NCBI RefSeq assembly: GCF_013304445.1
Contig: NZ_JAAITA010000018.1
Span: 1 to 58,682, forward strand
Length of the DNA stretch: 58,682 bases
Origin: Blautia hansenii
GTDB taxonomy: Bacteria; Bacillota; Clostridia; Lachnospirales; Lachnospiraceae
Direction: 5' to 3'
Shown: positions 1 to 58,682 of the stretch, one piece after another
Layout of the letters: every line of letters starts with the position of its first letter
Position numbering within the stretch: the first letter of the stretch is position 1
Program-made: the position numbers and the translations under genes
Notes under the pieces: generated by a model
Databases searched by the model: none
Told to the model about the DNA's origin: nothing
What the model saw: only the letters and a program-made list of their open reading frames with translations

Positions 1-57
1 GAAGAGGAAGCAGTATCAATTTAATATAGCAATTATTTAATATTCGTTATACTAGTA
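1..57 (+). repeat. Degenerate right end of the 165-bp inverted-repeat element
   Basis: The first bases of the window resemble the right end of the element at 13675-13839. Shared blocks, in the same order, are TCAAT, ATAGCA, TTA, TATTCGTT and TACTA, ending close to base 56. All three forward frames close within the first 45 bases, which fits an insertion into the gene that follows. Only about 45 bases can be compared and the copy is decayed, so the call is tentative. Confidence 0.4.
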
Positions 58-695
58 TTGAAGAATTATTAAAAGCAGTAGAAGAAAATGATGCTTTGAA
101 GATTGAGAAAAAAGCCAGGATTGTATATGAAGAACTAAATCAGCAGAATATGAATTTAGAAATGACCCAGATGAATATGAATTATCTGCTGGTAAATTTG
201 GCTCATTTAGGATTGGGGCAGGATGACAGTCTGAATCAGGATGAAATTATACAATATATCCGGAAAAATGTATTTGAAAACAGTGTACTTAGAGGCGGGA
301 AAGAAAATTTCCAGAGGTTTATGCAGGAATATGGAGAATATTTAGGAGAACTGCGGAAAAACACTTCACGAGGAGTTTTGGGATGTGTAGAAAAGGAAAT
401 ACGGGAACGTTATCAGGAGAACCTTACCTTAAAAGAATTCAGTAAAAAATATTTTGTCAACAGTGCTTATTTGGGGCAGATGTTTCGCAAGCAATATGGG
501 GTCTCCTTTAAAGAATATCTGAATCATTATAGAATTGAAAAAGCAGCAGACTGTCTGTTGCATACGGATGATAAGATTTATCAGATTGCAGATAAGGTAG
601 GCTACCGAGATTTAGATTATTTTATTAATAAATTTATTGCAGTGAAGGGATGTACCCCTACCAACTATAGAAAAAAGGCAAAATGTGGGGTATAA
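30..695 (+). pseudogene. AraC-type (YesN-like) response regulator, C-terminal part only
   Basis: The open frame runs from base 30, just after an in-frame TAG at 27-29, to the stop at 693-695. The last 100 or so residues form an AraC/XylS DNA-binding domain: the first helix-turn-helix includes NSAYLGQMFRKQYG and the second includes IYQIADKVGYRD, followed by the family-typical end with PTNYRK. The preceding residues look like the linker of YesN-type two-component regulators. The receiver domain expected at the N-terminus is missing and no good start exists; TTG at 96 is the first usable codon but has only a weak ribosome site. The gene precedes a sugar ABC importer, the usual place for a YesN regulator controlling such a locus. 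It is probably a fragment broken by the repeat at the window start, although the missing half could also lie in a different frame upstream of the window. Confidence 0.6.
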
Positions 696-705
696 GTATG
701 TGAAA

Positions 706-758
706 AGCAGGATAAATTTTCATGATTCTATAAAGAACTAAAATTTGTCCTGCTTTTT
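706..758 (+). terminator. Rho-independent terminator after the AraC fragment
   Basis: A 15-bp stem (AGCAGGATAAATTTT at 706-720 with AAAATTTGTCCTGCT at 740-754, one G-T pair) is followed by a short T run. It separates the regulator from the sugar operon. Confidence 0.8.
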
Positions 759-774
759 GCTGTTGTTTGTCGGG

Positions 775-802
775 TTGTAAGGAGAAACAAAACTGTTAAA
801 AT
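775..802 (+). promoter_or_regulatory. Candidate promoter of the xylo-oligosaccharide operon
   Basis: TTGTAA at 775-780 and TAAAAT at 797-802 are separated by 16 bases and lie 30 bases upstream of the binding-protein start. The match to a sigma-A promoter is moderate, as expected for a promoter that needs an activator. Confidence 0.4.
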
Positions 803-832
803 TAGAGTATCAAAAAACAGGAGGAACGTAAT

Positions 833-2503
833 ATGAAAAGAAAACAGATGTTAGCCTTTGGACTTACAATTGCTATGGCAGCATCACTTCTCGCTGGATG
901 TGGAGGAGAAAAAAAGGACAAGGAAAAGGAAGAAGGAGGAATAAAAGAGTTTACAGCGTTTTTCGCTGTACCTGGTACAGAAATCAATGATGATAATGAA
1001 ATCCAGGAAAAAATCGCAGAGATTACCGGGGCGAAATGTAAAGAAACCTGGCTTACCGGACAGACAGCAGAAGAAGCAGTTGGAACCATGATTGCAGGTG
1101 GGGAATATCCGGACTTTATTGACGGTGGCGATGCCATGGAACAGTTATATGAAGCAGGAGCATTAGTTCCACTGGATGATTACATAGACGATTATCCTAA
1201 TATCAAAGAATATTATACAGAAGAGGAGTGGGACAAACTTCGCAAAGATGATGGGCATATTTATTGGATTCAGCAGTTCGGAAATATCTATGGAGAGGAA
1301 AAAGCAACTACCCATAATGATGAAGCATTCTGGATTCAGGCTCGTGTGCTGGAATGGGCAGGATACCCAGAAGTAAAAACTATGGATCAGTATTTTGACT
1401 TAATTGAGGCATACCAGGAAGCAAATCCTACTATGGAAGATGGAACGGAGAATATTCCATATACCATTCTTTGTGATGATTGGAGATATTTCTGCCTGGA
1501 AAATGCACCAATGTTCCTGGATGGTTATCCAAATGATGGATGCGTTATGGTAGATACAGACAAACTTCAGGTTATGGATTATAATACGTCTCCCACAGCT
1601 GTAAAATATTTCCAGAAATTAAATGAAGAGTACAAAAAAGGAATTATAGACCCGGAATCCTTTACACAGACTTATGATGAATATATTGCAAAATTATCTA
1701 CGGGACGTGTTCTGGGAATGATTGATCAGTGGTGGGATTTTGCATACTCTGTAAATGATTCTTTGAAGCAGCAGGGATTAAATGATCAGGGCTGTGATTA
1801 CATACCGCTTCCAATTACCATTGAAGAAGGAATGAAAAACCAGTGGCACAACTCAGGAAGCGTTCTCAATGTGGCAAGCGGACTGGCTATTACAACAGAC
1901 TGTGACGATGTAGAAGGCGCGCTTCAGTTTATTAACGACCTTTTAGGACAGGAAGTTCATGATTTACGTTACTGGGGCGTTGAAGGTGTAGATTATGATG
2001 TAGACGAGAATGGAGAATATTATCGCACAGAAGAAATGAGGACTCAGGCCTCTGATACGGCTTATAAAGCCTCTCATTTGTGCACGTATTCATATTTTCC
2101 ACAATATTCAGGAACCAGCAGAGATGGCATCAATGCCATGTCACCACAGAATCAGCCAAGAGAATTTTTTGACGGATTAAATGATGACGTTAAAAAATGC
2201 TTTGAAGCATATGGAGCGGAAACTTATGTAGATATGTTGGGAACAAGCGAAGCTCCCGGACCATGGTATCCATTGTATTCCTTTAGTGGTACATTGACAA
2301 CCAGCACACCGGGAGGTATGGCATGGACCAAGATGGGAGAGGTCAAACATGAGTATTTACCTAAAGTTGTGATGGCAGAAGACTTCGATCAGGCATGGGA
2401 TGATTATATGAAGGTTTATGAAGACTGCAATCCACAGGCATTTTTAGATGAAATGCAGGCGGAACTGGAACGTAGAATAGAAGAACATGAAAAATACGAA
2501 TAA
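833..2503 (+). CDS. Sugar ABC transporter substrate-binding lipoprotein
   Basis: A 556-residue extracellular solute-binding protein of the large type that accompanies LplB/YtcP-type permeases. The first 22 residues form a lipoprotein signal peptide with the lipobox LLAGC, so the mature protein is anchored by Cys22 on the outer face of the membrane. A charged linker (EKKDKEKEEGG) leads into the binding domain. The start is set by AGGAGG about 8 bases upstream. No ATP-binding subunit lies nearby; this transporter class commonly borrows a shared MsmX-like ATPase. The downstream xylanolytic enzymes suggest that the ligand is a xylo-oligosaccharide or arabinoxylo-oligosaccharide, which is an inference from context. 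Confidence 0.9.
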   Translation: MKRKQMLAFGLTIAMAASLLAGCGGEKKDKEKEEGGIKEFTAFFAVPGTEINDDNEIQEKIAEITGAKCKETWLTGQTAEEAVGTMIAGGEYPDFIDGGDAMEQLYEAGALVPLDDYIDDYPNIKEYYTEEEWDKLRKDDGHIYWIQQFGNIYGEEKATTHNDEAFWIQARVLEWAGYPEVKTMDQYFDLIEAYQEANPTMEDGTENIPYTILCDDWRYFCLENAPMFLDGYPNDGCVMVDTDKLQVMDYNTSPTAVKYFQKLNEEYKKGIIDPESFTQTYDEYIAKLSTGRVLGMIDQWWDFAYSVNDSLKQQGLNDQGCDYIPLPITIEEGMKNQWHNSGSVLNVASGLAITTDCDDVEGALQFINDLLGQEVHDLRYWGVEGVDYDVDENGEYYRTEEMRTQASDTAYKASHLCTYSYFPQYSGTSRDGINAMSPQNQPREFFDGLNDDVKKCFEAYGAETYVDMLGTSEAPGPWYPLYSFSGTLTTSTPGGMAWTKMGEVKHEYLPKVVMAEDFDQAWDDYMKVYEDCNPQAFLDEMQAELERRIEEHEKYE

Positions 2504-2524
2504 AAAATAGAAAACAGAACATAG

Positions 2525-2550
2525 AGGCTGTCGCTTTAATGTGACAGCCT
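2525..2550 (+). other. Intercistronic hairpin between binding protein and permease
   Basis: A perfect 8-bp stem (AGGCTGTC at 2525-2532 with GACAGCCT at 2543-2550) without a proper T run sits between the stop of the binding protein and the ribosome site of the first permease. Such stems often protect the upstream transcript from decay, so that more binding protein than permease is made. Confidence 0.6.
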
Positions 2551-2576
2551 TACCTTTAAAGAAAAGGAGTGACATT

Positions 2577-3536
2577 ATGACATCGGCGGCAAAACGTAGA
2601 AAAAAAGAAAACGTGATGGATCCGGTTCCGAAGATTACGTGGAAAGAAATAAAGAGACAAAAAGTGCTGCTTTTATGGTCAGTGGTGATTGTAATATATG
2701 GAATTATTTTCTGCTATCTGCCTTTAGGCGGATGGATTATGGCTTTTCAGGATTATAAACCAAAAGACGGGCTGTTTCATTCTGCGTTTATAGGACTGGA
2801 AAATTTTAAATTTTTGTTTTCAGATGCAACGTTTTTGAGAGTTATCCGGAATACACTGGCCATGGGAGTCATTAACTTGGCATCTACCTTTGTGATGGCG
2901 ATTGTATTTGCTATTTTGCTAAATGAGGTAAAGGCAAAAGGTGGCAAAAAAGTAGTGCAGACCATTTCCTACCTGCCTCACTTTTTGTCATGGATTGTAG
3001 TAACTGGTATCCTTCATGATGTGTTATCAGGGACTGGAATTGTAAATGAAATCCTTATGAGATTGAATATTTTGGATCAGCCTTTAAACTTTTTCGCTCA
3101 TCCTAAATTTTTCTGGCCTATTGTAGCATTTGCAAATGTCTGGAAAGAGACAGGGTGGAACGCCATTATTTACTTGTCTGCTATTACCGCCATTGATCCA
3201 TCTTTGTATGAAGCTGCCAGTATGGATGGTGCAGGACGTTGGGCAAAAATCAAGCATGTAACACTGCCTGGCATTAAGCCAACGATTATGATTTTGCTTC
3301 TCATGAACGTTGGAAATGTTTTAAATGCAGGTTTTGAAATCCAGTATCTGTTAGGAAACGGATTAGTACAAAGTGTATCTCAGACCATTGATATCTATGT
3401 ATTGAAATGGGGTATCAGCCAGGGAAATTATGCACTTGGTACGGCAGCAGGTATTTTCAAGAGCCTTGTAAGTATTGTTCTTATTGTTATCGCCAACCAA
3501 ATTGCTAAAAGGCACGGGGAAGAACGATTATTCTGA
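2577..3536 (+). CDS. Sugar ABC transporter permease, LplB type
   Basis: The first inner-membrane permease of the importer, 319 residues from ATG 2577, which is preceded by AAGGAG; an upstream in-frame start at 2541 lies inside the hairpin and has no ribosome site. The basic N-terminus (AAKRRKKENV) is cytoplasmic, and about six membrane segments follow. The permease signature loop that docks the ATPase is visible as YEAASMDGAGRWAKIKHVTLPG. It pairs with the permease that starts 21 bases downstream. Confidence 0.9.
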   Translation: MTSAAKRRKKENVMDPVPKITWKEIKRQKVLLLWSVVIVIYGIIFCYLPLGGWIMAFQDYKPKDGLFHSAFIGLENFKFLFSDATFLRVIRNTLAMGVINLASTFVMAIVFAILLNEVKAKGGKKVVQTISYLPHFLSWIVVTGILHDVLSGTGIVNEILMRLNILDQPLNFFAHPKFFWPIVAFANVWKETGWNAIIYLSAITAIDPSLYEAASMDGAGRWAKIKHVTLPGIKPTIMILLLMNVGNVLNAGFEIQYLLGNGLVQSVSQTIDIYVLKWGISQGNYALGTAAGIFKSLVSIVLIVIANQIAKRHGEERLF

Positions 3537-3557
3537 CAGAAAGAGGTGGATAAATAA

Positions 3558-4439
3558 ATGAAGAAAAAATCGACAGCGGATAAGGTATTTGTTGTCTTGA
3601 ATACGATTTTTATGATTGTCTTTGTAACCATAACATTATATCCGGTATTAAATACACTGGCAATTTCACTCAATGACGGAACAGACGCCCTTAGGGGAGG
3701 TATCTACTTATTGCCAAGAAAATGGACGCTGAAAAACTACATTACGATTTTGCAGAAAGATAATCTGATTACAGGAGCTTATATTACAGTGCTGCGAACT
3801 ATTATTGGTACTATGCTGGCGCTGTTTAGTAATGCAATTCTGGCCTTTATTGTTAGCAGAAAGCGCTTTTTGTTTAAGCGTTCCCTTTCTTTATTTTGGG
3901 TTATTACCATGTATGTTAATGGAGGAATGATTCCTGTTTTCTTGCTGTATAAGAATTTAGGTTTGACCAACAGCTTTATGGTTTATGTAATCCCGGGAAT
4001 GCTCAGTGCATTTAATATGCTGGTAATCCGTACATATATGAATGGCATACCGGATAGTCTGGAAGAATCGGCACAACTTGACGGAGCAGGATATACTACT
4101 ATTTTTCTGAAGATTATATCACCATTATGCAAACCGGTTTATGCAACCGTGGCATTGTTTGTAGCAGTAGGCCAATGGAATTCCTGGTTTGATGCCATGC
4201 TCTATAACAGAATGAGTCCGGAATTTACTACACTTCAGTATGAGTTAATGAAACTGCTGTCTTCTGTAACCAATCAAGGAAGTTCAGCAGAAGCCATGAA
4301 AAATGCTATTGGAACCGTAACTCCTACTTCCGTCCGTGCGGCAGCTACTATTTTAACCATGCTACCGATTATCTGTCTGTATCCGTTTTTGCAGAGATAT
4401 TTTGTAACAGGACTTACCATTGGCGGGGTAAAGGAGTAA
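3558..4439 (+). CDS. Sugar ABC transporter permease, YtcP/LplC type
   Basis: The second permease (293 residues), the expected heterodimer partner of the one encoded just upstream. It has about six membrane segments and the EAA-type ATPase-docking loop EESAQLDGAGYTTIFLKI. The ribosome site is GAAAGAGG upstream of ATG 3558. Its stop is followed after 3 bases by the GH43 gene, so transport and hydrolysis are translated from the same messenger. Confidence 0.9.
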   Translation: MKKKSTADKVFVVLNTIFMIVFVTITLYPVLNTLAISLNDGTDALRGGIYLLPRKWTLKNYITILQKDNLITGAYITVLRTIIGTMLALFSNAILAFIVSRKRFLFKRSLSLFWVITMYVNGGMIPVFLLYKNLGLTNSFMVYVIPGMLSAFNMLVIRTYMNGIPDSLEESAQLDGAGYTTIFLKIISPLCKPVYATVALFVAVGQWNSWFDAMLYNRMSPEFTTLQYELMKLLSSVTNQGSSAEAMKNAIGTVTPTSVRAAATILTMLPIICLYPFLQRYFVTGLTIGGVKE

Positions 4440-4442
4440 ATA

Positions 4443-5966
4443 ATGAGTATAAATCCTATTTTGAACATGGATTTTCCAGACCCGGATGTGATTCGGGTAG
4501 AGGATACCTATTATATGGTAAGTACCACCATGCATTTTATGCCAGGATGTGTGATTCTCAGGTCTTATGATTTAAGAAACTGGGAGATTGCCGGCCATAT
4601 TTATGACAGTCTGGATGGTACGAAAGGACAGCGTCTGCAAGATAAGAGAGGTATTTATGGGAAAGGTATGTGGGCTGCTTCTATACGGTATCATAAAAAT
4701 AAATTTTATGTATGTTTTGCGGCAAATGACACAGGGAAAACCTATCTGTACCACTCGCACACCATTTCCGGTAATTGGAAAAAACAAGAAATAGAAGGTT
4801 TTTATCATGACTGTTCTCTGTTGTTTGATGATGATGACAGAGTGTATCTTGTATACGGCAATACAGAGATTCATTTAACAGAACTGGATAGAAATCTAAA
4901 AGGGCCGAAAGAGAATGGGATAGACAGAATCATTGTGAAAGAACAGGGAACCTATAGATTAGGGTATGAAGGAGCGCATTTTTATAAGATTCATGGAAAA
5001 TATTATGTGTTCCTCATACATTCATCTGGTGAAGAATGGTTCAGACGGGAGGCCTGTTTTGTATCGGACAGTATCGAAGGAACCTTTACCGGAGGAGATG
5101 TTCTGGCAGATGATTTAAACTATTGCCATCAGGGTATTGCACAAGGAGGAATTGTGGATACGCCGGATGGAGAATGGTATGGGGTTCTGTTTCAGGACAG
5201 AGGTGCAGTGGGAAGAATTCCGGTACTGGTTCCTGTGAAATGGGAAAATGACTTTCCTGTGTTTGGTAAACATGGCAGAGTACCGGAACGAATTGAAACA
5301 AAAAGTAGCAGGCCCGAATATCAATATACTCCTTTATTTTCCAGTGATGATTTTCAGTATCTTCCAGACAAAAATGGAAAAATTTCATTAAAGGAAGTGT
5401 GGGAATTTAACCATCAGCCGGACTCCTTGCACTGGTCAATTGCAGATGGGGAATTTCGAATCCAGTCTGATAAACTCTGTACAAAACTGGAAGAGGCAGT
5501 CAACACACTTACTCAGAGAACACGATATCCTAAGTGTGAAGCAGAAGTGACGATAAATGGAAGCGACATGAATGTGGGAGATTATGCCGGAATTAGTGCA
5601 TTTTTAGGATGTTTCGGATTTGTGGCATTGAAAAAAGAAGAAGATCATATGTCTCTGGTTATGGTAGGAAAGCAGGAAGAGGATGAATCCCTGAATGGAA
5701 AGAAAAACTGGGATGCAGGCACAGAGTATGAAAAAATACGAATACCGTCAGATTATGTGAGATTAAAGGTAGCAATTGATTTTGAATATAAGAAAGATGA
5801 AGCAGAATTTTTTTATGAGACAGCAAAAGGATGGAAGAAAATTGGAAGAACACAGAAGCTGTATTTTAAAATGGACCACTTCTGCGGATGCCGGTTTGCA
5901 CTTTTCATGTATTCTACACGTGTTACTGGGGGAAGTGCTGGATTTACCAATTTTATCTATACATAA
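4443..5966 (+). CDS. Glycoside hydrolase family 43 (beta-xylosidase/arabinofuranosidase type)
   Basis: A 507-residue GH43 enzyme without signal peptide, hence cytoplasmic. The five-bladed propeller covers roughly residues 1-290. The expected catalytic positions are visible: the Asp general base in FPDPDV (D13), an Asp in HDCSLLFDDD near residue 123, and the Glu general acid in GYEGAHFYK (E176). The remaining 200 residues form the concanavalin-like C-terminal domain common in GH43 xylosidases. It would release xylose or arabinose from imported arabinoxylo-oligosaccharides. The exact substrate cannot be decided from sequence alone. A second GH43 with a different domain sequence lies at 8895-10445. 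Confidence 0.88.
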   Translation: MSINPILNMDFPDPDVIRVEDTYYMVSTTMHFMPGCVILRSYDLRNWEIAGHIYDSLDGTKGQRLQDKRGIYGKGMWAASIRYHKNKFYVCFAANDTGKTYLYHSHTISGNWKKQEIEGFYHDCSLLFDDDDRVYLVYGNTEIHLTELDRNLKGPKENGIDRIIVKEQGTYRLGYEGAHFYKIHGKYYVFLIHSSGEEWFRREACFVSDSIEGTFTGGDVLADDLNYCHQGIAQGGIVDTPDGEWYGVLFQDRGAVGRIPVLVPVKWENDFPVFGKHGRVPERIETKSSRPEYQYTPLFSSDDFQYLPDKNGKISLKEVWEFNHQPDSLHWSIADGEFRIQSDKLCTKLEEAVNTLTQRTRYPKCEAEVTINGSDMNVGDYAGISAFLGCFGFVALKKEEDHMSLVMVGKQEEDESLNGKKNWDAGTEYEKIRIPSDYVRLKVAIDFEYKKDEAEFFYETAKGWKKIGRTQKLYFKMDHFCGCRFALFMYSTRVTGGSAGFTNFIYT

Positions 5967-6000
5967 ACATCAGATTACAGAGTAGGAAGGAATCAGGAAG

Positions 6001-7146
6001 ATGTCAGGAGCGTTTGAAACAGAAAATTATAGAAATTTATTCAAAGAGTATGGCTATCCGGAAGAAAAAATTGAGAAAAAATTGAAGGATGCTTTTGAAA
6101 CTGTTTTTTATGGAACGGAGGCAGAGCGGTTTTATCATGAGGTCGGGGAGGATATGGGCTATCTGGAAGATACAGGAAATCATGATGTCCGCACAGAGGG
6201 AATGTCTTATGGAATGATGGTTTGTGTTCAGTTAAATAAAAAAGAGGAATTTGACCGTATCTGGAAATGGGTAAAAACTTATATGTGGATGAGCGAAGGC
6301 GCAGGACGCTATTATTTCCGCTGGTCCTGCAGCACAGAGGGAAGTCCGAATTCTGATGGCCCGGCTCCGGATGGAGAAGAATTCTTTGCTATGTCATTAT
6401 TTTTTGCTTCTCACCGCTGGGGTGACGGTACAGGAATTTTTAACTATAGCCAGGAAGCGAAAAACATTTTAAAAGAATGTGTACACAAAGGAGAAAATGG
6501 AAATTTGGGAGAACCTATGTGGGATAGAGAAAACAAATTGATTAAATTTATTCCAGGGGTAGACTTTACAGACCCCTCTTACCATCTTCCACATTTTTAT
6601 GAATTATTTGCATTATGGGCAAACAAAGAAGACAGGGAGTTTTGGAGACAGGCAGCACAGGCCAGCAGAACATATCTTCATTGTGCCTGTCATCCGGATA
6701 CAGGATTGTCACCAGAATATGGTGAATACAATGGAGAACCTCATACCGGACATGTAGAACAGTTTGGGCGCCACGACTGGTACTATAGTGATGCTTATCG
6801 TACGATAGCAAACATTGGTTTAGATACCTTATGGTTTGGGAAGGACCCATGGCAGAAGGAAATTGCTCAGACTTTCCAGGAATTTTACTGTGTCAAGCAA
6901 AAAGGCCACTGGGATGGTGTGTTTCTTATCGATGGAACAAGATTAGAAGAAAAAGCTCTGCATCCGGTAGCTGTAGTTGCAGTAAATGCTCAGGCATCTC
7001 TTGCAGCAGATGGGGCATATTCCAGGGAATGTGTGGAAAAATTCTGGAACACACCCCTTCGAACAGGAGACAGGAGATATTATGACAATTTCCTGTATCT
7101 GTTCGCACTAATGGCACTAAGTGGAAATTATCGTATTTGGAAATGA
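6001..7146 (+). CDS. Glycoside hydrolase family 8, reducing-end xylose-releasing exo-oligoxylanase-like
   Basis: This 381-residue protein has the GH8 (alpha/alpha)6-barrel signatures of Rex enzymes (EC 3.2.1.156): the general-acid Glu in DVRTEGMSYGMM (E66), the PAPDGEEFFAMSL segment, and the aromatic-rich HDWYYSDAYRT segment. Rex enzymes release xylose from the reducing end of xylo-oligosaccharides. There is no signal peptide, so it would act on imported oligomers together with the GH43 enzymes. The stop codon lies 11 bases before the start chosen for the next gene. Assignment to GH8 is firm; the exo-oligoxylanase specificity is inferred from the motif context and the operon. Confidence 0.88.
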   Translation: MSGAFETENYRNLFKEYGYPEEKIEKKLKDAFETVFYGTEAERFYHEVGEDMGYLEDTGNHDVRTEGMSYGMMVCVQLNKKEEFDRIWKWVKTYMWMSEGAGRYYFRWSCSTEGSPNSDGPAPDGEEFFAMSLFFASHRWGDGTGIFNYSQEAKNILKECVHKGENGNLGEPMWDRENKLIKFIPGVDFTDPSYHLPHFYELFALWANKEDREFWRQAAQASRTYLHCACHPDTGLSPEYGEYNGEPHTGHVEQFGRHDWYYSDAYRTIANIGLDTLWFGKDPWQKEIAQTFQEFYCVKQKGHWDGVFLIDGTRLEEKALHPVAVVAVNAQASLAADGAYSRECVEKFWNTPLRTGDRRYYDNFLYLFALMALSGNYRIWK

Positions 7147-7157
7147 GGAATGGGAAT

Positions 7158-8870
7158 ATGAGAGGACCTGTGGCACCAAAAAATCCGGAAAAAAAGCGGG
7201 CGGGTTTTTATATTATGAGAGAAAAAGAAGTTTTCGGCGCACCTCAGGAAGACGGAAGCGGCGTCCAGTTTTTATATGAATCAGATGGGAGATTAGTAAA
7301 CAGTGCCAGGATTGTGGGAAATATACAGGACGAAGAAATGCTGAGCTGTTTAAAAAGTGTGGAAGGATTTCGGAGTCTGGTGCATAGTATTGGGGTAAGC
7401 ATAGACGCCGAAACACCGGAAGAGGATATTGAATTTGTATTTCAAATGTATGGAAAACAGAATCTTTACGGCGGCGGGACTGCTATAAAACTATCTTTAA
7501 AGGGAAATGGCATAGAGCAGAAGATTTTACTGGAGCAAATTAAATGGTCTGAGGATGACAAGGAACCTGGGCAGATTCGGTTTCGATTCCCAAAACCAGG
7601 CCAAAAGGCGAAAGTAAGTGTGATGCTTTATGTACAGAATGGATTCCAGGTTCCAGAACAAGGTGAGGAAGATACACCGAATCTGACAGGAGAAGCAGCA
7701 GAATCTATGATTGCCAGATCTCTTTTGTCACTGGGAAATCCTTTTCGTATGAAAAAAGTCATAGAAAAAGCAAAACAGGGAGAGGATGTCACCCTGGCTT
7801 TTATAGGAGGCTCGATTACTCAGGGGGCCGGTGCGGTGCCTATTCACCGGGAATGCTATGCATGGAAGACCTGCTGTGCTTTCAAAGATAGATTTGGCGT
7901 CGGGGAAAATGTACATTATCTGAAAGCAGGAGTAGGGGGGACTCCTTCGGAACTGGGAATGATACGGTTTGAAAGAGATGTGCTAAGGAAACAGGAGAAG
8001 CCGGATTTGATTGTCATAGAGTTTGCCGTGAACGATGAAGGGGATGAGACAAAGGGTGTATGCTATGAAAGTCTGGTACGAAAGGTTTTGCAGCTTCCCT
8101 GGAATCCGGCAGTTATCTTGTTGTTTTCCGTATTTGCAAATGACTGGAACCTGCAGGAGCGGTTAAGTCCGGTGGGATATTATTATCATTTGCCTATGGT
8201 CAGTGTCCGGGATGCAGTATCTCCCCAATTTGGATTGCCAAAGGAGCAGGGTGGGGTGATTTCCAGAAATCAATTTTTCTATGATATGTTTCATCCATCG
8301 AATCTGGGACACCTAATTATGGCAAAATGCCTGGATTATCTGTTTGAAGCAGCAGATAACAGTTTGGCTGGAAGCGAAGACAGCAGTATCTTACAGGAAA
8401 AATGTACTCCTGTTTTAGGCTGCGACTTTCAGGATGTACAACTTTTAGACCGGAAAAGCTTATGCCAGGATGCTGTTATCTGCTGTGGCAGTTTTGATGG
8501 TACAGACTGTGATTTGCAGTGTGTAGAAATGGATTTGGATCTTACACCCACACCCCAGTTTCCCTATAACTGGCAGTACAGAGGAGAAGAACTTATACGG
8601 GAGATGATTCCATTTACCATGGAGATTACCTGTAAAAGCCTTCTTCTGGTGTTTAAAGATTCTGGGGAAACCAATGCAGGTAAGGCAGAGGTTTATGTGG
8701 ATCACAAACAGATTCTCACAGCAAATCCCCTCGAAAATGGTTGGACACATTGTAATGCAGTCATTCTTTTTAAAGGGAAAGAGACAAAAACACATAACAT
8801 AACTATACGGCCGGCACAGGGAGAGGAAAGAAAGAATTTTACCATTCTTGGGTTCGGCTATGTAAAATAA
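7158..8870 (+). CDS. SGNH/GDSL-type carbohydrate esterase
   Basis: ATG 7158 with AGGA 8 bases upstream was chosen, giving 570 residues; an in-frame ATG at 7143 overlapping the previous stop is possible but lacks a ribosome site. The central domain shows SGNH hydrolase blocks: FIGGSITQG with nucleophile S219, IEFAVNDEGDE as block III, and DMFHPSNLGH with D376 and H379 as block V. About 200 residues before and 170 after this core are probably beta-sandwich domains. No signal peptide is present. In this operon the natural role would be removing acetyl (or similar acyl) groups from imported xylo-oligosaccharides, inferred from context. Confidence 0.82.
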   Translation: MRGPVAPKNPEKKRAGFYIMREKEVFGAPQEDGSGVQFLYESDGRLVNSARIVGNIQDEEMLSCLKSVEGFRSLVHSIGVSIDAETPEEDIEFVFQMYGKQNLYGGGTAIKLSLKGNGIEQKILLEQIKWSEDDKEPGQIRFRFPKPGQKAKVSVMLYVQNGFQVPEQGEEDTPNLTGEAAESMIARSLLSLGNPFRMKKVIEKAKQGEDVTLAFIGGSITQGAGAVPIHRECYAWKTCCAFKDRFGVGENVHYLKAGVGGTPSELGMIRFERDVLRKQEKPDLIVIEFAVNDEGDETKGVCYESLVRKVLQLPWNPAVILLFSVFANDWNLQERLSPVGYYYHLPMVSVRDAVSPQFGLPKEQGGVISRNQFFYDMFHPSNLGHLIMAKCLDYLFEAADNSLAGSEDSSILQEKCTPVLGCDFQDVQLLDRKSLCQDAVICCGSFDGTDCDLQCVEMDLDLTPTPQFPYNWQYRGEELIREMIPFTMEITCKSLLLVFKDSGETNAGKAEVYVDHKQILTANPLENGWTHCNAVILFKGKETKTHNITIRPAQGEERKNFTILGFGYVK

Positions 8871-8894
8871 AGCGTCAATATTTAGGAGGTACAT

Positions 8895-10445
8895 ATGCTG
8901 AAAACCAATAATCCCATTTTAAAAGGTTTTTATCCCGACCCATCCATATGTAGGGTAGGGAAAGATTATTATTTAGTAAACTCCAGCTTTTCTTATTTTC
9001 CTGGAGTTCCTTTATTTCACAGCCGAGATTTGGCTCACTGGGAACAAATAGGAAATATTCTGGACAGACCGGAGCAATTATCCTTAGACGGGGGAGAAAT
9101 TTCCAGAGGCATTTTTGCCCCGGTAATTCGTTGGAATAATGGAACTTTTTATATGATTACTACAAATGTGGATCAGGGGGGAACTTTTGTGGTTACATCT
9201 AAGACACCACAGGGTCCATGGTCTGATCCTTTTTATTTGGGAGAGAACGCCAAAGGAATTGATCCCAGTTTGTTTTTTGACGAAGATGGAACCTGTTATT
9301 ATGTGGGAACACGACCAAACAGCAATGGGGTTCAATATAACGGAGACTGGGAAATCTGGCTTCAGGAATTAGATTTGGAAAATATGCGCCTTATAGGGGA
9401 AAGCAGAACTATTTGGAAGGGTGCCATGCAAAATGCTATTTGGCCAGAAGGTCCTCATTTGTATAAAATGGGGGAATATTATTATTTGTTCCATGCTGAG
9501 GGAGGAACAGCAGAGGAGCACTGTATTTGCGTTGCACGAACTAAAAGTCTTGAGAAGCCCTTTGAAGGATGTCCCCGCAACCCAGTGTTTACCCACCGGC
9601 ATTTAGGACGGAATTATCCTGTAACATGTGCGGGACATGGGGATTTAGTAGATGATGGAAAGGGCAATTGGTATATAGTAATGCTGGCCTGCAGAAGATG
9701 CAAGGGATGCAGCAGCATGGGCAGGGAAACTTTTCTGGCGAAAGTCCAGTGGGAAGATGGCTGGCCGGTAATCAATCCAGGTATTGGAAAATTGGAAGAG
9801 TGGTTGGAACTGCCACAAGAACCTGTGCGTTTCCCAAGAGAGGCGGGAGAGAATCTGTTTTTTCAATTTTACGGAAACCAACTGCCGAAAGAACTGGTGA
9901 GTATTTACGGAAGAGATTCTCATATGTATTCATTACATGCAAGGCCAGGTTTTCTGCGCTTACAGGCAGGAAGACATCACGTAGGGGAAAAAGCCAGAAG
10001 CACTTATCTGGGTGTGCGGCAAATGGGCTATACCTTCACAGTATCTGCAGGATTGGAATTTATACCCAAGGACAGCCATAGTGGAGCCGGAGTTTTATTG
10101 TTCCAAAATCATCGGAACTTTTTGAGGGCAGAAATACGGAATGAGAATGAAGAGCGTACCACCAGTGTAATAGAAACTATAGATGGGCAGGAACGGGTAT
10201 TGGGTACTGCATCTATCTGTGAAGGACTGATAGAAATCCTGTTTCAGGCAGAGGAACAAGTGGGAAGGATTTACATAGTACAAAACGGGGAGACACGGCC
10301 TGTTGCGGAAGCAGTGGACTTACGGCCTTATAGTACTGAATACGCAGGCGGTTTTGTGGGGTGTACAATGGGAATGTATGCTTCCGCTTATGGAAAAGAA
10401 AGCCAGGATTATGCAGACTTTGCCTGGTTTATTGTGAAACAATAA
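8895..10445 (+). CDS. Glycoside hydrolase family 43, XynB-like beta-xylosidase
   Basis: A 516-residue, signal-less GH43 enzyme. Catalytic positions are the Asp in FYPDPSI (D15), the Asp in GIDPSLFFDEDG (D123) and the Glu in WPEGPHLYK (E185). The segment YYLVNSSFSYFPGVPLFHS is typical of beta-xylosidases/arabinofuranosidases. The C-terminal 200 residues form a concanavalin-like domain. AGGAGG precedes ATG 8895. It is the last gene of the operon, followed by a terminator. Two GH43 enzymes in one operon may divide the work between xylosyl and arabinosyl linkages. Confidence 0.88.
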   Translation: MLKTNNPILKGFYPDPSICRVGKDYYLVNSSFSYFPGVPLFHSRDLAHWEQIGNILDRPEQLSLDGGEISRGIFAPVIRWNNGTFYMITTNVDQGGTFVVTSKTPQGPWSDPFYLGENAKGIDPSLFFDEDGTCYYVGTRPNSNGVQYNGDWEIWLQELDLENMRLIGESRTIWKGAMQNAIWPEGPHLYKMGEYYYLFHAEGGTAEEHCICVARTKSLEKPFEGCPRNPVFTHRHLGRNYPVTCAGHGDLVDDGKGNWYIVMLACRRCKGCSSMGRETFLAKVQWEDGWPVINPGIGKLEEWLELPQEPVRFPREAGENLFFQFYGNQLPKELVSIYGRDSHMYSLHARPGFLRLQAGRHHVGEKARSTYLGVRQMGYTFTVSAGLEFIPKDSHSGAGVLLFQNHRNFLRAEIRNENEERTTSVIETIDGQERVLGTASICEGLIEILFQAEEQVGRIYIVQNGETRPVAEAVDLRPYSTEYAGGFVGCTMGMYASAYGKESQDYADFAWFIVKQ

Positions 10446-10474
10446 AATATAGTAGTACACTTGAAATTATGAAG

Positions 10475-10516
10475 AAAAAGGAGAAACTGTTATAGTGAAA
10501 TAGCTTCTCCTTTTTT
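10475..10516 (+). terminator. Terminator of the xylo-oligosaccharide operon
   Basis: AAAAAGGAGAA at 10475-10485 pairs with TTCTCCTTTTT at 10505-10515. Because the A-rich and T-rich flanks are symmetrical it can also serve the convergent gene ending at 10561. Confidence 0.75.
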
Positions 10517-10560
10517 GTATAAGTCCTCTAAGAACCTGCCGTGTCTGTATGGACAAATAC

Positions 10561-11583
10561 TTAATGGGTAAGTACATCAATTGCCAGATTATTCAGCTTG
10601 CACAGCGTGTTTACCACGGCAAAAATCAGCACAGCCCCCAGCTTGGCCGTAGTATTATCCTGGTCAAACCGAGGGGAAATTTCGCAGATGTCAAAGCCTC
10701 TGACCTGGCGGGTTCTCAGGATATGTTTCAGCAGAGGAAGCACCGCTTCCGGATCCAGTCCCAGGGTCTGTGTGGCACTTACGCCTGGCGCAAATGCAGA
10801 AGAAAATACATCCGTGCAGATGGTAATATAAGCAGAATCACATTCATACAGGAAAGTGTCGATTTTCTCCAAAACGACCGAATAATTGGAGGTTTGAATT
10901 TCCTTTGCCAGAATATAATCCGCTCCGATTTCCTTCGCGTATTTGAACAGGCTGACCGTGTTGCTGTGTTCCTGGATTCCCAGAGGCAGATAGTGATAAG
11001 CAGCTTGTTCTTTTTTATAAATATCTGCAATCTGACGGAACATGGAGCCTGAAGACGGGCCATGCTCATAAGGTCTTAAATCAAAATGCGCGTCAAAATT
11101 GATAATGCCCATATCCAGGGATTCCTTTTTTTTCTTCAAATCGGCGAACTGTCCCTGAAAGTGCCCGAAAGTGGTTTCGTGGCCGCCGCCCAGAACAATG
11201 GGAAACAGGTTCATATCCAGAATTTTCTCCACAGCAAGTCCCAAAAGACGCTGTCCCTCCTCCATGCAAATCTCCTCACAGAGAATGTTTCCGGCATCGT
11301 AGAACTTTACTTCCTGGGAAAATGTACAAGGGAAATTTGACATTTGTGTCCGGATAAAATCCGGTGCAAGAGCGGTTCCTATACGGCCTTTATTTCGTTT
11401 TACCCCCTGCTCACTGCAAAAGCCTATAAACGCAAATCCAAGTTTCCCGTTTTCTATTTCTGTAACTTCGTTTAAATCTAATGGCTGTACCCACTGATGC
11501 CAGCGGAAAGCATCGTAATCTGTGGTGCTGTCCACCCGGCCTTTCCAGCAGTCCATGGCCGCAACATAATTGGTCAATCGCAT
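10561..11583 (-). CDS. hutG: Formimidoylglutamase-like ureohydrolase (arginase family)
   Basis: A 340-residue ureohydrolase-fold protein. Manganese-site motifs are LGGGHETT (H135) and NFDAHFDLR (D164, H166, D168). The APGVSAT segment after the third motif is characteristic of formimidoylglutamase, which splits N-formimidoyl-glutamate into glutamate and formamide in histidine breakdown. In the third motif the usual Asp-x-Asp pair reads ICTDVF, so the first ligand position is Cys256 and only D258 is conserved. GAGGAGG stands upstream of the start on the minus strand. No other histidine-degradation gene is in the window, so another guanidino or formimino substrate is possible. It is transcribed divergently from cooS. 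Confidence 0.75.
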   Translation of the reverse strand: MRLTNYVAAMDCWKGRVDSTTDYDAFRWHQWVQPLDLNEVTEIENGKLGFAFIGFCSEQGVKRNKGRIGTALAPDFIRTQMSNFPCTFSQEVKFYDAGNILCEEICMEEGQRLLGLAVEKILDMNLFPIVLGGGHETTFGHFQGQFADLKKKKESLDMGIINFDAHFDLRPYEHGPSSGSMFRQIADIYKKEQAAYHYLPLGIQEHSNTVSLFKYAKEIGADYILAKEIQTSNYSVVLEKIDTFLYECDSAYITICTDVFSSAFAPGVSATQTLGLDPEAVLPLLKHILRTRQVRGFDICEISPRFDQDNTTAKLGAVLIFAVVNTLCKLNNLAIDVLTH

Positions 11584-11688
11584 AGTTTTTGAATCCTCCT
11601 CGAAGCAGTTATTTTTCCTGAACTTTTTATATCTTATTGTACCATAAGGGACAGTTGGCTGTATAGCGGAAAAAAGTCAAATACTTTT

Positions 11689-11755
11689 GTATCAATCATT
11701 GGTTGATACCTTCAATAAACCGTTGATAGGAAACTTTGACGGAGATTGTTATAAT
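11689..11755 (+). promoter_or_regulatory. Tandem operator-like dyads and -10 element upstream of cooS
   Basis: Two dyads of identical geometry are visible: TATCAA-N7-TTGATA at 11690-11708 (extended by G/C to 7-bp arms) and CTTCAA-N7-TTGATA at 11710-11728. Their centres are exactly 20 bp apart, so both face the same side of the helix. TATAAT at 11750-11755 serves as -10 element, and no good -35 hexamer exists at the right distance. The dyad centres fall near -43 and -63 relative to the expected start, the positions typical of activators. The binding protein is unknown. Confidence 0.6.
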
Positions 11756-11785
11756 ATAGACAAACAAAAATAGTTGGAGGTAGAG

Positions 11786-13678
11786 ATGAGTATATTCAGA
11801 TTGACAACCATTGAAGAATTTGAACAGGCCACGGAAAGACTTCTGGAAACAGGACAGAAGGTAGGGGCGGATTCCTGGCAGGCCAGAGTGAAGAACCAGA
11901 CGCCCCACTGTAAGTTTGGAGAAGAGGGTATCTGCTGCCGTATCTGCACCATGGGCCCATGCCGTATTACCAAAAAGGCACCGAGAGGTATCTGCGGCTG
12001 TGATGCCCACGGTATTGCAGGACGAAATTTTCTGCGTTTTACAGCCGGAGGCGCAGCAACTCATTCAGATCACGGAAGAGAAATCTGCCATACCCTTCAC
12101 GCAGCTTCCCCGGATGGCAATTACCAGGTAAAAGATCCGGAAAAACTTATGCGCATTGCAAAAGAATGGGGCTTGGAAACAGAGGGAAAAGACATTTATG
12201 ATTTGGCACATGAGATGTCCGAACTGGCTCTTTTGGAGTACGGAAAGCCATTTGGCGTACAGCGCTGGTTAAGCAGAGCGCCGGAACACACCCGGAAACT
12301 GTGGCAGGCCGCAGAGCTGGAGCCGAGAGCCATTGACCGGGAAGTTTCTACCGCTATGCACATGACCCATATGGGCTGTTCCTCCAAACCGGAAGCACTG
12401 GTAAGACAGGCTCTGCGTGCAGGTATGTCGGATGGCTGGGGTGGTTCTATGTGCGGGACGGAATTTTCCGATGTGCTGTTCGGCACGCCAAAAGCAGTGG
12501 ACACGGAAGCAAATCTTGGGGTTATGAAAGAAGACCAGGTCAATATCATTATTCATGGACATGATCCAAGTCTGTCAGAAATGATTTGCGAATATGCAGA
12601 AGACCCGGAAATGATTGCCCTTGCAAAATCTTTGGGAGCGACGGGTATTCAAGTGGCAGGTGTCTGTTGTACATCCAATGAAGTCGCTATGCGAAGAGGT
12701 GTTCCTATGGCAGGAAATTTCCTGCAGCAGGAGAACGTGGTACTGACGGGGGCCTGCGAAGCCATTGTGGTAGATGTGCAGTGTATTTTTCCGGCCCTGG
12801 GTCCATTGAGCAAATGTTTCCATACGAAATTTATCACCACTTCTCCCATCGCACAGATGCCGGATTCTGATTTTATCCGTTTTAATGCCAAGACAGCAGG
12901 GGAAAATGCAAAGCAGATTGTACGCATGGCAGTAGAAAACTTTGTCAACAGAAAGCAGGATTTGGTACATATTCCCCAGATGAAGCAGAAAGCCACAGTC
13001 GGTTATTCTGTAGAGGCTATTATCCATGCACTGGATGGTGTGGCAGCAGGACAGGGAGAAGCGCTGGGCACTACCAAACCTTTGCTGGATTGCATTACCT
13101 CAGGTGTATTGAGAGGCGCAGTAGCTATGGTAGGCTGTAATAACCCCAGAGTACGTCCGGATTCTGCGCATATAAAATTAATGAAAAAACTGATTAAAAA
13201 CGATATTCTCGTTATTCTTTCCGGTTGTTCTGCTCAGGCAGCAGCCAGAGCAGGCCTGATGGATAAAAGAGCCAAGGACTTATGCGGAGACGGGTTGAAG
13301 AGAGTCTGTGAACTGGCAGATATTCCGCCGGTGCTGCACATGGGTTCCTGTGTGGATATCAGCCGTATGATGGTACTGGCTTCTAAGCTGTCCATAGACT
13401 CCGGACTTCCTGTTTCCAAGCTGCCTCTGGTAGGCTGCGCGCCGGAATGGATGTCTGAAAAGGCAGTGTCCATTGGCAACTATGTTGTGGCAACCGGTAT
13501 TGATACCTTTCTGGGCGTAGACCCTCAGGTCAGCGGTTCTTCGGAAATGGTTTACTGGCTGACGGAAGGCGTACGGGACTGGGTAGAGGCTTCCTACACG
13601 GTGGAAAAGGATATTGAAAAACTGGGAGATGCCATGATTGCCCGGATTGAAGAGAAGAGAGCAGCACTGGGAATCTAG
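11786..13678 (+). CDS. cooS: Anaerobic carbon monoxide dehydrogenase catalytic subunit
   Basis: A 630-residue Ni-Fe-S carbon monoxide dehydrogenase (CooS) interconverting CO and CO2 in the cytoplasm. ATG 11786 follows GGAGG; a TTG 12 bases upstream is unlikely. The N-terminal cysteine cluster for the D- and B-type iron-sulfur centres (CCRICTMGPC and ICGCDAHG) is present. The C-cluster ligands are all visible in order: His in IHGHDPS, Cys in GVCCTSNE, Cys in TGACEA, Cys in VGCNNPR, Cys in SGCSAQ and Cys in GSCVD. No cooF ferredoxin or maturation gene is adjacent, and no acetyl-CoA synthase subunit, so it is a monocistronic CooS. Its TAG stop lies inside the terminal repeat of the element that follows. 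Confidence 0.95.
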   Translation: MSIFRLTTIEEFEQATERLLETGQKVGADSWQARVKNQTPHCKFGEEGICCRICTMGPCRITKKAPRGICGCDAHGIAGRNFLRFTAGGAATHSDHGREICHTLHAASPDGNYQVKDPEKLMRIAKEWGLETEGKDIYDLAHEMSELALLEYGKPFGVQRWLSRAPEHTRKLWQAAELEPRAIDREVSTAMHMTHMGCSSKPEALVRQALRAGMSDGWGGSMCGTEFSDVLFGTPKAVDTEANLGVMKEDQVNIIIHGHDPSLSEMICEYAEDPEMIALAKSLGATGIQVAGVCCTSNEVAMRRGVPMAGNFLQQENVVLTGACEAIVVDVQCIFPALGPLSKCFHTKFITTSPIAQMPDSDFIRFNAKTAGENAKQIVRMAVENFVNRKQDLVHIPQMKQKATVGYSVEAIIHALDGVAAGQGEALGTTKPLLDCITSGVLRGAVAMVGCNNPRVRPDSAHIKLMKKLIKNDILVILSGCSAQAAARAGLMDKRAKDLCGDGLKRVCELADIPPVLHMGSCVDISRMMVLASKLSIDSGLPVSKLPLVGCAPEWMSEKAVSIGNYVVATGIDTFLGVDPQVSGSSEMVYWLTEGVRDWVEASYTVEKDIEKLGDAMIARIEEKRAALGI

Positions 13679-13839
13679 TACAGCGAATACTAAGTAACCA
13701 CCATATTGACTTGCCTAATTGTCCATCTGCATCGTTGTCGTCAATCAGCGTAGCCACCGCTACGCCTCATTCCTCCGCCTTGCATATGGAACAATTATTC
13801 TACGTCAATATAGCAGAAACTTAGTATTCGTTGTACTAG
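13675..13839. mobile_element. MITE-like 165-bp element with 21-bp terminal inverted repeats
   Basis: The ends at 13675-13695 and 13819-13839 are 21-bp inverted repeats with a single mismatch, beginning CTAGTAC and ending GTACTAG. Inside are a second inverted pair (ATATTGAC at 13703-13710 with GTCAATAT at 13804-13811), complementary stretches around ATTGTCC and GGAACAAT, and a central hairpin GCGTAGC-CACC-GCTACGC at 13748-13765. Both strands could fold into one long branched hairpin. No open reading frame of its own is present. It sits between the last sense codon of cooS and the terminator at 13871, and supplies the cooS stop codon. A decayed relative is seen at the window start. Confidence 0.75.
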
Positions 13840-13870
13840 AAGAAACTAACAGAAGAGGCCCTTTTGTGAG

Positions 13871-13902
13871 AGGAGACTGTATTGGCGGCAGTCTCCTTTT
13901 TC
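13871..13902 (+). terminator. Terminator downstream of cooS
   Basis: A 9-bp stem (AGGAGACTG at 13871-13879 with CAGTCTCCT at 13889-13897) followed by TTTTT. It lies beyond the inverted-repeat element, so it is probably the original cooS terminator displaced by the insertion. Confidence 0.85.
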
Positions 13903-13931
13903 CGTTTGTATTTCCTGATTTCATAAATCTA

Positions 13932-14005
13932 TTGACAAACGAATAAATCAAGTGTAATATTATAAATAAATAGAATAATAAAAATAAATATAATAATAAA
14001 AATAA
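13932..14005 (+). promoter_or_regulatory. Consensus promoter with A/T-rich direct repeats
   Basis: TTGACA at 13932-13937 and TAATAT at 13955-13960 are 17 bases apart. Downstream, a 14-base motif AATAATAAAAATAA occurs twice (13974-13987 and 13992-14005), 18 bases apart, between the promoter and the regulator start. This is a plausible site for autoregulation by the HTH protein encoded next. Confidence 0.75.
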
Positions 14006-14024
14006 GTAGACTGGAGGGGAAGGG

Positions 14025-14534
14025 ATGAATAAAACAGAAGTATTAATACATCCGGTAAGATTAAGCATTTTGCAGTATTTGTGCATACACAAAAAAGCTA
14101 CCACAAGTGAGATTATATCTTCATTACCAGCCGTTTCAAAGGCATCCATTTATAATCATATTAGATTACTTGAGCAGAATCAGATTATAGAAGTGGTGCA
14201 GGAAAATAGAATCCGAGGGACCATAGAAAAGATATATTCGCTGAAAAAAGTGGCTAAAAACAATGACTTTAATGCAATATTGACTTTCTTATTATCTTTG
14301 CTTTCAGATTTCCAGAAGTATTACGAAAAGGAACCTGATCCCACAAAAGATATGTTGTTTGCAGGGAGAGATTACTTATTGCTTACGGATGCTGAATATC
14401 AGCAGTTCATCCAAGAGCATGAAAAATTATGCCAGAAATATTATAGGAAAAACAGTCCGGGAGCAAAACTCAGAAATATTTCAATCATTTCCGCTCCTGT
14501 TAATGAGAAAGAGAAGGAGGAGTTAGATGAATAA
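14025..14534 (+). CDS. ArsR-like winged-helix transcriptional regulator
   Basis: A 169-residue protein. Residues 7-75 form a winged helix-turn-helix: HPVRLSILQYL starts helix 1, SKASIYNHIRLLEQNQII is the recognition helix and wing entry. The C-terminal 90 residues are helical and probably mediate dimerisation; no metal-binding cysteine pattern is seen. The ribosome site is GGAGGGGAAGG. The stop overlaps the start of the ABC exporter by 8 bases, so the two are translationally coupled and the regulator likely controls the exporter in response to its substrate. Confidence 0.8.
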   Translation: MNKTEVLIHPVRLSILQYLCIHKKATTSEIISSLPAVSKASIYNHIRLLEQNQIIEVVQENRIRGTIEKIYSLKKVAKNNDFNAILTFLLSLLSDFQKYYEKEPDPTKDMLFAGRDYLLLTDAEYQQFIQEHEKLCQKYYRKNSPGAKLRNISIISAPVNEKEKEELDE

Positions 14535-16221
14535 ATACTGCAGACATTCTAAAAACTCCTTGTTTATTTACATGGTATTAAATATTATAACAGCTGTTTT
14601 ATCCGTGGCAATCGCACTGATTATTGAACTGACAATTAATATAGTAAGTACTGAGCAGATGGATGACTTTAGGAGGATTGTTTTTGGTGCGTTGATTTTT
14701 ATAGTGCTATATTTTGGATTTAACTATCTAAGGAATTTTTACATGCAGAGAATGATTAATCGTTATATAGGACAATTACGTAGTCTTTTGTTTCGAAAAA
14801 TAATGTCATATTCGTTTGTTGGTTTTCGGAAATCTTCAACATCAGATTATTTGTCACTTCTCACAAATGATATTCAGATTTATCAGGAAGGAATAGTGAG
14901 AAGTAAACTCTGTGTAGTACAAAATGTCATATCAGCAACAATTGTACTGCTGGCTCTATTGGGCACAAACATAAGTATCACTTTTCTGATTATTACATGT
15001 ACAGTAATTATTTATTTTTTGCCACGTCTTTTTAATAAGAAGATTTCTCTGGCACAGGAAAAGGTTTCAAAACGACTTGCTCTTATAACTGGGACTGCGT
15101 CAGATTATTTGGAAGGATTTTATGTGATTAGTACATACAATTATCAGGAAAAAGCAGGAGAAAAATTTGATTCTGCGAATGAAAAATATTATGAAAAAAA
15201 GAATTCACTGGATAAAAATCTATCCAAAAGTGAGACATTTTCCTCCGTTCTGTCCGTTGCGACAGAATTGCTGGTACTGTTTGTGTCGGCTCAATTTGTG
15301 TTTATGAATATATTAAATGTCGGGGAAATGGTTGCGGTGATGCAGCTGACAGGTGCATTTGTTCAGCCGTTGATACTCATTATGACAAATTTGCCAAAGA
15401 TTTCTGGTGGCCGGGCAATAGAGGAACGATTTTTAAGCATATTGACTGTAGATGAAAATGATAGGGGAAACCAAAAAGAAGAATCTGCATTACTTCTTTT
15501 TGAAAAAGACATTGAACTGTGTAATATCAGTTTTTCTTATGAAGGGCAGAAGGAAATATTACATGAAATTTATTTGAAAATACGAAAAGGTAAGAAATAT
15601 GCAGTAGTAGGAGGCAGCGGTGCAGGAAAGACAACATTAATCAATCTTATTAACGGTATTTATAAGCAGAACGCAGGAAATATTCTGGTAGACGGATGCG
15701 GTATTGAAAACAAATATCGTCAATATATCAATTTGTTTGCAACAGTTGGTCAAAATACTTTTTTGTTTCATTCAACCGTACAAGAGAATATTACACTTAC
15801 GGAAAAGGAAGATGCAAAACGTTTGGTGGATGCCTGCACAATCAGTGGAGTCTTGGAATTGATACAAGATCAGAAATGTAGGCTGGAGCAGGTAATACAA
15901 GAGAATGGAGCAAACTTGTCAGGAGGGCAAAAGCAAAAAATAGCATTGGCACGGGCTGTTTATCATGAAAAGCCGATATTGATTCTTGATGAGGGAATGT
16001 CGGCGATTGATAAGAAAAGTGCTTATGATATAGAGAAACGGCTTCTTAGTAGGAAGAATGTGACATTACTGTCGATTACGCATGATATTCATTCTCCGCT
16101 TTTAAAAGAATATGATGAAATTATCTTTCTTGTAGATGGTGGAATTGAAATGGCAGGCAGTTATAATGCCGTTTTTGAACATAGCGAGAAATTTCGAGAA
16201 TTTTTGAATGGAACTGGTTGA
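14527..16221 (+). CDS. ABC exporter, fused membrane and ATPase domains
   Basis: This 564-residue half-transporter has six predicted membrane segments in residues 1-310 (ABCB/MsbA type I exporter fold) and an ATPase domain from about 325. Walker A is GGSGAGKTT, the signature is LSGGQKQK, Walker B is ILILDEGMS, and the switch His is in SITHDIH. Export of a peptide, lipid or drug is possible; the substrate cannot be read from sequence. It probably acts as a homodimer because no second half is present. This two-gene unit is more A/T-rich than its neighbours and has its own promoter and terminator, which suggests acquisition as a cassette. Confidence 0.88.
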   Translation: MNKYCRHSKNSLFIYMVLNIITAVLSVAIALIIELTINIVSTEQMDDFRRIVFGALIFIVLYFGFNYLRNFYMQRMINRYIGQLRSLLFRKIMSYSFVGFRKSSTSDYLSLLTNDIQIYQEGIVRSKLCVVQNVISATIVLLALLGTNISITFLIITCTVIIYFLPRLFNKKISLAQEKVSKRLALITGTASDYLEGFYVISTYNYQEKAGEKFDSANEKYYEKKNSLDKNLSKSETFSSVLSVATELLVLFVSAQFVFMNILNVGEMVAVMQLTGAFVQPLILIMTNLPKISGGRAIEERFLSILTVDENDRGNQKEESALLLFEKDIELCNISFSYEGQKEILHEIYLKIRKGKKYAVVGGSGAGKTTLINLINGIYKQNAGNILVDGCGIENKYRQYINLFATVGQNTFLFHSTVQENITLTEKEDAKRLVDACTISGVLELIQDQKCRLEQVIQENGANLSGGQKQKIALARAVYHEKPILILDEGMSAIDKKSAYDIEKRLLSRKNVTLLSITHDIHSPLLKEYDEIIFLVDGGIEMAGSYNAVFEHSEKFREFLNGTG

Positions 16222-16230
16222 TGCTTTATC

Positions 16231-16283
16231 AAAAAAAGGGGGTTGCTCCATAGATACTCACTCACCTATTTTGCAACGCCCCG
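16231..16283 (-). terminator. Terminator between convergent ABC exporter and small membrane gene
   Basis: Read on the minus strand, GGGGCGTTGC pairs with GCAACCCCC across a loop of about 25 bases and is followed by TTTTTTT. It is best oriented for the small gene ending at 16325. On the plus strand the trailing T run is weak. Confidence 0.65.
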
Positions 16284-16324
16284 TTTCCACTTTACTTTTA
16301 GTATAGAACTATCAAGACGTAACA

Positions 16325-16588
16325 TTATACAATCCATTTATTTCTGTCTCTTAATAATTCTTGAGATATTTTCGCCTCTTTTGTTGCTTCTTCCTTGTCA
16401 TCCATTATAGTTGTTTTCTTTCCATCAATAGCCCACAAAAAAACAAGATTTAATAAATATATTCCAAAAACTAACCATGCAGTCCAATTATATTTTAGTG
16501 GCTTCACAAAAGGAACAAAGCAAATACCTAAAATATACAAAAGTGCTACAAATGACAAAGAATATTTTATACCTTTTGCGTACTTCAT
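16325..16588 (-). CDS. Small two-segment membrane protein of unknown function
   Basis: An 87-residue protein not recognised as a known family. Two hydrophobic segments are clear, about residues 9-28 and 36-55. A charged C-terminal tail (MDDKEEATKEAKISQELLRDRNKW) probably lies in the cytoplasm. GGGAGGG stands about 10 bases upstream of the ATG on the minus strand, and a terminator follows, supporting it as a real gene. It is convergent with the ABC exporter. Confidence 0.6.
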   Translation of the reverse strand: MKYAKGIKYSLSFVALLYILGICFVPFVKPLKYNWTAWLVFGIYLLNLVFLWAIDGKKTTIMDDKEEATKEAKISQELLRDRNKWIV

Positions 16589-16770
16589 TAACTTATCCCT
16601 CCCTATAAGTTATTTCCAATAAATTTTTAGATTGCCATTCAATAGTATTCAGAACATATTTTTTATCGATAAATTTGAACGGAAATTTATGTACGAAATA
16701 AAAATATTTGATATAATCAAAGTGAAGAACAGAACTATATGATATGGAAGGGGAGATAATCCATTGATAA

Positions 16771-16950
16771 AACTATCTTGCAGAAGATTTAATTGAAAAT
16801 GAATCTGAACTGTTTCGCGAAAGACAATTTTATGATACAGAAAAAATGAGTAAAGAGCAGAGAAATATGTTTGTTGTATGGCTCATTGTTGCTATGAAAA
16901 ATGTGCATTTAGATGAAAAAAGGCATTTAGAAAGTACAGGGAGGACGTGA
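16771..16950 (+). pseudogene. Start-less 59-codon ORF remnant before the response regulator
   Basis: An open frame runs from just after a TAA at 16768-16770 to TGA at 16948-16950, encoding a peptide with DLIENESELFRERQF and a hydrophobic VVWLIVAMKNV stretch. No start codon with a ribosome site is present; the first in-frame ATG leaves only about 35 residues. A GAAGGGGAG ribosome-like site lies upstream in another frame, as if the 5' part had shifted. The rest of the 366-base gap from 16589 to 16954 holds only A/T-rich sequence with a possible TATAAT near 16712. Confidence 0.3.
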
Positions 16951-16954
16951 TTTT

Positions 16955-17629
16955 ATGAGAATTCTGGTAGCCGAAGATGACAGAGATATGAATGCGATTT
17001 TAGTATCCAGGCTAAAAAAAGAGCATTACAGTGTAGATACCTGTTTTCAGGGAGAAGAGGCGCTGGACTATCTGGCCGGTGCAGAATATGATGTAGTGAT
17101 TCTGGATATTATGATGCCGGTGCTGGACGGTCTGAGCGTGCTGACAAAAATCAGAAAAGAGGGAAATCAGGTTCCGGTGTTGCTTCTGACAGCCAGAGAC
17201 AGCATTGAAGACCGGGTGAAGGGACTGGATTCGGGGGCCAATGATTATCTGGTGAAGCCTTTTGCTTTGGAAGAGCTGCTGGCGCGTATCCGGGTGCTTT
17301 TGCGCCGGGGAACAGGAGAGAAGGAAAACGTGTGCCGTGTGGCGGATTTGGAAGTACACCTGGATACCCATGAAGTTCTGCGGGGCGGGAAGGAGATTAC
17401 ACTTTCCGGAAAGGAATTTTCCCTCCTTCGCTATATGATACAGAACCAGGGAATCGTGCTGTCCAGAGAAAAGCTGGAGCAGCATATCTGGAATTATGAC
17501 TATACAGGAGGCTCGAATGTGATTGACGTGTACATCCGCTACCTGCGGAAAAAGATTGATGAGGGCTTTACTTCTAAGCTGATTCACACTGTACGGGGCG
17601 CCGGATATGTGCTGAAGGAGAAAGCATGA
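16955..17629 (+). CDS. OmpR/PhoB-family response regulator
   Basis: This 224-residue regulator has a receiver domain (residues 1-118: acidic pocket EDD at 7-9, phosphoacceptor D51 in VILDIMMP, T79, K101 in LVKPF) and an OmpR-type winged helix (about 125-222, ending IHTVRGAGYVLK). The ribosome site is GGGAGG. Its 3' end overlaps the sensor kinase start by 4 bases (ATGA), so the pair is translated together. A likely target promoter is the TTTAAT direct repeat at 19010. Confidence 0.93.
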   Translation: MRILVAEDDRDMNAILVSRLKKEHYSVDTCFQGEEALDYLAGAEYDVVILDIMMPVLDGLSVLTKIRKEGNQVPVLLLTARDSIEDRVKGLDSGANDYLVKPFALEELLARIRVLLRRGTGEKENVCRVADLEVHLDTHEVLRGGKEITLSGKEFSLLRYMIQNQGIVLSREKLEQHIWNYDYTGGSNVIDVYIRYLRKKIDEGFTSKLIHTVRGAGYVLKEKA

Positions 17630-18996
17630 AAAAAATATCTTTGAAAATAAAAGTGACGCTTATGTTTACTTTTTTCATGACGCTTTTAACCTGCATTTCC
17701 CTGGGGCTGTTGTTTTCCCTCAGTAGCCAGGAAATTTTAGGTTCTGTACAGGCTCAACTGGAAAAGCGGGTATATGAAAGTATGGATGAAGTAAGTGTGC
17801 AAAATGGTAAACTGGATATGGAACAGGATTTTTATGATTTGGAGGATGGCATTTACCTGGCTTTATATGATGAAACGGGAACCTTTCTCTTTGGGAGAGT
17901 GCCTTATGGTTTTCAGGAAAAGACGGTGTTTGCAGATGGGAGTATGCAGACTGTGGGAACAGGCGCCGCGCGGTGGTATGTTTTTGATATCAAGTATCGG
18001 CCGGGAGAATTTCAGGACGTGTATATCCGGGGTGTCTGTTCCATTAATCGTGCAGAAAACAGTATGAAAACCGTTCAGCGTCTGGCTCTGATTTTGTTGC
18101 CTCTGCTGGTAGCGCTTACAGGAACAGCGGGGTATTTTTTCATTAGAAGGACGCTGCGCCCGGTAAGGCAGATTACAGAAACCGTACAGGAGATACAGAA
18201 AGACAGGGATTTGTCCAGAAGAGTAGGTCTTGGCCGCGGCACAGATGAAGTCTATGTGATGGCAGAAACATTTGATAAAATGTTGGCGCAGATAGAGGAG
18301 GGATTTCAGAGGGAAAAGCAGTTTACCTCGGATGTCTCTCATGAACTTCGTATGCCGGCGGCAGTGATTCTGGCGCAGTGTGAGGAGTTGCTGGAAGACG
18401 AAAATCTGACGAGGGAGCAGAAAACGCAGCTGCAAAGGATTCAGAAAAAAGCTTTTGAAATGTCAGACATGATTTCGCGCCTCCTGTTTTTGTCCAGGGC
18501 AGACCAGGGACGGCAGGAAATTCAAAAAGAGCGGGTAAACCTCAGTGAATTGACGGAAATGGCTGCTTTGGAGATGGAACTGTTGGCAGAGAAAGAAAAT
18601 ATCCGGCTGGAAATGCAGATAGAGGAAAATCTTTTTGCGGAAGTGGACGAGAGTCTTTACCTCCGTATGGTGGTGAACCTGGTTTCCAATGCCATTGCTT
18701 ATCACGGAGGACCGGGCTATGTGAAAATCCGTCTGCAGGGTATGGAAAATCAAATTTGGGGAAGTATAGAGGATGATGGAAAGGGAATTTCCCCGGAAGA
18801 CCTTCCTCATATCTGGGAGCGGTTTTACCGGGTCGATAAGGCCAGAATACAGGACAGTCATTCCGGGCTGGGGCTGCCTATGGTGAAATGGATTGTGCAG
18901 GCCCACCAGGGAGAAATCCAGGTGGAAAGTACTCTTGGCAAGGGCAGTGTGTTTACCTTTTGGCTGCCCACAGAAGAAAGTGGAGAAAAAAAGTAA
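17626..18996 (+). CDS. Two-component sensor histidine kinase
   Basis: A 456-residue membrane kinase. Membrane segments at about 8-30 and 153-173 enclose an extracellular sensor domain of some 120 residues. HAMP spans about 174-228, the HisKA dimerisation helix carries the phosphoacceptor H239 in SDVSHELRMP, and the ATPase domain has the N box NLVSNAIAYHG, the G1 box DDGKGI and the G2 box SGLGLPM. The residue after Arg in the H box is Met where most homologues have Thr. It phosphorylates the regulator encoded just upstream. The PepSY lipoprotein downstream may belong to the same signalling or protease-control circuit. Confidence 0.93.
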   Translation: MKKISLKIKVTLMFTFFMTLLTCISLGLLFSLSSQEILGSVQAQLEKRVYESMDEVSVQNGKLDMEQDFYDLEDGIYLALYDETGTFLFGRVPYGFQEKTVFADGSMQTVGTGAARWYVFDIKYRPGEFQDVYIRGVCSINRAENSMKTVQRLALILLPLLVALTGTAGYFFIRRTLRPVRQITETVQEIQKDRDLSRRVGLGRGTDEVYVMAETFDKMLAQIEEGFQREKQFTSDVSHELRMPAAVILAQCEELLEDENLTREQKTQLQRIQKKAFEMSDMISRLLFLSRADQGRQEIQKERVNLSELTEMAALEMELLAEKENIRLEMQIEENLFAEVDESLYLRMVVNLVSNAIAYHGGPGYVKIRLQGMENQIWGSIEDDGKGISPEDLPHIWERFYRVDKARIQDSHSGLGLPMVKWIVQAHQGEIQVESTLGKGSVFTFWLPTEESGEKK

Positions 18997-19009
18997 AATA
19001 TTTTCTGGT

Positions 19010-19042
19010 TTTAATGTTTCTTTAATCTTTCCTGGGTATACT
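19010..19042 (+). promoter_or_regulatory. Probable response-regulator site and promoter of the PepSY lipoprotein
   Basis: TTTAAT occurs at 19010-19015 and 19021-19026, an exact 11-bp period as in tandem OmpR/PhoB-type sites. TATACT at 19037-19042 is a -10 element, and the repeats occupy the place of a -35. This fits activation by the regulator encoded immediately upstream. Confidence 0.6.
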
Positions 19043-19075
19043 GACTTCATCAAATACAGAGAGGAGATTTTATTT

Positions 19076-19675
19076 ATGAAGAAATATACAAGGATAACAG
19101 CTGTTTTGGTTTTAGGAGGTTTGCTGGCAGGATGCGGAGCAGCAGAAGGAAAGGATATTGGACAGGAATCTGCCAAAAGTATTGCATTTGAGAAGGCAGG
19201 GGTTACGGAAGATGAGGTTTCCAGATTAAAAGTCAGCAAGGACAGAGATGACGGAAGAAGTATTTACGAAGTGGAGTTTGATGCAGGAGAGAAGGAGTAC
19301 AGTTATGACATCGGGGCCAGTGACGGAGCCGTTTTAAGTGAGGAAACAGACGTCCGTGATTCTTATGAGACACAGACACCCTCCGGTACACAGACAACAG
19401 AGGGACAGGATACAGCAAACCAGCAGAACACAGCAGAAAGCAGTTCCCAGGGAGATGCACAGAACGTTCAGGTAGCTGTCAGCCAGGAAGACGCGAAAAA
19501 AGCGGCTTTAGAACGTGTTCCCGGAGCAGAGGAAAAAGATTTGCGCATGGAACTGGATTTGGATGACGGGCAATATATCTACGAGGGAGATATTGTTTAC
19601 CAGCAGACAGAGTATGAGTTTGAAATTGACGCGAATACAGGTTCCTTCCTGAAGTGGAGCGAAGAGAACTACTAA
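19076..19675 (+). CDS. PepSY-domain lipoprotein
   Basis: ATG 19076 with GAGGAG upstream gives 199 residues; longer readings would run back into the kinase gene. The signal peptide ends in the lipobox LLAGC (Cys about 20), anchoring the protein outside. Two PepSY modules are visible: residues about 30-85 (SAKSIAFEKAGV ... YEVEFDAGEKEY) and about 135-199 (EDAKKAALERVPG ... YEFEIDANTGSF). They are joined by a Gln/Thr/Ser-rich linker. PepSY domains are thought to inhibit or chaperone extracellular proteases; in Firmicutes they often accompany two-component systems. The exact partner is unknown. Confidence 0.85.
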   Translation: MKKYTRITAVLVLGGLLAGCGAAEGKDIGQESAKSIAFEKAGVTEDEVSRLKVSKDRDDGRSIYEVEFDAGEKEYSYDIGASDGAVLSEETDVRDSYETQTPSGTQTTEGQDTANQQNTAESSSQGDAQNVQVAVSQEDAKKAALERVPGAEEKDLRMELDLDDGQYIYEGDIVYQQTEYEFEIDANTGSFLKWSEENY

Positions 19676-19691
19676 GAAATACAAGAGGAAG

Positions 19692-19766
19692 ATGTGGCAC
19701 GAAACCATATGGAGAATGAAAATGCTTTTCCTATTTTCTTTTCCATAGCTGTTTTGTGCCACATTT
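19692..19766 (+). terminator. Long hairpin terminator after the PepSY gene
   Basis: ATGTGGCAC(G)AAAC and a further CATATGGA pair imperfectly with TCCATAGCT and GTTTTGTGCCACAT across a loop of about 28 bases, followed by TTT. It ends the two-component operon. Confidence 0.7.
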
Positions 19767-19840
19767 ATTGTAAACAAAAAGTATATTGTAAACTTAAAAG
19801 TATAATAAGGTTGACAATTATTGCTACCCTATGGTAAAGT
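19767..19840 (+). promoter_or_regulatory. bioY: bioY promoter region with tandem ATTGTAAAC repeats
   Basis: ATTGTAAAC-AAAAAGTAT (19767-19784) is followed directly by ATTGTAAAC-TTAAAAGTAT (19785-19803), a head-to-tail repeat of 18-19 bp. A promoter follows: TTGACA at 19811-19816 and TAAAGT at 19835-19840, 18 bp apart. A small dyad TACC-CTAT-GGTA lies in the spacer. A biotin-responsive repressor site is expected here; which of these elements is bound is not known. Confidence 0.5.
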
Positions 19841-19885
19841 GTAGGAAGAAAAATTGAAAAACAGCAACAGGAAAGGAAAAAGAAT

Positions 19886-20440
19886 ATGACAACAATAGCA
19901 GGGGAACGAAATAAGACACAAGATTTGGTTTATGTGAGTATTTTTGCAGTATTAATTGCAGTATGCTCCTGGATTTCCATTCCGGCGGCGGTGCCATTTA
20001 CACTGCAGACTATGGGAGTTTTTACTGCTGTGGGAATTTTAGGCGGAAGAAGAGGCAGCATGGCGGTTTTGATTTACATATTGCTTGGCATCATAGGAAT
20101 TCCGGTGTTTGCAGGATTTACAGGAGGAATTGGAGTTCTGGCAGGAACTACCGGAGGATATATTGTGGGATTTCTGGTTTCTGCACTGGTGATGTGGGGG
20201 ATGGAAAAATTCTTCGGAAGAGGAAAGGCAGCGCTGTTCTTTTCCATGCTTGCAGGACTGTTGGCCTGCTATACCGTAGGAACTCTGTGGTTTCTGGTCG
20301 TGTATACCAGCCAGACAGGTCCAGTGGGAATCGGCGCAGTATTAGGCTGGTGTGTCATTCCTTTTATTATTCCGGATTTGCTGAAAATTTTGTTGGCAAT
20401 GGTTTTGACAAAGAGACTGGGAGGCGTTATCAGAAGATGA
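19886..20440 (+). CDS. bioY: Biotin transporter BioY (ECF S component)
   Basis: A 184-residue membrane protein with about six hydrophobic segments and the BioY signatures VPFTLQTMGVF, GIPVFAGFTGGIGVLAG and TGGYIVGF. BioY binds biotin and imports it together with the general ECF ATPases, which are not in this window. The start is ATG 19886 with AGGAAAGGA upstream. The stop overlaps the following DUF1284 gene in an ATGA. Confidence 0.95.
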   Translation: MTTIAGERNKTQDLVYVSIFAVLIAVCSWISIPAAVPFTLQTMGVFTAVGILGGRRGSMAVLIYILLGIIGIPVFAGFTGGIGVLAGTTGGYIVGFLVSALVMWGMEKFFGRGKAALFFSMLAGLLACYTVGTLWFLVVYTSQTGPVGIGAVLGWCVIPFIIPDLLKILLAMVLTKRLGGVIRR

Positions 20441-20865
20441 GAGAAGAAAGGCTTCTCAGATTGCGGGCACATCATGGTATGTGCCTTGCTTTTTTTGAGG
20501 GAAAAGGGTATAGTGACGGATTTACAGCGCATATGGAAAACGTTCTGGCAGGCATGGAGCAGAATCCAATCTTGCAAATTGTGACAACAGGGGATATTCT
20601 ATGTAAGAAATGTCCAAATTTAAGGGAAGATATCTGCATTAGCCAGGATAAAGTGGAAGAATATGACCGAAAGGTGCTGCTTGCATGTGGACTGGAAGAA
20701 AATTGTGTCATTTCCTGGGAAGAGTTTTTTCATTTGGTGGAGAAGAGTATTCTGAAGCCAGGCAGACGGGAGGGAATCTGCGGGCATTGCCAGTGGGGTG
20801 AAATTTGCAGGAGGAAGGAGCAGGAGAGATATGGAGGATACGAAGGAACAGCCAAAGATTCGTAA
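20437..20865 (+). CDS. DUF1284 domain protein
   Basis: A 142-residue cytoplasmic protein starting at the ATG that overlaps the bioY stop by four bases. The opening LLRLRAHHGMCLAFFEGKGYS with two His, and several Cys (ILCKKCPN, EDICIS, GICGHCQWGEICRR), are typical of DUF1284 proteins, thought to bind iron-sulfur or metal. Function unknown. Translational coupling to BioY suggests co-expression only. Its 3' end overlaps the GNAT reading frame that starts at 20831. Confidence 0.8.
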   Translation: MREERLLRLRAHHGMCLAFFEGKGYSDGFTAHMENVLAGMEQNPILQIVTTGDILCKKCPNLREDICISQDKVEEYDRKVLLACGLEENCVISWEEFFHLVEKSILKPGRREGICGHCQWGEICRRKEQERYGGYEGTAKDS

Positions 20866-21319
20866 GGCGGAGAAAGAGGACTACAGAGAAATCGCGGGAT
20901 TTATGTAGCAGGTGCATGATTTGCACAGCCAGGCCAGACCGGATATTTATAAAGATGTGCAGCATTTTTATACATTGGAGCAGTTTGCAGAAGACATGGC
21001 TAACCCGGAAATCCTGTTTTTGGCAGCCAGCGTAAGCGGAAAAATGGTGGGCATGTGTGAGATAAAGTATCATACAGCCGGAGGAGGCAGTATTACCAGA
21101 AAAAGGCAGAGAGCCTATGTGGAGGCAATTTGCGTGGACGAAAAATATAGAAACCGGGGTATCGGAAAACTGCTGCTTATAGAGGCAGAAGCGGAAGCCA
21201 GACGCAGGAATATTTTTAAACTGGAACTGACAGCGTGGAATTTCAATCAATCGGTATTGGAATTTTACAGAAATTATGGACTTCGGTGTCAGAAAGTGAT
21301 TCTGGAAAAGGAAATTTAG
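20831..21319 (+). pseudogene. GNAT acetyltransferase interrupted by an amber codon
   Basis: A GNAT reading frame begins at ATG 20831 (GGAG 8 bases upstream) with PKIRKAEKEDYREIAGFM and then meets TAG at 20906-20908, codon 26. The same frame continues immediately as QVHDLHSQARPDIYKD and carries the complete acetyl-CoA site (EAICVDEKYRNRGIGKLL) and C-terminal strands to 21319. A CAG-to-TAG change would explain it, since Gln-Gln-Val is natural at this position. Re-initiation at GTG 20912 would give a 135-residue product lacking the first strand and helix, probably inactive. It could be a recent pseudogene, a sequencing error or, less likely, suppressed. Confidence 0.8.
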
Positions 21320-21320
21320 A

Positions 21321-21349
21321 TTGGAAAACCGGAAAAAATGTGGTACACT
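21321..21349 (+). promoter_or_regulatory. Promoter of the hemerythrin gene
   Basis: TTGGAA at 21321-21326 and TACACT at 21344-21349 are separated by 17 bases, 30 bases upstream of the hemerythrin ATG. Confidence 0.55.
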
Positions 21350-21378
21350 ATAGCTAATCACAGAGGAGGTTTAAGACT

Positions 21379-21801
21379 ATGAGAGCAGAATTTGATGAAA
21401 CATTAGTAACAGGAAATGAGATGATAGATTCTCAGCATAAAGAACTGATTGGCAGAATTAACCAGCTTCTGGAAAGCTGTGAAGACGGACAGGGTAAAAT
21501 TAAAGCAGTAAAAATGCTGGATTACCTGTTGGACTATACAGAATTTCACTTTAGTGCAGAGGAGAAACTGCAGGAAGAAATGGAATATCCGGGTATCAAA
21601 GAACATAAGGAAAAACATGCGGAATTCAAAAAAGCAGTAAAAGAATTACAGGAAATGCTGGAAGAGGAAGAAGGTCCTACAGAAGCTTTTGTTGCACAGG
21701 TACAGAAAAATGTTGTGGACTGGCTCTTTGACCACATCAAAGGCTTTGACCGTTCTGTAGCGGAGTACAAATTCATGGCATCGAATGCAGAGAGATTATA
21801 A
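21379..21801 (+). CDS. Bacteriohemerythrin
   Basis: A 140-residue single-domain hemerythrin. All di-iron ligands are in place: H20 (DSQHKEL), H57 and E61 (EFHFSAEEK), H76 and H80 (EHKEKH), H119 and D124 (FDHIKGFD). It binds O2 reversibly and in an anaerobe probably serves oxygen scavenging or sensing. No signal peptide or fused signalling domain. GAGG precedes the ATG. The ArsC-like gene follows within 12 bases. Confidence 0.95.
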   Translation: MRAEFDETLVTGNEMIDSQHKELIGRINQLLESCEDGQGKIKAVKMLDYLLDYTEFHFSAEEKLQEEMEYPGIKEHKEKHAEFKKAVKELQEMLEEEEGPTEAFVAQVQKNVVDWLFDHIKGFDRSVAEYKFMASNAERL

Positions 21802-21812
21802 GGATCAAAATT

Positions 21813-22172
21813 ATGTTATTATTTGTGGAATATCCAAAATGTACCACCTGCCAGAAAGCAAAAAAATGGCTGAAAGAGAGAAATCCGGAATTTTCAGAGC
21901 GCCATATTGTGGAGGACAGACCTTCCAAGGAAGAATTAAGAGAATGGTATGAAAAAAGCGGACTTCCTTTAAAGAGATTTTTTAATACCAGCGGGAATAA
22001 GTACAAAGAACTTCATTTAAAAGACAAACTGCCTTCCATGACAGAAGAAGAGCAGTTGGAACTTCTGTCCACAGATGGGATGCTGGTGAAGCGTCCGATT
22101 CTGGTGGGCGAAGATTTTGCACTTCCCGGCTTTAAGGAGAAAGAATGGACAGAAAAGCTGGAAAATGCATAA
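21813..22172 (+). CDS. ArsC/Spx-family thioredoxin-fold protein
   Basis: A 119-residue ArsC-family protein. The active-site loop is YPKCTTCQKAKKW with a CxxC pair. The conserved LLSTDGMLVKRPILV segment, where ArsC-type enzymes place an Arg, follows near residue 90. Proteins of this YffB/Spx-related group act as thiol reductases or regulators; true arsenate reduction is not established. It is probably co-transcribed with hemerythrin, giving a small oxygen/redox-stress unit. Confidence 0.85.
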   Translation: MLLFVEYPKCTTCQKAKKWLKERNPEFSERHIVEDRPSKEELREWYEKSGLPLKRFFNTSGNKYKELHLKDKLPSMTEEEQLELLSTDGMLVKRPILVGEDFALPGFKEKEWTEKLENA

Positions 22173-22187
22173 AAACAATTTCATATG

Positions 22188-22278
22188 CAGTCAGGGGAGC
22201 CCGTAGGCGGGCTGAGAGGAAGTGCTCAAACTTCGACCCTTTAACCTGATATGGGTAATGCCAGCGTAGGGAGATGTG
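22188..22278 (+). ncRNA. TPP riboswitch (THI element)
   Basis: The conserved core is readable: CAGGGGAGCC, GGGCTGAGAGG, GACCCTTTAACCTGAT and GGGTAATGCCAGCGTAGGGA. It senses thiamin pyrophosphate and controls the thiE-thiD fusion through the terminator that follows. Confidence 0.97.
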
Positions 22279-22314
22279 AAAACCGGGAGACGTGCTGACG
22301 TTTCCCGGTTTTTA
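22279..22314 (+). terminator. Riboswitch-controlled terminator
   Basis: A near-perfect stem of about 14 bp (AAACCGGGAGACGT with ACGTTTCCCGGTTT, one G-T pair) with loop GCTG, then TTTTT. It starts directly after the TPP aptamer and acts as its expression platform. Confidence 0.9.
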
Positions 22315-22338
22315 CGTCTCCGAAAGAAAGGAAAAGAC

Positions 22339-23808
22339 ATGAAATGTAAAAAAGAAGATATGCAGCTTTATGCAGTGACAGACAGAACCTGGGTGGGAGA
22401 AAAGTCTTTTGAAGAACAGGTGGAAGAATCTCTGGAAGGAGGAGTTACCTTTTTGCAGCTGAGGGAAAAACATTTAGCAGAAGAAGAATTTTTCAAAGAA
22501 GCCGTAAAAATCCGGCAGTTAGCAGCAAAATACAAAGTTCCCTTTGTGATTAATGATAACGTGGAAATTGCCAGGAAGGTGCAGGCGGACGGTGTTCATC
22601 TGGGGCAGAAGGACATGGGGCTTTTGGAAGCCAGAGAAATACTGGGGCCGGATAAACTCATTGGTGTGTCCTGCCGGACTGTGGAGGATGCCAGAAAAGC
22701 AGAAGCTCTGGGTGCAGACTATCTGGGCGTGGGAGCTGTATTTGGAACTTCTACCAAGAAGGACGCAAAGCCTGTTGCAAGAGAAGAGCTGCAGGCCATT
22801 TGCCGGGCCGTTTCCATTCCGGTGGTAGCTATCGGAGGCGTGAAAGAAAGTAATCTGATGGAATTAAAAGGCAGCGGCGTTTCCGGTGTTGCTGTGGTTT
22901 CCGGGATTTACGGACAGAAAAATATAAAAGAGGCCTGCAGGCGGCTGCGGGAACTTTCAGAAGAAATGACGGCAAGGAGTATGAAAAAAGTTCTGAGCAT
23001 TGCAGGTTCAGATTCCAGCGGCGGAGCAGGTATCCAGGCCGATATAAAAACCATTACTGCACACGGTCTGTATGCCATGACAGCCATTACTGCCCTGACT
23101 GCACAAAACACTACCGGAGTTTACGGGGTTCAGAACGTACCGCCGGAATTTGTGGCAAAGCAGCTGGACTGTATTTTCCAGGATATCTGTCCGGATGCTG
23201 TGAAAATCGGTATGGTTTCAGACAGCCAGATTATCCATGCCATTGCAGAAAAACTGCGGGAATATGAAGCCGAAAATATTGTGGCGGATCCGGTCATGTC
23301 AGCTACCAGTGGGGGAACTCTTATGCAGAAAGAGGCAGAGAAGGCAATAAAGGCAGAACTGTTTCCGCTGGCTGATGTGGTGACCCCCAATCTCTTAGAG
23401 GCGGAAATTCTGACAGGAATGAACATTCATACAGGAAAAGATATGGAAAAAGCGGCGCAAATCATTGGAGAGGGCATGGAGGGAGCTGTGCTCTTAAAGG
23501 GCGGACATTTAAAGGAGACGGCAGATGATTTGTTGTATTTTGAAGGAAAATTTATCTGGTATCCAGGAGAAAAAGTGGAAAATCCCAATACACACGGCAC
23601 TGGCTGCACGCTGTCTTCTGCCATAGCCTGTAATCTGGCAAAAGGTTATGATGTGCCGGAGAGCGTCAGAAGGGCAAAAGCATACATTACCGGAGCCTTG
23701 CGGGCACAGTTGAACCTGGGAAACGGCAGCGGGCCGCTGAATCATATGTATGCGTTGAGAAAAGAAAATGTGGAAAATATTTTTGAGAAATACATGAAGG
23801 AAACTTGA
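22339..23808 (+). CDS. thiE-thiD: Bifunctional thiamin-phosphate synthase / HMP(-P) kinase fusion
   Basis: ATG 22339 follows AAAGGAAAAG and gives 489 residues. Residues 1-212 form ThiE (TIM barrel; [46 protein letters not shown]), which joins HMP-PP and thiazole phosphate. Residues about 218-489 form ThiD ([39 protein letters not shown]), which phosphorylates HMP and HMP-P. The two catalytic sites for successive steps are on one chain. No thiC, thiG or thiM is nearby, so the gene may serve salvage or join products made elsewhere. Control by the TPP riboswitch is direct from position. Confidence 0.95.
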
Positions 23809-23877
23809 AAAAGGGGTGGGGCAGTGGTATTCTTTTTTGAGAATACTACGAGAAAAGCAGAAAGGAACATTTTCACT

Positions 23878-25026
23878 ATGTATTACAGAAAACCCCACTA
23901 TTATCAGGATTTTGTCTGCACGGCTGACAAATGTCCGGATACCTGCTGTGCAGGCTGGCAGATATTCATAGATGAGGAATCTCTGGAAACCTACAGTCGG
24001 GTGAAGGGAGATTTCGGTATCCGTCTTCTGAACTCTATTGATTGGTCTGTGGGAGCCTTTGAGCAGTATGAAAAGCGCTGCAGCTTTTTAAATGAAAAGA
24101 ATTTGTGCGATATCTATAGGAAACTGGGCCCCTCCTCACTGTGCGAAACCTGCAGGCAGTATCCAAGGCACACAGAGGAATTTGAAAACCTGCGGGAGCT
24201 GTCCCTGTCTCTTTCCTGTCCTGTGGCAGCAGAAATGATTCTGGGCTGCAAATCCAGAGTGGAATTTCTGGAAGAAGAGGACGATTTGGAAGAAATAGAG
24301 GAAGATTATGAAGACTTTGATTTTCTGCTTTTCGGAAAGCTGGAAGAGGTGCGAACGTATCTTTTTCAAATCCTTCAAAATCGGAAATACAGTATCAGAA
24401 AGCGAGTTTTCCTATGTCTGCACATAACACAGCTCTTCCAGAATGCTTTGGAAGAAGGCATACTTTTTGAAGTGGATTTTGCGGAAGAACTGCAGAAAGC
24501 AGATAAGAAAATAAAAGATAGAAAACCTGAAAAACGTTCAGAAATTCGTTTTGAGAGTATGCAGTTTATGCTGAAAGACTTGCGCAGACTGGAAGTGCTG
24601 CGCACGGAATGGGAGGGAAACCTGTCCTGTCTGGAAGCTGAATTATACGGAGAAGGAAGGTCTTCTTATGAGAAAAAGCGTGGAAAATTTCTGCAGTACA
24701 TAGAAGAAAAGGAAAGGGAAAACTGGGAAATTTATCAGGAACAGATTCTTATATTTTTTGTCTATACTTATTTCTGCGGCGCTGTTTATGACGATATGGT
24801 GTATACCAAAATGGTTCTGGCTGTGTTCAGCGTCTTCTGGATAGATGAACTTTGTTTCGCAAAATGGCTGCAGAATCAGGAACGACTGACCTTTTCTGAA
24901 ATTGTTCAGACAGCTTATGAATATGCAAGAGAAATTGAACACTCCGATGAAAATTTGAATCTTCTGGAAGAAATTTTCCATGAAAACGGGCAGTACAGTC
25001 CCAGGCATATGGCGGATATCGCATAG
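23878..25026 (+). CDS. fliB: FliB-like flagellin lysine-N-methylase family protein
   Basis: ATG 23878 with AAAGGA upstream gives 382 residues. The N-terminal Cys pattern (CTADKCPDTCCAGW) and the later CDIYRK ... LCETCRQYPR are the signature of the FliB family, which needs an iron-sulfur-type centre to methylate flagellin lysines in Salmonella. The rest is helical and rich in Glu and Lys. No flagellar gene is present in the window, so its natural substrate here may be another protein. Many non-motile Clostridia carry such solitary homologues. Confidence 0.8.
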   Translation: MYYRKPHYYQDFVCTADKCPDTCCAGWQIFIDEESLETYSRVKGDFGIRLLNSIDWSVGAFEQYEKRCSFLNEKNLCDIYRKLGPSSLCETCRQYPRHTEEFENLRELSLSLSCPVAAEMILGCKSRVEFLEEEDDLEEIEEDYEDFDFLLFGKLEEVRTYLFQILQNRKYSIRKRVFLCLHITQLFQNALEEGILFEVDFAEELQKADKKIKDRKPEKRSEIRFESMQFMLKDLRRLEVLRTEWEGNLSCLEAELYGEGRSSYEKKRGKFLQYIEEKERENWEIYQEQILIFFVYTYFCGAVYDDMVYTKMVLAVFSVFWIDELCFAKWLQNQERLTFSEIVQTAYEYAREIEHSDENLNLLEEIFHENGQYSPRHMADIA

Positions 25027-25056
25027 AAAAAAATAAAAAGAGAGGAGTATCAGACC

Positions 25057-25356
25057 ATGAGTGAAGAAAAAAAACAGGAAAAACCATACTGGGAGGGAAA
25101 GGAATATTCTTTTTTTGCTCACAAAAACTGTGAGTATTTTCCTTGCCATGAAACAAAAGATTTGGAAAATTTTAACTGTCTGTTCTGCTATTGCCCGCTG
25201 TACGCCCTTGGCAGTAAATGCGGCGGAAACTTCAAATATACGGACAATGGCATAAAGGATTGCAGCGCCTGTCTTCTGCCTCATAAGAGGAAAAATTACG
25301 GGTATATTATGAGCAAATATAACGAGATTATGGAACTGGCGAAAAAAAATAAATAA
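25057..25356 (+). CDS. Cysteine-rich small domain protein
   Basis: A 99-residue protein with eight Cys and several His in a recognisable pattern: HKNCEYFPCHE, FNCLFCYCPLYALGSKCGG, GIKDCSACLLPH. This matches the Cys-rich small domain found alone or fused near cobalamin-related genes; metal or Fe-S binding is likely. Function unknown. GAGAGGAG precedes the ATG. It follows the FliB-like gene by 30 bases and is probably co-transcribed. Confidence 0.8.
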   Translation: MSEEKKQEKPYWEGKEYSFFAHKNCEYFPCHETKDLENFNCLFCYCPLYALGSKCGGNFKYTDNGIKDCSACLLPHKRKNYGYIMSKYNEIMELAKKNK

Positions 25357-25367
25357 CAGACAGGGAA

Positions 25368-25416
25368 ACGTCCTTTTGTCCGGCACGCTTACATTTGCCG
25401 GATAAAAGGGCGTTTG
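25368..25416 (+). terminator. Terminator, usable in both directions
   Basis: An 18-bp stem (ACGTCCTTTTGTCCGGCA at 25368-25385 with TGCCGGATAAAAGGGCGT at 25396-25413, G-T pairs only) followed by TTT, between convergent genes. Confidence 0.8.
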
Positions 25417-25459
25417 GCTAACATATTAGAGTCTGCCGGATTCGCAAGAGAGGTAGTTG

Positions 25460-26125
25460 TCAAAATTTTATAAATTTCTGAGAGGAGATTAGAGCAATAA
25501 CCTGTGTCAAATCTTTGCATACATAATCGCAGAAAGGTTCTAAAGCAGCTGTGTAAGGAGTCAAATCAGGCACCATGCAGGTCACTCCATTTGCAGCTTT
25601 GCCCGCTTTCAATCCGTTTATGCTGTCCTCTACAATAAGGCAGTTTTGAGGCGGTATACGCAGTTTTTGGGCAGCTTCCAGAAAAATTTCCGGGTTGGGC
25701 TTGCTGTGCTGTACCTCATCACCGCAGACGGAGGCGGTCATAAATTTTGCAATATCGGCCAGCTCCCAGTAGTGAGAGGCACGCTTTCTGGGGGTGGAGG
25801 TGGCTACTGCCCACGGAATCTGTTCCTGTGTCAGATAAGTCACAATTTCCTGTAGTCCCTTCTTTTCGGGGACAGAATGCTTTTCTATGTAATCGGATAA
25901 GTATTGGGAACGTATACTCCTGGCCCGGTGGTAATCAATTTTTCCTTCAAACCATTTCTGAAAAAGCGCTGCATTTTGTTCGCTGGAACCGCCCCGCATT
26001 TGTCCAAGATGTTTTTCCGTAAGTTGAAAATTCAGTTCCTTTCCGGCTTTTAGCCATCCTTCTTTCATAACCTGTTCCGTGTCAAATAAAACACCGTCCA
26101 TGTCAAAAATGACAGCCTGTATCAT
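25460..26125 (-). CDS. HAD-family hydrolase, beta-phosphoglucomutase-like
   Basis: ATG at 26125 with AAAGGGGAA upstream (minus strand) gives 221 residues; an upstream in-frame extension to 26308 overlaps the opposite promoter and is unlikely. HAD motifs are DMDGVLFDTE (nucleophile and acid Asp), VATSTPR (motif II), K in SKPNPEIF (motif III) and IVEDSINGLKAG (motif IV). The alpha-helical cap between motifs I and II puts it with beta-phosphoglucomutase and related sugar-phosphate phosphatases. Substrate unknown. Confidence 0.88.
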   Translation of the reverse strand: MIQAVIFDMDGVLFDTEQVMKEGWLKAGKELNFQLTEKHLGQMRGGSSEQNAALFQKWFEGKIDYHRARSIRSQYLSDYIEKHSVPEKKGLQEIVTYLTQEQIPWAVATSTPRKRASHYWELADIAKFMTASVCGDEVQHSKPNPEIFLEAAQKLRIPPQNCLIVEDSINGLKAGKAANGVTCMVPDLTPYTAALEPFCDYVCKDLTQVIALISSQKFIKF

Positions 26126-26218
26126 AAAAATTCCCCTTTCTAAAAACGGTATTTTGGTATATTTTATTTCTCTTTCAGAATAGCAGAATCCAGGAATAGG
26201 TGCAAGGGCAGAAAAGCG

Positions 26219-26247
26219 TTGGATTTGAAAATGGGACGTGGTATAAT
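26219..26247 (+). promoter_or_regulatory. yaaA: Promoter of yaaA
   Basis: TTGGAT at 26219-26224 and TATAAT at 26242-26247 are 17 bases apart, 48 bases upstream of the yaaA start. Confidence 0.65.
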
Positions 26248-26294
26248 GATGGTACGATGTGCAGTTTACAAATATACAGGAGGTTTTGCAAAAG

Positions 26295-27068
26295 ATGAAG
26301 ATTATCATTTCTCCGGCAAAGAAGATGAATATTCGGACAGATGAACCCGTAGAGTTTACAGAGCCGGTGTATCTAAAAAAGGCAGAATGTTTATGGAATA
26401 CTCTGAAAGAAAAGGATTTTCAAACGCTGCAGAAACTGTGGAAATGTAATGAGAAAATTGCCCGGCAGAATTGGTACAGACTGCAAAATCAAAATTTTTC
26501 TTCCAGACTGACTCCTGCGGTACTGGCTTATGAAGGGATTCAATATCAGTATATGGCACCTTCTGTATTTACAGAAAACCAGTGGGAATATGCACAAAAG
26601 AACCTGCGGATTTTATCTGGGCTTTACGGGATTTTAAGACCTATGGACGGAGTGATTCCCTATCGGTTGGAAATGCAGACAAGACTGGAAACGGTTTCAA
26701 ATTCACGGAAAAAGCGGGATTTGTATGATTTTTGGGAAGAAGATATTTACCGGGAACTGGTAAAGGAAGAACGGATAATTTTAAATCTGGCATCCAAGGA
26801 ATACAGCAAAACAGTAGCACCTTATGTGAGAGAAGACGTCCGGTATATTACCTGTATTTTCGGAGAATGGGCAGAAGGAAGAGTAAAAGTAAAAGGAACA
26901 CAGGCGAAGATAGCCAGAGGCGAAATGGTGCGCTGGCTGTCGGAAAACCAGATAGAAGAAGTAGAAAAAGTCAAAGAATTCCAAGGGTTGGGATACCGAT
27001 ATGAACCGGTTCATTCCACTGCCTCGGAAATGGTATTTATCAAAGAAAAGGAGGGTTTGCAGAAGTGA
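26295..27068 (+). CDS. yaaA: Peroxide stress protein YaaA
   Basis: ATG 26295 with AGGAGG 10 bases upstream gives 257 residues. The opening MKIIISPAKKMN, followed by LYGILRPMDGVIPYRLEM and a late GLGYRYEPVHST segment, are hallmarks of the YaaA (DUF328/UPF0246) family. In Escherichia coli YaaA limits free iron and oxidative DNA damage during peroxide stress. The stop overlaps the GTG start of the next gene, a redox subunit, so the pair is coupled. Confidence 0.93.
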   Translation: MKIIISPAKKMNIRTDEPVEFTEPVYLKKAECLWNTLKEKDFQTLQKLWKCNEKIARQNWYRLQNQNFSSRLTPAVLAYEGIQYQYMAPSVFTENQWEYAQKNLRILSGLYGILRPMDGVIPYRLEMQTRLETVSNSRKKRDLYDFWEEDIYRELVKEERIILNLASKEYSKTVAPYVREDVRYITCIFGEWAEGRVKVKGTQAKIARGEMVRWLSENQIEEVEKVKEFQGLGYRYEPVHSTASEMVFIKEKEGLQK

Positions 27069-27532
27069 AGAATGAAAATGAAATCCGAGAAATTATAGAG
27101 TATTATGCATCACAGCGTAATGCGGCAGAACAGGAAAATATTGTGTCCATGCTGCGGGAAATACAGGAAGTGGAGGGATATATTCCGGTAGATGCACAGG
27201 AAATGGCGGCTGAAAAACTGGGAGTAAAGCGTGTAATATTTAGCTGTATTATGAAAAGGATTCCTGATTTGAAAGAAGCAAATTACAGCCATGAACTGGT
27301 TCTCTGCACGGGAGAACGCTGCCAAAATAAAAACAGTATGGTGCTTTTAGAAACCGTGAAAAAGGAATTAAAAATTGCCAAAGACGGACTTTCAGCAGAT
27401 AAAAAAGTGCACCTGACAACTCAGAACTGTATGAAACAATGCCGAACTTCTCCTAATATGAAAATAGATGGGAAACTGTATACAGGACTGACAGAAGAAA
27501 AGGTTTTGGGACTGATAAGAACATTAAAATAG
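27065..27532 (+). CDS. NuoE/HndA-like thioredoxin-fold [2Fe-2S] protein
   Basis: A 155-residue homologue of the 24-kDa subunit of complex I and of HndA/HydA-associated subunits. GTG 27065 is set by AAGGAGGG 9 bases upstream. The N-terminal helical part (SMLREIQEVEGYIP) leads to the [2Fe-2S] site, C81 and C86 (CTGERC) plus C122 and C126 (NCMKQC). Such proteins normally work with a NuoF-like flavoprotein; none is encoded here, so it is a stand-alone copy whose partner must lie elsewhere. Confidence 0.85.
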   Translation: MKNENEIREIIEYYASQRNAAEQENIVSMLREIQEVEGYIPVDAQEMAAEKLGVKRVIFSCIMKRIPDLKEANYSHELVLCTGERCQNKNSMVLLETVKKELKIAKDGLSADKKVHLTTQNCMKQCRTSPNMKIDGKLYTGLTEEKVLGLIRTLK

Positions 27533-27544
27533 GAAAAGGAAAAC

Positions 27545-28207
27545 ATGATGAGATACAAGGCGTTATTATTTGATTTAGATGGAACCCTGACAGCTTCAGG
27601 AGAAGGAATTACAAAATCCGTACAATATGCCCTGCAGAAAATGGGAAAAGGAGCACTGGGAGAGCATTTGGAAGCGCTGGAGGTCTTTGTAGGACCGCCG
27701 CTTTTGAGCCAGTTTATGGTCTATGCAGGGTTTTCAGAGGAAGAGGCCAAAGAGGCGGTGAAGTATTACCGGGAACGGTATACGGTGACCGGAATCTTTG
27801 AAAACAGGCCGTATGAAGGAATTGCAGAATTATTGGGAAAGCTGCAGGCGAAGGGATATCTGCTGGCCGTGGCGTCTTCAAAACCGGATTCCATGGTGAA
27901 AATTGTACTGGAACATTTTCATCTGGACGGATATTTTCAGGTTATGCAAGGCAGTGATATTGCACGTCCGAAGATGACAAAAGCACAGGTAATTGAAGCG
28001 GTTTTAGGGGAATTGGGACTGGAAAACACAAGAGAAGAAGCTGTGATGATTGGGGATCGGTTCTATGATGTCTGCGGGGCAAGAGAGGCCGGGCTTTCCT
28101 GTATTGGTGTCACTTACGGATATGGAAACCGGAAGGAATTGCAGCAGGAAGGCGCCCTGGAAATTGCAGAAACAGTAGAGGAACTAGGACGGATATTGGA
28201 GGTTTAA
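27545..28207 (+). CDS. HAD-family phosphatase, phosphoglycolate phosphatase-like
   Basis: A 220-residue HAD hydrolase: DLDGTLTASGEG (motif I), VASSKPD (motif II), K in ARPKMTKA (motif III) and MIGDRFYDVCGA (motif IV). The cap and spacing match PGP/PpaX-type phosphatases, which remove phosphate from 2-phosphoglycolate or pyrophosphate. The start is ATG 27545 or 27548; the ribosome site AGGAAAAGG slightly favours the first. It lies in the yaaA operon. Confidence 0.87.
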   Translation: MMRYKALLFDLDGTLTASGEGITKSVQYALQKMGKGALGEHLEALEVFVGPPLLSQFMVYAGFSEEEAKEAVKYYRERYTVTGIFENRPYEGIAELLGKLQAKGYLLAVASSKPDSMVKIVLEHFHLDGYFQVMQGSDIARPKMTKAQVIEAVLGELGLENTREEAVMIGDRFYDVCGAREAGLSCIGVTYGYGNRKELQQEGALEIAETVEELGRILEV

Positions 28208-28212
28208 AGAGC

Positions 28213-28800
28213 ATGAAAGATGCGTTTCAGATATATGATATAGGAAAAGAATTGTTTTCTACACCGGCTTATCCCGGTGACCCGGTGCCTTGTAAAACTC
28301 CTTTTCTGGAAATCAAAAAAGGAGATGTCTGCAATCTTACCGTGATTACTATGGGCAGTCATAACGGCACACATTTGGACGCGCCGAAGCATTTTTGCCC
28401 GGACAAAGGCGGGGTGGATACCATTCCTCTTGCCAAGTGTATGGGAGCTTGTAAGGTAGCTGAAGTCTCCGGAGAAATCACGGAAGAATGTATGAAAAAG
28501 CTATTGGAAGACGGGACGGGAAAGTTGCTTTTAAAAGGGGATATTCTGCTGACCCCTGAGGCAGCCAGCGTATTGGCAGAGGCAAAAACGGATCTGATTG
28601 GTGTGGAAAGCCAGACTGTGGGGAAAGGAGATACTCAGCCTGTAGTACACAAAATTCTGCTTTCGGCAGAGGTTGTTATACTGGAAGGGCTTGTGCTGCG
28701 CGAAGTATTGCCGGGAAACTATTTTCTTGCAGCACAGCCTCTGAAATGGGAAGGGATAGACGGTTCTCCGGTGAGGCCCGTGCTGCTTTCCATGGAGTAA
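28213..28800 (+). CDS. Cyclase-family (kynurenine formamidase-like) hydrolase
   Basis: A 195-residue protein with the family signature SHNGTHLDAPKHF (metal-binding HxGTHxDxPxH), and YPGDPVP near the N-terminus. The family includes bacterial kynurenine formamidase and polyketide cyclase-like hydrolases that use a binuclear metal site to open or close amide/lactone bonds. Nothing in the neighbourhood points to tryptophan degradation, so the substrate is open. GGAGG precedes ATG 28213. A truncated methyltransferase frame continues directly after its stop. Confidence 0.85.
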   Translation: MKDAFQIYDIGKELFSTPAYPGDPVPCKTPFLEIKKGDVCNLTVITMGSHNGTHLDAPKHFCPDKGGVDTIPLAKCMGACKVAEVSGEITEECMKKLLEDGTGKLLLKGDILLTPEAASVLAEAKTDLIGVESQTVGKGDTQPVVHKILLSAEVVILEGLVLREVLPGNYFLAAQPLKWEGIDGSPVRPVLLSME

Positions 28801-29292
28801 TCTTCCATACGATTTTCCCTTAATTTGCTAATCAAAGAGTGTGCCAATCCTTCTGCGATTCCCTATGACAGTGAAACTTTTGACATTATTTTGAATCGAC
28901 ATGGGGATTTTAATGCAAAGGAATTATATCGTCTTTTGAAGCAGGACGGAATCTTTATTACCCAACAGGTTGGAGGGGAAAATGACAGAGATTTAGTGGA
29001 GATGGTTCTTCCCGGAAGCGAACCTCCTTTTCCTCATTTGAATCTGAAAGAGCAGAGAAAAGTGTTTGAAGAGGCCGGATTTCATATTCTTCGTGCAGAA
29101 GAAGCGTATCGTCCAATCAAGTTTTACGATGTGGGTGCATTTGTGTGGTTTGCCCGCATTATTGAATGGGAATTTCCCGGTTTTTCCGTGGATAAATGCT
29201 TCAAAGCATTATGGAAAATGCAGAATATTATTGAGGAAAAAGGGGAGATAGAAGGAACGATTCACCGTTATCTGATTGTAGCAGGAAAATAG
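28801..29292 (+). pseudogene. 5'-truncated SAM-dependent methyltransferase
   Basis: The open frame follows the cyclase TAA in the same frame and carries the C-terminal two thirds of a class I methyltransferase: PYDSETFDIILNRHGDF (strand-4 region), LYRLLKQDGIFITQQVGG (strand 5), and EAGFHILRAEEAYRPIKFYDVGAFVWFARIIEWEFPGF later. The N-terminal part with the glycine-rich SAM-binding motif is absent. The first possible start is TTG 28825, without a ribosome site. A deletion that removed the first ~90 codons and the upstream spacer seems likely; the remaining frame is intact, so the event may be recent. Confidence 0.7.
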
Positions 29293-29318
29293 AAAACAGT
29301 GAATGGAAACCAGAGAAT

Positions 29319-29357
29319 AGAAGGCTGCCGTATGTGTTGAAATACGGCAGTCTTCTC
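29319..29357. terminator. Bidirectional terminator
   Basis: AGAAGGCTGCCGTAT pairs with AATACGGCAGTCTTCT, with T-rich sequence on the plus side. It separates the methyltransferase remnant from the convergent EamA gene. Its stem resembles that of the hairpin at 30297. Confidence 0.75.
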
Positions 29358-29362
29358 TGTAC

Positions 29363-30277
29363 TTATCCTTGTTTTTTCGGATTAATCTGTGCCAGTATAA
29401 TGGCTCCAAACATCAGTACACATCCCAGGATTTCTCTTGGGCTTAGTGTCTCTCCAAGCAATATCCATCCCGCCAGAACGGAAACTACCGATTCCAGGCT
29501 GAGTATCAGAGAGGCAATGGTCGGGTCTGTACCGCGCTGACCGATAATCTGAAAGGTGTAGGCCACACCGCAGGAGAGAATACCCGCATAGCAGATGGGC
29601 AGCCAGGCTGCCCCGATATCAGCCCAGTGCGGCTCCTCAAAGAGAAACATAAGAACCGAGGACAGAGCGCCTGCAAACAGGAACTGGATGCAGGACAGCT
29701 TGGTTCCGCTGACCTTCTCTGTAAAATGATCCACCACCATAATGTGAATGGCAAAGCAGATGGAACAGATGAGAATCAGGAAATCTCCCTTACTCAGAGA
29801 AAGACTGCCTTTCATACAGAGCAGATACAGACCAACCAGAGCAATGACAACGCTTATCCAGATTTTCAGACCTGCTTTTCTTTTCAGAAAAATCCCCAGA
29901 ATGGGTACAATAATAATGTAAAGAGCAGTGATGAAACCTGCTTTTGCCACAGTTGTGTAGGCAATTCCCACCTGCTGTAAGGTGGTGGATACAAACATCA
30001 TAAAGCCGCAGATAAGTCCTCCGATGAGCAAATCTTTCGGACGGTCCATAACCGGCATTTTTGAGGCTGCACCGTCTTTTTTCTGCTCTTTTTTTGCAGA
30101 TCGGGTCAGAAAAAAGACACAGGGAATCAGTACAATTCCACCTAAAAGACAGCGGACCGCGTTGAACGTGTATGGCCCTACATAGTCCATTCCTGCGCTC
30201 TGGGCCACAAAAGCCACGCCCCAGATAACAGCAGTGATAAAAAGAAGAATAAAGTTTTTTGAATATTTTGCTGACAT
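29363..30277 (-). CDS. EamA-family (DMT) transporter
   Basis: This 304-residue protein has about ten hydrophobic segments arranged as two EamA repeats. Family-typical pieces are AVIWGVAFVAQSAGMDYVGP near the N-terminus and LSLESVVSVLAGWILLGE near the end. The transporters export amino acids or other small metabolites; the substrate cannot be told. AAGGAG precedes the start on the minus strand. It is downstream of carB but separated by a terminator. Confidence 0.9.
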   Translation of the reverse strand: MSAKYSKNFILLFITAVIWGVAFVAQSAGMDYVGPYTFNAVRCLLGGIVLIPCVFFLTRSAKKEQKKDGAASKMPVMDRPKDLLIGGLICGFMMFVSTTLQQVGIAYTTVAKAGFITALYIIIVPILGIFLKRKAGLKIWISVVIALVGLYLLCMKGSLSLSKGDFLILICSICFAIHIMVVDHFTEKVSGTKLSCIQFLFAGALSSVLMFLFEEPHWADIGAAWLPICYAGILSCGVAYTFQIIGQRGTDPTIASLILSLESVVSVLAGWILLGETLSPREILGCVLMFGAIILAQINPKKQG

Positions 30278-30296
30278 GAGTTACTCCTTAAAAATA

Positions 30297-30334
30297 GAGG
30301 GGCTGCCGTAAAGAATACGGCAGCTCCCCTTTTG
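30297..30334 (-). terminator. Terminator of carB
   Basis: On the minus strand GGGGAGCTGCCGTA and TACGGCAGCCCCTC form a stem with loop TTCTT, followed by TATTTTT. The core GGCTGCCGTA/TACGGCAG is shared with the terminator at 29319, so the EamA gene is flanked by similar hairpins. Confidence 0.8.
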
Positions 30335-30359
30335 CTTAAATCTGATATTCTTACAGAAA

Positions 30360-33300
30360 TTAATCCAGTGATTTGTGGTATTCCTGCAGAGATTTCAAGG
30401 TAGCAGTTTCTTTGGTAAGCACTGCTTTGATTCCTTTTGCGCTTGCAAGAGCAGCGGAAATCGTAGTGATGTAAGGAATCTTTTTGTTAATAGCGGTTTT
30501 ACGCAGGTAAGAGTCATCATACTTGCTCTGTTTTCCGGCTGGTGTGTTGACAATTAAGTCAATTTTACCGTTTACCATAGCGTCATAGATGTTTGGACGT
30601 CCTTCCTGAAGTTTTTTCAGCATTTCACATTCCAGACCATTTTCCATAAAGTATTTTGCACAGCCTTCTGTGGAAACAATATGGAAGCCCAGTTCGCGGA
30701 ACTGTTTTGCTACTTCTAAAGCGCCTGCACGGTCATTTTTGTTTACGCTGACTAAAGCTGTTCCGCCCAGAGGCAGTTTTGCTCCGGCAGCTTCCTGTGC
30801 TTTATAGTAAGCCATGCCAAAGGATTCGCTCAGCCCAAGCACTTCACCTGTAGAACGCATTTCCGGTCCCAGAAGAGGGTCAACTTCCGGGAACATATTA
30901 AACGGGAATACCGCTTCTTTTACTCCGTAGTACGGATGTGCTTTTTCTGTGAAAGCAGTAACGTCAGGACGTTCTCCGGTCAGCTCGTAGGTCATCAGCT
31001 TTGTGGCAATGTTTGCCATGTTGACGTTGCAAACTTTGGATACCAGCGGAACGGTACGGGAAGCTCTTGGGTTGGCTTCCAGAACGTATACCTTGCCTTC
31101 ACAGATGGCATACTGCATGTTCATCAGACCTACCACTCCCATTTCGCATGCAATGGCAGTGGTATATTTGCGGATTAAAGCCTTGTTTTCTTCTGAAATT
31201 TCTACAGAAGGAATCACACAGGCAGAGTCTCCGGAGTGAATACCGGCCTGCTCAATGTGCTGCATAACCGTAGGAACGAAGGCATGTGTTCCGTCAGAAA
31301 TGGCATCCGTTTCACACTCCAGGGCATTCTGAAGGAATTTATCCATGAGAATCGGGCGTTCCGGTGTGACGTCAATGGCAGCAGCCATGTAGTTTCTTAA
31401 CATGTTGTCATCGTATACGACTTCCATACCACGTCCGCCTAACACATACGAAGGACGAACCATCATCGGATAACCAATGCGGTGTGCGATTTCCAGGGCT
31501 TCCTCTACGTTTACAGCCATACCGGATTCCGGCATAGGAATCTCTAACTTGTGCATCATTTCATTAAAGAGGTCACGGTCTTCTGCCATATCAATGACAG
31601 CAGGAGAAGTACCCAGAATGTGTGCACCGCGTTTTTCCAGTTCTGCTGCAATGTTCAGAGGTGTCTGGCCGCCGAACTGTACGATAATACCAAGAGGTTT
31701 TTCTTTGTTGTAAATAGACATAACGTCTTCTACAGTCAGAGGCTCGAAATACAGTTTATCAGAAGTATCATAGTCTGTGGAAACCGTTTCCGGGTTACAG
31801 TTTACCATGATGGTTTCAAAGCCCAGCTCTCTCAGTGTGAAGGCAGCGTGTACACAGCAGTAGTCGAATTCGATACCCTGTCCGATACGGTTAGGACCGC
31901 CGCCTAATACCATGATTTTTCTTCCGTTAGAAACAGGCGCTTTGTCTTCTCCGTTGTAGGTAGAGTAGTAATAAGCAGTAGGATCTTTTACACCGCTTAC
32001 CGGTACTGCGTCCCAGCGTTCTTCCATACCAAGGGCTTCTCTGCGTTTGCATAATTCCCATTCATCTGTTTCCAGAAGCTGTGCCAGATATTTATCAGAG
32101 AATCCGTCTTTCTTTGCCTGAATCAGCAATTCGTCAGGAAGTTCCTGGCCTTTGTAAGAGAGAATCTTTTCTTCTTCATCAACCAGTTCTTTCATTTGCT
32201 CTAAGAACCACATTTTAATATAAGTCATTTCATGAAGTTTTTCCAAAGATGCTCCTTTGCGAATTGCTTCATATAAAATGAACTGTCTTTCGCTGGTTGC
32301 CTCAGTGAGTTTCAGATATAATTCATCTAAAGTCAGTTCATGCAGATTTTTCACAAAACCCATACCGTAGCAGCCTCTTTCCAGAGAGCGGATAGCTTTC
32401 TGAAGAGCTTCTTTATAGTTTTTACCGATAGACATAACTTCGCCTACGGCTTTCATCTGTGTACCTAATTTGTCCTGAGAACCTTTGAATTTCTCAAAAG
32501 CCCAACGAGCAAATTTTATAACCACATAGTCACCGGTTGGTTTGTATTTGTCCAGAGTTCCCTCTTTCCAGTAAGGAATTTCATCCAGTGTCAGTCCGGC
32601 AGCAAGAAGGGCGGATACATACGCAATCGGGAATCCGGTTGCCTTACTTGCAAGTGCGGAAGAACGGGAAGTTCTTGGGTTAATTTCAATAATTACCACA
32701 CGGTCTGATACCGGGTCATGGGCGAACTGTACGTTTGTACCGCCGATAACGCCTACGGATTCTACGATGGCATGTGCCTGTTTTTCCAGACGATCCTGCA
32801 AGTCCTGAGAAATGGTCAGCATCGGTGCGGAACAGAAGGAGTCACCTGTGTGAACGCCTACCGGGTCAATGTTTTCGATAAAGCATACGGATACCTTATT
32901 TCCTTTGGCATCACGCACAACTTCCACTTCCAGTTCTTCCCAGCCTAAGATGGATTCCTCTACGAGAACCTGGTTAATCATGGAAGCAGCAATGCCTCTT
33001 GCGGCAACTTTCTTTAATTCTTCTTCATTGTAAACAAGACCGCCGCCGGTACCGCCCATGGTATAAGCAGGACGGATAACACAGGGATAGCCCAAATCTT
33101 TCGCAATTTTTACGGCTTCTTCTACAGAATAAGCAGGAGCGCTTCTGGCCATTTCAACACCCAGTTCGTCCATGGCTTTCTTGAATTCAATACGGTCTTC
33201 TCCGCGGCTGATAGCGTCCACCTGAACACCGATAACTTCTACGTTATACTTGGTCAGAACACCTGCGTGGTAAAGTTCTTCGCAGAGATTCAGACCGGAC

Positions 33301-33578
33301 TGTCCGCCCAGGTTCGGAAGAAGGGCGTCTGGTCGTTCTTTTTCAATGATTTCTGTTAGACGGTCTACATTTAAAGGTTCGATGTAAGTGACATCTGCTG
33401 TGGAAGGGTCTGTCATAATGGTAGCAGGGTTGGAATTCACCAGAACAATTTCGTAACCCAGGCTTTTTAATGCTTTACAGGCCTGGGTGCCGGAATAGTC
33501 AAATTCACAGGCCTGTCCGATGATAATAGGACCGGAACCAATAATAAGAATTTTGTGTATATCGTTTCTCTTTGGCAT
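30360..33578 (-). CDS. carB: Carbamoyl-phosphate synthase large subunit
   Basis: ATG 33578 (GGAGG upstream on the minus strand) gives the full-length 1072 residues. Both halves are present: the carboxyphosphate half (IGSGPIIIGQACEFDYSG, ATP-grasp with GTGGGLVYNEEEL and EINPRTSRSSALASKATGFP) and the carbamate half (LGGGPNRIGQGIEFDYCCVH, GGRGMEVVYDD, EANPRASRTVP). The MGS-like allosteric domain covers about the last 140 residues. The enzyme makes carbamoyl phosphate for pyrimidines and arginine from glutamine, bicarbonate and ATP. The small subunit carA is not adjacent. Confidence 0.97.
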   Translation of the reverse strand: MPKRNDIHKILIIGSGPIIIGQACEFDYSGTQACKALKSLGYEIVLVNSNPATIMTDPSTADVTYIEPLNVDRLTEIIEKERPDALLPNLGGQSGLNLCEELYHAGVLTKYNVEVIGVQVDAISRGEDRIEFKKAMDELGVEMARSAPAYSVEEAVKIAKDLGYPCVIRPAYTMGGTGGGLVYNEEELKKVAARGIAASMINQVLVEESILGWEELEVEVVRDAKGNKVSVCFIENIDPVGVHTGDSFCSAPMLTISQDLQDRLEKQAHAIVESVGVIGGTNVQFAHDPVSDRVVIIEINPRTSRSSALASKATGFPIAYVSALLAAGLTLDEIPYWKEGTLDKYKPTGDYVVIKFARWAFEKFKGSQDKLGTQMKAVGEVMSIGKNYKEALQKAIRSLERGCYGMGFVKNLHELTLDELYLKLTEATSERQFILYEAIRKGASLEKLHEMTYIKMWFLEQMKELVDEEEKILSYKGQELPDELLIQAKKDGFSDKYLAQLLETDEWELCKRREALGMEERWDAVPVSGVKDPTAYYYSTYNGEDKAPVSNGRKIMVLGGGPNRIGQGIEFDYCCVHAAFTLRELGFETIMVNCNPETVSTDYDTSDKLYFEPLTVEDVMSIYNKEKPLGIIVQFGGQTPLNIAAELEKRGAHILGTSPAVIDMAEDRDLFNEMMHKLEIPMPESGMAVNVEEALEIAHRIGYPMMVRPSYVLGGRGMEVVYDDNMLRNYMAAAIDVTPERPILMDKFLQNALECETDAISDGTHAFVPTVMQHIEQAGIHSGDSACVIPSVEISEENKALIRKYTTAIACEMGVVGLMNMQYAICEGKVYVLEANPRASRTVPLVSKVCNVNMANIATKLMTYELTGERPDVTAFTEKAHPYYGVKEAVFPFNMFPEVDPLLGPEMRSTGEVLGLSESFGMAYYKAQEAAGAKLPLGGTALVSVNKNDRAGALEVAKQFRELGFHIVSTEGCAKYFMENGLECEMLKKLQEGRPNIYDAMVNGKIDLIVNTPAGKQSKYDDSYLRKTAINKKIPYITTISAALASAKGIKAVLTKETATLKSLQEYHKSLD

Positions 33579-33632
33579 AAAGAACCTCCATTTATATATG
33601 TTTTCATATAACGGGAATGTTAATCCAGAGAC

Positions 33633-33662
33633 AGTATAACATAAGGAAAGTTTAGTTATCAA
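33633..33662 (-). promoter_or_regulatory. carB: carB promoter
   Basis: On the minus strand TTGATA (33662-33657) and TATACT (33638-33633) are 18 bases apart, with a leader of about 50 bases. The leader is too short for a PyrR-type attenuator, and none is visible. Confidence 0.55.
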
Positions 33663-33703
33663 GATGAAATACCGGATTCCGGCGAAAACAGACAGTGATT
33701 TTC

Positions 33704-33732
33704 TTTACCTCCCTACACTTTTATGCTATAAT
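33704..33732 (+). promoter_or_regulatory. Promoter of the ABC exporter operon
   Basis: TTTACC at 33704-33709 and TATAAT at 33727-33732 with a 17-base spacer, 72 bases upstream of the ATPase gene. Confidence 0.5.
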
Positions 33733-33804
33733 TTATCAAAATTAAGAAAATACTGAGAATTTTCAGGAAAATTGCGAAAAAACAGGAGAAGGAGGAGGCA
33801 CTTT

Positions 33805-34509
33805 ATGATAGAAGTGAAAAATCTGACAAAACACTACAGTCTTTTGGAAAGTCCCGCAGTAAAGGACGTAAGTTTCTGCGCAAAAGAGGGGAAAATTACC
33901 ATTTTGCTGGGGCCAAACGGAGCGGGGAAATCCACTACGATTAAAAGTATCGTAAATCTGCTGAATTATCAGGGGGAGATTAATATCTGCGGCTATCCGA
34001 ACAGCAGTCTGGAGGCAAAAAAAAGTTTTGGCTATGTACCGGAGGTGCCTGTGCTTTACGACTTGCTGACAGTGGATGAAACCATTCACTTTATTGGAAA
34101 ATCTTACCGTTTGCAGAATTACGGGAAAACAGCAGAAGAGTATCTGGAACTTTTTGATTTGACAAAACAGAGAAAGAAGCTGGCAAAAGAACTGAGTAAG
34201 GGTATGAGGCAGAAGCTGAGCATGCTTCTGGCGCTTCTTATACAGCCCAAAGCTCTGCTGGTGGACGAACCCATGGTGGGACTGGATCCGGCAAGTATTG
34301 AAGCTGTTCTGCAGCTTTTTGTGAGACTGAAAGAGGCGGGAACGTCTATTCTCATCAGTACTCATATTATTGATGTGGTGAACGAAATCTGGGACTGCGC
34401 CTACATTATGCAGCAGGGGGAAATCGTCCGGGAAATCCACAGAGGAGAGGAAGGCAGTGAAACTCTGAAGCAGATATTCTTTGAGACAACCGCGGAGGAA
34501 AAAGCATGA
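33805..34509 (+). CDS. ABC transporter ATP-binding protein (ABC-2 exporter type)
   Basis: ATG 33805 is set by GGAGGAGG; longer readings are not supported. The 234-residue ATPase has Walker A GPNGAGKST, the Q-loop region, signature LSKGMRQK (a variant of LSGGQ), Walker B ALLVDEPMVGLD and switch His in ISTHIID. It energises the membrane protein encoded by the overlapping next gene. The substrate is unknown; similar pairs serve antibiotic resistance or general export. Confidence 0.9.
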   Translation: MIEVKNLTKHYSLLESPAVKDVSFCAKEGKITILLGPNGAGKSTTIKSIVNLLNYQGEINICGYPNSSLEAKKSFGYVPEVPVLYDLLTVDETIHFIGKSYRLQNYGKTAEEYLELFDLTKQRKKLAKELSKGMRQKLSMLLALLIQPKALLVDEPMVGLDPASIEAVLQLFVRLKEAGTSILISTHIIDVVNEIWDCAYIMQQGEIVREIHRGEEGSETLKQIFFETTAEEKA

Positions 34510-36068
34510 GTTCTTTATTCTATTTGACATTTTCTAAGTTAAAAGGCACAGTGAGAAATCAGTTCCGCAGTATCACCTCCGGTCTGGTGACGATTTTTAT
34601 GGTGCTTCTTTACGGCGCTATGGTGGTTATGGTATTTGTCAGTTCCAGTACCTATAAACCGGAAAGTATGGGCATGAACGCCAATCTGGCCTTGATGTCA
34701 GGAATTGGAATGGCAGCGCTTTTCATGCTGACTGTGATGTTAAACAGCAGAAAGGCCTTAGTATATGATACCGATGCGCATTACCTTTTTGCAGGTCCTT
34801 ACACCAGGGCGCAGATAAATTTTTACATTATGGGTCAGAGCATGCTTCAGGGGCTTTTGTATGGGCTTTTAGGCTGCTTTGTCATGGCTATGTTTTCCAT
34901 AGACGGGTATTTTTCGGTTCCGTACTTTCTGATTACCCTGTTAGTTTTGTGGCTGGTGCTGTTTTTCTTTCTGCTTTTAGCGGATTACATTTATATGTGG
35001 TCTTTGGTGGACAGAAAGCACAGAAAATGGAATTATATTGTGGCAGCTGTATTCTGCGTTTTGACCGCAGCTGTCTTTTGGGTTTCTGCCCATCGGACCG
35101 GTTATGATATGAAAGCAGGACTTCTGGATTTTGTACTGAGCCGGGAATTTTGTTATGTGCCCTTTTTTGGCTGGGCCAAATGGGCTTTGAATGCTTTTTT
35201 GGAGAGAGAGTATTTGCCGGTGCTGTTGGGAACAGGGCTTTTGCTTGCAGCGGATGTCCTCATGGTGGTATTCTTTTTAAGGTTTCAAAAAGACATTGCC
35301 GAGCAGGCCGTGGCAGATGCCGAAGCAGTCAGTGAGTATGTCCGGAGAGTCAAGGCAAACGGCGGCATGGCCCAAAGTTCAGACCGGAAAATCAAACGAG
35401 TGAAGGGAGACTTCCCGGAGGGTGCCAGGGCGGTATTCTTTAAAAACCTGCTGATTATGCGGAAAACGGGAAATTTCCTGCGAAAACAGGATATGCTCAT
35501 ATTGGTGATTTACTTTGCTATCAGCTATGTCGTAATGCCTCAGGGGCGTTTTTATATGTTTTGCTATATGATGCTTTTGTGGCTGTTTAATCTGCTCAAT
35601 GACGCAGAACTTCTGGGAGATTTGAAAAATTATCAGATTTATCTGATTCCGGAAAAACCTTTGTCAAAACTGGTATATGCCATTTTGCCTGCTTACATTA
35701 AGGTGGCGGTGATTGTCAGTGTTTCGGTGATATTTGCAGGAATCTTTAACCGTATGGATTTTCTTTCCATTTTGCAGTATCTGATTATGCTTTTGGGATA
35801 CGGCATGATTTTTATAGCGGGAACCGTGCTGTCTGTGCGTATGTTAAAGGCCAGGAGCAACGTAATGCTGGAAAATCTTCTGCGTATGCTGCTGATTGTG
35901 GCCTGCGCAGTACCGGCTACTGTGATTGGCGTGTTGTGCTATTTCTTTTTCCAGGATTTACAGACCGCTATGATTGTGGTTTCTGTTATAACTCTGGCAA
36001 TGAATTTTGTGATATCGGCACTTGTGATTGTGGCCTGCCAGGGCATGATGAATGGAAGAGAACTGTAA
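34506..36068 (+). CDS. ABC exporter membrane subunit
   Basis: A 520-residue membrane protein whose ATG overlaps the ATPase stop (ATGA). About ten to twelve hydrophobic segments are visible in two blocks (residues 20-260 and 335-515), separated by a charged cytoplasmic stretch (YVRRVKANGGMAQSSDRKIKRVKGDF). It matches the large "putative ABC exporter" permeases of Firmicutes that pair with the ATPase type encoded upstream. No peptidase or antibiotic gene nearby suggests a substrate. Confidence 0.8.
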   Translation: MSSLFYLTFSKLKGTVRNQFRSITSGLVTIFMVLLYGAMVVMVFVSSSTYKPESMGMNANLALMSGIGMAALFMLTVMLNSRKALVYDTDAHYLFAGPYTRAQINFYIMGQSMLQGLLYGLLGCFVMAMFSIDGYFSVPYFLITLLVLWLVLFFFLLLADYIYMWSLVDRKHRKWNYIVAAVFCVLTAAVFWVSAHRTGYDMKAGLLDFVLSREFCYVPFFGWAKWALNAFLEREYLPVLLGTGLLLAADVLMVVFFLRFQKDIAEQAVADAEAVSEYVRRVKANGGMAQSSDRKIKRVKGDFPEGARAVFFKNLLIMRKTGNFLRKQDMLILVIYFAISYVVMPQGRFYMFCYMMLLWLFNLLNDAELLGDLKNYQIYLIPEKPLSKLVYAILPAYIKVAVIVSVSVIFAGIFNRMDFLSILQYLIMLLGYGMIFIAGTVLSVRMLKARSNVMLENLLRMLLIVACAVPATVIGVLCYFFFQDLQTAMIVVSVITLAMNFVISALVIVACQGMMNGREL

Positions 36069-36104
36069 AGAACCGACAGAAAAACAGCAGTAAGGAGAGA
36101 AAAC

Positions 36105-37127
36105 ATGTTAGCAGCGAAAGAAGAGATTCGAATTGAACAGGCCGTGGTACATATTATGGATTCCGCGTTGGGAGTTCCGGTATTGTCCGATACGCTTCTG
36201 GACTGTAGTTCGGATTTTGCAGATTTTTTGAAAGCCCATATTTTCAGAATTGATACCAGTGATGATGTGAAAAACGGTACCTTTGAGGAAGAGGCATCGG
36301 TGTTTCAATTGTTAGAGGAATGGAACCCGGAGAAATTTTTGGAGATTTCCCAGAAAATAGCAGGGGAGTTATACACGCTGATGAACCAGAATATCGACAT
36401 TCCGGCAGCGGATTTGCTGGTGGTGGAGTACAGTGTGGAGAAACACCGGTATCTGGCGCTTTTAAAGATGAATTACAAAACTTCGTATACCCATCTGACC
36501 AATGCAGACCCCTGGGGAAATAACAATGACATTATTATGCAGAAAGCCATTTTGCCAGGAGAAACCCAGAAGCTTTCGGAGGCTGCACTGATTGATTTGA
36601 TGGCACCCCGGTATGTGCGGCTGGTGGAAAAGAAATACGATGTAAACGGAGTGAAAACCAATTATTTTTCTAAAATGTTTTTGAAATGCAAAGGTTCCCT
36701 GTCTTCAAAAAGTAAGTTGGCCATTGTCAGCAAAGCGGTGACACAGGTTCAGAAAAAATATTTTAATGAGTCTGAGCAGTTTGAGGTGCAGATGGAAACC
36801 AAAAGCATTTTAAATGAAGAATTTGCGCAGCAGGGCGGTTTTGAAGTTCCGGTGGTTATTGACAAAATTTTCAAGGAGCATCCCCAGATGAAAGAAGAGG
36901 TGCAGGAAAAGCTGGAGAAATATAATCTCACAGAGGCTACTGTGGAACCTCAAAATCCCGCCACCACTAAAAAGTTTACCAAGCAGCATTTGATGACGGA
37001 TACGGGAATTGAGTTAAAAATTCCCATGGAGGAGTATAACAACAAAGACCGGATTGAATTTATCACCAATGCAGACGGTACCATTTCTGTCCTCATTAAA
37101 AATGTAGGCAGCATTGAAAGCAAATAG
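36105..37127 (+). CDS. Nucleoid-associated protein (NdpA/YejK family)
   Basis: A 340-residue protein matching the 37-kDa nucleoid-associated family: the opening EEIRIEQAVVHIMD, SDDFADFLKAHI-like segments, and the conserved ELYTLMNQNIDIPAADLLVVEY and LLKMNYKTSYTH. It probably binds DNA in the nucleoid; the molecular role in Firmicutes is unclear. AAGGAG precedes ATG 36105. It follows the ABC exporter by 36 bases and may share its transcript. Confidence 0.8.
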   Translation: MLAAKEEIRIEQAVVHIMDSALGVPVLSDTLLDCSSDFADFLKAHIFRIDTSDDVKNGTFEEEASVFQLLEEWNPEKFLEISQKIAGELYTLMNQNIDIPAADLLVVEYSVEKHRYLALLKMNYKTSYTHLTNADPWGNNNDIIMQKAILPGETQKLSEAALIDLMAPRYVRLVEKKYDVNGVKTNYFSKMFLKCKGSLSSKSKLAIVSKAVTQVQKKYFNESEQFEVQMETKSILNEEFAQQGGFEVPVVIDKIFKEHPQMKEEVQEKLEKYNLTEATVEPQNPATTKKFTKQHLMTDTGIELKIPMEEYNNKDRIEFITNADGTISVLIKNVGSIESK

Positions 37128-37130
37128 AAG

Positions 37131-37159
37131 TTGAGATTCTTTCAGGAACATGATATAAT
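37131..37159 (+). promoter_or_regulatory. Promoter of the NSS symporter gene
   Basis: TTGAGA at 37131-37136 and TATAAT at 37154-37159 are 17 bases apart, about 80 bases upstream of the start. Confidence 0.65.
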
Positions 37160-37240
37160 TACCCGGAATTGTCTCTTTAAAGTCGTTTAACATCAACGCT
37201 TTAACGGGAGCAAGAAACAAAGAAGAGGTAATGAAAGGTA

Positions 37241-38620
37241 ATGAAAATGGAAAAAGAAAGAGAAAAATTTTCCTCCCGTCTTGGTTTTATCCTGATTTCT
37301 GCAGGATGTGCCATTGGACTGGGGAATGTATGGCGGTTTCCGTATATCACGGGAAAGTACGGCGGCGCGGCCTTTGTGCTGATTTATCTGTTTTTCCTGC
37401 TGGTGCTGGGTCTGCCCATTATGGTTATGGAGTTTGCCGTGGGACGTGCAAGTCAGAGAAGCATTGCCACCTCCTTTAACGTATTGGAGAAGAAGGGAAG
37501 CAAATGGCATATTTACCGCTATTTCGGTATGGCGGGAAATTATTTGCTGATGATGTTTTATACCACCATCGGCGGCTGGATGCTGGCTTATTTCTTTAAA
37601 ATGGCAAAAGGTGAATTTCAGGGACTGGACACGAAAGGGGTCAGCCAGGCCTTTGATTCTCTGCGGGCAGATGCGCCGACCATGATTTTCTGGATGTTCC
37701 TGGTTGTGATCCTTAGTTTTCTGGTTTGTTCTATGGGACTGCAGAGCGGTGTGGAGAGAATCAATAAGATTATGATGGTTGTACTGCTGCTTTTAATGGG
37801 AGTTTTGGCAGTGAATTCCTGTCTTTTGCCGGGGGCGGCAGAAGGATTGAAATTCTATCTGGTGCCGGATTTTGGCAAATTGATGGAAAACGGGATTTCA
37901 GAAGCTGTCTTTGCTGCTATGGGGCAGGCGTTTTTTACCCTCAGTCTGGGCATTGGTGCACTGGGAATTTTTGGAAGTTACATAGGGAAGGAAAGAAAGC
38001 TGACAGGAGAGGCTGTCAACATTCTGATTCTGGACACTACTGTGGCCCTGATTGCAGGCATGATTATTTTCCCCGCATGTTTTGCTTTCGGCATCAATCC
38101 GGGAGAAGGACCGGGGCTGGTCTTTGTTACACTGCCCAATGTGTTTAATGAGATGCCCGGCGGAAGACTCTGGGGTGCGTTGTTTTTCCTGTTTATGACT
38201 TTTGCGGCGCTGTCTACCATTATTGCAGTGTTCCAGAACCTGATTTCCTTTGCACAGGATTTGTGGAACTGGAGTTTGAAAAAGGCCGTGGTGGTAAATG
38301 GGGTGGCTGTGTTCGTATTGTCTCTGCCTTGTATTTTCGGCATGACTGTCTGGAGTGATTTTACGATTCTGGGCAAGCAGATTATGGATTTTGAGGACTT
38401 CTTAGTCAGCAACAATATGCTGCCTCTGGGCTCTTTGGTCTATCTGCTGTTCTGTGTCAGCCGCTATGGCTGGGGCTGGGATAACTTCCTGAAGGAGGCC
38501 AATACAGGTGAGGGGATATCTTTCCCTAAAAAACTGAGAGTGTATCTGACTTTTGTACTTCCTCTGGTGGTATTTTATATCTTTATCCAGGGATACTGGA
38601 GTTTGTTCAAGAGTTTGTAA
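37241..38620 (+). CDS. Sodium-dependent amino acid transporter (NSS/SNF family)
   Basis: A 459-residue NSS symporter with about eleven to twelve membrane segments. The first transmembrane signature is complete: GCAIGLGNVWRFPYITGKYGG, where the unwound GLGNVWRFPY binds Na+ and substrate, followed by PIMVMEFAVGR. The LeuT-type fold imports amino acids with sodium. The substrate could be tryptophan, tyrosine or another neutral amino acid. ATG 37241 is given; ATG 37247 two codons later is equally supported by the AAAGG site. Confidence 0.92.
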   Translation: MKMEKEREKFSSRLGFILISAGCAIGLGNVWRFPYITGKYGGAAFVLIYLFFLLVLGLPIMVMEFAVGRASQRSIATSFNVLEKKGSKWHIYRYFGMAGNYLLMMFYTTIGGWMLAYFFKMAKGEFQGLDTKGVSQAFDSLRADAPTMIFWMFLVVILSFLVCSMGLQSGVERINKIMMVVLLLLMGVLAVNSCLLPGAAEGLKFYLVPDFGKLMENGISEAVFAAMGQAFFTLSLGIGALGIFGSYIGKERKLTGEAVNILILDTTVALIAGMIIFPACFAFGINPGEGPGLVFVTLPNVFNEMPGGRLWGALFFLFMTFAALSTIIAVFQNLISFAQDLWNWSLKKAVVVNGVAVFVLSLPCIFGMTVWSDFTILGKQIMDFEDFLVSNNMLPLGSLVYLLFCVSRYGWGWDNFLKEANTGEGISFPKKLRVYLTFVLPLVVFYIFIQGYWSLFKSL

Positions 38621-38749
38621 AGAGAGTTTTTGCTTAAAAATGCTGTGGGAAACCCGGCTGCGAAATAGAGATACATGGATGAAAATGTATGAATGTTTCG
38701 GACAGCTGTTTCCTGCAGTATTCTTTTTTCGCAGTTTTGGAAAAATTTC

Positions 38750-38778
38750 TTGAAATCATGAGACTTTATGGGTATACT
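38750..38778 (+). promoter_or_regulatory. pyrH: Promoter of the pyrH operon
   Basis: TTGAAA at 38750-38755 and TATACT at 38773-38778, spacer 17. It stands 60 bases upstream of pyrH and probably drives pyrH through rseP. Confidence 0.7.
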
Positions 38779-38838
38779 TAAAGCAAAGCGGCGCTTTGTG
38801 CCGTGACGGGAGAATCAAGAGATAAAGGAGCTTAAAGA

Positions 38839-39534
38839 ATGAAGAGAATATTACTGAAATTAAGCGGTGAAGCGCTGGCCGGCCCGAAGAAAACCGGATT
38901 TGACGAAGCAACGGTTATGGAAGTTGCAAAGCAGGTAAAGGTACTGGTAGAAGAAGGGATTCAGGTAGGTATTGTCATCGGAGGAGGAAACTTCTGGAGA
39001 GGACGTACCAGTGAAAACATGGACCGGACAAAAGCAGACCAGATTGGTATGCTGGCTACTGTGATGAACTGCATTTATGTTTCAGAAATTTTCAGAGCGG
39101 CAGGCATGAAGACCAGTGTGCTGACACCTTTTGAGTGCGGTTCTTTCACAAAACTGTTTTCCAAAGACCGCGCAAATAAATATTTTGAAAGAGGCATGGT
39201 TGTTTTCATGGCAGGCGGAACCGGTCATCCTTATTTTTCCACAGATACAGCTACTGTACTTCGTGCCATTGAGATTGAGGCAGAGACTATCTTCCTGGCA
39301 AAGGCAGTAGACGGGGTATACGACAGCGACCCCAAGACAAATCCGGACGCAAAGAAATACGATGAAGTCAGTATTCAGGAAGTCATTGACAAAAAACTGG
39401 CAGTTGTGGATATGACAGCATCCATTTTATGTATGGAAAACAAAATGCCTATGCTGGTATTTGGCTTAAATGAAGAAAACAGCATTGTCAATACCGCACA
39501 CGGCAAATTTACAGGAACGAAGGTTCTGGTATAA
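38839..39534 (+). CDS. pyrH: UMP kinase
   Basis: A 231-residue bacterial UMP kinase of the amino-acid-kinase fold: KRILLKLSGEALAG at the start, VIGGGNFWRG, the MAGGTGHPYFSTDTA loop and KAVDGVYDSDP. It phosphorylates UMP to UDP with ATP. It is the first gene of the conserved order pyrH-frr-uppS-cdsA-dxr-rseP. AAGGAG upstream of ATG 38839. Confidence 0.97.
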   Translation: MKRILLKLSGEALAGPKKTGFDEATVMEVAKQVKVLVEEGIQVGIVIGGGNFWRGRTSENMDRTKADQIGMLATVMNCIYVSEIFRAAGMKTSVLTPFECGSFTKLFSKDRANKYFERGMVVFMAGGTGHPYFSTDTATVLRAIEIEAETIFLAKAVDGVYDSDPKTNPDAKKYDEVSIQEVIDKKLAVVDMTASILCMENKMPMLVFGLNEENSIVNTAHGKFTGTKVLV

Positions 39535-39575
39535 AGGCTGCACAGGCAGACAGAAAAGATTAGGAGGATTTTAAA

Positions 39576-40130
39576 ATGGCAGATGAGAGAATACAGGTAT
39601 ATGAAAGCAAGATGACAAAGACTTTAGACGGTCTGACAAAGGAACTGGCAACGATCCGTGCGGGACGTGCAAATCCGCATATTCTGGATAAGCTGACCGT
39701 AGATTATTACGGAACACCTACACCGCTTCAGCAGGTGGCAAACATTACGGTTCCGGAAGCTCGCATGATTCAGATTCAGCCATGGGAAGCGTCTCTGATT
39801 AAAGAAATTAGCAAAGCCATTATGGCATCTGATTTGGGATTAAATCCAAACAGCGATGGTAAAATTATTCGTCTGGTATTGCCGGAACTGACAGAAGAGA
39901 GAAGAAAAGAACTGGTAAAAGATGTCAAGAAAAAAGGCGAAGCTGCAAAAGTAGCTGTCCGCAATGTCCGCAGAGACGCCAATGACGCATTTAAGAAATT
40001 GGCAAAGCAGGACATATCTGAAGATGAAATCAAAGAACTGGAAGAAAAAATTCAGAAGGTTACAGATAAGTTTGTAAAAGAAATTGATAAAGCAGTAGAT
40101 GAAAAATCCAAAGAAATTTTGACTGTATAA
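39576..40130 (+). CDS. frr: Ribosome recycling factor
   Basis: A 184-residue RRF with the two-domain pattern: the three-helix domain I ([29 protein letters not shown]) and the inserted domain II. The conserved [18 protein letters not shown] and [17 protein letters not shown] segments are present. With EF-G it splits post-termination ribosomes. AGGAGG precedes the ATG. Confidence 0.97.
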
Positions 40131-40140
40131 AACAGTGGGA

Positions 40141-40176
40141 AGGGGCACATACAGCTTGCGGTATTGTGCCTCTTTT
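40141..40176 (+). other. Terminator-like hairpin between frr and uppS
   Basis: AGGGGCAC at 40141-40148 pairs with GTGCCTCT at 40165-40172, followed by TTTT. Since the gene order continues with closely spaced genes, it probably gives partial termination or mRNA protection. Confidence 0.55.
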
Positions 40177-40195
40177 ATGCGTAGGAGGAAAAAAT

Positions 40196-40903
40196 ATGAA
40201 AGTTCCCAATCATGTAGCCATCATTTTAGACGGCAACGGACGCTGGGCAAAAGCAAAAGGAATGCCGAGAACATACGGGCATATTAAGGGTTGTGAAAAT
40301 CTGGAAAAAATCTGCAGCATAGCCAAGGAACTGGGAGTAAAGTATCTCACTGTGTATGCCTTTTCCACGGAAAACTGGAAACGCTCCAGGGAAGAGGTAG
40401 ACGGACTGATGAAGCTGTTCCGCAATTATATGAAGAAATGTATTAAGATTTCTGCGGAAAATAAAATGCGGGTAAGGGTTATCGGAGACCCCAGGGCCTT
40501 TGATGAAGATTTGCAGAAGAAAATACAGGAATTAGAAGAATATTCCAGCCAGTATGATGAACTTCACTTTCAGATTGCCTTAAACTACGGAAGCCGGGAT
40601 GAAATGAAAAGAGCCATGCAGCACATGGCAGAAGAAGTGCAGAAAGGAAATCTGCAGCCGGAAGAGATTACAGAGGAAACCATTTCTTCCTATCTGGATA
40701 CCAGGGGACTGCCGGATCCGGACCTTTTAATCCGCACCAGCGGAGAGGAACGGCTTTCTAACTTCCTGATGTGGCAGCTGGCTTATACGGAGTTTTATTT
40801 TACCGATGTGCCGTGGCCGGATTTCAATAAACAGGAATTTGAAAGAGCCATTGACAAGTACAATCACAGAGAACGCAGATATGGCGGCGTAAAGGAGGAG
40901 TAA
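40196..40903 (+). CDS. uppS: Undecaprenyl diphosphate synthase
   Basis: ATG 40196 with GGAGG upstream gives 235 residues. The cis-prenyltransferase motifs are IILDGNGRWAKAKGMPRTYGH (catalytic Asp), YAFSTENWKR, and RTSGEERLSNFLMWQLAYTE near the end. It builds the C55 lipid carrier for peptidoglycan from FPP and IPP; IPP comes from the MEP pathway to which dxr, downstream, belongs. Two bases separate it from cdsA. Confidence 0.96.
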   Translation: MKVPNHVAIILDGNGRWAKAKGMPRTYGHIKGCENLEKICSIAKELGVKYLTVYAFSTENWKRSREEVDGLMKLFRNYMKKCIKISAENKMRVRVIGDPRAFDEDLQKKIQELEEYSSQYDELHFQIALNYGSRDEMKRAMQHMAEEVQKGNLQPEEITEETISSYLDTRGLPDPDLLIRTSGEERLSNFLMWQLAYTEFYFTDVPWPDFNKQEFERAIDKYNHRERRYGGVKEE

Positions 40904-40904
40904 G

Positions 40905-41717
40905 ATGTTTAAGACAAGACTTTTAAGCGGTATTATCCTGGTTCTCATTGCCGTTTTGTCTATTGCAGCAGGTGGGCCAGTGCTTTTTGCGGTGCTTCTT
41001 GGCATTTCCCTGATTGGGGTTTTTGAATTGTATCGGGCTATGGGGGTACACCAGAAGGGCTTTGGACCTCTGGAAATAGCCGGATATAGCGGTACAGTGC
41101 TGTATTATCTGACTCTTTTATGGACAAAATCAGAGAGTTTTTCTACCATGGTGATACTGTTTACTCTGGTGCTGATTATGTGTGTCTATGTGTTTTATTA
41201 TCCCAGATACAGGGCAGAACAGATTATGGCAGCTCTTTTCGGCATGGTTTATGTGGCAGTTATGCTGTCCTACATTTATAAAACCAGGAATCTGGAAGGC
41301 GGCGCCTGGCTTGTGGGTCTGATTTTCTTAAGTTCCTGGGGGAGCGATACCTGCGCTTACTGTGTGGGCATGCTCATTGGCAAACACAAAATGGCGCCGG
41401 TGTTAAGTCCAAAGAAATCCGTGGAAGGCGGTATCGGGGGTGTAGCAGGAGCGGCGCTTCTGGGTGCTTTGTATGCTTTGGCCATTGCAGGACTGAATCC
41501 GGCAGAAGGTCACACACCGCTTATGTATGCCCTTATCTGTGCTGTGGGAGCGCTGATTTCCATGGTGGGAGATTTGGCGGCATCGGCTATTAAGAGAAAC
41601 AAGGAAATCAAGGATTACGGAACACTCATTCCGGGACACGGCGGGATTTTGGACCGCTTCGACAGTGTGATTTTCACTGCCCCGTTTATTTATTTTCTGG
41701 CGAGTGTGCTGATTTAA
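40905..41717 (+). CDS. cdsA: Phosphatidate cytidylyltransferase
   Basis: A 270-residue membrane enzyme with about eight hydrophobic segments, making CDP-diacylglycerol from CTP and phosphatidate. Catalytic pieces are SWGSDTCAYCVGMLIGKHK, SPKKSVEGGIGG, and the C-terminal signature IKDYGTLIPGHGGILDRFDS. A diverged copy of its last 65 codons stands at 47557, in front of a second dxr. Confidence 0.95.
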   Translation: MFKTRLLSGIILVLIAVLSIAAGGPVLFAVLLGISLIGVFELYRAMGVHQKGFGPLEIAGYSGTVLYYLTLLWTKSESFSTMVILFTLVLIMCVYVFYYPRYRAEQIMAALFGMVYVAVMLSYIYKTRNLEGGAWLVGLIFLSSWGSDTCAYCVGMLIGKHKMAPVLSPKKSVEGGIGGVAGAALLGALYALAIAGLNPAEGHTPLMYALICAVGALISMVGDLAASAIKRNKEIKDYGTLIPGHGGILDRFDSVIFTAPFIYFLASVLI

Positions 41718-41730
41718 AGAGGAAAGTGGT

Positions 41731-42873
41731 ATGAAAAAAATTGCAATTTTAGGCTCTACGGGTTCTATTGGAACACAGACGCTGGATATTGTGAATAAAA
41801 ATGAAGATTTGCAGGTGGTTGGACTTGCGGCAGGCAGTAATATTTCCATGCTGGAAGAACAGATTCGCAGATTTCATCCGAAACTGGCGGCTGTGGGAAA
41901 TGAAGAAAAAGCAAAAGAACTGCGGGAAAAGGTAAAGGATACGGACTGCAAAATAGCGGGAGGCATGGACGGCCTGCTGGAACTGGCGGCTATGGAGGAA
42001 TCGGAGATTCTGGTTACAGCTATTGTAGGGATGATTGGTATCCGGCCAACTATGGAAGCCATTAAAGCCGGAAAGGACATTGCCCTGGCCAATAAAGAGA
42101 CGCTGGTAACGGCAGGACACCTTATTATGCCTCTGGCCCGGCAGTGCGGGGTGAAAATTCTTCCTGTGGACAGTGAGCACAGCGCTATTTTCCAGTGTCT
42201 GAACGGAGAACGGGAAAGAACCATTGACAGGCTGCTTATTACTGCGTCCGGCGGTCCCTTCCGGGGAAGGAAGAGAGAAGAACTGGAGCAGATACGAGTG
42301 GAAGACGCTTTGAAACACCCCAACTGGGCTATGGGACAGAAGATTACCATTGATTCCGCCACTTTAGTGAATAAAGGTTTGGAGGTTATGGAGGCGAAAT
42401 GGCTCTTTGACGTGGATTTAGACCGGATTCAGGTGGTGGTGCAGCCCCAGAGTGTGATTCACTCTATGATACAGTTTACAGACGGCAGTATTATGGCTCA
42501 GCTTGGAACTCCTGATATGCGCCTGCCCATACAGTATGCCCTGTACGGGGGAGAACGCAGGTATCTGGACGGAGAACGGCTGGATTTCGCCGCGTTGGGC
42601 TCTATAACTTTTGAAAACCCGGACATGGAGACGTTTAAAGGTTTGCCTCTGGCTATGGAGGCTTCCGGAAGAGGCGGGTCTATGCCTACGGTATTCAATG
42701 CGGCAAATGAAAAGGCGGTTGCCTTGTTTTTACAGAGAAAAATTCGTTTTCTGGATATTTATACGATTATTGAGGAAGCTATGGAAAGGCATGAGGTCAT
42801 ATCCAATCCTGCCGTAGAAGACATACTGAATATCGAACAAGACGTATACGACAGAATTGAAAGCAGGTGGTAG
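41731..42873 (+). CDS. dxr: 1-deoxy-D-xylulose 5-phosphate reductoisomerase (first copy)
   Basis: A 380-residue complete DXR: NADPH site ILGSTGSIGTQTL, ALANKETLVTAGHLIM, LPVDSEHSAIFQ, ITASGGPFRGR, GQKITIDSATLVNKGLEVMEA. It makes MEP from DXP, the committing step of isoprenoid synthesis, feeding uppS. It ends two bases before the TTG start proposed for rseP. A second, about 85% identical protein is encoded at 47765-48907. Confidence 0.97.
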   Translation: MKKIAILGSTGSIGTQTLDIVNKNEDLQVVGLAAGSNISMLEEQIRRFHPKLAAVGNEEKAKELREKVKDTDCKIAGGMDGLLELAAMEESEILVTAIVGMIGIRPTMEAIKAGKDIALANKETLVTAGHLIMPLARQCGVKILPVDSEHSAIFQCLNGERERTIDRLLITASGGPFRGRKREELEQIRVEDALKHPNWAMGQKITIDSATLVNKGLEVMEAKWLFDVDLDRIQVVVQPQSVIHSMIQFTDGSIMAQLGTPDMRLPIQYALYGGERRYLDGERLDFAALGSITFENPDMETFKGLPLAMEASGRGGSMPTVFNAANEKAVALFLQRKIRFLDIYTIIEEAMERHEVISNPAVEDILNIEQDVYDRIESRW

Positions 42874-42874
42874 G

Positions 42875-44155
42875 TTGAAAATTTTAATTGCAGCGATTGT
42901 ATTTTCCGTGATTGTCCTTTTTCATGAACTGGGACATTTTCTTCTGGCGAAGAAGAATGGTATTACGGTGATTGAATTCTCTCTGGGTATGGGTCCCCGG
43001 CTTTTGTCAACAGAGCGGGGCGGTACCCGATATTCTCTTAAGCTGTTTCCTATTGGCGGCTCCTGTATGATGGCAGGGGAAGATGATGACGATACCAGTG
43101 AGGGTTCTTTTAACAATGCCTCCGTGTGGGCAAGAATTTCCGTAGTGGCAGCAGGGCCGGTATTTAACTTTATTCTGGCCTTTGTTTTTGCCATGATTAT
43201 TACCAGTGTTATGGGCTATGACCCTCCGAAGGTGCTGCAGGTAACGGAGGGTTCTCCGGCCTGGGAAGCAGGTTTAAGGGAAGGTGATGTGATTACCGAG
43301 TTTCAGGGAAAGAATATTGTTATCGGCAGAGATTTGGATTCTTATATGACGCTTCACGGACTGCAGGATGAAACGATTTCTCTGACCTATAAACGGGACG
43401 GGAAGAAGCAGGATATTACATTCCGGGCCAATAGTGAAAGTAAGTATATGCTGGGATTTCATTATGCGTCAGAAGGGGAACCGGAGATTCTGCAGGTGAT
43501 GTTGAACAGTTCCATGCAGAAAGCAGGTGTACAGGCCGGAGATATTATCCGGGAAATTAACGGCGTGGAAGTCAAGGACAGCGCCCAGCTGCAGGACTAT
43601 TTAAAGGAGCACCCTCTGGATGGTTCGGAAGTAAAGCTGGGAATTGAGAGAAATGGAAAGCTGGAAACCATTTCCGCAAAGCCTCAGATGACAAAACAGA
43701 TAGATTCCGGATTTGTTTACAATGTTTACCGGGAAAAGACGAATTTTCTGGGAGTTATCCGTTACAGCGCTACAGAAGTGCGGTACTGGATTTCCACTAC
43801 CATAGAGAGTCTGGCTATGCTGGTTAAAGGACAGTTTTCGGTCAATGACCTTTCCGGTCCTGTGGGTATCATTGATGTTATGGGTGATTCCTATGAAGCG
43901 GCGAAGACGGAAGGCGCTGTTATGGTATCCATGCAGATGTTGTACTGGGCTATTTTGTTGTCCGCAAACCTGGGAGTGATGAACCTGCTGCCTATTCCGG
44001 CCCTGGACGGCGGAAGACTGGTTTTTCTGCTTGTTGAGGCTGTGCGGAGAAAGAGACTGAATCCTAATGTGGAAGGCATGGTGCATTTTGCAGGATTTGT
44101 ATTGCTTATGTTGCTTATGGTTTTTGTGATGTTTAATGATTTCAGGAGATTGTAA
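42875..44155 (+). CDS. rseP: RseP-type site-2 metalloprotease (first copy)
   Basis: TTG 42875 (AGGTGG just upstream, giving MKILIAA...) is chosen over TTG 42857 inside dxr; this gives 426 residues. The zinc site HELGH lies in the first membrane segment (residues 17-21) and the third ligand in NLLPIPALDGGRL near the C-terminus. One or two PDZ modules (VTEGSPAWEAGLREGDV and KAGVQAGDIIREINGV) lie between. It cleaves membrane proteins within the bilayer, for example anti-sigma factors or signal-peptide remnants. The usual ispG-polC do not follow; eutH does. Confidence 0.93.
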   Translation: MKILIAAIVFSVIVLFHELGHFLLAKKNGITVIEFSLGMGPRLLSTERGGTRYSLKLFPIGGSCMMAGEDDDDTSEGSFNNASVWARISVVAAGPVFNFILAFVFAMIITSVMGYDPPKVLQVTEGSPAWEAGLREGDVITEFQGKNIVIGRDLDSYMTLHGLQDETISLTYKRDGKKQDITFRANSESKYMLGFHYASEGEPEILQVMLNSSMQKAGVQAGDIIREINGVEVKDSAQLQDYLKEHPLDGSEVKLGIERNGKLETISAKPQMTKQIDSGFVYNVYREKTNFLGVIRYSATEVRYWISTTIESLAMLVKGQFSVNDLSGPVGIIDVMGDSYEAAKTEGAVMVSMQMLYWAILLSANLGVMNLLPIPALDGGRLVFLLVEAVRRKRLNPNVEGMVHFAGFVLLMLLMVFVMFNDFRRL

Positions 44156-44161
44156 GCAGCT

Positions 44162-45229
44162 ATGAATGAGATTTTGATGTATGTATTGGCAGCAGGTGTG
44201 CTTCTGGGTGGGATTGACCAGCTTTTGGGAAATAAGAGAGGATATGGAAAATGTCTGGAGGAGGGCTTTATGCTTATGGGGCCCACAGCTCTTTCCATGG
44301 TAGGCATGTTATGTCTGATACCTCTTATTTCTCAGGCATTCCGCACTTTTGTGGTTCCCATTTTTACCCTTACAGGCGCGGACCCTTCGGTGCTGGGCGG
44401 TATTCTGGCTATTGATATGGGCGGTTATCAGCTGGCAAAGGAACTGGCAAATAATCCCCAGGTGGGAAGTTATGCAGGAGTTCTGATTGCTTCCACCTTT
44501 GGGTGTACGTTGGTGTTTACCATTCCAGTAGGCATGGAAATCGTGGAGGAAGAGGACAGAGGCGCCTTTGCAAAAGGAATTCTGACCGGACTGGCAGCGC
44601 TTCCTGCCGGGCTTTTGGCAGGAGGACTGCTGTGCGGGCTTTCCTTTGGGGAAGTTATCTGGCAGAGCATGCCTGTGTTTGTTCTGTCCCTGCTTCTGGG
44701 GCTGGGACTGAAATGCGCGCCAAGAGTCATGATGAAAGGGTTTCGGGTGTTTGCCAGAGGTATGAAGCTTCTGATTACTCTGGGGCTGATTTTAGGAGCG
44801 TTGTCGTATTTCCTGAAACGGGACTTGATACCGGGGCTGGCCCCCATAGAAGATGCGCTGGCCGTGGTAGCCTCTATTGGTATTACTATGCTGGGAAGTC
44901 TTCCTCTGGCCGAATTTTTAAGACGGCTGATGCGGAAGCCGTTCCGAAAGCTGGGACACCATTTTGGGCTCAATGAGACCAGTGTGTCCGGACTGATGAT
45001 TGGTATGGTCAGCCCCATTCCCCAGCTTACTTCCATGAAGGACATGGATTCGCTGGGAAAAGTGGCAAATACAGCTTTTGCCGTCAGCGCGGCCTCTGCC
45101 CTGGCAGCTCATGCCGGATTTACCTTAAGTGTGGAACCGGACATGGTTGGGGCTATGCTGGCAGCGAAAATAGTAGGTGCTGCGACGGCAGTGGCGGCCG
45201 TTTTGCTGTTGGAAAGAAAACGGCGGTAA
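44162..45229 (+). CDS. eutH: EutH-like ethanolamine permease
   Basis: A 355-residue membrane protein with about ten hydrophobic segments. The opening YVLAAGVLLGGIDQLLGNKRGYG and the conserved ILAIDMGGYQLA and NETSVSGLMIGMVSPIPQ segments match EutH, the ethanolamine transporter of the eut operon. No other eut gene is in the window, so it is an orphan and may serve phosphatidylethanolamine-derived ethanolamine uptake or another amine. It starts 7 bases after rseP and may be co-transcribed. Confidence 0.88.
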   Translation: MNEILMYVLAAGVLLGGIDQLLGNKRGYGKCLEEGFMLMGPTALSMVGMLCLIPLISQAFRTFVVPIFTLTGADPSVLGGILAIDMGGYQLAKELANNPQVGSYAGVLIASTFGCTLVFTIPVGMEIVEEEDRGAFAKGILTGLAALPAGLLAGGLLCGLSFGEVIWQSMPVFVLSLLLGLGLKCAPRVMMKGFRVFARGMKLLITLGLILGALSYFLKRDLIPGLAPIEDALAVVASIGITMLGSLPLAEFLRRLMRKPFRKLGHHFGLNETSVSGLMIGMVSPIPQLTSMKDMDSLGKVANTAFAVSAASALAAHAGFTLSVEPDMVGAMLAAKIVGAATAVAAVLLLERKRR

Positions 45230-45250
45230 AAGGCAGGAAAGAAAGGTTAC

Positions 45251-45311
45251 ACAGGCATACAGAAAGAGTTACAGACCTTTTTAGGGAGTAAGTTTCTGTA
45301 TGCCTGTTTTG
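45251..45311 (+). terminator. Terminator after eutH
   Basis: A perfect 15-bp stem (ACAGGCATACAGAAA at 45251-45265 with TTTCTGTATGCCTGT at 45293-45307) with a 27-base loop and TTT tail; it lies between convergent genes. Confidence 0.8.
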
Positions 45312-45328
45312 GGTCTTTAAGGTGAATT

Positions 45329-45949
45329 TTAAACCAGTTCAGCAATTCTGGTGACACCTACATAAATGTCCTGAATTTCGTACCAGGTGGGATAATCCAC
45401 CACGCCAGTTGCGGGAAGACCGAAGATTCTCTGAAATTCCCGAACTGCATTCTGGGTGGCCTCTCCGTAAATTCCGTCAGCTGTCACGGAAGGAAGGGCA
45501 GGGTAAGCTTTGCTGATGGCATTTAGCTGTTCCTGTATCTGGCGTACTTTGCTGCCGGAGGAGCCAATGTCCAGCGGCTGTCCAGGCCAGGAAGCAGGAA
45601 TACCGGAAATTTCTTCTGCGGTATTGATGTACATGTTGTCACCGTAGAAATTCCGCAGAATTTCAATAGCAGAGTAGCCCTGGTCACCCAAATACTTCGA
45701 CCCCCACTGTGTCATCCAATTTGGACACTGGACCCGTTCTCCGTCACAGTATTGGGTGAGAATGGGCTGCCGTACGCCAGGGCGAGACAGATAGTTGTCG
45801 AAAAGTTCGTCTACGATTTGGGAAATGCTTTCAAAAATATTGCGCCCGTACATCCATTTGTGGTCAAAGGCAGTGGAAGAGGTGATGGTGAAATCGTAGC
45901 CTTTGTTCCGGTACACCGAAATCAATACATATTCGGGGTTACAGAAACC
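45329..45949 (-). pseudogene. SpoIID-like/peptidoglycan-binding protein, 5'-truncated copy
   Basis: The reading frame on the minus strand encodes about 198 residues from the TTG at 45925, and stays open only to the TGA at 45952-45950. The first part (FESISQIVDELFDNYL ... WMTQWGSKYLGDQGYSAIEILRNFYG) resembles the end of SpoIID-type proteins; the last 70 residues (DIGSSGSKVRQIQEQL ... DGIYGEATQNAVREFQ) are a PG_binding_1 domain. Homologues start with a longer N-terminal region that is missing here, so the copy is truncated. A second copy at 58131 shares a perfect 224-bp tract with it (45657-45880) but differs in its 3' third. Confidence 0.65.
45657..45880 (-). repeat. 224-bp perfect direct repeat, left copy
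   Basis: Identical base by base to 58459-58682, at a constant offset of 12802. Before 45657 (C45656 against A58458 is the last mismatch) the two copies differ at roughly one base in five or six. The right copy is cut off by the window end, so the true length on that side may be greater. Confidence 0.95.
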
Positions 45950-45974
45950 TCATTATCAATGAATTGGTGATTAA

Positions 45975-46091
45975 AAAAGAAGAAACAAGAGTAAAGAAGT
46001 CGTTAAACAAGGGGGAAAGATAGACTTGTTTAATTTCGAATATCCATTTATAATTACAATAGGTAAAAGATACACGGAAAGGTTGTCGTAA
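45975..46091 (+). pseudogene. Start-less 38-codon remnant before the DUF3990 gene
   Basis: An open frame from after TAA 45972-45974 to TAA 46089-46091 encodes a basic peptide with KIDLFNFEYPFIITIGKRY. It has no start codon with a ribosome site. Its position suggests the 3' end of an upstream partner of the DUF3990 operon lost at the junction. Not recognised. Confidence 0.3.
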
Positions 46092-46093
46092 AT

Positions 46094-46795
46094 ATGATAA
46101 AAGTTTTTCACGGTTCTGATCATATTATAAAAATACCCCGTTATATGGGCGGTAAAACTGATAATGATTATGGAAATGGATTTTATACAACAGAATATGA
46201 AGAACGTGCCAGAAGTTGGGCAACACTCAACGGTAATCCGCAAAAATCAATTGTAAATATGTATCAGCTTGATTTAGATGGATTAAACATATTGGATTTG
46301 AATGAACGTGGGGTTTTAGCTTGGATTGCTGAAGTGGTATCGAATAGAGGAACGAATCAAGAAGCTGCAAGTATTGTTGGAGAAAGGCTTGTTGAATTAT
46401 ACGCACCGAATCACGATGGGTACGATATTATAAAAGGATATCGTGCAGATGATAGTTATACACAGGTTGTGGAAGCATTTTTGTTAAACCAGATTAATAT
46501 TTTTGAAGTAGAGCATCTGTTTTATAAGGGATCGTTAGGAAATCAGATTTTTTTGAAGTCAAAAAAAGCGTTTGAACATATTAAGTGGTTGGAATCGTAT
46601 GAAGTAGTCATGCTAGAAGAATATAAAAACTCAGATATGTATGCAAGAAGAGAAGTGAATCGATTTTTAAAGGAACGTATGAAAGCAATTTTGATTGATG
46701 GATATACAGTGCCAGGAATTACTGCAAGATATGCAATTCAGAATCCATTAGTTTATAATCATGAAATTGGAGGATATGAAAATGCCAGCGTATGA
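46094..46795 (+). CDS. DUF3990 protein, predicted ADP-ribosyltransferase fold
   Basis: A 233-residue protein. Near the N-terminus FHGSDHIIKIPRY is followed by DYGNGFYTTEYEERARSWA, the pattern of DUF3990 proteins. This places H6, Y31 and E127 (TQVVEAFLLNQ) as a possible H-Y-E triad of the PARP/diphtheria-toxin-like ADP-ribosyltransferase clade. The segment YDIIKGYRADDSY, where homologues bind NAD-side loops, is present. It overlaps the next gene by 14 bases. The pair may be a toxin/partner module or modify a host protein; no experimental function is known to me. The A/T content is higher than in the flanking genes. Confidence 0.65.
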   Translation: MIKVFHGSDHIIKIPRYMGGKTDNDYGNGFYTTEYEERARSWATLNGNPQKSIVNMYQLDLDGLNILDLNERGVLAWIAEVVSNRGTNQEAASIVGERLVELYAPNHDGYDIIKGYRADDSYTQVVEAFLLNQINIFEVEHLFYKGSLGNQIFLKSKKAFEHIKWLESYEVVMLEEYKNSDMYARREVNRFLKERMKAILIDGYTVPGITARYAIQNPLVYNHEIGGYENASV

Positions 46796-47192
46796 TGAAT
46801 GTTATTTGGATAGTATGATTACGAAGACAAGGTATCTGTTTAAATTGATTGGCAGAAATTGTTCGGATCCTTTTTTGATGATTTCGAAGTATATGAAATG
46901 TGATTATAGGAAATATATGGACATGGGGAATCCGATGTACTTAAATAAGACTCCGAAGCAAATTATGGAAGAATTGGGTGTCAGCATTCAAAGCGGCCAT
47001 GAGACAGATGAGAAATATGACGAGTTTATATTAGAGTGGATGGCAGATATTTATGTGTATATGCAGTGGGAATATGACCTTTCATCATCGGAAATTGTAG
47101 AGAAGCTAACGCCGGAGAAATTATATAAGCAATACTATCCGTTGCATGAAACTTCTGTTGAAAACGGTGTGAGAAAATTGCTAAGTATGTAG
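46782..47192 (+). CDS. Small partner of the DUF3990 protein, unknown function
   Basis: ATG 46782 is chosen because TTGGAGG ends 8 bases upstream, inside the DUF3990 gene; an ATG at 46776 is too close. The 136-residue product is mostly helical and aromatic-rich (YLFKLIGRN, YVYMQWEYDLSS, KLYKQYYPLH). I do not recognise a family. A 14-base overlap with the DUF3990 gene implies coupled translation and a stoichiometric partner, for example an immunity or antitoxin protein; this is inference. Its stop codon lies in the stem of the following terminator. Confidence 0.6.
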   Translation: MPAYDECYLDSMITKTRYLFKLIGRNCSDPFLMISKYMKCDYRKYMDMGNPMYLNKTPKQIMEELGVSIQSGHETDEKYDEFILEWMADIYVYMQWEYDLSSSEIVEKLTPEKLYKQYYPLHETSVENGVRKLLSM

Positions 47193-47226
47193 AGGATGCG
47201 TGGACCGCATCCTCTACTACATTTTT
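47189..47226. terminator. Bidirectional terminator of the DUF3990 module
   Basis: A perfect 12-bp stem GTAGAGGATGCG/CGCATCCTCTAC with loop TGGAC, followed by TACATTTTT. It also faces the end of the convergent HTH gene at 47234. Confidence 0.8.
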
Positions 47227-47233
47227 ACCATCA

Positions 47234-47422
47234 TTAATATTTGTAGGATACTTTGCTAATGATGTATTCGATTAAACATTTTTTGGGGATTTTCCAGTCT
47301 TTCCCTTCTTTAAATCCTTTCAATTGCCCAGTACGAACAATTTTATATGTTTGAGAGGTGCCTATTTTAAGAATATCCGCAACCTCTGGAATGGTTAAAA
47401 TATCATCATAAGCTTCAAGCAT
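47234..47422 (-). CDS. Excisionase-like helix-turn-helix protein
   Basis: A 62-residue MerR-superfamily/excisionase-type DNA-binding protein: ILTIPEVADILKIGTSQTYKIVRTGQLKGFKEGKDWKI is the classic wing-containing HTH_17 pattern ending in a lysine/tryptophan turn. Such proteins are found as Xis directionality factors in mobile elements or as small regulators beside toxin systems. It starts 2 bases after the stop of a truncated gene on the same strand (47424), as in a former operon. No integrase is visible. Confidence 0.75.
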   Translation of the reverse strand: MLEAYDDILTIPEVADILKIGTSQTYKIVRTGQLKGFKEGKDWKIPKKCLIEYIISKVSYKY

Positions 47423-47423
47423 G

Positions 47424-47550
47424 TTACTTTACCCCCATTAAGTTAATATCCATATTAGATGCTAATGCGTATATTTGTCTGAGGAAATCTTTAAATACGG
47501 AACCAATGAAAGGTGACGTGTCAAGACGATGACTTGTTGTTGAAATGATA
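47424..47550 (-). pseudogene. 3' remnant of a gene upstream of the HTH gene
   Basis: On the minus strand the last about 35 codons (RLDTSPFIGSVFKDFLRQ then IYALASNMDINLMGVK) end at 47424, directly before the HTH start. Upstream the frame runs into sequence that is antisense to the cdsA fragment, so the gene was cut at about 47540-47556. Family not recognised. Confidence 0.4.
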
Positions 47551-47556
47551 AAATGC

Positions 47557-47751
47557 GTGTATGGTATCATCTGTGCCGTAGGAGCATTGATTTCCATGGT
47601 AGGGGATTTGGCTGCTTCTGCGATTAAGAGAAACAAAGAGATTAAAGATTACGGAAAACTGATACCGGGACATGGAGGGATTCTGGATCGGTTTGACAGC
47701 GTGATTTTTACAGCACCGTTTATCTATTTTCTGGCAAACGTGTTGATTTAA
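47557..47751 (+). pseudogene. 3' fragment of a second cdsA
   Basis: The last 65 codons or so of a cdsA homologue (IICAVGALISMVGDLAASAIKRN ... GKLIPGHGGILDRFDS ... FLANVLI) without the rest of the enzyme. It matches the end of the complete cdsA at 41717 closely in protein but differs at many third positions. It is followed, as in the first copy, by a 13-base gap and dxr. Its left end marks the junction with the DUF3990/HTH module. Confidence 0.85.
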
Positions 47752-47764
47752 GGAGAAGGTAAGT

Positions 47765-48907
47765 ATGATAAAAATTGCGATTTTAGGTTCTACAGGTTCC
47801 ATTGGAACCCAGACCCTGGATATTGTGAGAAAAAATAAAGATTTACAGGTTCTTGGCCTGGCAGCAGGAAGAAATATTTCCATGCTGGAGGAACAAATCC
47901 GGGAATTTTCTCCAAGACTGGCAGCAGTAGGAGATGAAGAAAAAGCGGCAGAACTCAGAGAACGGGTCAAAGACACAGACTGCAAGGTAGTGGGAGGTAT
48001 GGATGGACTTCTGGAACTGGCGGCTATGGAAGGCACACAGATTCTTGTCACAGCTATTGTGGGAATGATCGGAATCCGTCCTACTATTGAAGGAATCAAA
48101 GCAGGCAAAGATATTGCACTTGCTAATAAAGAGACCTTGGTCACAGCGGGACATATCATCATGCCGCTGGCAGAGCAATATGGGGTACGGATTCTGCCGG
48201 TGGACAGTGAACACAGTGCTATTTTCCAGGCATTAAACGGAGAAGAACATAAGACCATTGACAAATTGCTCATCACTGCATCCGGAGGTCCTTTCAGAGG
48301 AAGAAAAACAGAAGACCTGAGAGACATTCAGGTGGAAGATGCCCTGAAGCATCCAAATTGGGCTATGGGGCAGAAGATTACCATTGACTCAGCGACCCTG
48401 GTGAACAAGGGCTTAGAAGTCATGGAAGCGAAATGGCTGTTCGGTGTTGATCTGGATCAGATTCAGGTAGTGGTGCAGCCCCAGAGTGTGATTCATTCTA
48501 TGATTCGGTTTACAGATGGCAGTGTGATGGCACAGCTTGGAACACCGGATATGCGGCTGCCGATTCAATATGCTCTTTATGGTGGAACCAGGAGATATCT
48601 GGATGGGGAACGTCTGGATTTTGCAAAACTTGGTTCTATTACCTTCGAGAATCCAGATATGGAAACCTTCAAAGGCCTGCCTCTTGCCATGAAGGCATCA
48701 CGAACAGGTGGTTCTATGCCAACGGTATTTAACGCTGCAAATGAAAAGGCAGTGGCTCTGTTCCTTCAGAAAAAAATTGCTTTTCTGGATATTTACCGGA
48801 TTATTGAGGATGCTATGGAGAGTCATAAAGTAATCCCGGCACCTACCGTAGAAGAGATTTTAAATATCGAACAAGAAATATACAATAGAATTGAAAGCAG
48901 GTGGTAG
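47765..48907 (+). CDS. dxr: 1-deoxy-D-xylulose 5-phosphate reductoisomerase (second copy)
   Basis: A complete 380-residue DXR with all motifs intact (ILGSTGSIGTQTL, ANKETLVTAGHIIM, VDSEHSAIFQ, GPFRGRKT, TIDSATLVNKGLEVMEA). It is about 85% identical in protein to the copy at 41731 and diverged at the DNA level, so it is not a recent tandem duplication but resembles the orthologue of a related species. AGGAGAAGG precedes ATG 47765. No promoter is obvious; transcription would come from read-through or from upstream of the fragment. Confidence 0.95.
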   Translation: MIKIAILGSTGSIGTQTLDIVRKNKDLQVLGLAAGRNISMLEEQIREFSPRLAAVGDEEKAAELRERVKDTDCKVVGGMDGLLELAAMEGTQILVTAIVGMIGIRPTIEGIKAGKDIALANKETLVTAGHIIMPLAEQYGVRILPVDSEHSAIFQALNGEEHKTIDKLLITASGGPFRGRKTEDLRDIQVEDALKHPNWAMGQKITIDSATLVNKGLEVMEAKWLFGVDLDQIQVVVQPQSVIHSMIRFTDGSVMAQLGTPDMRLPIQYALYGGTRRYLDGERLDFAKLGSITFENPDMETFKGLPLAMKASRTGGSMPTVFNAANEKAVALFLQKKIAFLDIYRIIEDAMESHKVIPAPTVEEILNIEQEIYNRIESRW

Positions 48908-48908
48908 A

Positions 48909-50189
48909 TTGAAAATTTTAATTGCACTGTTGGTATTTTCTGTGATTGTGCTGTTTCATGAACTAGGGCATTTTCTCTTGGCAAAGAGAAACGGTATCGC
49001 AGTCACAGAGTTCTCCCTGGGAATGGGGCCGAGGCTTCTTTCTACAGAAAAAGGAGGAACCAGATACTCTTTGAAACTTTTTCCTATCGGAGGCTCCTGT
49101 ATGATGGTAGGAGAAGATGAGGATGATGACAGCGAAAGGTCTTTCAATAATGCATCTGTATGGGCAAGAATATCAGTAGTTGCAGCAGGACCTATTTTTA
49201 ACTTTATCCTAGCCTTTGTGTTTGCCATGATCATTACCAGCGTGGTAGGATATGATCCGGCAAGAGTGCTGCAGGTGACAGAAGGATCTCCGGCAGCCCA
49301 GGCAGGACTGAAAGAAGGAGATATCATCAAAGAATTTCAGGGAAGGCATATTTCCATAGGCCGTGACCTGGATTCTTATATGACGTTACATGGACTGAAA
49401 GACGAAGAAATTTCTTTGACCTATGAAAGAGATGGGAAGAAGCACGATATTCAGTTCCAGGCAAATAGTGAAAGCAGATATATGCTTGGTTTTACTTATT
49501 TGTCCGAAGGAATACCAGAGATTACCCAGGTCATGTTAAACAGTGCTATGACAAAAGCCGGCGTAATGCCAGGAGATATTATCAGGGAGATCAATGGAAC
49601 TGCAGTTGCAGACAGCCAGGAGATTCAGGCATATTTGCAGGAGCATCCGCTGGATGGAACAGAGATTACTCTTGGGATTGAAAGAGACGGAAAAGTGGAG
49701 ACAATCTCTGCAATCCCACAGATGACCAAACATGTAGATTCTGGATTTATCTACAATATTTACCGGGAAAAGACAAATTTTCTGGGTGTTATGAAATACA
49801 GTGCAGTGGAAGTGCGGTACTGGGTTTCTACAACCGTAGAGAGTCTAATGATGCTCATAAAAGGGCAGTTTTCGGTCAATGATCTTTCCGGTCCGGTGGG
49901 AATCATCGATGTCATCGGAGATTCTTATGAGGAAGCAAAAAGTGAGGGTGCCATGATGGTGTGGATGCAGATGCTGTACTGGGCAATCCTGCTTTCAGCG
50001 AACCTGGGTGTTATGAATCTTCTTCCCATACCTGCTCTTGACGGAGGCAGGCTTGTATTCTTGCTCATTGAGTCTGTGAGAAAGAAACGGTTGAATCCCA
50101 ATGTGGAGGGTATGATTCATTTTGCAGGTTTTGTCCTCCTGATGATGCTGATGGTATTTGTGATGTTTAACGATTTTAGGAGATTATAA
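48909..50189 (+). CDS. rseP: RseP-type site-2 metalloprotease (second copy)
   Basis: A complete 426-residue second RseP from TTG 48909, matching the first copy's start and its spacing to dxr. It retains HELGH in the first membrane segment, PDZ segments (VTEGSPAAQAGLKEGDII, KAGVMPGDIIREINGT) and the NLLPIPALDGGRL ligand region. The protein is roughly 80-85% identical to the first copy. Here it is followed not by eutH but by the ribU riboswitch and gene. Confidence 0.92.
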   Translation: MKILIALLVFSVIVLFHELGHFLLAKRNGIAVTEFSLGMGPRLLSTEKGGTRYSLKLFPIGGSCMMVGEDEDDDSERSFNNASVWARISVVAAGPIFNFILAFVFAMIITSVVGYDPARVLQVTEGSPAAQAGLKEGDIIKEFQGRHISIGRDLDSYMTLHGLKDEEISLTYERDGKKHDIQFQANSESRYMLGFTYLSEGIPEITQVMLNSAMTKAGVMPGDIIREINGTAVADSQEIQAYLQEHPLDGTEITLGIERDGKVETISAIPQMTKHVDSGFIYNIYREKTNFLGVMKYSAVEVRYWVSTTVESLMMLIKGQFSVNDLSGPVGIIDVIGDSYEEAKSEGAMMVWMQMLYWAILLSANLGVMNLLPIPALDGGRLVFLLIESVRKKRLNPNVEGMIHFAGFVLLMMLMVFVMFNDFRRL

Positions 50190-50197
50190 GAAATTTC

Positions 50198-50226
50198 TTG
50201 AAAAAACTGCCGTTGTGGCATATAAT
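50198..50226 (+). promoter_or_regulatory. ribU: ribU promoter
   Basis: TTGAAA at 50198-50203 and TATAAT at 50221-50226, spacer 17, 20 bases before the FMN riboswitch. Confidence 0.75.
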
Positions 50227-50245
50227 AAAAGCAAATAAAAGAAAA

Positions 50246-50354
50246 TTCTTCGGGGCGGGGCGTGATTCCCCACCGGCGGTATAGTCCGCGAGCGCAGATG
50301 CGTTGATTTGGTGAGATTCCAAAACCGACAGTATAGTCTGGATGAGAGAAGAAA
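50246..50354 (+). ncRNA. FMN riboswitch (RFN element)
   Basis: Conserved blocks are present in order: CTTCGGGGCGGGG, GTGATTCCCCACCGGCGGTA, TAGTCCGCGAGCG, TTGGTGAGATTCCAAAACCG, ACAGTATAGTCTGGATGAGA and GAAG. It senses flavin mononucleotide and controls ribU via the terminator at 50417. Confidence 0.97.
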
Positions 50355-50416
50355 GATTCGTGATTGTTCCAAGATGATTTTTCATGTGTATCTATGGAAA
50401 ATCAAAAACGGATATT

Positions 50417-50446
50417 AGCCCTGAGTATTTTGCTCAGGGCTTTTTG
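50417..50446 (+). terminator. Terminator of the FMN riboswitch
   Basis: A 9-bp perfect stem AGCCCTGAG (50417-50425) / CTCAGGGCT (50433-50441) followed by TTTTTG, between aptamer and ribU. The 100 bases from here to the start of ribU hold only its ribosome site and no other clear signal. Confidence 0.9.
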
Positions 50447-50549
50447 TTTGATGGGAGGTTGCATTTTCCATCACAGGGACATTGCAGGGTCTACATTCAA
50501 AACGAAAGGATTTCCTTTTATATCAAGATATCAAAAGGAGAGAACGAAC

Positions 50550-51188
50550 ATGAGTGAACAGGTATTAAGAAAAATGGATGCAGCACAAAAAAGCAGAAGC
50601 AAAGTAAGGACGATTGTCCAGGTGGCAATGCTGGGAGCAATTTCAACAGTTTTGATGCTGTTTGAGTTTCCGCTTCCGTTTCTGGCACCGCCTTTCTATG
50701 AATTGGATTTCAGCGAGGTTCCGGTTCTGATTGGTGCATTTGCTATGGGCCCTGTAGCTGGAATTGCCATTGAAGCAGTAAAAGTTTTGCTGAACTTTGT
50801 ATTAAACGGAACCATTACAGCAGGGGTCGGCGAGGTGGCGAATTTCATAGTTGGATGTGCTTTCCTTCTTCCTGCTTCCTTCCTTTACAGAAGAAAAAAA
50901 ACAAGGAAAAATGCAGTAATCGGTATGACGACGGGAACCGTGCTGATGACAGTTTTTGCATGTGTGCTTAATGCCTTTATATTGCTTCCAGCATATGGAG
51001 CAGCGTTTGGAATGCCGGTACAGGCTTTTGTAGAAATGGGAACTAAGATTAACGGAGCGATTGACAGTTTGTTTATGTTTGCTGTTCTTGCCGTTGGTCC
51101 TTTTAATCTTTTGAAAGGTGTTCTTGTTTCTGTTATTGTATTACTGCTTTATAAAAGAATCCGTGTGATTTTAAGAGGAGATATGTAA
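50550..51188 (+). CDS. ribU: Riboflavin transporter RibU (ECF S component)
   Basis: ATG 50550 with AAAAGGAGAG upstream gives 212 residues. Six membrane segments and the RibU signature FPLPFLAPPFYELDFSEVPV followed by GPVAGIAIEAVK are clear. It binds riboflavin and works with the general ECF module. Regulation by the FMN riboswitch directly upstream fits this function. Confidence 0.96.
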   Translation: MSEQVLRKMDAAQKSRSKVRTIVQVAMLGAISTVLMLFEFPLPFLAPPFYELDFSEVPVLIGAFAMGPVAGIAIEAVKVLLNFVLNGTITAGVGEVANFIVGCAFLLPASFLYRRKKTRKNAVIGMTTGTVLMTVFACVLNAFILLPAYGAAFGMPVQAFVEMGTKINGAIDSLFMFAVLAVGPFNLLKGVLVSVIVLLLYKRIRVILRGDM

Positions 51189-51198
51189 AAGAAAAGCA

Positions 51199-51243
51199 AG
51201 CTCCATAATCCAGAGCAACAAAATCTGGTTTATGGGGCTTTTA
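51199..51243. terminator. Terminator between ribU and the XRE-cupin gene
   Basis: AGCTCCATAATCCAGA pairs with TCTGGTTTATGGGGCT, followed by TTTT. Confidence 0.8.
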
Positions 51244-51279
51244 ACATGTAAAAAATCGCAATGTTTATCCGTATCTGGT

Positions 51280-51882
51280 CTAATTAAGTGTCTTGTCTGC
51301 AAGCTCATCGATTTCCTGACGGAATTCAGAGGTGGATACGATCAAAAATTTAGCAGAGCTCTTTGTGTGATTTTTCCATCGATGTCCGATCTCATTGGGA
51401 TAGTACAGGGTATCACCAACTTCTAATACATAGCTGCCAACCTGTTCCAGATAAAAAGTGATACTGCCTTCCAAGACAAAAACAAATTCTTCTCCTCCGT
51501 GATAATAATAGTCTCCGGAGTCTGTTCCAGCAGGCATATCAATGATACCTCCCCACATTCGGCTATCACCTTTTGTAATAAGAGATTCAAGGATGGTTTC
51601 CTGATTGCTGGTATTTCTTACAAAAGAGGTGCGTTCATTTTTTCGTACAAGTTTTACCCGATCGCTGTCATCTTGAATAAAAAGAGCTGAGATAGGGAAG
51701 TTTAGGGATTCGCATAAAGAATAGACGCTCACAAGGTTTGGAGATGTTTTCCCGGTTTCAATCTGACTAATAGTTCCAGCGGCAACCCCAGATTTTACGG
51801 AAAGCTCCCGGATAGAAAGATTTAGTTCAATTCTTCTGCTTTTCAATAAAAAGCCAATTCTGGCAAGATTCAGTTTTGACAT
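51280..51882 (-). CDS. XRE-family regulator with cupin sensor domain
   Basis: A 200-residue regulator. Residues 8-62 form the HTH_3 domain (LLKSRRIELNLSIRELSVKSGV ... GTISQIETGKTSPNL). Residues about 120-190 form a cupin (GDYYYHGGEEFVFVLEGSITFYL ... GDTLYYPNEIGHRW) that would bind a small ligand. The gene is divergent from the nucleoside-type importer operon; the 16-bp palindrome over that operon's -10 element is a probable binding site. AAAGGGGAA precedes its start on the minus strand. The ligand may be a purine or a related base, inferred from the operon. Confidence 0.87.
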   Translation of the reverse strand: MSKLNLARIGFLLKSRRIELNLSIRELSVKSGVAAGTISQIETGKTSPNLVSVYSLCESLNFPISALFIQDDSDRVKLVRKNERTSFVRNTSNQETILESLITKGDSRMWGGIIDMPAGTDSGDYYYHGGEEFVFVLEGSITFYLEQVGSYVLEVGDTLYYPNEIGHRWKNHTKSSAKFLIVSTSEFRQEIDELADKTLN

Positions 51883-51959
51883 AGTGTTCCCCTTTGCTTC
51901 TTCTTTTGTTCTCTATGATAACACAGAAAAAAAGATTTGTCATGAAAAACAAAATGTAA

Positions 51960-51992
51960 TTGACAAAATAATATATGTTCATTATAATGAAC
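51960..51992 (+). promoter_or_regulatory. Promoter with 16-bp perfect palindrome over the -10
   Basis: TTGACA (51960-51965) and TATAAT (51983-51988) with 17-base spacer form a consensus promoter. GTTCATTATAATGAAC (51977-51992) is a perfect palindrome centred on the -10 element, so a bound protein would block polymerase. The divergent XRE-cupin regulator is the obvious candidate. Confidence 0.8.
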
Positions 51993-52031
51993 GAGAAATG
52001 ACGATTACGATGTAGTGAAGGAGAAGAAAAT

Positions 52032-53048
52032 ATGAAGAAACTTTTAGCTGCAATGTTATGTGGAGCTTTAGCAACAGGAACTTTGGCCGGATGTGGCAAC
52101 AAAGCGGAAGAGAAAAAAACAGAAGCAAAAGATGATACACTGAAGGTAGCCCTTTGTGTTACCGGTGCAGTCAATGATATGGGATGGTGCCAGTCAGCAT
52201 ACGAAGGTCTGAAACTGGTGGAAGAAGAACTGGGATGTGAAATTGCTTATACAGAAAATGTACAGGCAGCAGATATGACTTCTGCATTTACAGAATATGC
52301 ATCTAATGACTACGATGTAGTGATTGGACATGGTTTCCAGTTTGGTGATCCGGCCTTAGAAGTAGGAGAATTGTATCCGGATACAAAATTTATCTGCATT
52401 GAATCAGATGCAGCTGCAGAAAATGTTGCATCCTATGTTATGAAATGTGAAGAAACGGGATACCTTCAGGGTATGCTGGCAGCAGGAATGTCACAGACAG
52501 GAAATATTGGATTTATTGGACCAGTACAGGGAGCGTCTCTTGTAAAAATCATGAACGGATATGAAGATGGTGCAAAAGAAGTAAATCCAGACATAAAATA
52601 CCAGACAGCTTGGACCGGTTCTTTTACAGATACCGCATTGGCAAAAGAAGCAGCACAGGCCATGATTGACGGTGGTGCAGATGTCATCGGACATTGTGCA
52701 AATGAATCAGGTACAGGAGCATTGAATGCAGCACAGGATGCCGGATTATTTGCTACAGGTGATTCTTATGATCAGAGTGCTCTTGCTGAAAATGCAGTTC
52801 TTTCTTCTGCAGTATATCATGTTCCGGAGCTAATCAAAACAGCTGTTACAGATATTAAAGAGGGGAACTTCAAGGGAGAAGTTAAGGAACTTGGAATGGC
52901 GGAAGGCATTGTAGAATTAGTTTATAACAAAGCTATGGAAGACAAGATTCCGGCAGAGGTAAAAGAAATGGTAGATGCAAAAGAAGCCGAAATTAAAGAT
53001 GGAAGCTTCAAGGTTCCATGTGACACAAAAGACAGAGCAGGAAAGTAA
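52032..53048 (+). CDS. BMP-family nucleobase/nucleoside-binding lipoprotein
   Basis: A 338-residue substrate-binding protein of the basic membrane protein (PnrA/Med) family. The signal peptide ends in LAGCG, anchoring it by Cys. The family opening KVALCVTGAVNDMGWCQSAYEG, IGHGFQFGDPALEVGELYPDTKF and IGFIGPVQGASLVKIMNGYEDG segments are clear. BMP proteins bind purine nucleosides or related bases for ABC uptake. It is the first gene of the importer operon. Confidence 0.92.
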   Translation: MKKLLAAMLCGALATGTLAGCGNKAEEKKTEAKDDTLKVALCVTGAVNDMGWCQSAYEGLKLVEEELGCEIAYTENVQAADMTSAFTEYASNDYDVVIGHGFQFGDPALEVGELYPDTKFICIESDAAAENVASYVMKCEETGYLQGMLAAGMSQTGNIGFIGPVQGASLVKIMNGYEDGAKEVNPDIKYQTAWTGSFTDTALAKEAAQAMIDGGADVIGHCANESGTGALNAAQDAGLFATGDSYDQSALAENAVLSSAVYHVPELIKTAVTDIKEGNFKGEVKELGMAEGIVELVYNKAMEDKIPAEVKEMVDAKEAEIKDGSFKVPCDTKDRAGK

Positions 53049-53076
53049 TCAGGAATAGAATTATATAGAAATCATG

Positions 53077-53121
53077 CAGGCAGGACAATAGGAGCTGGAT
53101 TTTATTGGACCTGCCTGTTTT
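53077..53121 (+). other. Intercistronic hairpin between binding protein and ATPase
   Basis: CAGGCAGG (53077-53084) pairs with CCTGCCTG (53110-53117), extended by CAATA/TATTG, followed by TTTT. Like the hairpin at 2525 it would raise the level of binding protein over the transporter subunits by partial termination or mRNA protection. Confidence 0.6.
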
Positions 53122-53136
53122 AAAGGAGCCTTCAAT

Positions 53137-54663
53137 ATGATGAATATATTAGAGATGAAGCATATCGGAAAGAAATTTTCCGGCGTCTATGCCAATGAAA
53201 AAATCGATCTGTCTGTGGCAAAAGGCGAAATTCATGCATTGCTTGGAGAGAATGGTGCTGGGAAAACGACATTGATGAATATTTTGTTCGGGATTTATTC
53301 TGCAGATGAAGGAGAAATTTTTTGGAAAGGCAAACAAGTGCATTTCCATTCTCCTAAAGATGCGATTGCAGAAGGAATCGGAATGGTACACCAGCATTTT
53401 TCTCTTGTGAATAAGATGACAGTTCTTGACAATGTGATTTTGGGATTGGAAAAGCAAGGGTTTTTTCTGGATCGTAAAAGTGCAAAAAAAAGCCTGGAAG
53501 ATCTGGCAGAACGATATGGTCTGCAAGTGGATCCGGATGCAAGGATTAGTGAGCTTTCTGTTGGGCAGCAGCAGAGAGTAGAGATTTTAAAAGCATTATA
53601 CAGAAATGTAGAATTATTAATTTTGGATGAACCAACGGGTGTTCTTACGCCAAAAGAAACAGAGAAATTTTTTTCCGTGCTTAGAAAATTGAAGGCAGAA
53701 GGATATGCCGTGATCATTATTACCCATCGTATGAGTGAGATTATGAGTATCAGTGATCGTGTAACCATTTTAAGGGACGGAAAGAAAATAAAAGATCTTG
53801 TAACAAAAGACACCAATCCCACAGAATTGTCCAATTATATGATTGGAAGACAGTTGGATTATAACTTTGAAGTAAAAGAAACAGAGAAGAAAGAAATAGC
53901 ATTACAGCTAAAAGATATTACTGTAAAAAAAGGACATAAAAAACCGGTTCTGGATCAGATCAATCTGGAAGTTTACAAAGGGGAAATCTTGGGGATTGCC
54001 GGAGTAGACGGAAATGGACAAAAGGAGCTGGCAGAAGTGATTGCCGGTATCCGAAAGATTTCTAAAGGGGAAATCTGCTACATGGGAGAAGAGATTGCTT
54101 CCTGGAAGATTAAGGAGCGATTTGAAAAAGGAATTTCTTATATTTCAGACGACCGACATAGAGATGGACTGGTGTTGGATATGAATGTAGAAGAAAATCT
54201 GATTTTGCGGCAGTATGATAAAAAGCCGTTTTTAAAGAATGGTATTTTTCAGAAAAAAGCTATTAAAGAAAATGCAGAAAAAGCAATTGAGAAGTATCAC
54301 ATTAAAACATCAGGGAATCAGGAGGGAGAGACTCCTGTAAAATTCATGTCGGGTGGAAATCAGCAGAAAGTAATACTTGCCAGGGAAATTACGGAGCATT
54401 CCAAATTAATTATCGCAAATCAGCCTACGAGAGGATTAGATATTGGTGCAACACAGTTTGTTCGTCAGGTCTGGATGGATCAAAGAAATGAAGGGAAAAG
54501 TGTAATCCTGATTTCAGCAGATCTAGAAGAAATCATGCAGCTTTCTGACAGAGTGGCAGTTATGTTTGGTGGAAAAATCGTAGGTGTTCAGAAAAAAGAA
54601 GAAATTGAAATGGAACAGTTAGGACTTCTGATGGGCGGTATTACGAAGGAGGAAATGAAATAA
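53137..54663 (+). CDS. Nucleoside-type ABC importer ATP-binding protein
   Basis: A 508-residue fused double ATPase of the sugar/nucleoside (NupA/RbsA) type. Domain 1 (to about 245) has Walker A GENGAGKTT, signature LSVGQQQR and Walker B LILDEPTGVL. Domain 2 has a degenerate Walker A region GVDGNGQKE, signature MSGGNQQK and LIIANQPTRGLD. The next gene's ATG overlaps its stop. It energises the two permeases downstream. Confidence 0.92.
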   Translation: MMNILEMKHIGKKFSGVYANEKIDLSVAKGEIHALLGENGAGKTTLMNILFGIYSADEGEIFWKGKQVHFHSPKDAIAEGIGMVHQHFSLVNKMTVLDNVILGLEKQGFFLDRKSAKKSLEDLAERYGLQVDPDARISELSVGQQQRVEILKALYRNVELLILDEPTGVLTPKETEKFFSVLRKLKAEGYAVIIITHRMSEIMSISDRVTILRDGKKIKDLVTKDTNPTELSNYMIGRQLDYNFEVKETEKKEIALQLKDITVKKGHKKPVLDQINLEVYKGEILGIAGVDGNGQKELAEVIAGIRKISKGEICYMGEEIASWKIKERFEKGISYISDDRHRDGLVLDMNVEENLILRQYDKKPFLKNGIFQKKAIKENAEKAIEKYHIKTSGNQEGETPVKFMSGGNQQKVILAREITEHSKLIIANQPTRGLDIGATQFVRQVWMDQRNEGKSVILISADLEEIMQLSDRVAVMFGGKIVGVQKKEEIEMEQLGLLMGGITKEEMK

Positions 54664-55697
54664 TGGGAAGTAGAAAAAAATATCTGGATATTGTCTGGAT
54701 CGTGCTGTTAGCCATCCTAATGGGAACCATTTTGATTTTACTCTGTGGTGCGAATCCTCTGGAAGCTTATACTATGTTTTTGGGCGGTGTGTTTGGTAAT
54801 CTCAATGGTTTTTGTGAGATTTTTGTAAAAGCGACCCCATTGATTCTGACGGGTCTCGGATGTGCAGTGGCATTTCGTACCGGTTTTTTCAATATTGGTG
54901 CGGAAGGACAGTTTTATATTGGTGCTATTGCTGCGGCTATGGTTTCCTTGACTTTTACACAGGTTCCCGGGAGTCTTCGCATCGTGCTTTCTATTGTAGC
55001 TGGATTTCTCTGTGGAGGAATTTGGGCACTGATTGCAGCAATCATGAAGTCAAAATTTGGTATCTCAGAAATTATTGTAACAATCATGTTAAATTATATT
55101 GCCATCAATCTTCTGGGGATTGCGGTTCGTACATTCTTAATGGATCCGGCGGGATCGGTTCCTCAATCTGCGAGAATTGACAGAGAAGCTACGTTTTCCT
55201 ATTTGATGCCTCCGACTACCCTGCATGGAGGAATTTTTATTGCTGTTGCAGCAGTAGTATTCATCTGGATTCTTATGGAAAAAACAAAGTTCGGTTATGA
55301 AATGAAAGTGGTGGGTATGAATAGGCATGGTGCTGCCTGCAATGGAATTTCGGTGATGAAAAACATTGTACTGTCTGCCTTTTTAAGCGGTGGACTTGCC
55401 GGAATTGCAGGTGTGATTGAAGTTATTGCCGTGCAGAAAAAACTGATAGAAGGAATCTCTTCCGAGTGTGGTTATACAGCAGTTTTGATTGCTTTGATTG
55501 CTGGAAATCGTCCATGGGGTGTGCTTGCTGCTGCGTTAGCATTTGCAGCAATGCAGGTCGGAGCAAATTCTATGCAGAGACAACTTGGCGTTCCGTCTGC
55601 ACTTGTCAGCATTTTGATCGGATTTGTGGTACTCCTTATCCTGGGAAGAAAGGCGTTCCATCTATCACTATTAAAGAGAAAAAACAAGGAGGTATAA
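54663..55697 (+). CDS. Nucleoside-type ABC importer permease 1
   Basis: A 344-residue permease of the branched-chain/nucleoside (BPD_transp_2) type with about nine hydrophobic segments. GCAVAFRTGFFNIGAEGQFYIGA and IAGVIEVIAVQKKLIEGISSECGYTAVLIALIA are typical. It pairs with the next permease, which starts 3 bases after its stop. Confidence 0.9.
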   Translation: MGSRKKYLDIVWIVLLAILMGTILILLCGANPLEAYTMFLGGVFGNLNGFCEIFVKATPLILTGLGCAVAFRTGFFNIGAEGQFYIGAIAAAMVSLTFTQVPGSLRIVLSIVAGFLCGGIWALIAAIMKSKFGISEIIVTIMLNYIAINLLGIAVRTFLMDPAGSVPQSARIDREATFSYLMPPTTLHGGIFIAVAAVVFIWILMEKTKFGYEMKVVGMNRHGAACNGISVMKNIVLSAFLSGGLAGIAGVIEVIAVQKKLIEGISSECGYTAVLIALIAGNRPWGVLAAALAFAAMQVGANSMQRQLGVPSALVSILIGFVVLLILGRKAFHLSLLKRKNKEV

Positions 55698-55699
55698 GG

Positions 55700-56641
55700 A
55701 TGCTGGAACAAATTTTTACACTTACGTTTTTTACTGCATTTTTGGCAGCAGCCGTACGAATGGCAGTTCCGCTTATCTATGCTGCCCTTGGAGAAGTGTT
55801 TCTGGAAAAAACAGGAATTTTGAACATAGGGCTGGAAGGCGTTATGTTGGGCGGTGCATTCGGTTCTTTTGCAGGGGCGTTTTACAGTAATAGTCTGTTG
55901 GTGGGATTTCTCTGCGGTATGCTGGGGGGATGTCTTGTCAGCGTGATTCATGGATTTTTATGTATTAAGCTGTTTCAGGATCAGTCCGTCAGCGGCATTG
56001 CCCTTAATATTTTTATGTTGGGTGTTACCAGTTTTGGATATAAGTTGATGTCTGCGGGAGAATCTTATCAGCAGATCGAAACACTGAAACGTATTAGAAT
56101 CCCTGTACTCAGTAGAATTCCTCTCATTGGAGATGCATTTTTCAATCAGGATATTATGACCTATCTTGTGTTTGTTCTTGTGATTCTTGCATCTGTATTT
56201 TATAGGAAAACCTCATCCGGGCTTGCGTTTTCCTCTATTGGTGAAAATCCTCAGTCTGCGGATGCAGCAGGTATCTCTGTATATGGACATCAGTGGGCTG
56301 CGATTGTGGTAAACGGTGTATTGGGCGGTATCGGAGGTGCAGTTCTGGTACTGGTACAGCTTGGTAAGTTTTCAGAGAATATGATTTCCGGACGAGGATA
56401 TATTGCACTTGCTGCGGTAATTCTTGGAAGATATACACCGCTTGGGGCTATGGGTGCAGCTTTCGTGTTTGGCGGTGCCAATGCACTTCAGATTCGCTTA
56501 CAGGCCATGGGAGTTCCGCTTCCTACTCAGGCACTTGCAATGCTTCCGTACGTGATAACGTTGCTGACATTGTTACTTTCTATTGGAAAAAGTAACCAGC
56601 CTGAGAAATTAGGCAAACCGTATATCCGTGGTTCCAGATAA
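55700..56641 (+). CDS. Nucleoside-type ABC importer permease 2
   Basis: ATG 55700 with AAGGAGG upstream gives 313 residues; a longer in-frame reading from 55466 runs through the previous gene and is not real. Typical segments are VPLIYAALGEVFLEKTGILNIGLEGVML and ENPQSADAAGISVYGHQWAAIVVNG. With the preceding permease, ATPase and BMP lipoprotein it completes the importer. Confidence 0.9.
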   Translation: MLEQIFTLTFFTAFLAAAVRMAVPLIYAALGEVFLEKTGILNIGLEGVMLGGAFGSFAGAFYSNSLLVGFLCGMLGGCLVSVIHGFLCIKLFQDQSVSGIALNIFMLGVTSFGYKLMSAGESYQQIETLKRIRIPVLSRIPLIGDAFFNQDIMTYLVFVLVILASVFYRKTSSGLAFSSIGENPQSADAAGISVYGHQWAAIVVNGVLGGIGGAVLVLVQLGKFSENMISGRGYIALAAVILGRYTPLGAMGAAFVFGGANALQIRLQAMGVPLPTQALAMLPYVITLLTLLLSIGKSNQPEKLGKPYIRGSR

Positions 56642-56668
56642 GATATTTTAAAGTTTGGAGGTAAAGAC

Positions 56669-58054
56669 ATGAGTAAAATTTTAATAAAAAATGCAAAAGC
56701 AATTGTAACATGTAATGCAAAAGATGACGTGTTTTATGATTCGGATTTATTGATTGATGGAGCAAAAATCTCTGCAATCGGAAAGAATCTTCCGGCAGAG
56801 GATGCAGAGGTGATTGATGGAACAGGGAAATTTGTATATCCCGGAATGGTAAATACGCATCATCATTTTTTTCAGACCTTTGTAAGAAATCTGATTACCA
56901 TTGATTATCCACATCTGACAGTTATGGATTGGATTGATAAAATTTATCGCATTTTCCAGAACATTGATGATCAGATTATTTATTATTCTTCTTTGACTGC
57001 CATGGCTGACCTGTTAAAACACGGATGTACTACAGCATTTGATCATCAGTATTGTTATACAACAACAACCGGAAAAAGACCGGTTGATCGTCAGATGGAA
57101 GCAGCAGCCCAGTTGGGAATCCGTTATCATGCAGGGCGTGGAGGAAACACACTGCCGAGAGAAGAGGGAAGTTCTATTCCGGCAGCTATGGTGGAAACGA
57201 CAGATGAGTTTATTCGGGATTGTGAGCGATTGATCGATCAATATCATGATGCATCTCCATATTCTATGAGTCAGATCGTAGTGTCTCCATGTCAGCCGAT
57301 CAACTGTTATAGAGATACGTTTGTAGAATCTGTAAAACTGGCAAGAGATAAAGGTGTCCGTTTGCATACACATCTTGGAGAAGGAGAAAGTGAAGGAATC
57401 CGGGAACGTTATGGGATGCGTACATTGGATTGGTGTGAGAAAATTGGATTTATTGGAGATGATGTTTTTTATGCACATGCATGGGAATTAACGCAGGCAG
57501 AATACGAAAAAATTGCGAAAACAGGAACAGGAATCTCCCATTGTCCGGCACCTGCAGTTCTTGGTGGTTTCCCTATTCTGGATATCAAAAAACTTCAGGA
57601 AATGGGAGTTCTTGTTAGTCTTGGGTGTGATGGTTCTGCTACGAATGACAGTTCAAATGAGTTGGATGCACTGCGTATGGCGTATCTGATGCAGGCATAT
57701 CATACAAAAGAAAGAGGAGGAAGTGTTTCTGCTTATGACATGTTAAAAGTAGCAACCATCAATGGTGCAAAAACACTTGGAAGAATGGATCTTGGTTCTC
57801 TGGAACCGGAAAAAGGAGCAGACATGTTTTTGGTTGATACACGTAGTCTGGAATTTACAGGAGCAGTACATGATCCGAAAAACCTTCTTGCAAGAGTCGG
57901 TGTAACAGGGCCGGTGTGGATGACCATAGTGAATGGAAAAATTGTATATGCAGACGGACATTTAACCGGTGTGGATGAAGAGAAACTTGCTCAGGAGGGG
58001 GAAGAGGTCTGCACAAAAGTATTGAGAAATCAGTTTCCGAATTACTGGAAGTAA
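56669..58054 (+). CDS. Amidohydrolase, 8-oxoguanine deaminase-like
   Basis: A 461-residue amidohydrolase-superfamily enzyme of the AtzA/TrzN subgroup. The metal site is formed by VNTHHHFFQ, LHTHLGEGES (the second His of HxH), YAHAWELT and the Asp in LGCDGSATNDSSNE. The GMVNTHHHFFQT and WELT...HCPAPAVLGGFP pattern resembles 8-oxoguanine deaminases, which convert 8-oxoguanine to urate; guanine or a related base is also possible. It ends the importer operon, so the imported base is probably deaminated in the cytoplasm as a nitrogen or purine source. GGAGG precedes ATG 56669. Confidence 0.85.
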   Translation: MSKILIKNAKAIVTCNAKDDVFYDSDLLIDGAKISAIGKNLPAEDAEVIDGTGKFVYPGMVNTHHHFFQTFVRNLITIDYPHLTVMDWIDKIYRIFQNIDDQIIYYSSLTAMADLLKHGCTTAFDHQYCYTTTTGKRPVDRQMEAAAQLGIRYHAGRGGNTLPREEGSSIPAAMVETTDEFIRDCERLIDQYHDASPYSMSQIVVSPCQPINCYRDTFVESVKLARDKGVRLHTHLGEGESEGIRERYGMRTLDWCEKIGFIGDDVFYAHAWELTQAEYEKIAKTGTGISHCPAPAVLGGFPILDIKKLQEMGVLVSLGCDGSATNDSSNELDALRMAYLMQAYHTKERGGSVSAYDMLKVATINGAKTLGRMDLGSLEPEKGADMFLVDTRSLEFTGAVHDPKNLLARVGVTGPVWMTIVNGKIVYADGHLTGVDEEKLAQEGEEVCTKVLRNQFPNYWK

Positions 58055-58072
58055 GATAAAACAGAAAGGAAA

Positions 58073-58132
58073 GACCGCGAGGCTGCCACAGAATGTCAAT
58101 AAAAAGTGGTATGCCTGAGCGGTCTGTTTTTT
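58073..58132. terminator. Terminator between amidohydrolase and the convergent gene
   Basis: GACCGC with an inner AGGCTGCCAC pairs with GTGGTATGCCT and GCGGTC, followed by TGTTTTTT. The stem is bulged but the base pairs and T run are strong. Confidence 0.7.
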
Positions 58133-58682
58133 AAACTAATTCGGCAATTCTGGTGACGCCTACGTAAATTTCCTGAATTTCATACCAGGTAGAGTAATCC
58201 ACCACACCGGTTACAGGGAGACCAAATACTTTTTGGAATTCCCGGATTGCATTCTGGGTAGCTTCTCCATAGATTCCATCTGCTGTTATCTTAGGAAGTG
58301 CAGGATAGGAATTGGCAATGACATTCAGCTGTTCCTGTATCTGTCGCACTTTAGGTCCGGAGGAACCGATGTCCAGGGGATTTCCTGGCCATGAAGCAGG
58401 AATACCGGAAATTTCTTCTGCGCTGTTGATATACATATTATCTCCATAAAAATTGCGAAGAATTTCAATAGCAGAGTAGCCCTGGTCACCCAAATACTTC
58501 GACCCCCACTGTGTCATCCAATTTGGACACTGGACCCGTTCTCCGTCACAGTATTGGGTGAGAATGGGCTGCCGTACGCCAGGGCGAGACAGATAGTTGT
58601 CGAAAAGTTCGTCTACGATTTGGGAAATGCTTTCAAAAATATTGCGCCCGTACATCCATTTGTGGTCAAAGGCAGTGGAAGA
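58131..58682 (-). CDS. SpoIID-like/peptidoglycan-binding protein, second copy (partial)
   Basis: The minus-strand frame is open from the window end to the stop at 58131, at least 183 residues of C-terminal sequence, and continues beyond the window. It has the SpoIID-like segment WMTQWGSKYLGDQGYSAIEILRNFYG and a PG_binding_1 domain (DIGSSGPKVRQIQEQL ... DGIYGEATQNAIREFQ). From 58459 to the edge its DNA is identical to 45657-45880; its 3' third is only about 80-85% identical to that copy. It is probably the intact gene, in which case the copy at 45329 is the duplicate. Confidence 0.75.
   Translation of the reverse strand, partial: SSTAFDHKWMYGRNIFESISQIVDELFDNYLSRPGVRQPILTQYCDGERVQCPNWMTQWGSKYLGDQGYSAIEILRNFYGDNMYINSAEEISGIPASWPGNPLDIGSSGPKVRQIQEQLNVIANSYPALPKITADGIYGEATQNAIREFQKVFGLPVTGVVDYSTWYEIQEIYVGVTRIAELV
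58459..58682 (-). repeat. 224-bp perfect direct repeat, right copy (cut by window end)
   Basis: Identical to 45657-45880 without a single difference. Identity stops sharply at 58458, beyond which the gene copies are diverged. The two copies flank a 12.8-kb segment. The window, or its contig, ends inside the repeat. Confidence 0.95.

What the first reader, a model, noticed from the sequence alone, without database searches (positions are those of the whole stretch)
45657..58682. 12.8-kb segment bounded by perfect 224-bp direct repeats with an abrupt identity switch
Two copies of a peptidoglycan-binding gene are identical for at least 224 bp and then, at a single point (45656/58458), drop to roughly 80-85% identity in their 3' thirds. 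The left copy is also 5'-truncated within about 70 bp of the repeat end. This mosaic is what a single-crossover (Campbell-type) integration of a circular or linear donor carrying part of a related gene would leave. Recombination between the repeats would delete the segment and rebuild one gene. Because the window ends in the repeat, an assembly join at a repeated sequence is an alternative.
Basis: partly seen in the sequence, partly recalled or inferred. Interest (0 to 1): 0.8.

Follow-up and report, generated by a model that had tools for sequence, protein, structure and literature searches.

The report
Foreign segment inserted in spore gene
A 12.5-kb piece of DNA, part of it probably from a related species, appears to sit inside a spore-germination gene of a gut-type bacterium between two nearly identical 258-base copies of that gene's own sequence, giving the cell a second, diverged copy of two core genes.

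Summary
The window is the whole of contig C9. Its last 55 bases equal the first 55 of contig C28. C28 extends the repeat to 258 bp (257 identical) and supplies the gene's 5' part. The gene is sleC (spore cortex-lytic enzyme pre-pro-form). The right copy is complete but chimeric: diverged 3' third plus native repeat and 5' part. The left copy is the native 3' part, cut at 45914/45915.

Between them lie a candidate defence pair (PDC-M42), the tail of cdsA, complete second dxr and rseP genes (75-77% nucleotide identity to the native ones), an FMN-riboswitch transporter and a BMP/ABC/amidohydrolase module. Of 41 genomes only this one has two complete dxr genes. Eight of nine relatives inspected have sleC uninterrupted.

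Best reading: recent uptake of congeneric DNA, joined by homologous recombination inside sleC at one end and without visible homology at the other, duplicating 258 bp of native sequence. A plain Campbell event would leave donor sequence in the left repeat; it is native. Reads are needed to exclude an excised circle.

Side result: recombinase-bearing elements split sleC at a core inside this repeat in several relatives.

The parts
45329..45656 (-). Native 3' third of sleC (PG_binding_1 domain), left copy
   Evidence: 303 of 330 columns equal to G007 over 45327-45656; 79.7% to the right copy; PG_binding_1
45657..45914 (-). Left repeat R (258 bp): native sleC sequence, also at 58459-58682 plus C28:56-89; one mismatch at 45881
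45711..45718 (.). Core GTCATCCA inside R near which sleC is split by serine-recombinase elements in relatives; unsplit here
45915..47557 (.). AT-rich left part of the insert, no similarity to relatives' sleC and no significant match elsewhere in the genome; start = non-homologous junction 45914/45915, end = junction with truncated cdsA'
46094..46795 (+). DUF3990 protein; PADLOC candidate PDC-M42A
46761..47192 (+). PADLOC candidate PDC-M42B
47234..47422 (-). HTH_17 / excisionase-like small DNA-binding protein
47545..47751 (+). 3' end of a second cdsA (CTP_transf_1 profile positions 206-263 only); blastn similarity to the relatives' cdsA region starts at 47558 or 47569
47765..48907 (+). Second complete dxr (86% amino-acid identity to the native copy at 41731-42873); name from sequence resemblance, recalled, no family search was run on it
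48891..50189 (+). Second complete rseP-type protease gene (83% amino-acid identity to the native copy at 42857-44155); name from sequence resemblance, recalled, no family search was run on it
50242..50357 (+). FMN riboswitch (RF00050)
   Evidence: 114.6 bits against gathering score 66.2
50364..51188 (+). ECF transporter substrate component downstream of the riboswitch
51280..58054 (.). XRE-cupin regulator, BMP lipoprotein, ABC ATPase, two permease frames (not family-searched), amidohydrolase: a unit found at other loci in other Lachnospiraceae
58131..58458 (-). Diverged 3' third of sleC, right copy (262 of 330 columns equal to G007)
58459..58682 (-). Right repeat R as far as the contig end; continues on C28 into the native 5' part of sleC
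58628..58682 (.). 55-bp exact overlap with the start of contig C28 (assembly-graph link)
   Evidence: at the other end of C9 the outermost 55 bases (59 in one case) are shared with four other contig ends

Best explanation
A recent horizontal acquisition. DNA of a related, unsampled species (tail of cdsA, dxr, rseP, FMN-riboswitch transporter, BMP/ABC/amidohydrolase module, 3' third of sleC), carrying an AT-rich piece with a candidate defence pair at its other end, joined the chromosome inside sleC. At the sleC end it recombined with the native gene by homology, switching at 58458/58459. At the other end (45914/45915) it was joined without visible homology, 258 bp further into the native gene, so those 258 native bases now flank the insert on both sides. 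The cell keeps one complete sleC with an exchanged C-terminal domain and is diploid for dxr and rseP. Recombination between the repeats should delete the insert and restore native sleC. Shown: layout as assembled, native type of both repeats, position of the inserted dxr-rseP outside the host's closest group, absence in the relatives examined. Inferred: a single event, its order, the RecA route, the donor and the reversibility.
For: Both repeats are native type: 236 and 237 of 258 columns equal to G007, 257 of 258 to each other. C28:1-832 is 92.3% to G007, continuous there with sleC. The right 3' third is 262 of 330 to G007, the left 303 of 330. Two complete dxr genes in 1 of 41 genomes. Inserted and native dxr-rseP share 75-77% of bases, longest identical run 26, best 100 columns 88, so no general conversion between copies. 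In the tree the inserted dxr-rseP lies outside the 100/100 group of host, G007 and G004. GC of inserted dxr 45.3 against 48.2% native, of the right against left sleC third 43.6 against 50.3% (but see evidence against). The right sleC frame is open across the C9/C28 link. C9 and C28 overlap by exactly 55 bases, and at the other end of C9 the outermost 55 bases recur at four other contig ends, which points to a graph overlap of that length.
Against: No genome with the assumed donor order was found: in the 19 other genus genomes no match runs from rseP' into the riboswitch and transporter, and in the family sample (query from 50200 on, E 1e-100 or better, 10 of 397 matched including the own genome) no listed match other than the own one covers both the transporter and the sleC part. 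So the insert may have been built in several steps. Composition is weak evidence: the native part 1-41000 of the window has 42.7% GC, as low as much of the insert. The published product of homology-facilitated illegitimate recombination usually carries a deletion (PMC3240628), not a 258-bp duplication. No donor sequence is known at 45914/45915, so microhomology cannot be scored. The assembly did not bridge the right repeat, and no reads were available. C28 also departs from the relatives' order 5' of sleC: a glpK-like gene in G004 and G007, a holin-like frame, tRNA-Thr and a transporter operon here, so this locus has probably had more than one rearrangement.
Confidence: 0.6

Rival explanations
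1. Campbell-type single crossover of a circular (or circularised) donor that carried part of a related sleC, followed by repair of the heteroduplex so that both repeats became host type.
For: Gives the same layout: host 3' part, repeat, donor DNA, donor 3' part, repeat, host 5' part. PMC3240628 (section 1, part 1 of 5 seen) reports that linear DNA in E. coli can be circularised and integrated by single crossing-over.
Against: Without conversion the left repeat should be donor type; it is host type across all 258 bp, ending exactly at the junction. Inserted and native dxr-rseP show no converted tracts.
Confidence: 0.22
2. Assembly resolution: the chromosome has an intact sleC (left part straight into C28) and 45657-58458 is a separate or excised 12.8-kb circle.
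For: R shows two entries and two exits only (three matches), so both resolutions fit short reads; the contig stops at the right repeat. The HTH_17 protein has weak matches to phage excisionase families.
Against: C9 runs through the left repeat into 45915, so the assembler chose the integrated path. No replication or recombinase family appeared among the insert proteins that I scanned (dxr', rseP' and the two permeases were not scanned) and a serine-recombinase query found nothing in C9, C28 or C19 at E 1e-3. A circle carrying host R would itself derive from an integrated form.
Confidence: 0.13
3. Old tandem duplication inherited vertically, the 258 bp kept identical by gene conversion.
For: Both copies contain genes of the same region (cdsA, dxr, rseP, sleC) in the same order.
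Against: 1 of 41 genomes has two complete dxr genes. The inserted dxr-rseP is not sister to the native one. Conversion would have had to act on sleC only, and the place of eutH is taken by an unrelated 8-kb stretch.
Confidence: 0.03
4. Site-specific integration by an element that uses the sleC core, as in relatives.
For: R contains the core GTCATCCA near which sleC is split in G005, G009, G017, G019 and G002.
Against: Neither junction is at the core, the core is unsplit in both repeats, and the recombinase of G005 has no match in C9, C28 or C19 (the rest of the genome was not searched for it).
Confidence: 0.02

Closest known systems
Homology-facilitated illegitimate recombination (S. pneumoniae, A. 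baylyi, P. stutzeri; E. coli: PMC3240628, section 1 part 1 of 5 seen)
   Same: One end joined by homology, the other without; foreign DNA added next to the homologous anchor.
   Different: Usually about 1 kb gained with a deletion of similar size; here 12.5 kb gained with a 258-bp duplication.
Transformation-born merodiploids of S. pneumoniae (PMC3784515, passages seen)
   Same: Partial diploidy for essential genes, bordered by direct repeats and expected to be unstable.
   Different: There the cell's own DNA is duplicated over about 100-900 kb between existing repeats; here a diverged foreign copy is added and the repeat arose with it.
Displacement of effector modules in Vibrio T6SS loci (PMC5361080, passages seen)
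   Same: A gene or gene part is displaced by inserted DNA and an older part is left behind next to it.
   Different: No effector-immunity logic: the exchanged part is the peptidoglycan-binding domain of a spore enzyme and the cargo is mainly metabolic.
Sporulation gene-intervening elements (skin, SPbeta in spsM, vfbin, gin, yin: PMC10747680 and PMC5595907, passages seen)
   Same: A sporulation or germination gene is the target, and loss of the insert would give one gene.
   Different: No recombinase seen, no core-site junction, and a complete sleC is already present. Relatives G005 and G009 fit this class better.

Membership tests
Campbell-type single-crossover integration | Direct repeats of the target gene flank the insert | tested here: met
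   258 bp, one mismatch
Campbell-type single-crossover integration | Left repeat donor type and right repeat host type beyond the crossover | tested here: not met
   both host type, 236 and 237 of 258 to G007
Campbell-type single-crossover integration | Circular donor | not testable with these tools
   donor not found
Homology-facilitated illegitimate recombination | One junction inside homologous sequence | tested here: met
   switch at 58458/58459 inside sleC
Homology-facilitated illegitimate recombination | Other junction without homology, 3-10 bp microhomology | tested here: inconclusive
   no similarity to relatives' sleC after 45914; donor side unknown, so microhomology cannot be scored
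Homology-facilitated illegitimate recombination | Deletion of recipient DNA | tested here: not met
   258 bp duplicated instead
Homology-facilitated illegitimate recombination | RecA dependence | not testable with these tools
   needs an experiment
Serine-recombinase integrative element | Recombinase gene in the element | tested here: not met
   tblastn of the G005 recombinase against C9, C28 and C19: no hit at E 1e-3
Serine-recombinase integrative element | Junctions at the attachment core | tested here: not met
   junctions at 45656/7 and 45914/5; core at 45711-45718 unsplit
Tandem duplication of the cell's own DNA | Copies near identical | tested here: not met
   dxr-rseP 75-77%
Sporulation gene-intervening element (as in skin) | Gene is split in the vegetative genome and needs excision | tested here: not met
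   right sleC is complete across C9/C28

The most novel reading that the evidence does not exclude
sleC is a recurrent recombination target in this genus: serine-recombinase elements split it at one fixed core in several species, in frame, so that excision would rebuild it (a further gene for the skin/spsM/vfbin/gin/yin class). The repeat-flanked segment of this genome is a recombinase-free counterpart at the same gene that homologous recombination can remove, so that individual cells switch between a native and a chimeric cortex-lytic enzyme and between one and two dxr-rseP doses.
Probability: 0.12. Interest if true: 0.7.

Novelty: new member of a known kind. Interest (0 to 1): 0.42.

Why it matters
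If right, it is a readable case of DNA from another species entering an anaerobic gut-type Firmicute without a recognisable mobile element, leaving two copies of core genes and an exchanged enzyme domain. The junctions can be tested by one PCR set. The same gene, sleC, is split at a fixed core by recombinase elements in relatives. If those elements excise during sporulation, a germination enzyme joins the short list of genes under such control.

Tried and rejected
Chance similarity: rejected, 224 straight matches next to 79.7% identity. Sequence from a contaminating species: unlikely, since both repeats are native type and the link to C28 is exact; the assembly is listed at 0.54% contamination. 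Conversion as a general process between the copies: not seen in dxr-rseP. Phage or plasmid origin of 45909-47560: no match in either collection. Donor search: one genome-contig scan with the amidohydrolase kept 78 loci. I compared four of these 78 (L048, L049, L050, L075) plus L127 and L128, which are other views of L075 and L049, with window 41001-58682: L048, L075 and L127 match in one piece from about 51.3 to 58.06 kb, L049, L128 and L050 in pieces between 51.3 and 58.04 kb; none matches any other part of that stretch. The other 74 loci were not compared. Simple inversion as the cause of the C28 neighbourhood: C19 upstream of glpK showed no match over 150 bases to the G004 stretches fetched, so a simple inversion was not supported. 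Composition as proof of foreign origin: set aside, because the native part of the window is itself uneven.

Paper searches (10 used): listings seen for all; papers opened are PMC3240628 (section 1, part 1 of 5), PMC3784515, PMC5361080, PMC10747680 and PMC5595907 (passages only). PDC-M42 by name gave 0 papers. For an sleC-splitting element I ran; no listing, and none of the passages read, describes one. This covers only that library and those terms. (family sample, 397 genomes, 255 with a match at E 1e-15) lists its best rows only, so I could not count split sleC genes beyond the genus.

Full report
What was checked. The window is the whole of contig C9 of an unnamed 3.28-Mb, 75-contig genome. 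Two direct copies with 12,802-bp spacing exist. From 45327 to 45656 they differ at 67 of 330 columns, 50 of these at third codon positions; from 45657 to 45880 they are identical.

Beyond the window end. The last 55 bases of C9 are the first 55 of C28, and 55 is the longest such overlap. At the other end of C9 the outermost 55 bases occur in four other places, each at the very end of a contig; the shared stretch is 55, 55, 55 and 59 bases long. I take 55 as the overlap length of the assembly graph. C28 continues the gene in frame to a start codon at C28:769; by my count the right copy has 421 codons. The repeat therefore runs to 45914: 258 bp, 257 identical. At the mismatch, 45881, the left copy has G; C28, G007, G012, G013, G008 and G018 have A, G004 and G010 have G, G011 has T, so its polarity is not certain.

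What the gene is. The intact relatives G004 (421 aa) and G007 (429 aa) have a C-terminal PG_binding_1 domain and a SpoIID stretch below Pfam's cut-off; NCBIfam matches of the G004 protein, spore_SleB best, are all below cut-off. The G004 protein matches chain 9h68_A, 'Spore cortex-lytic enzyme pre-pro-form', over residues 15-420 at E 3.3e-141. I call it sleC.

Which parts are native. Against G007 the left 3' third has 303 of 330 equal columns, the right 3' third 262 of 330, R 236 (left) and 237 (right) of 258; C28:1-832 is 92.3%. So R is native type on both sides, and only the right 3' third and the interior look foreign. In 8 of the 9 relatives whose stretch I fetched (9 of 19 other genus members), the C9 left part and C28 match one continuous sleC; the ninth, G005, is split by an element. 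In G004 and G007 the order is eutH-sleC after rseP, as on the left side here.

What is inside. 45915-47557 is AT-rich, and its stretch has no significant match elsewhere in the genome (best other E 0.1). It codes for a pair that matches PADLOC's candidate defence system PDC-M42 (A: E 6e-39; B: E 2e-18). DNA similar to parts of this stretch was found in 8 of 397 family genomes including the own one. An HTH_17 protein with weak excisionase-type matches follows. Similarity to native cdsA begins near 47558, so cdsA' is only a 3' end. Complete dxr and rseP follow (names by recalled resemblance). They are 75-77% identical to the native genes in DNA, with a longest identical run of 26. In the dxr-rseP tree of 21 rows the inserted pair groups with the host's part of the genus (94/94, not above the program's own threshold) but outside the 100/100 group of host, G007 and G004. 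An FMN riboswitch precedes an ECF transporter gene. The unit 51.3-58.07 kb (regulator, BMP protein, ABC transporter, amidohydrolase nearest to 8-oxoguanine deaminase models but below their cut-offs) occurs as a unit in other Lachnospiraceae at 68-80% in the loci compared.

Singularity. Of 41 genomes (own included) 37 have dxr, and only the own genome has two complete copies. G004 shows two rows that are adjoining parts of one gene. Four have none, all from other families of the order. In the 19 other genus genomes no match runs from rseP' into the riboswitch and transporter.

Mechanism. The layout as assembled is native DNA to 45914, foreign DNA from 45915 to 58458, then native DNA again starting 258 bp earlier in the native sequence. 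The right junction lies in homologous sequence; the left does not. One homologous and one non-homologous join is the signature described for homology-facilitated illegitimate recombination (PMC3240628, section 1 part 1 seen), but that usually deletes recipient DNA, while here 258 bp are duplicated. So I say it works like that process and do not file it as one. Campbell integration gives the same layout only if the whole tract was later converted to host type. The pneumococcal merodiploid model (PMC3784515, passages) shows how a fragment can bridge two chromatids and leave a duplication; it is a plausible route to the 258-bp gain, untested here. A comEC-family gene is present, but the family also rings in 10 of 14 control genomes, E. 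coli among them, so this says little.

Assembly. R has two entries and two exits. Short reads alone allow the chromosomal insertion or an intact sleC plus a circle. The assembler took the first path on the left and stopped on the right. I hold the insertion more likely, because a circle with native R presupposes an earlier insertion and nothing I scanned in the segment looks like a replicon.

A hot spot. In the 19 other genus genomes, sleC is matched in one piece in 11, in two pieces in 5 (G003, G005, G009, G017, G019), by one half only in G002, and not at all in G014 and G016. The pieces meet at GTCATCC(A), window 45711-45718, inside R; G009 and G019 differ from it by a base on one side. In G005 and G009 the halves lie about 50 kb apart on one chromosome, and a serine recombinase of about 500 aa sits next to the 3' half; G017 and G019 have one 61% identical to it there. 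In G019 an Amidase_2 protein lies beyond the other half. In G002 only the 5' half was found, with flanking DNA like that of G017 and G019. G003 breaks at contig ends and is unresolved. In G005 both halves read through the shared residues WMT, so a precise excision would keep the frame (inference). Known genes of this class in the passages read are sigK, spsM, spoVFB, gerE and yabG (PMC10747680, PMC5595907); sleC is not among them. The G005 recombinase has no match in C9, C28 and C19 of the genome in question, so this is context, not the cause.

Neighbourhood. 5' of sleC, C28 carries a holin-like frame (my reading of the sequence, not searched), tRNA-Thr and a transporter operon, whereas G004 and G007 have a gene there that I read as glpK; its counterpart is on C19 here. 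The locus has probably been rearranged at least once more.

Verdict. Real in the assembly, and more than chance. Probably a recent insertion of congeneric DNA with duplication of 258 native bases; ordinary in kind, unusual in its readable junctions and in making the cell diploid for two core genes.

Noticed in passing
G005:C1:350202-400085, G009:C1:3844009-3893867; also G017, G019, G002 (loci L181-L190, L193); same site as window 45711-45718: sleC is split at a fixed core in several relatives, with a large serine recombinase next to the 3' half in G005, G009, G017 and G019 (G002: only the 5' half seen); possible sporulation/germination gene-intervening elements.
   Followed up: partly
[quoted passage not shown]
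   Followed up: partly
L144 (C28) 833-1400: sleC 5' flank differs from G004/G007: holin-like frame and tRNA-Thr instead of a glpK-like gene, whose counterpart lies on C19.
   Followed up: partly
window 1-55: The outermost bases of C9 at its left end are shared with the ends of C16, C23, C34 and C73.
   Followed up: partly
window 51314-58067; L048, L049, L050, L075: XRE-cupin/BMP/ABC/amidohydrolase unit that occurs as a block at other loci in Lachnospiraceae, perhaps uptake and deamination of a purine-like compound.
   Followed up: partly
G004:C1:1764989-1766129 (in L145): dxr of G004 appears as two overlapping frame pieces, a frameshift or sequencing error.
   Followed up: no
family sample: Several genomes (for example G051, G066, G081, G091, G093) show two sleC matches with a weaker best score than most single-match genomes; split sleC, contig breaks or paralogues could each explain this, and the rows are not listed.
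   Followed up: no
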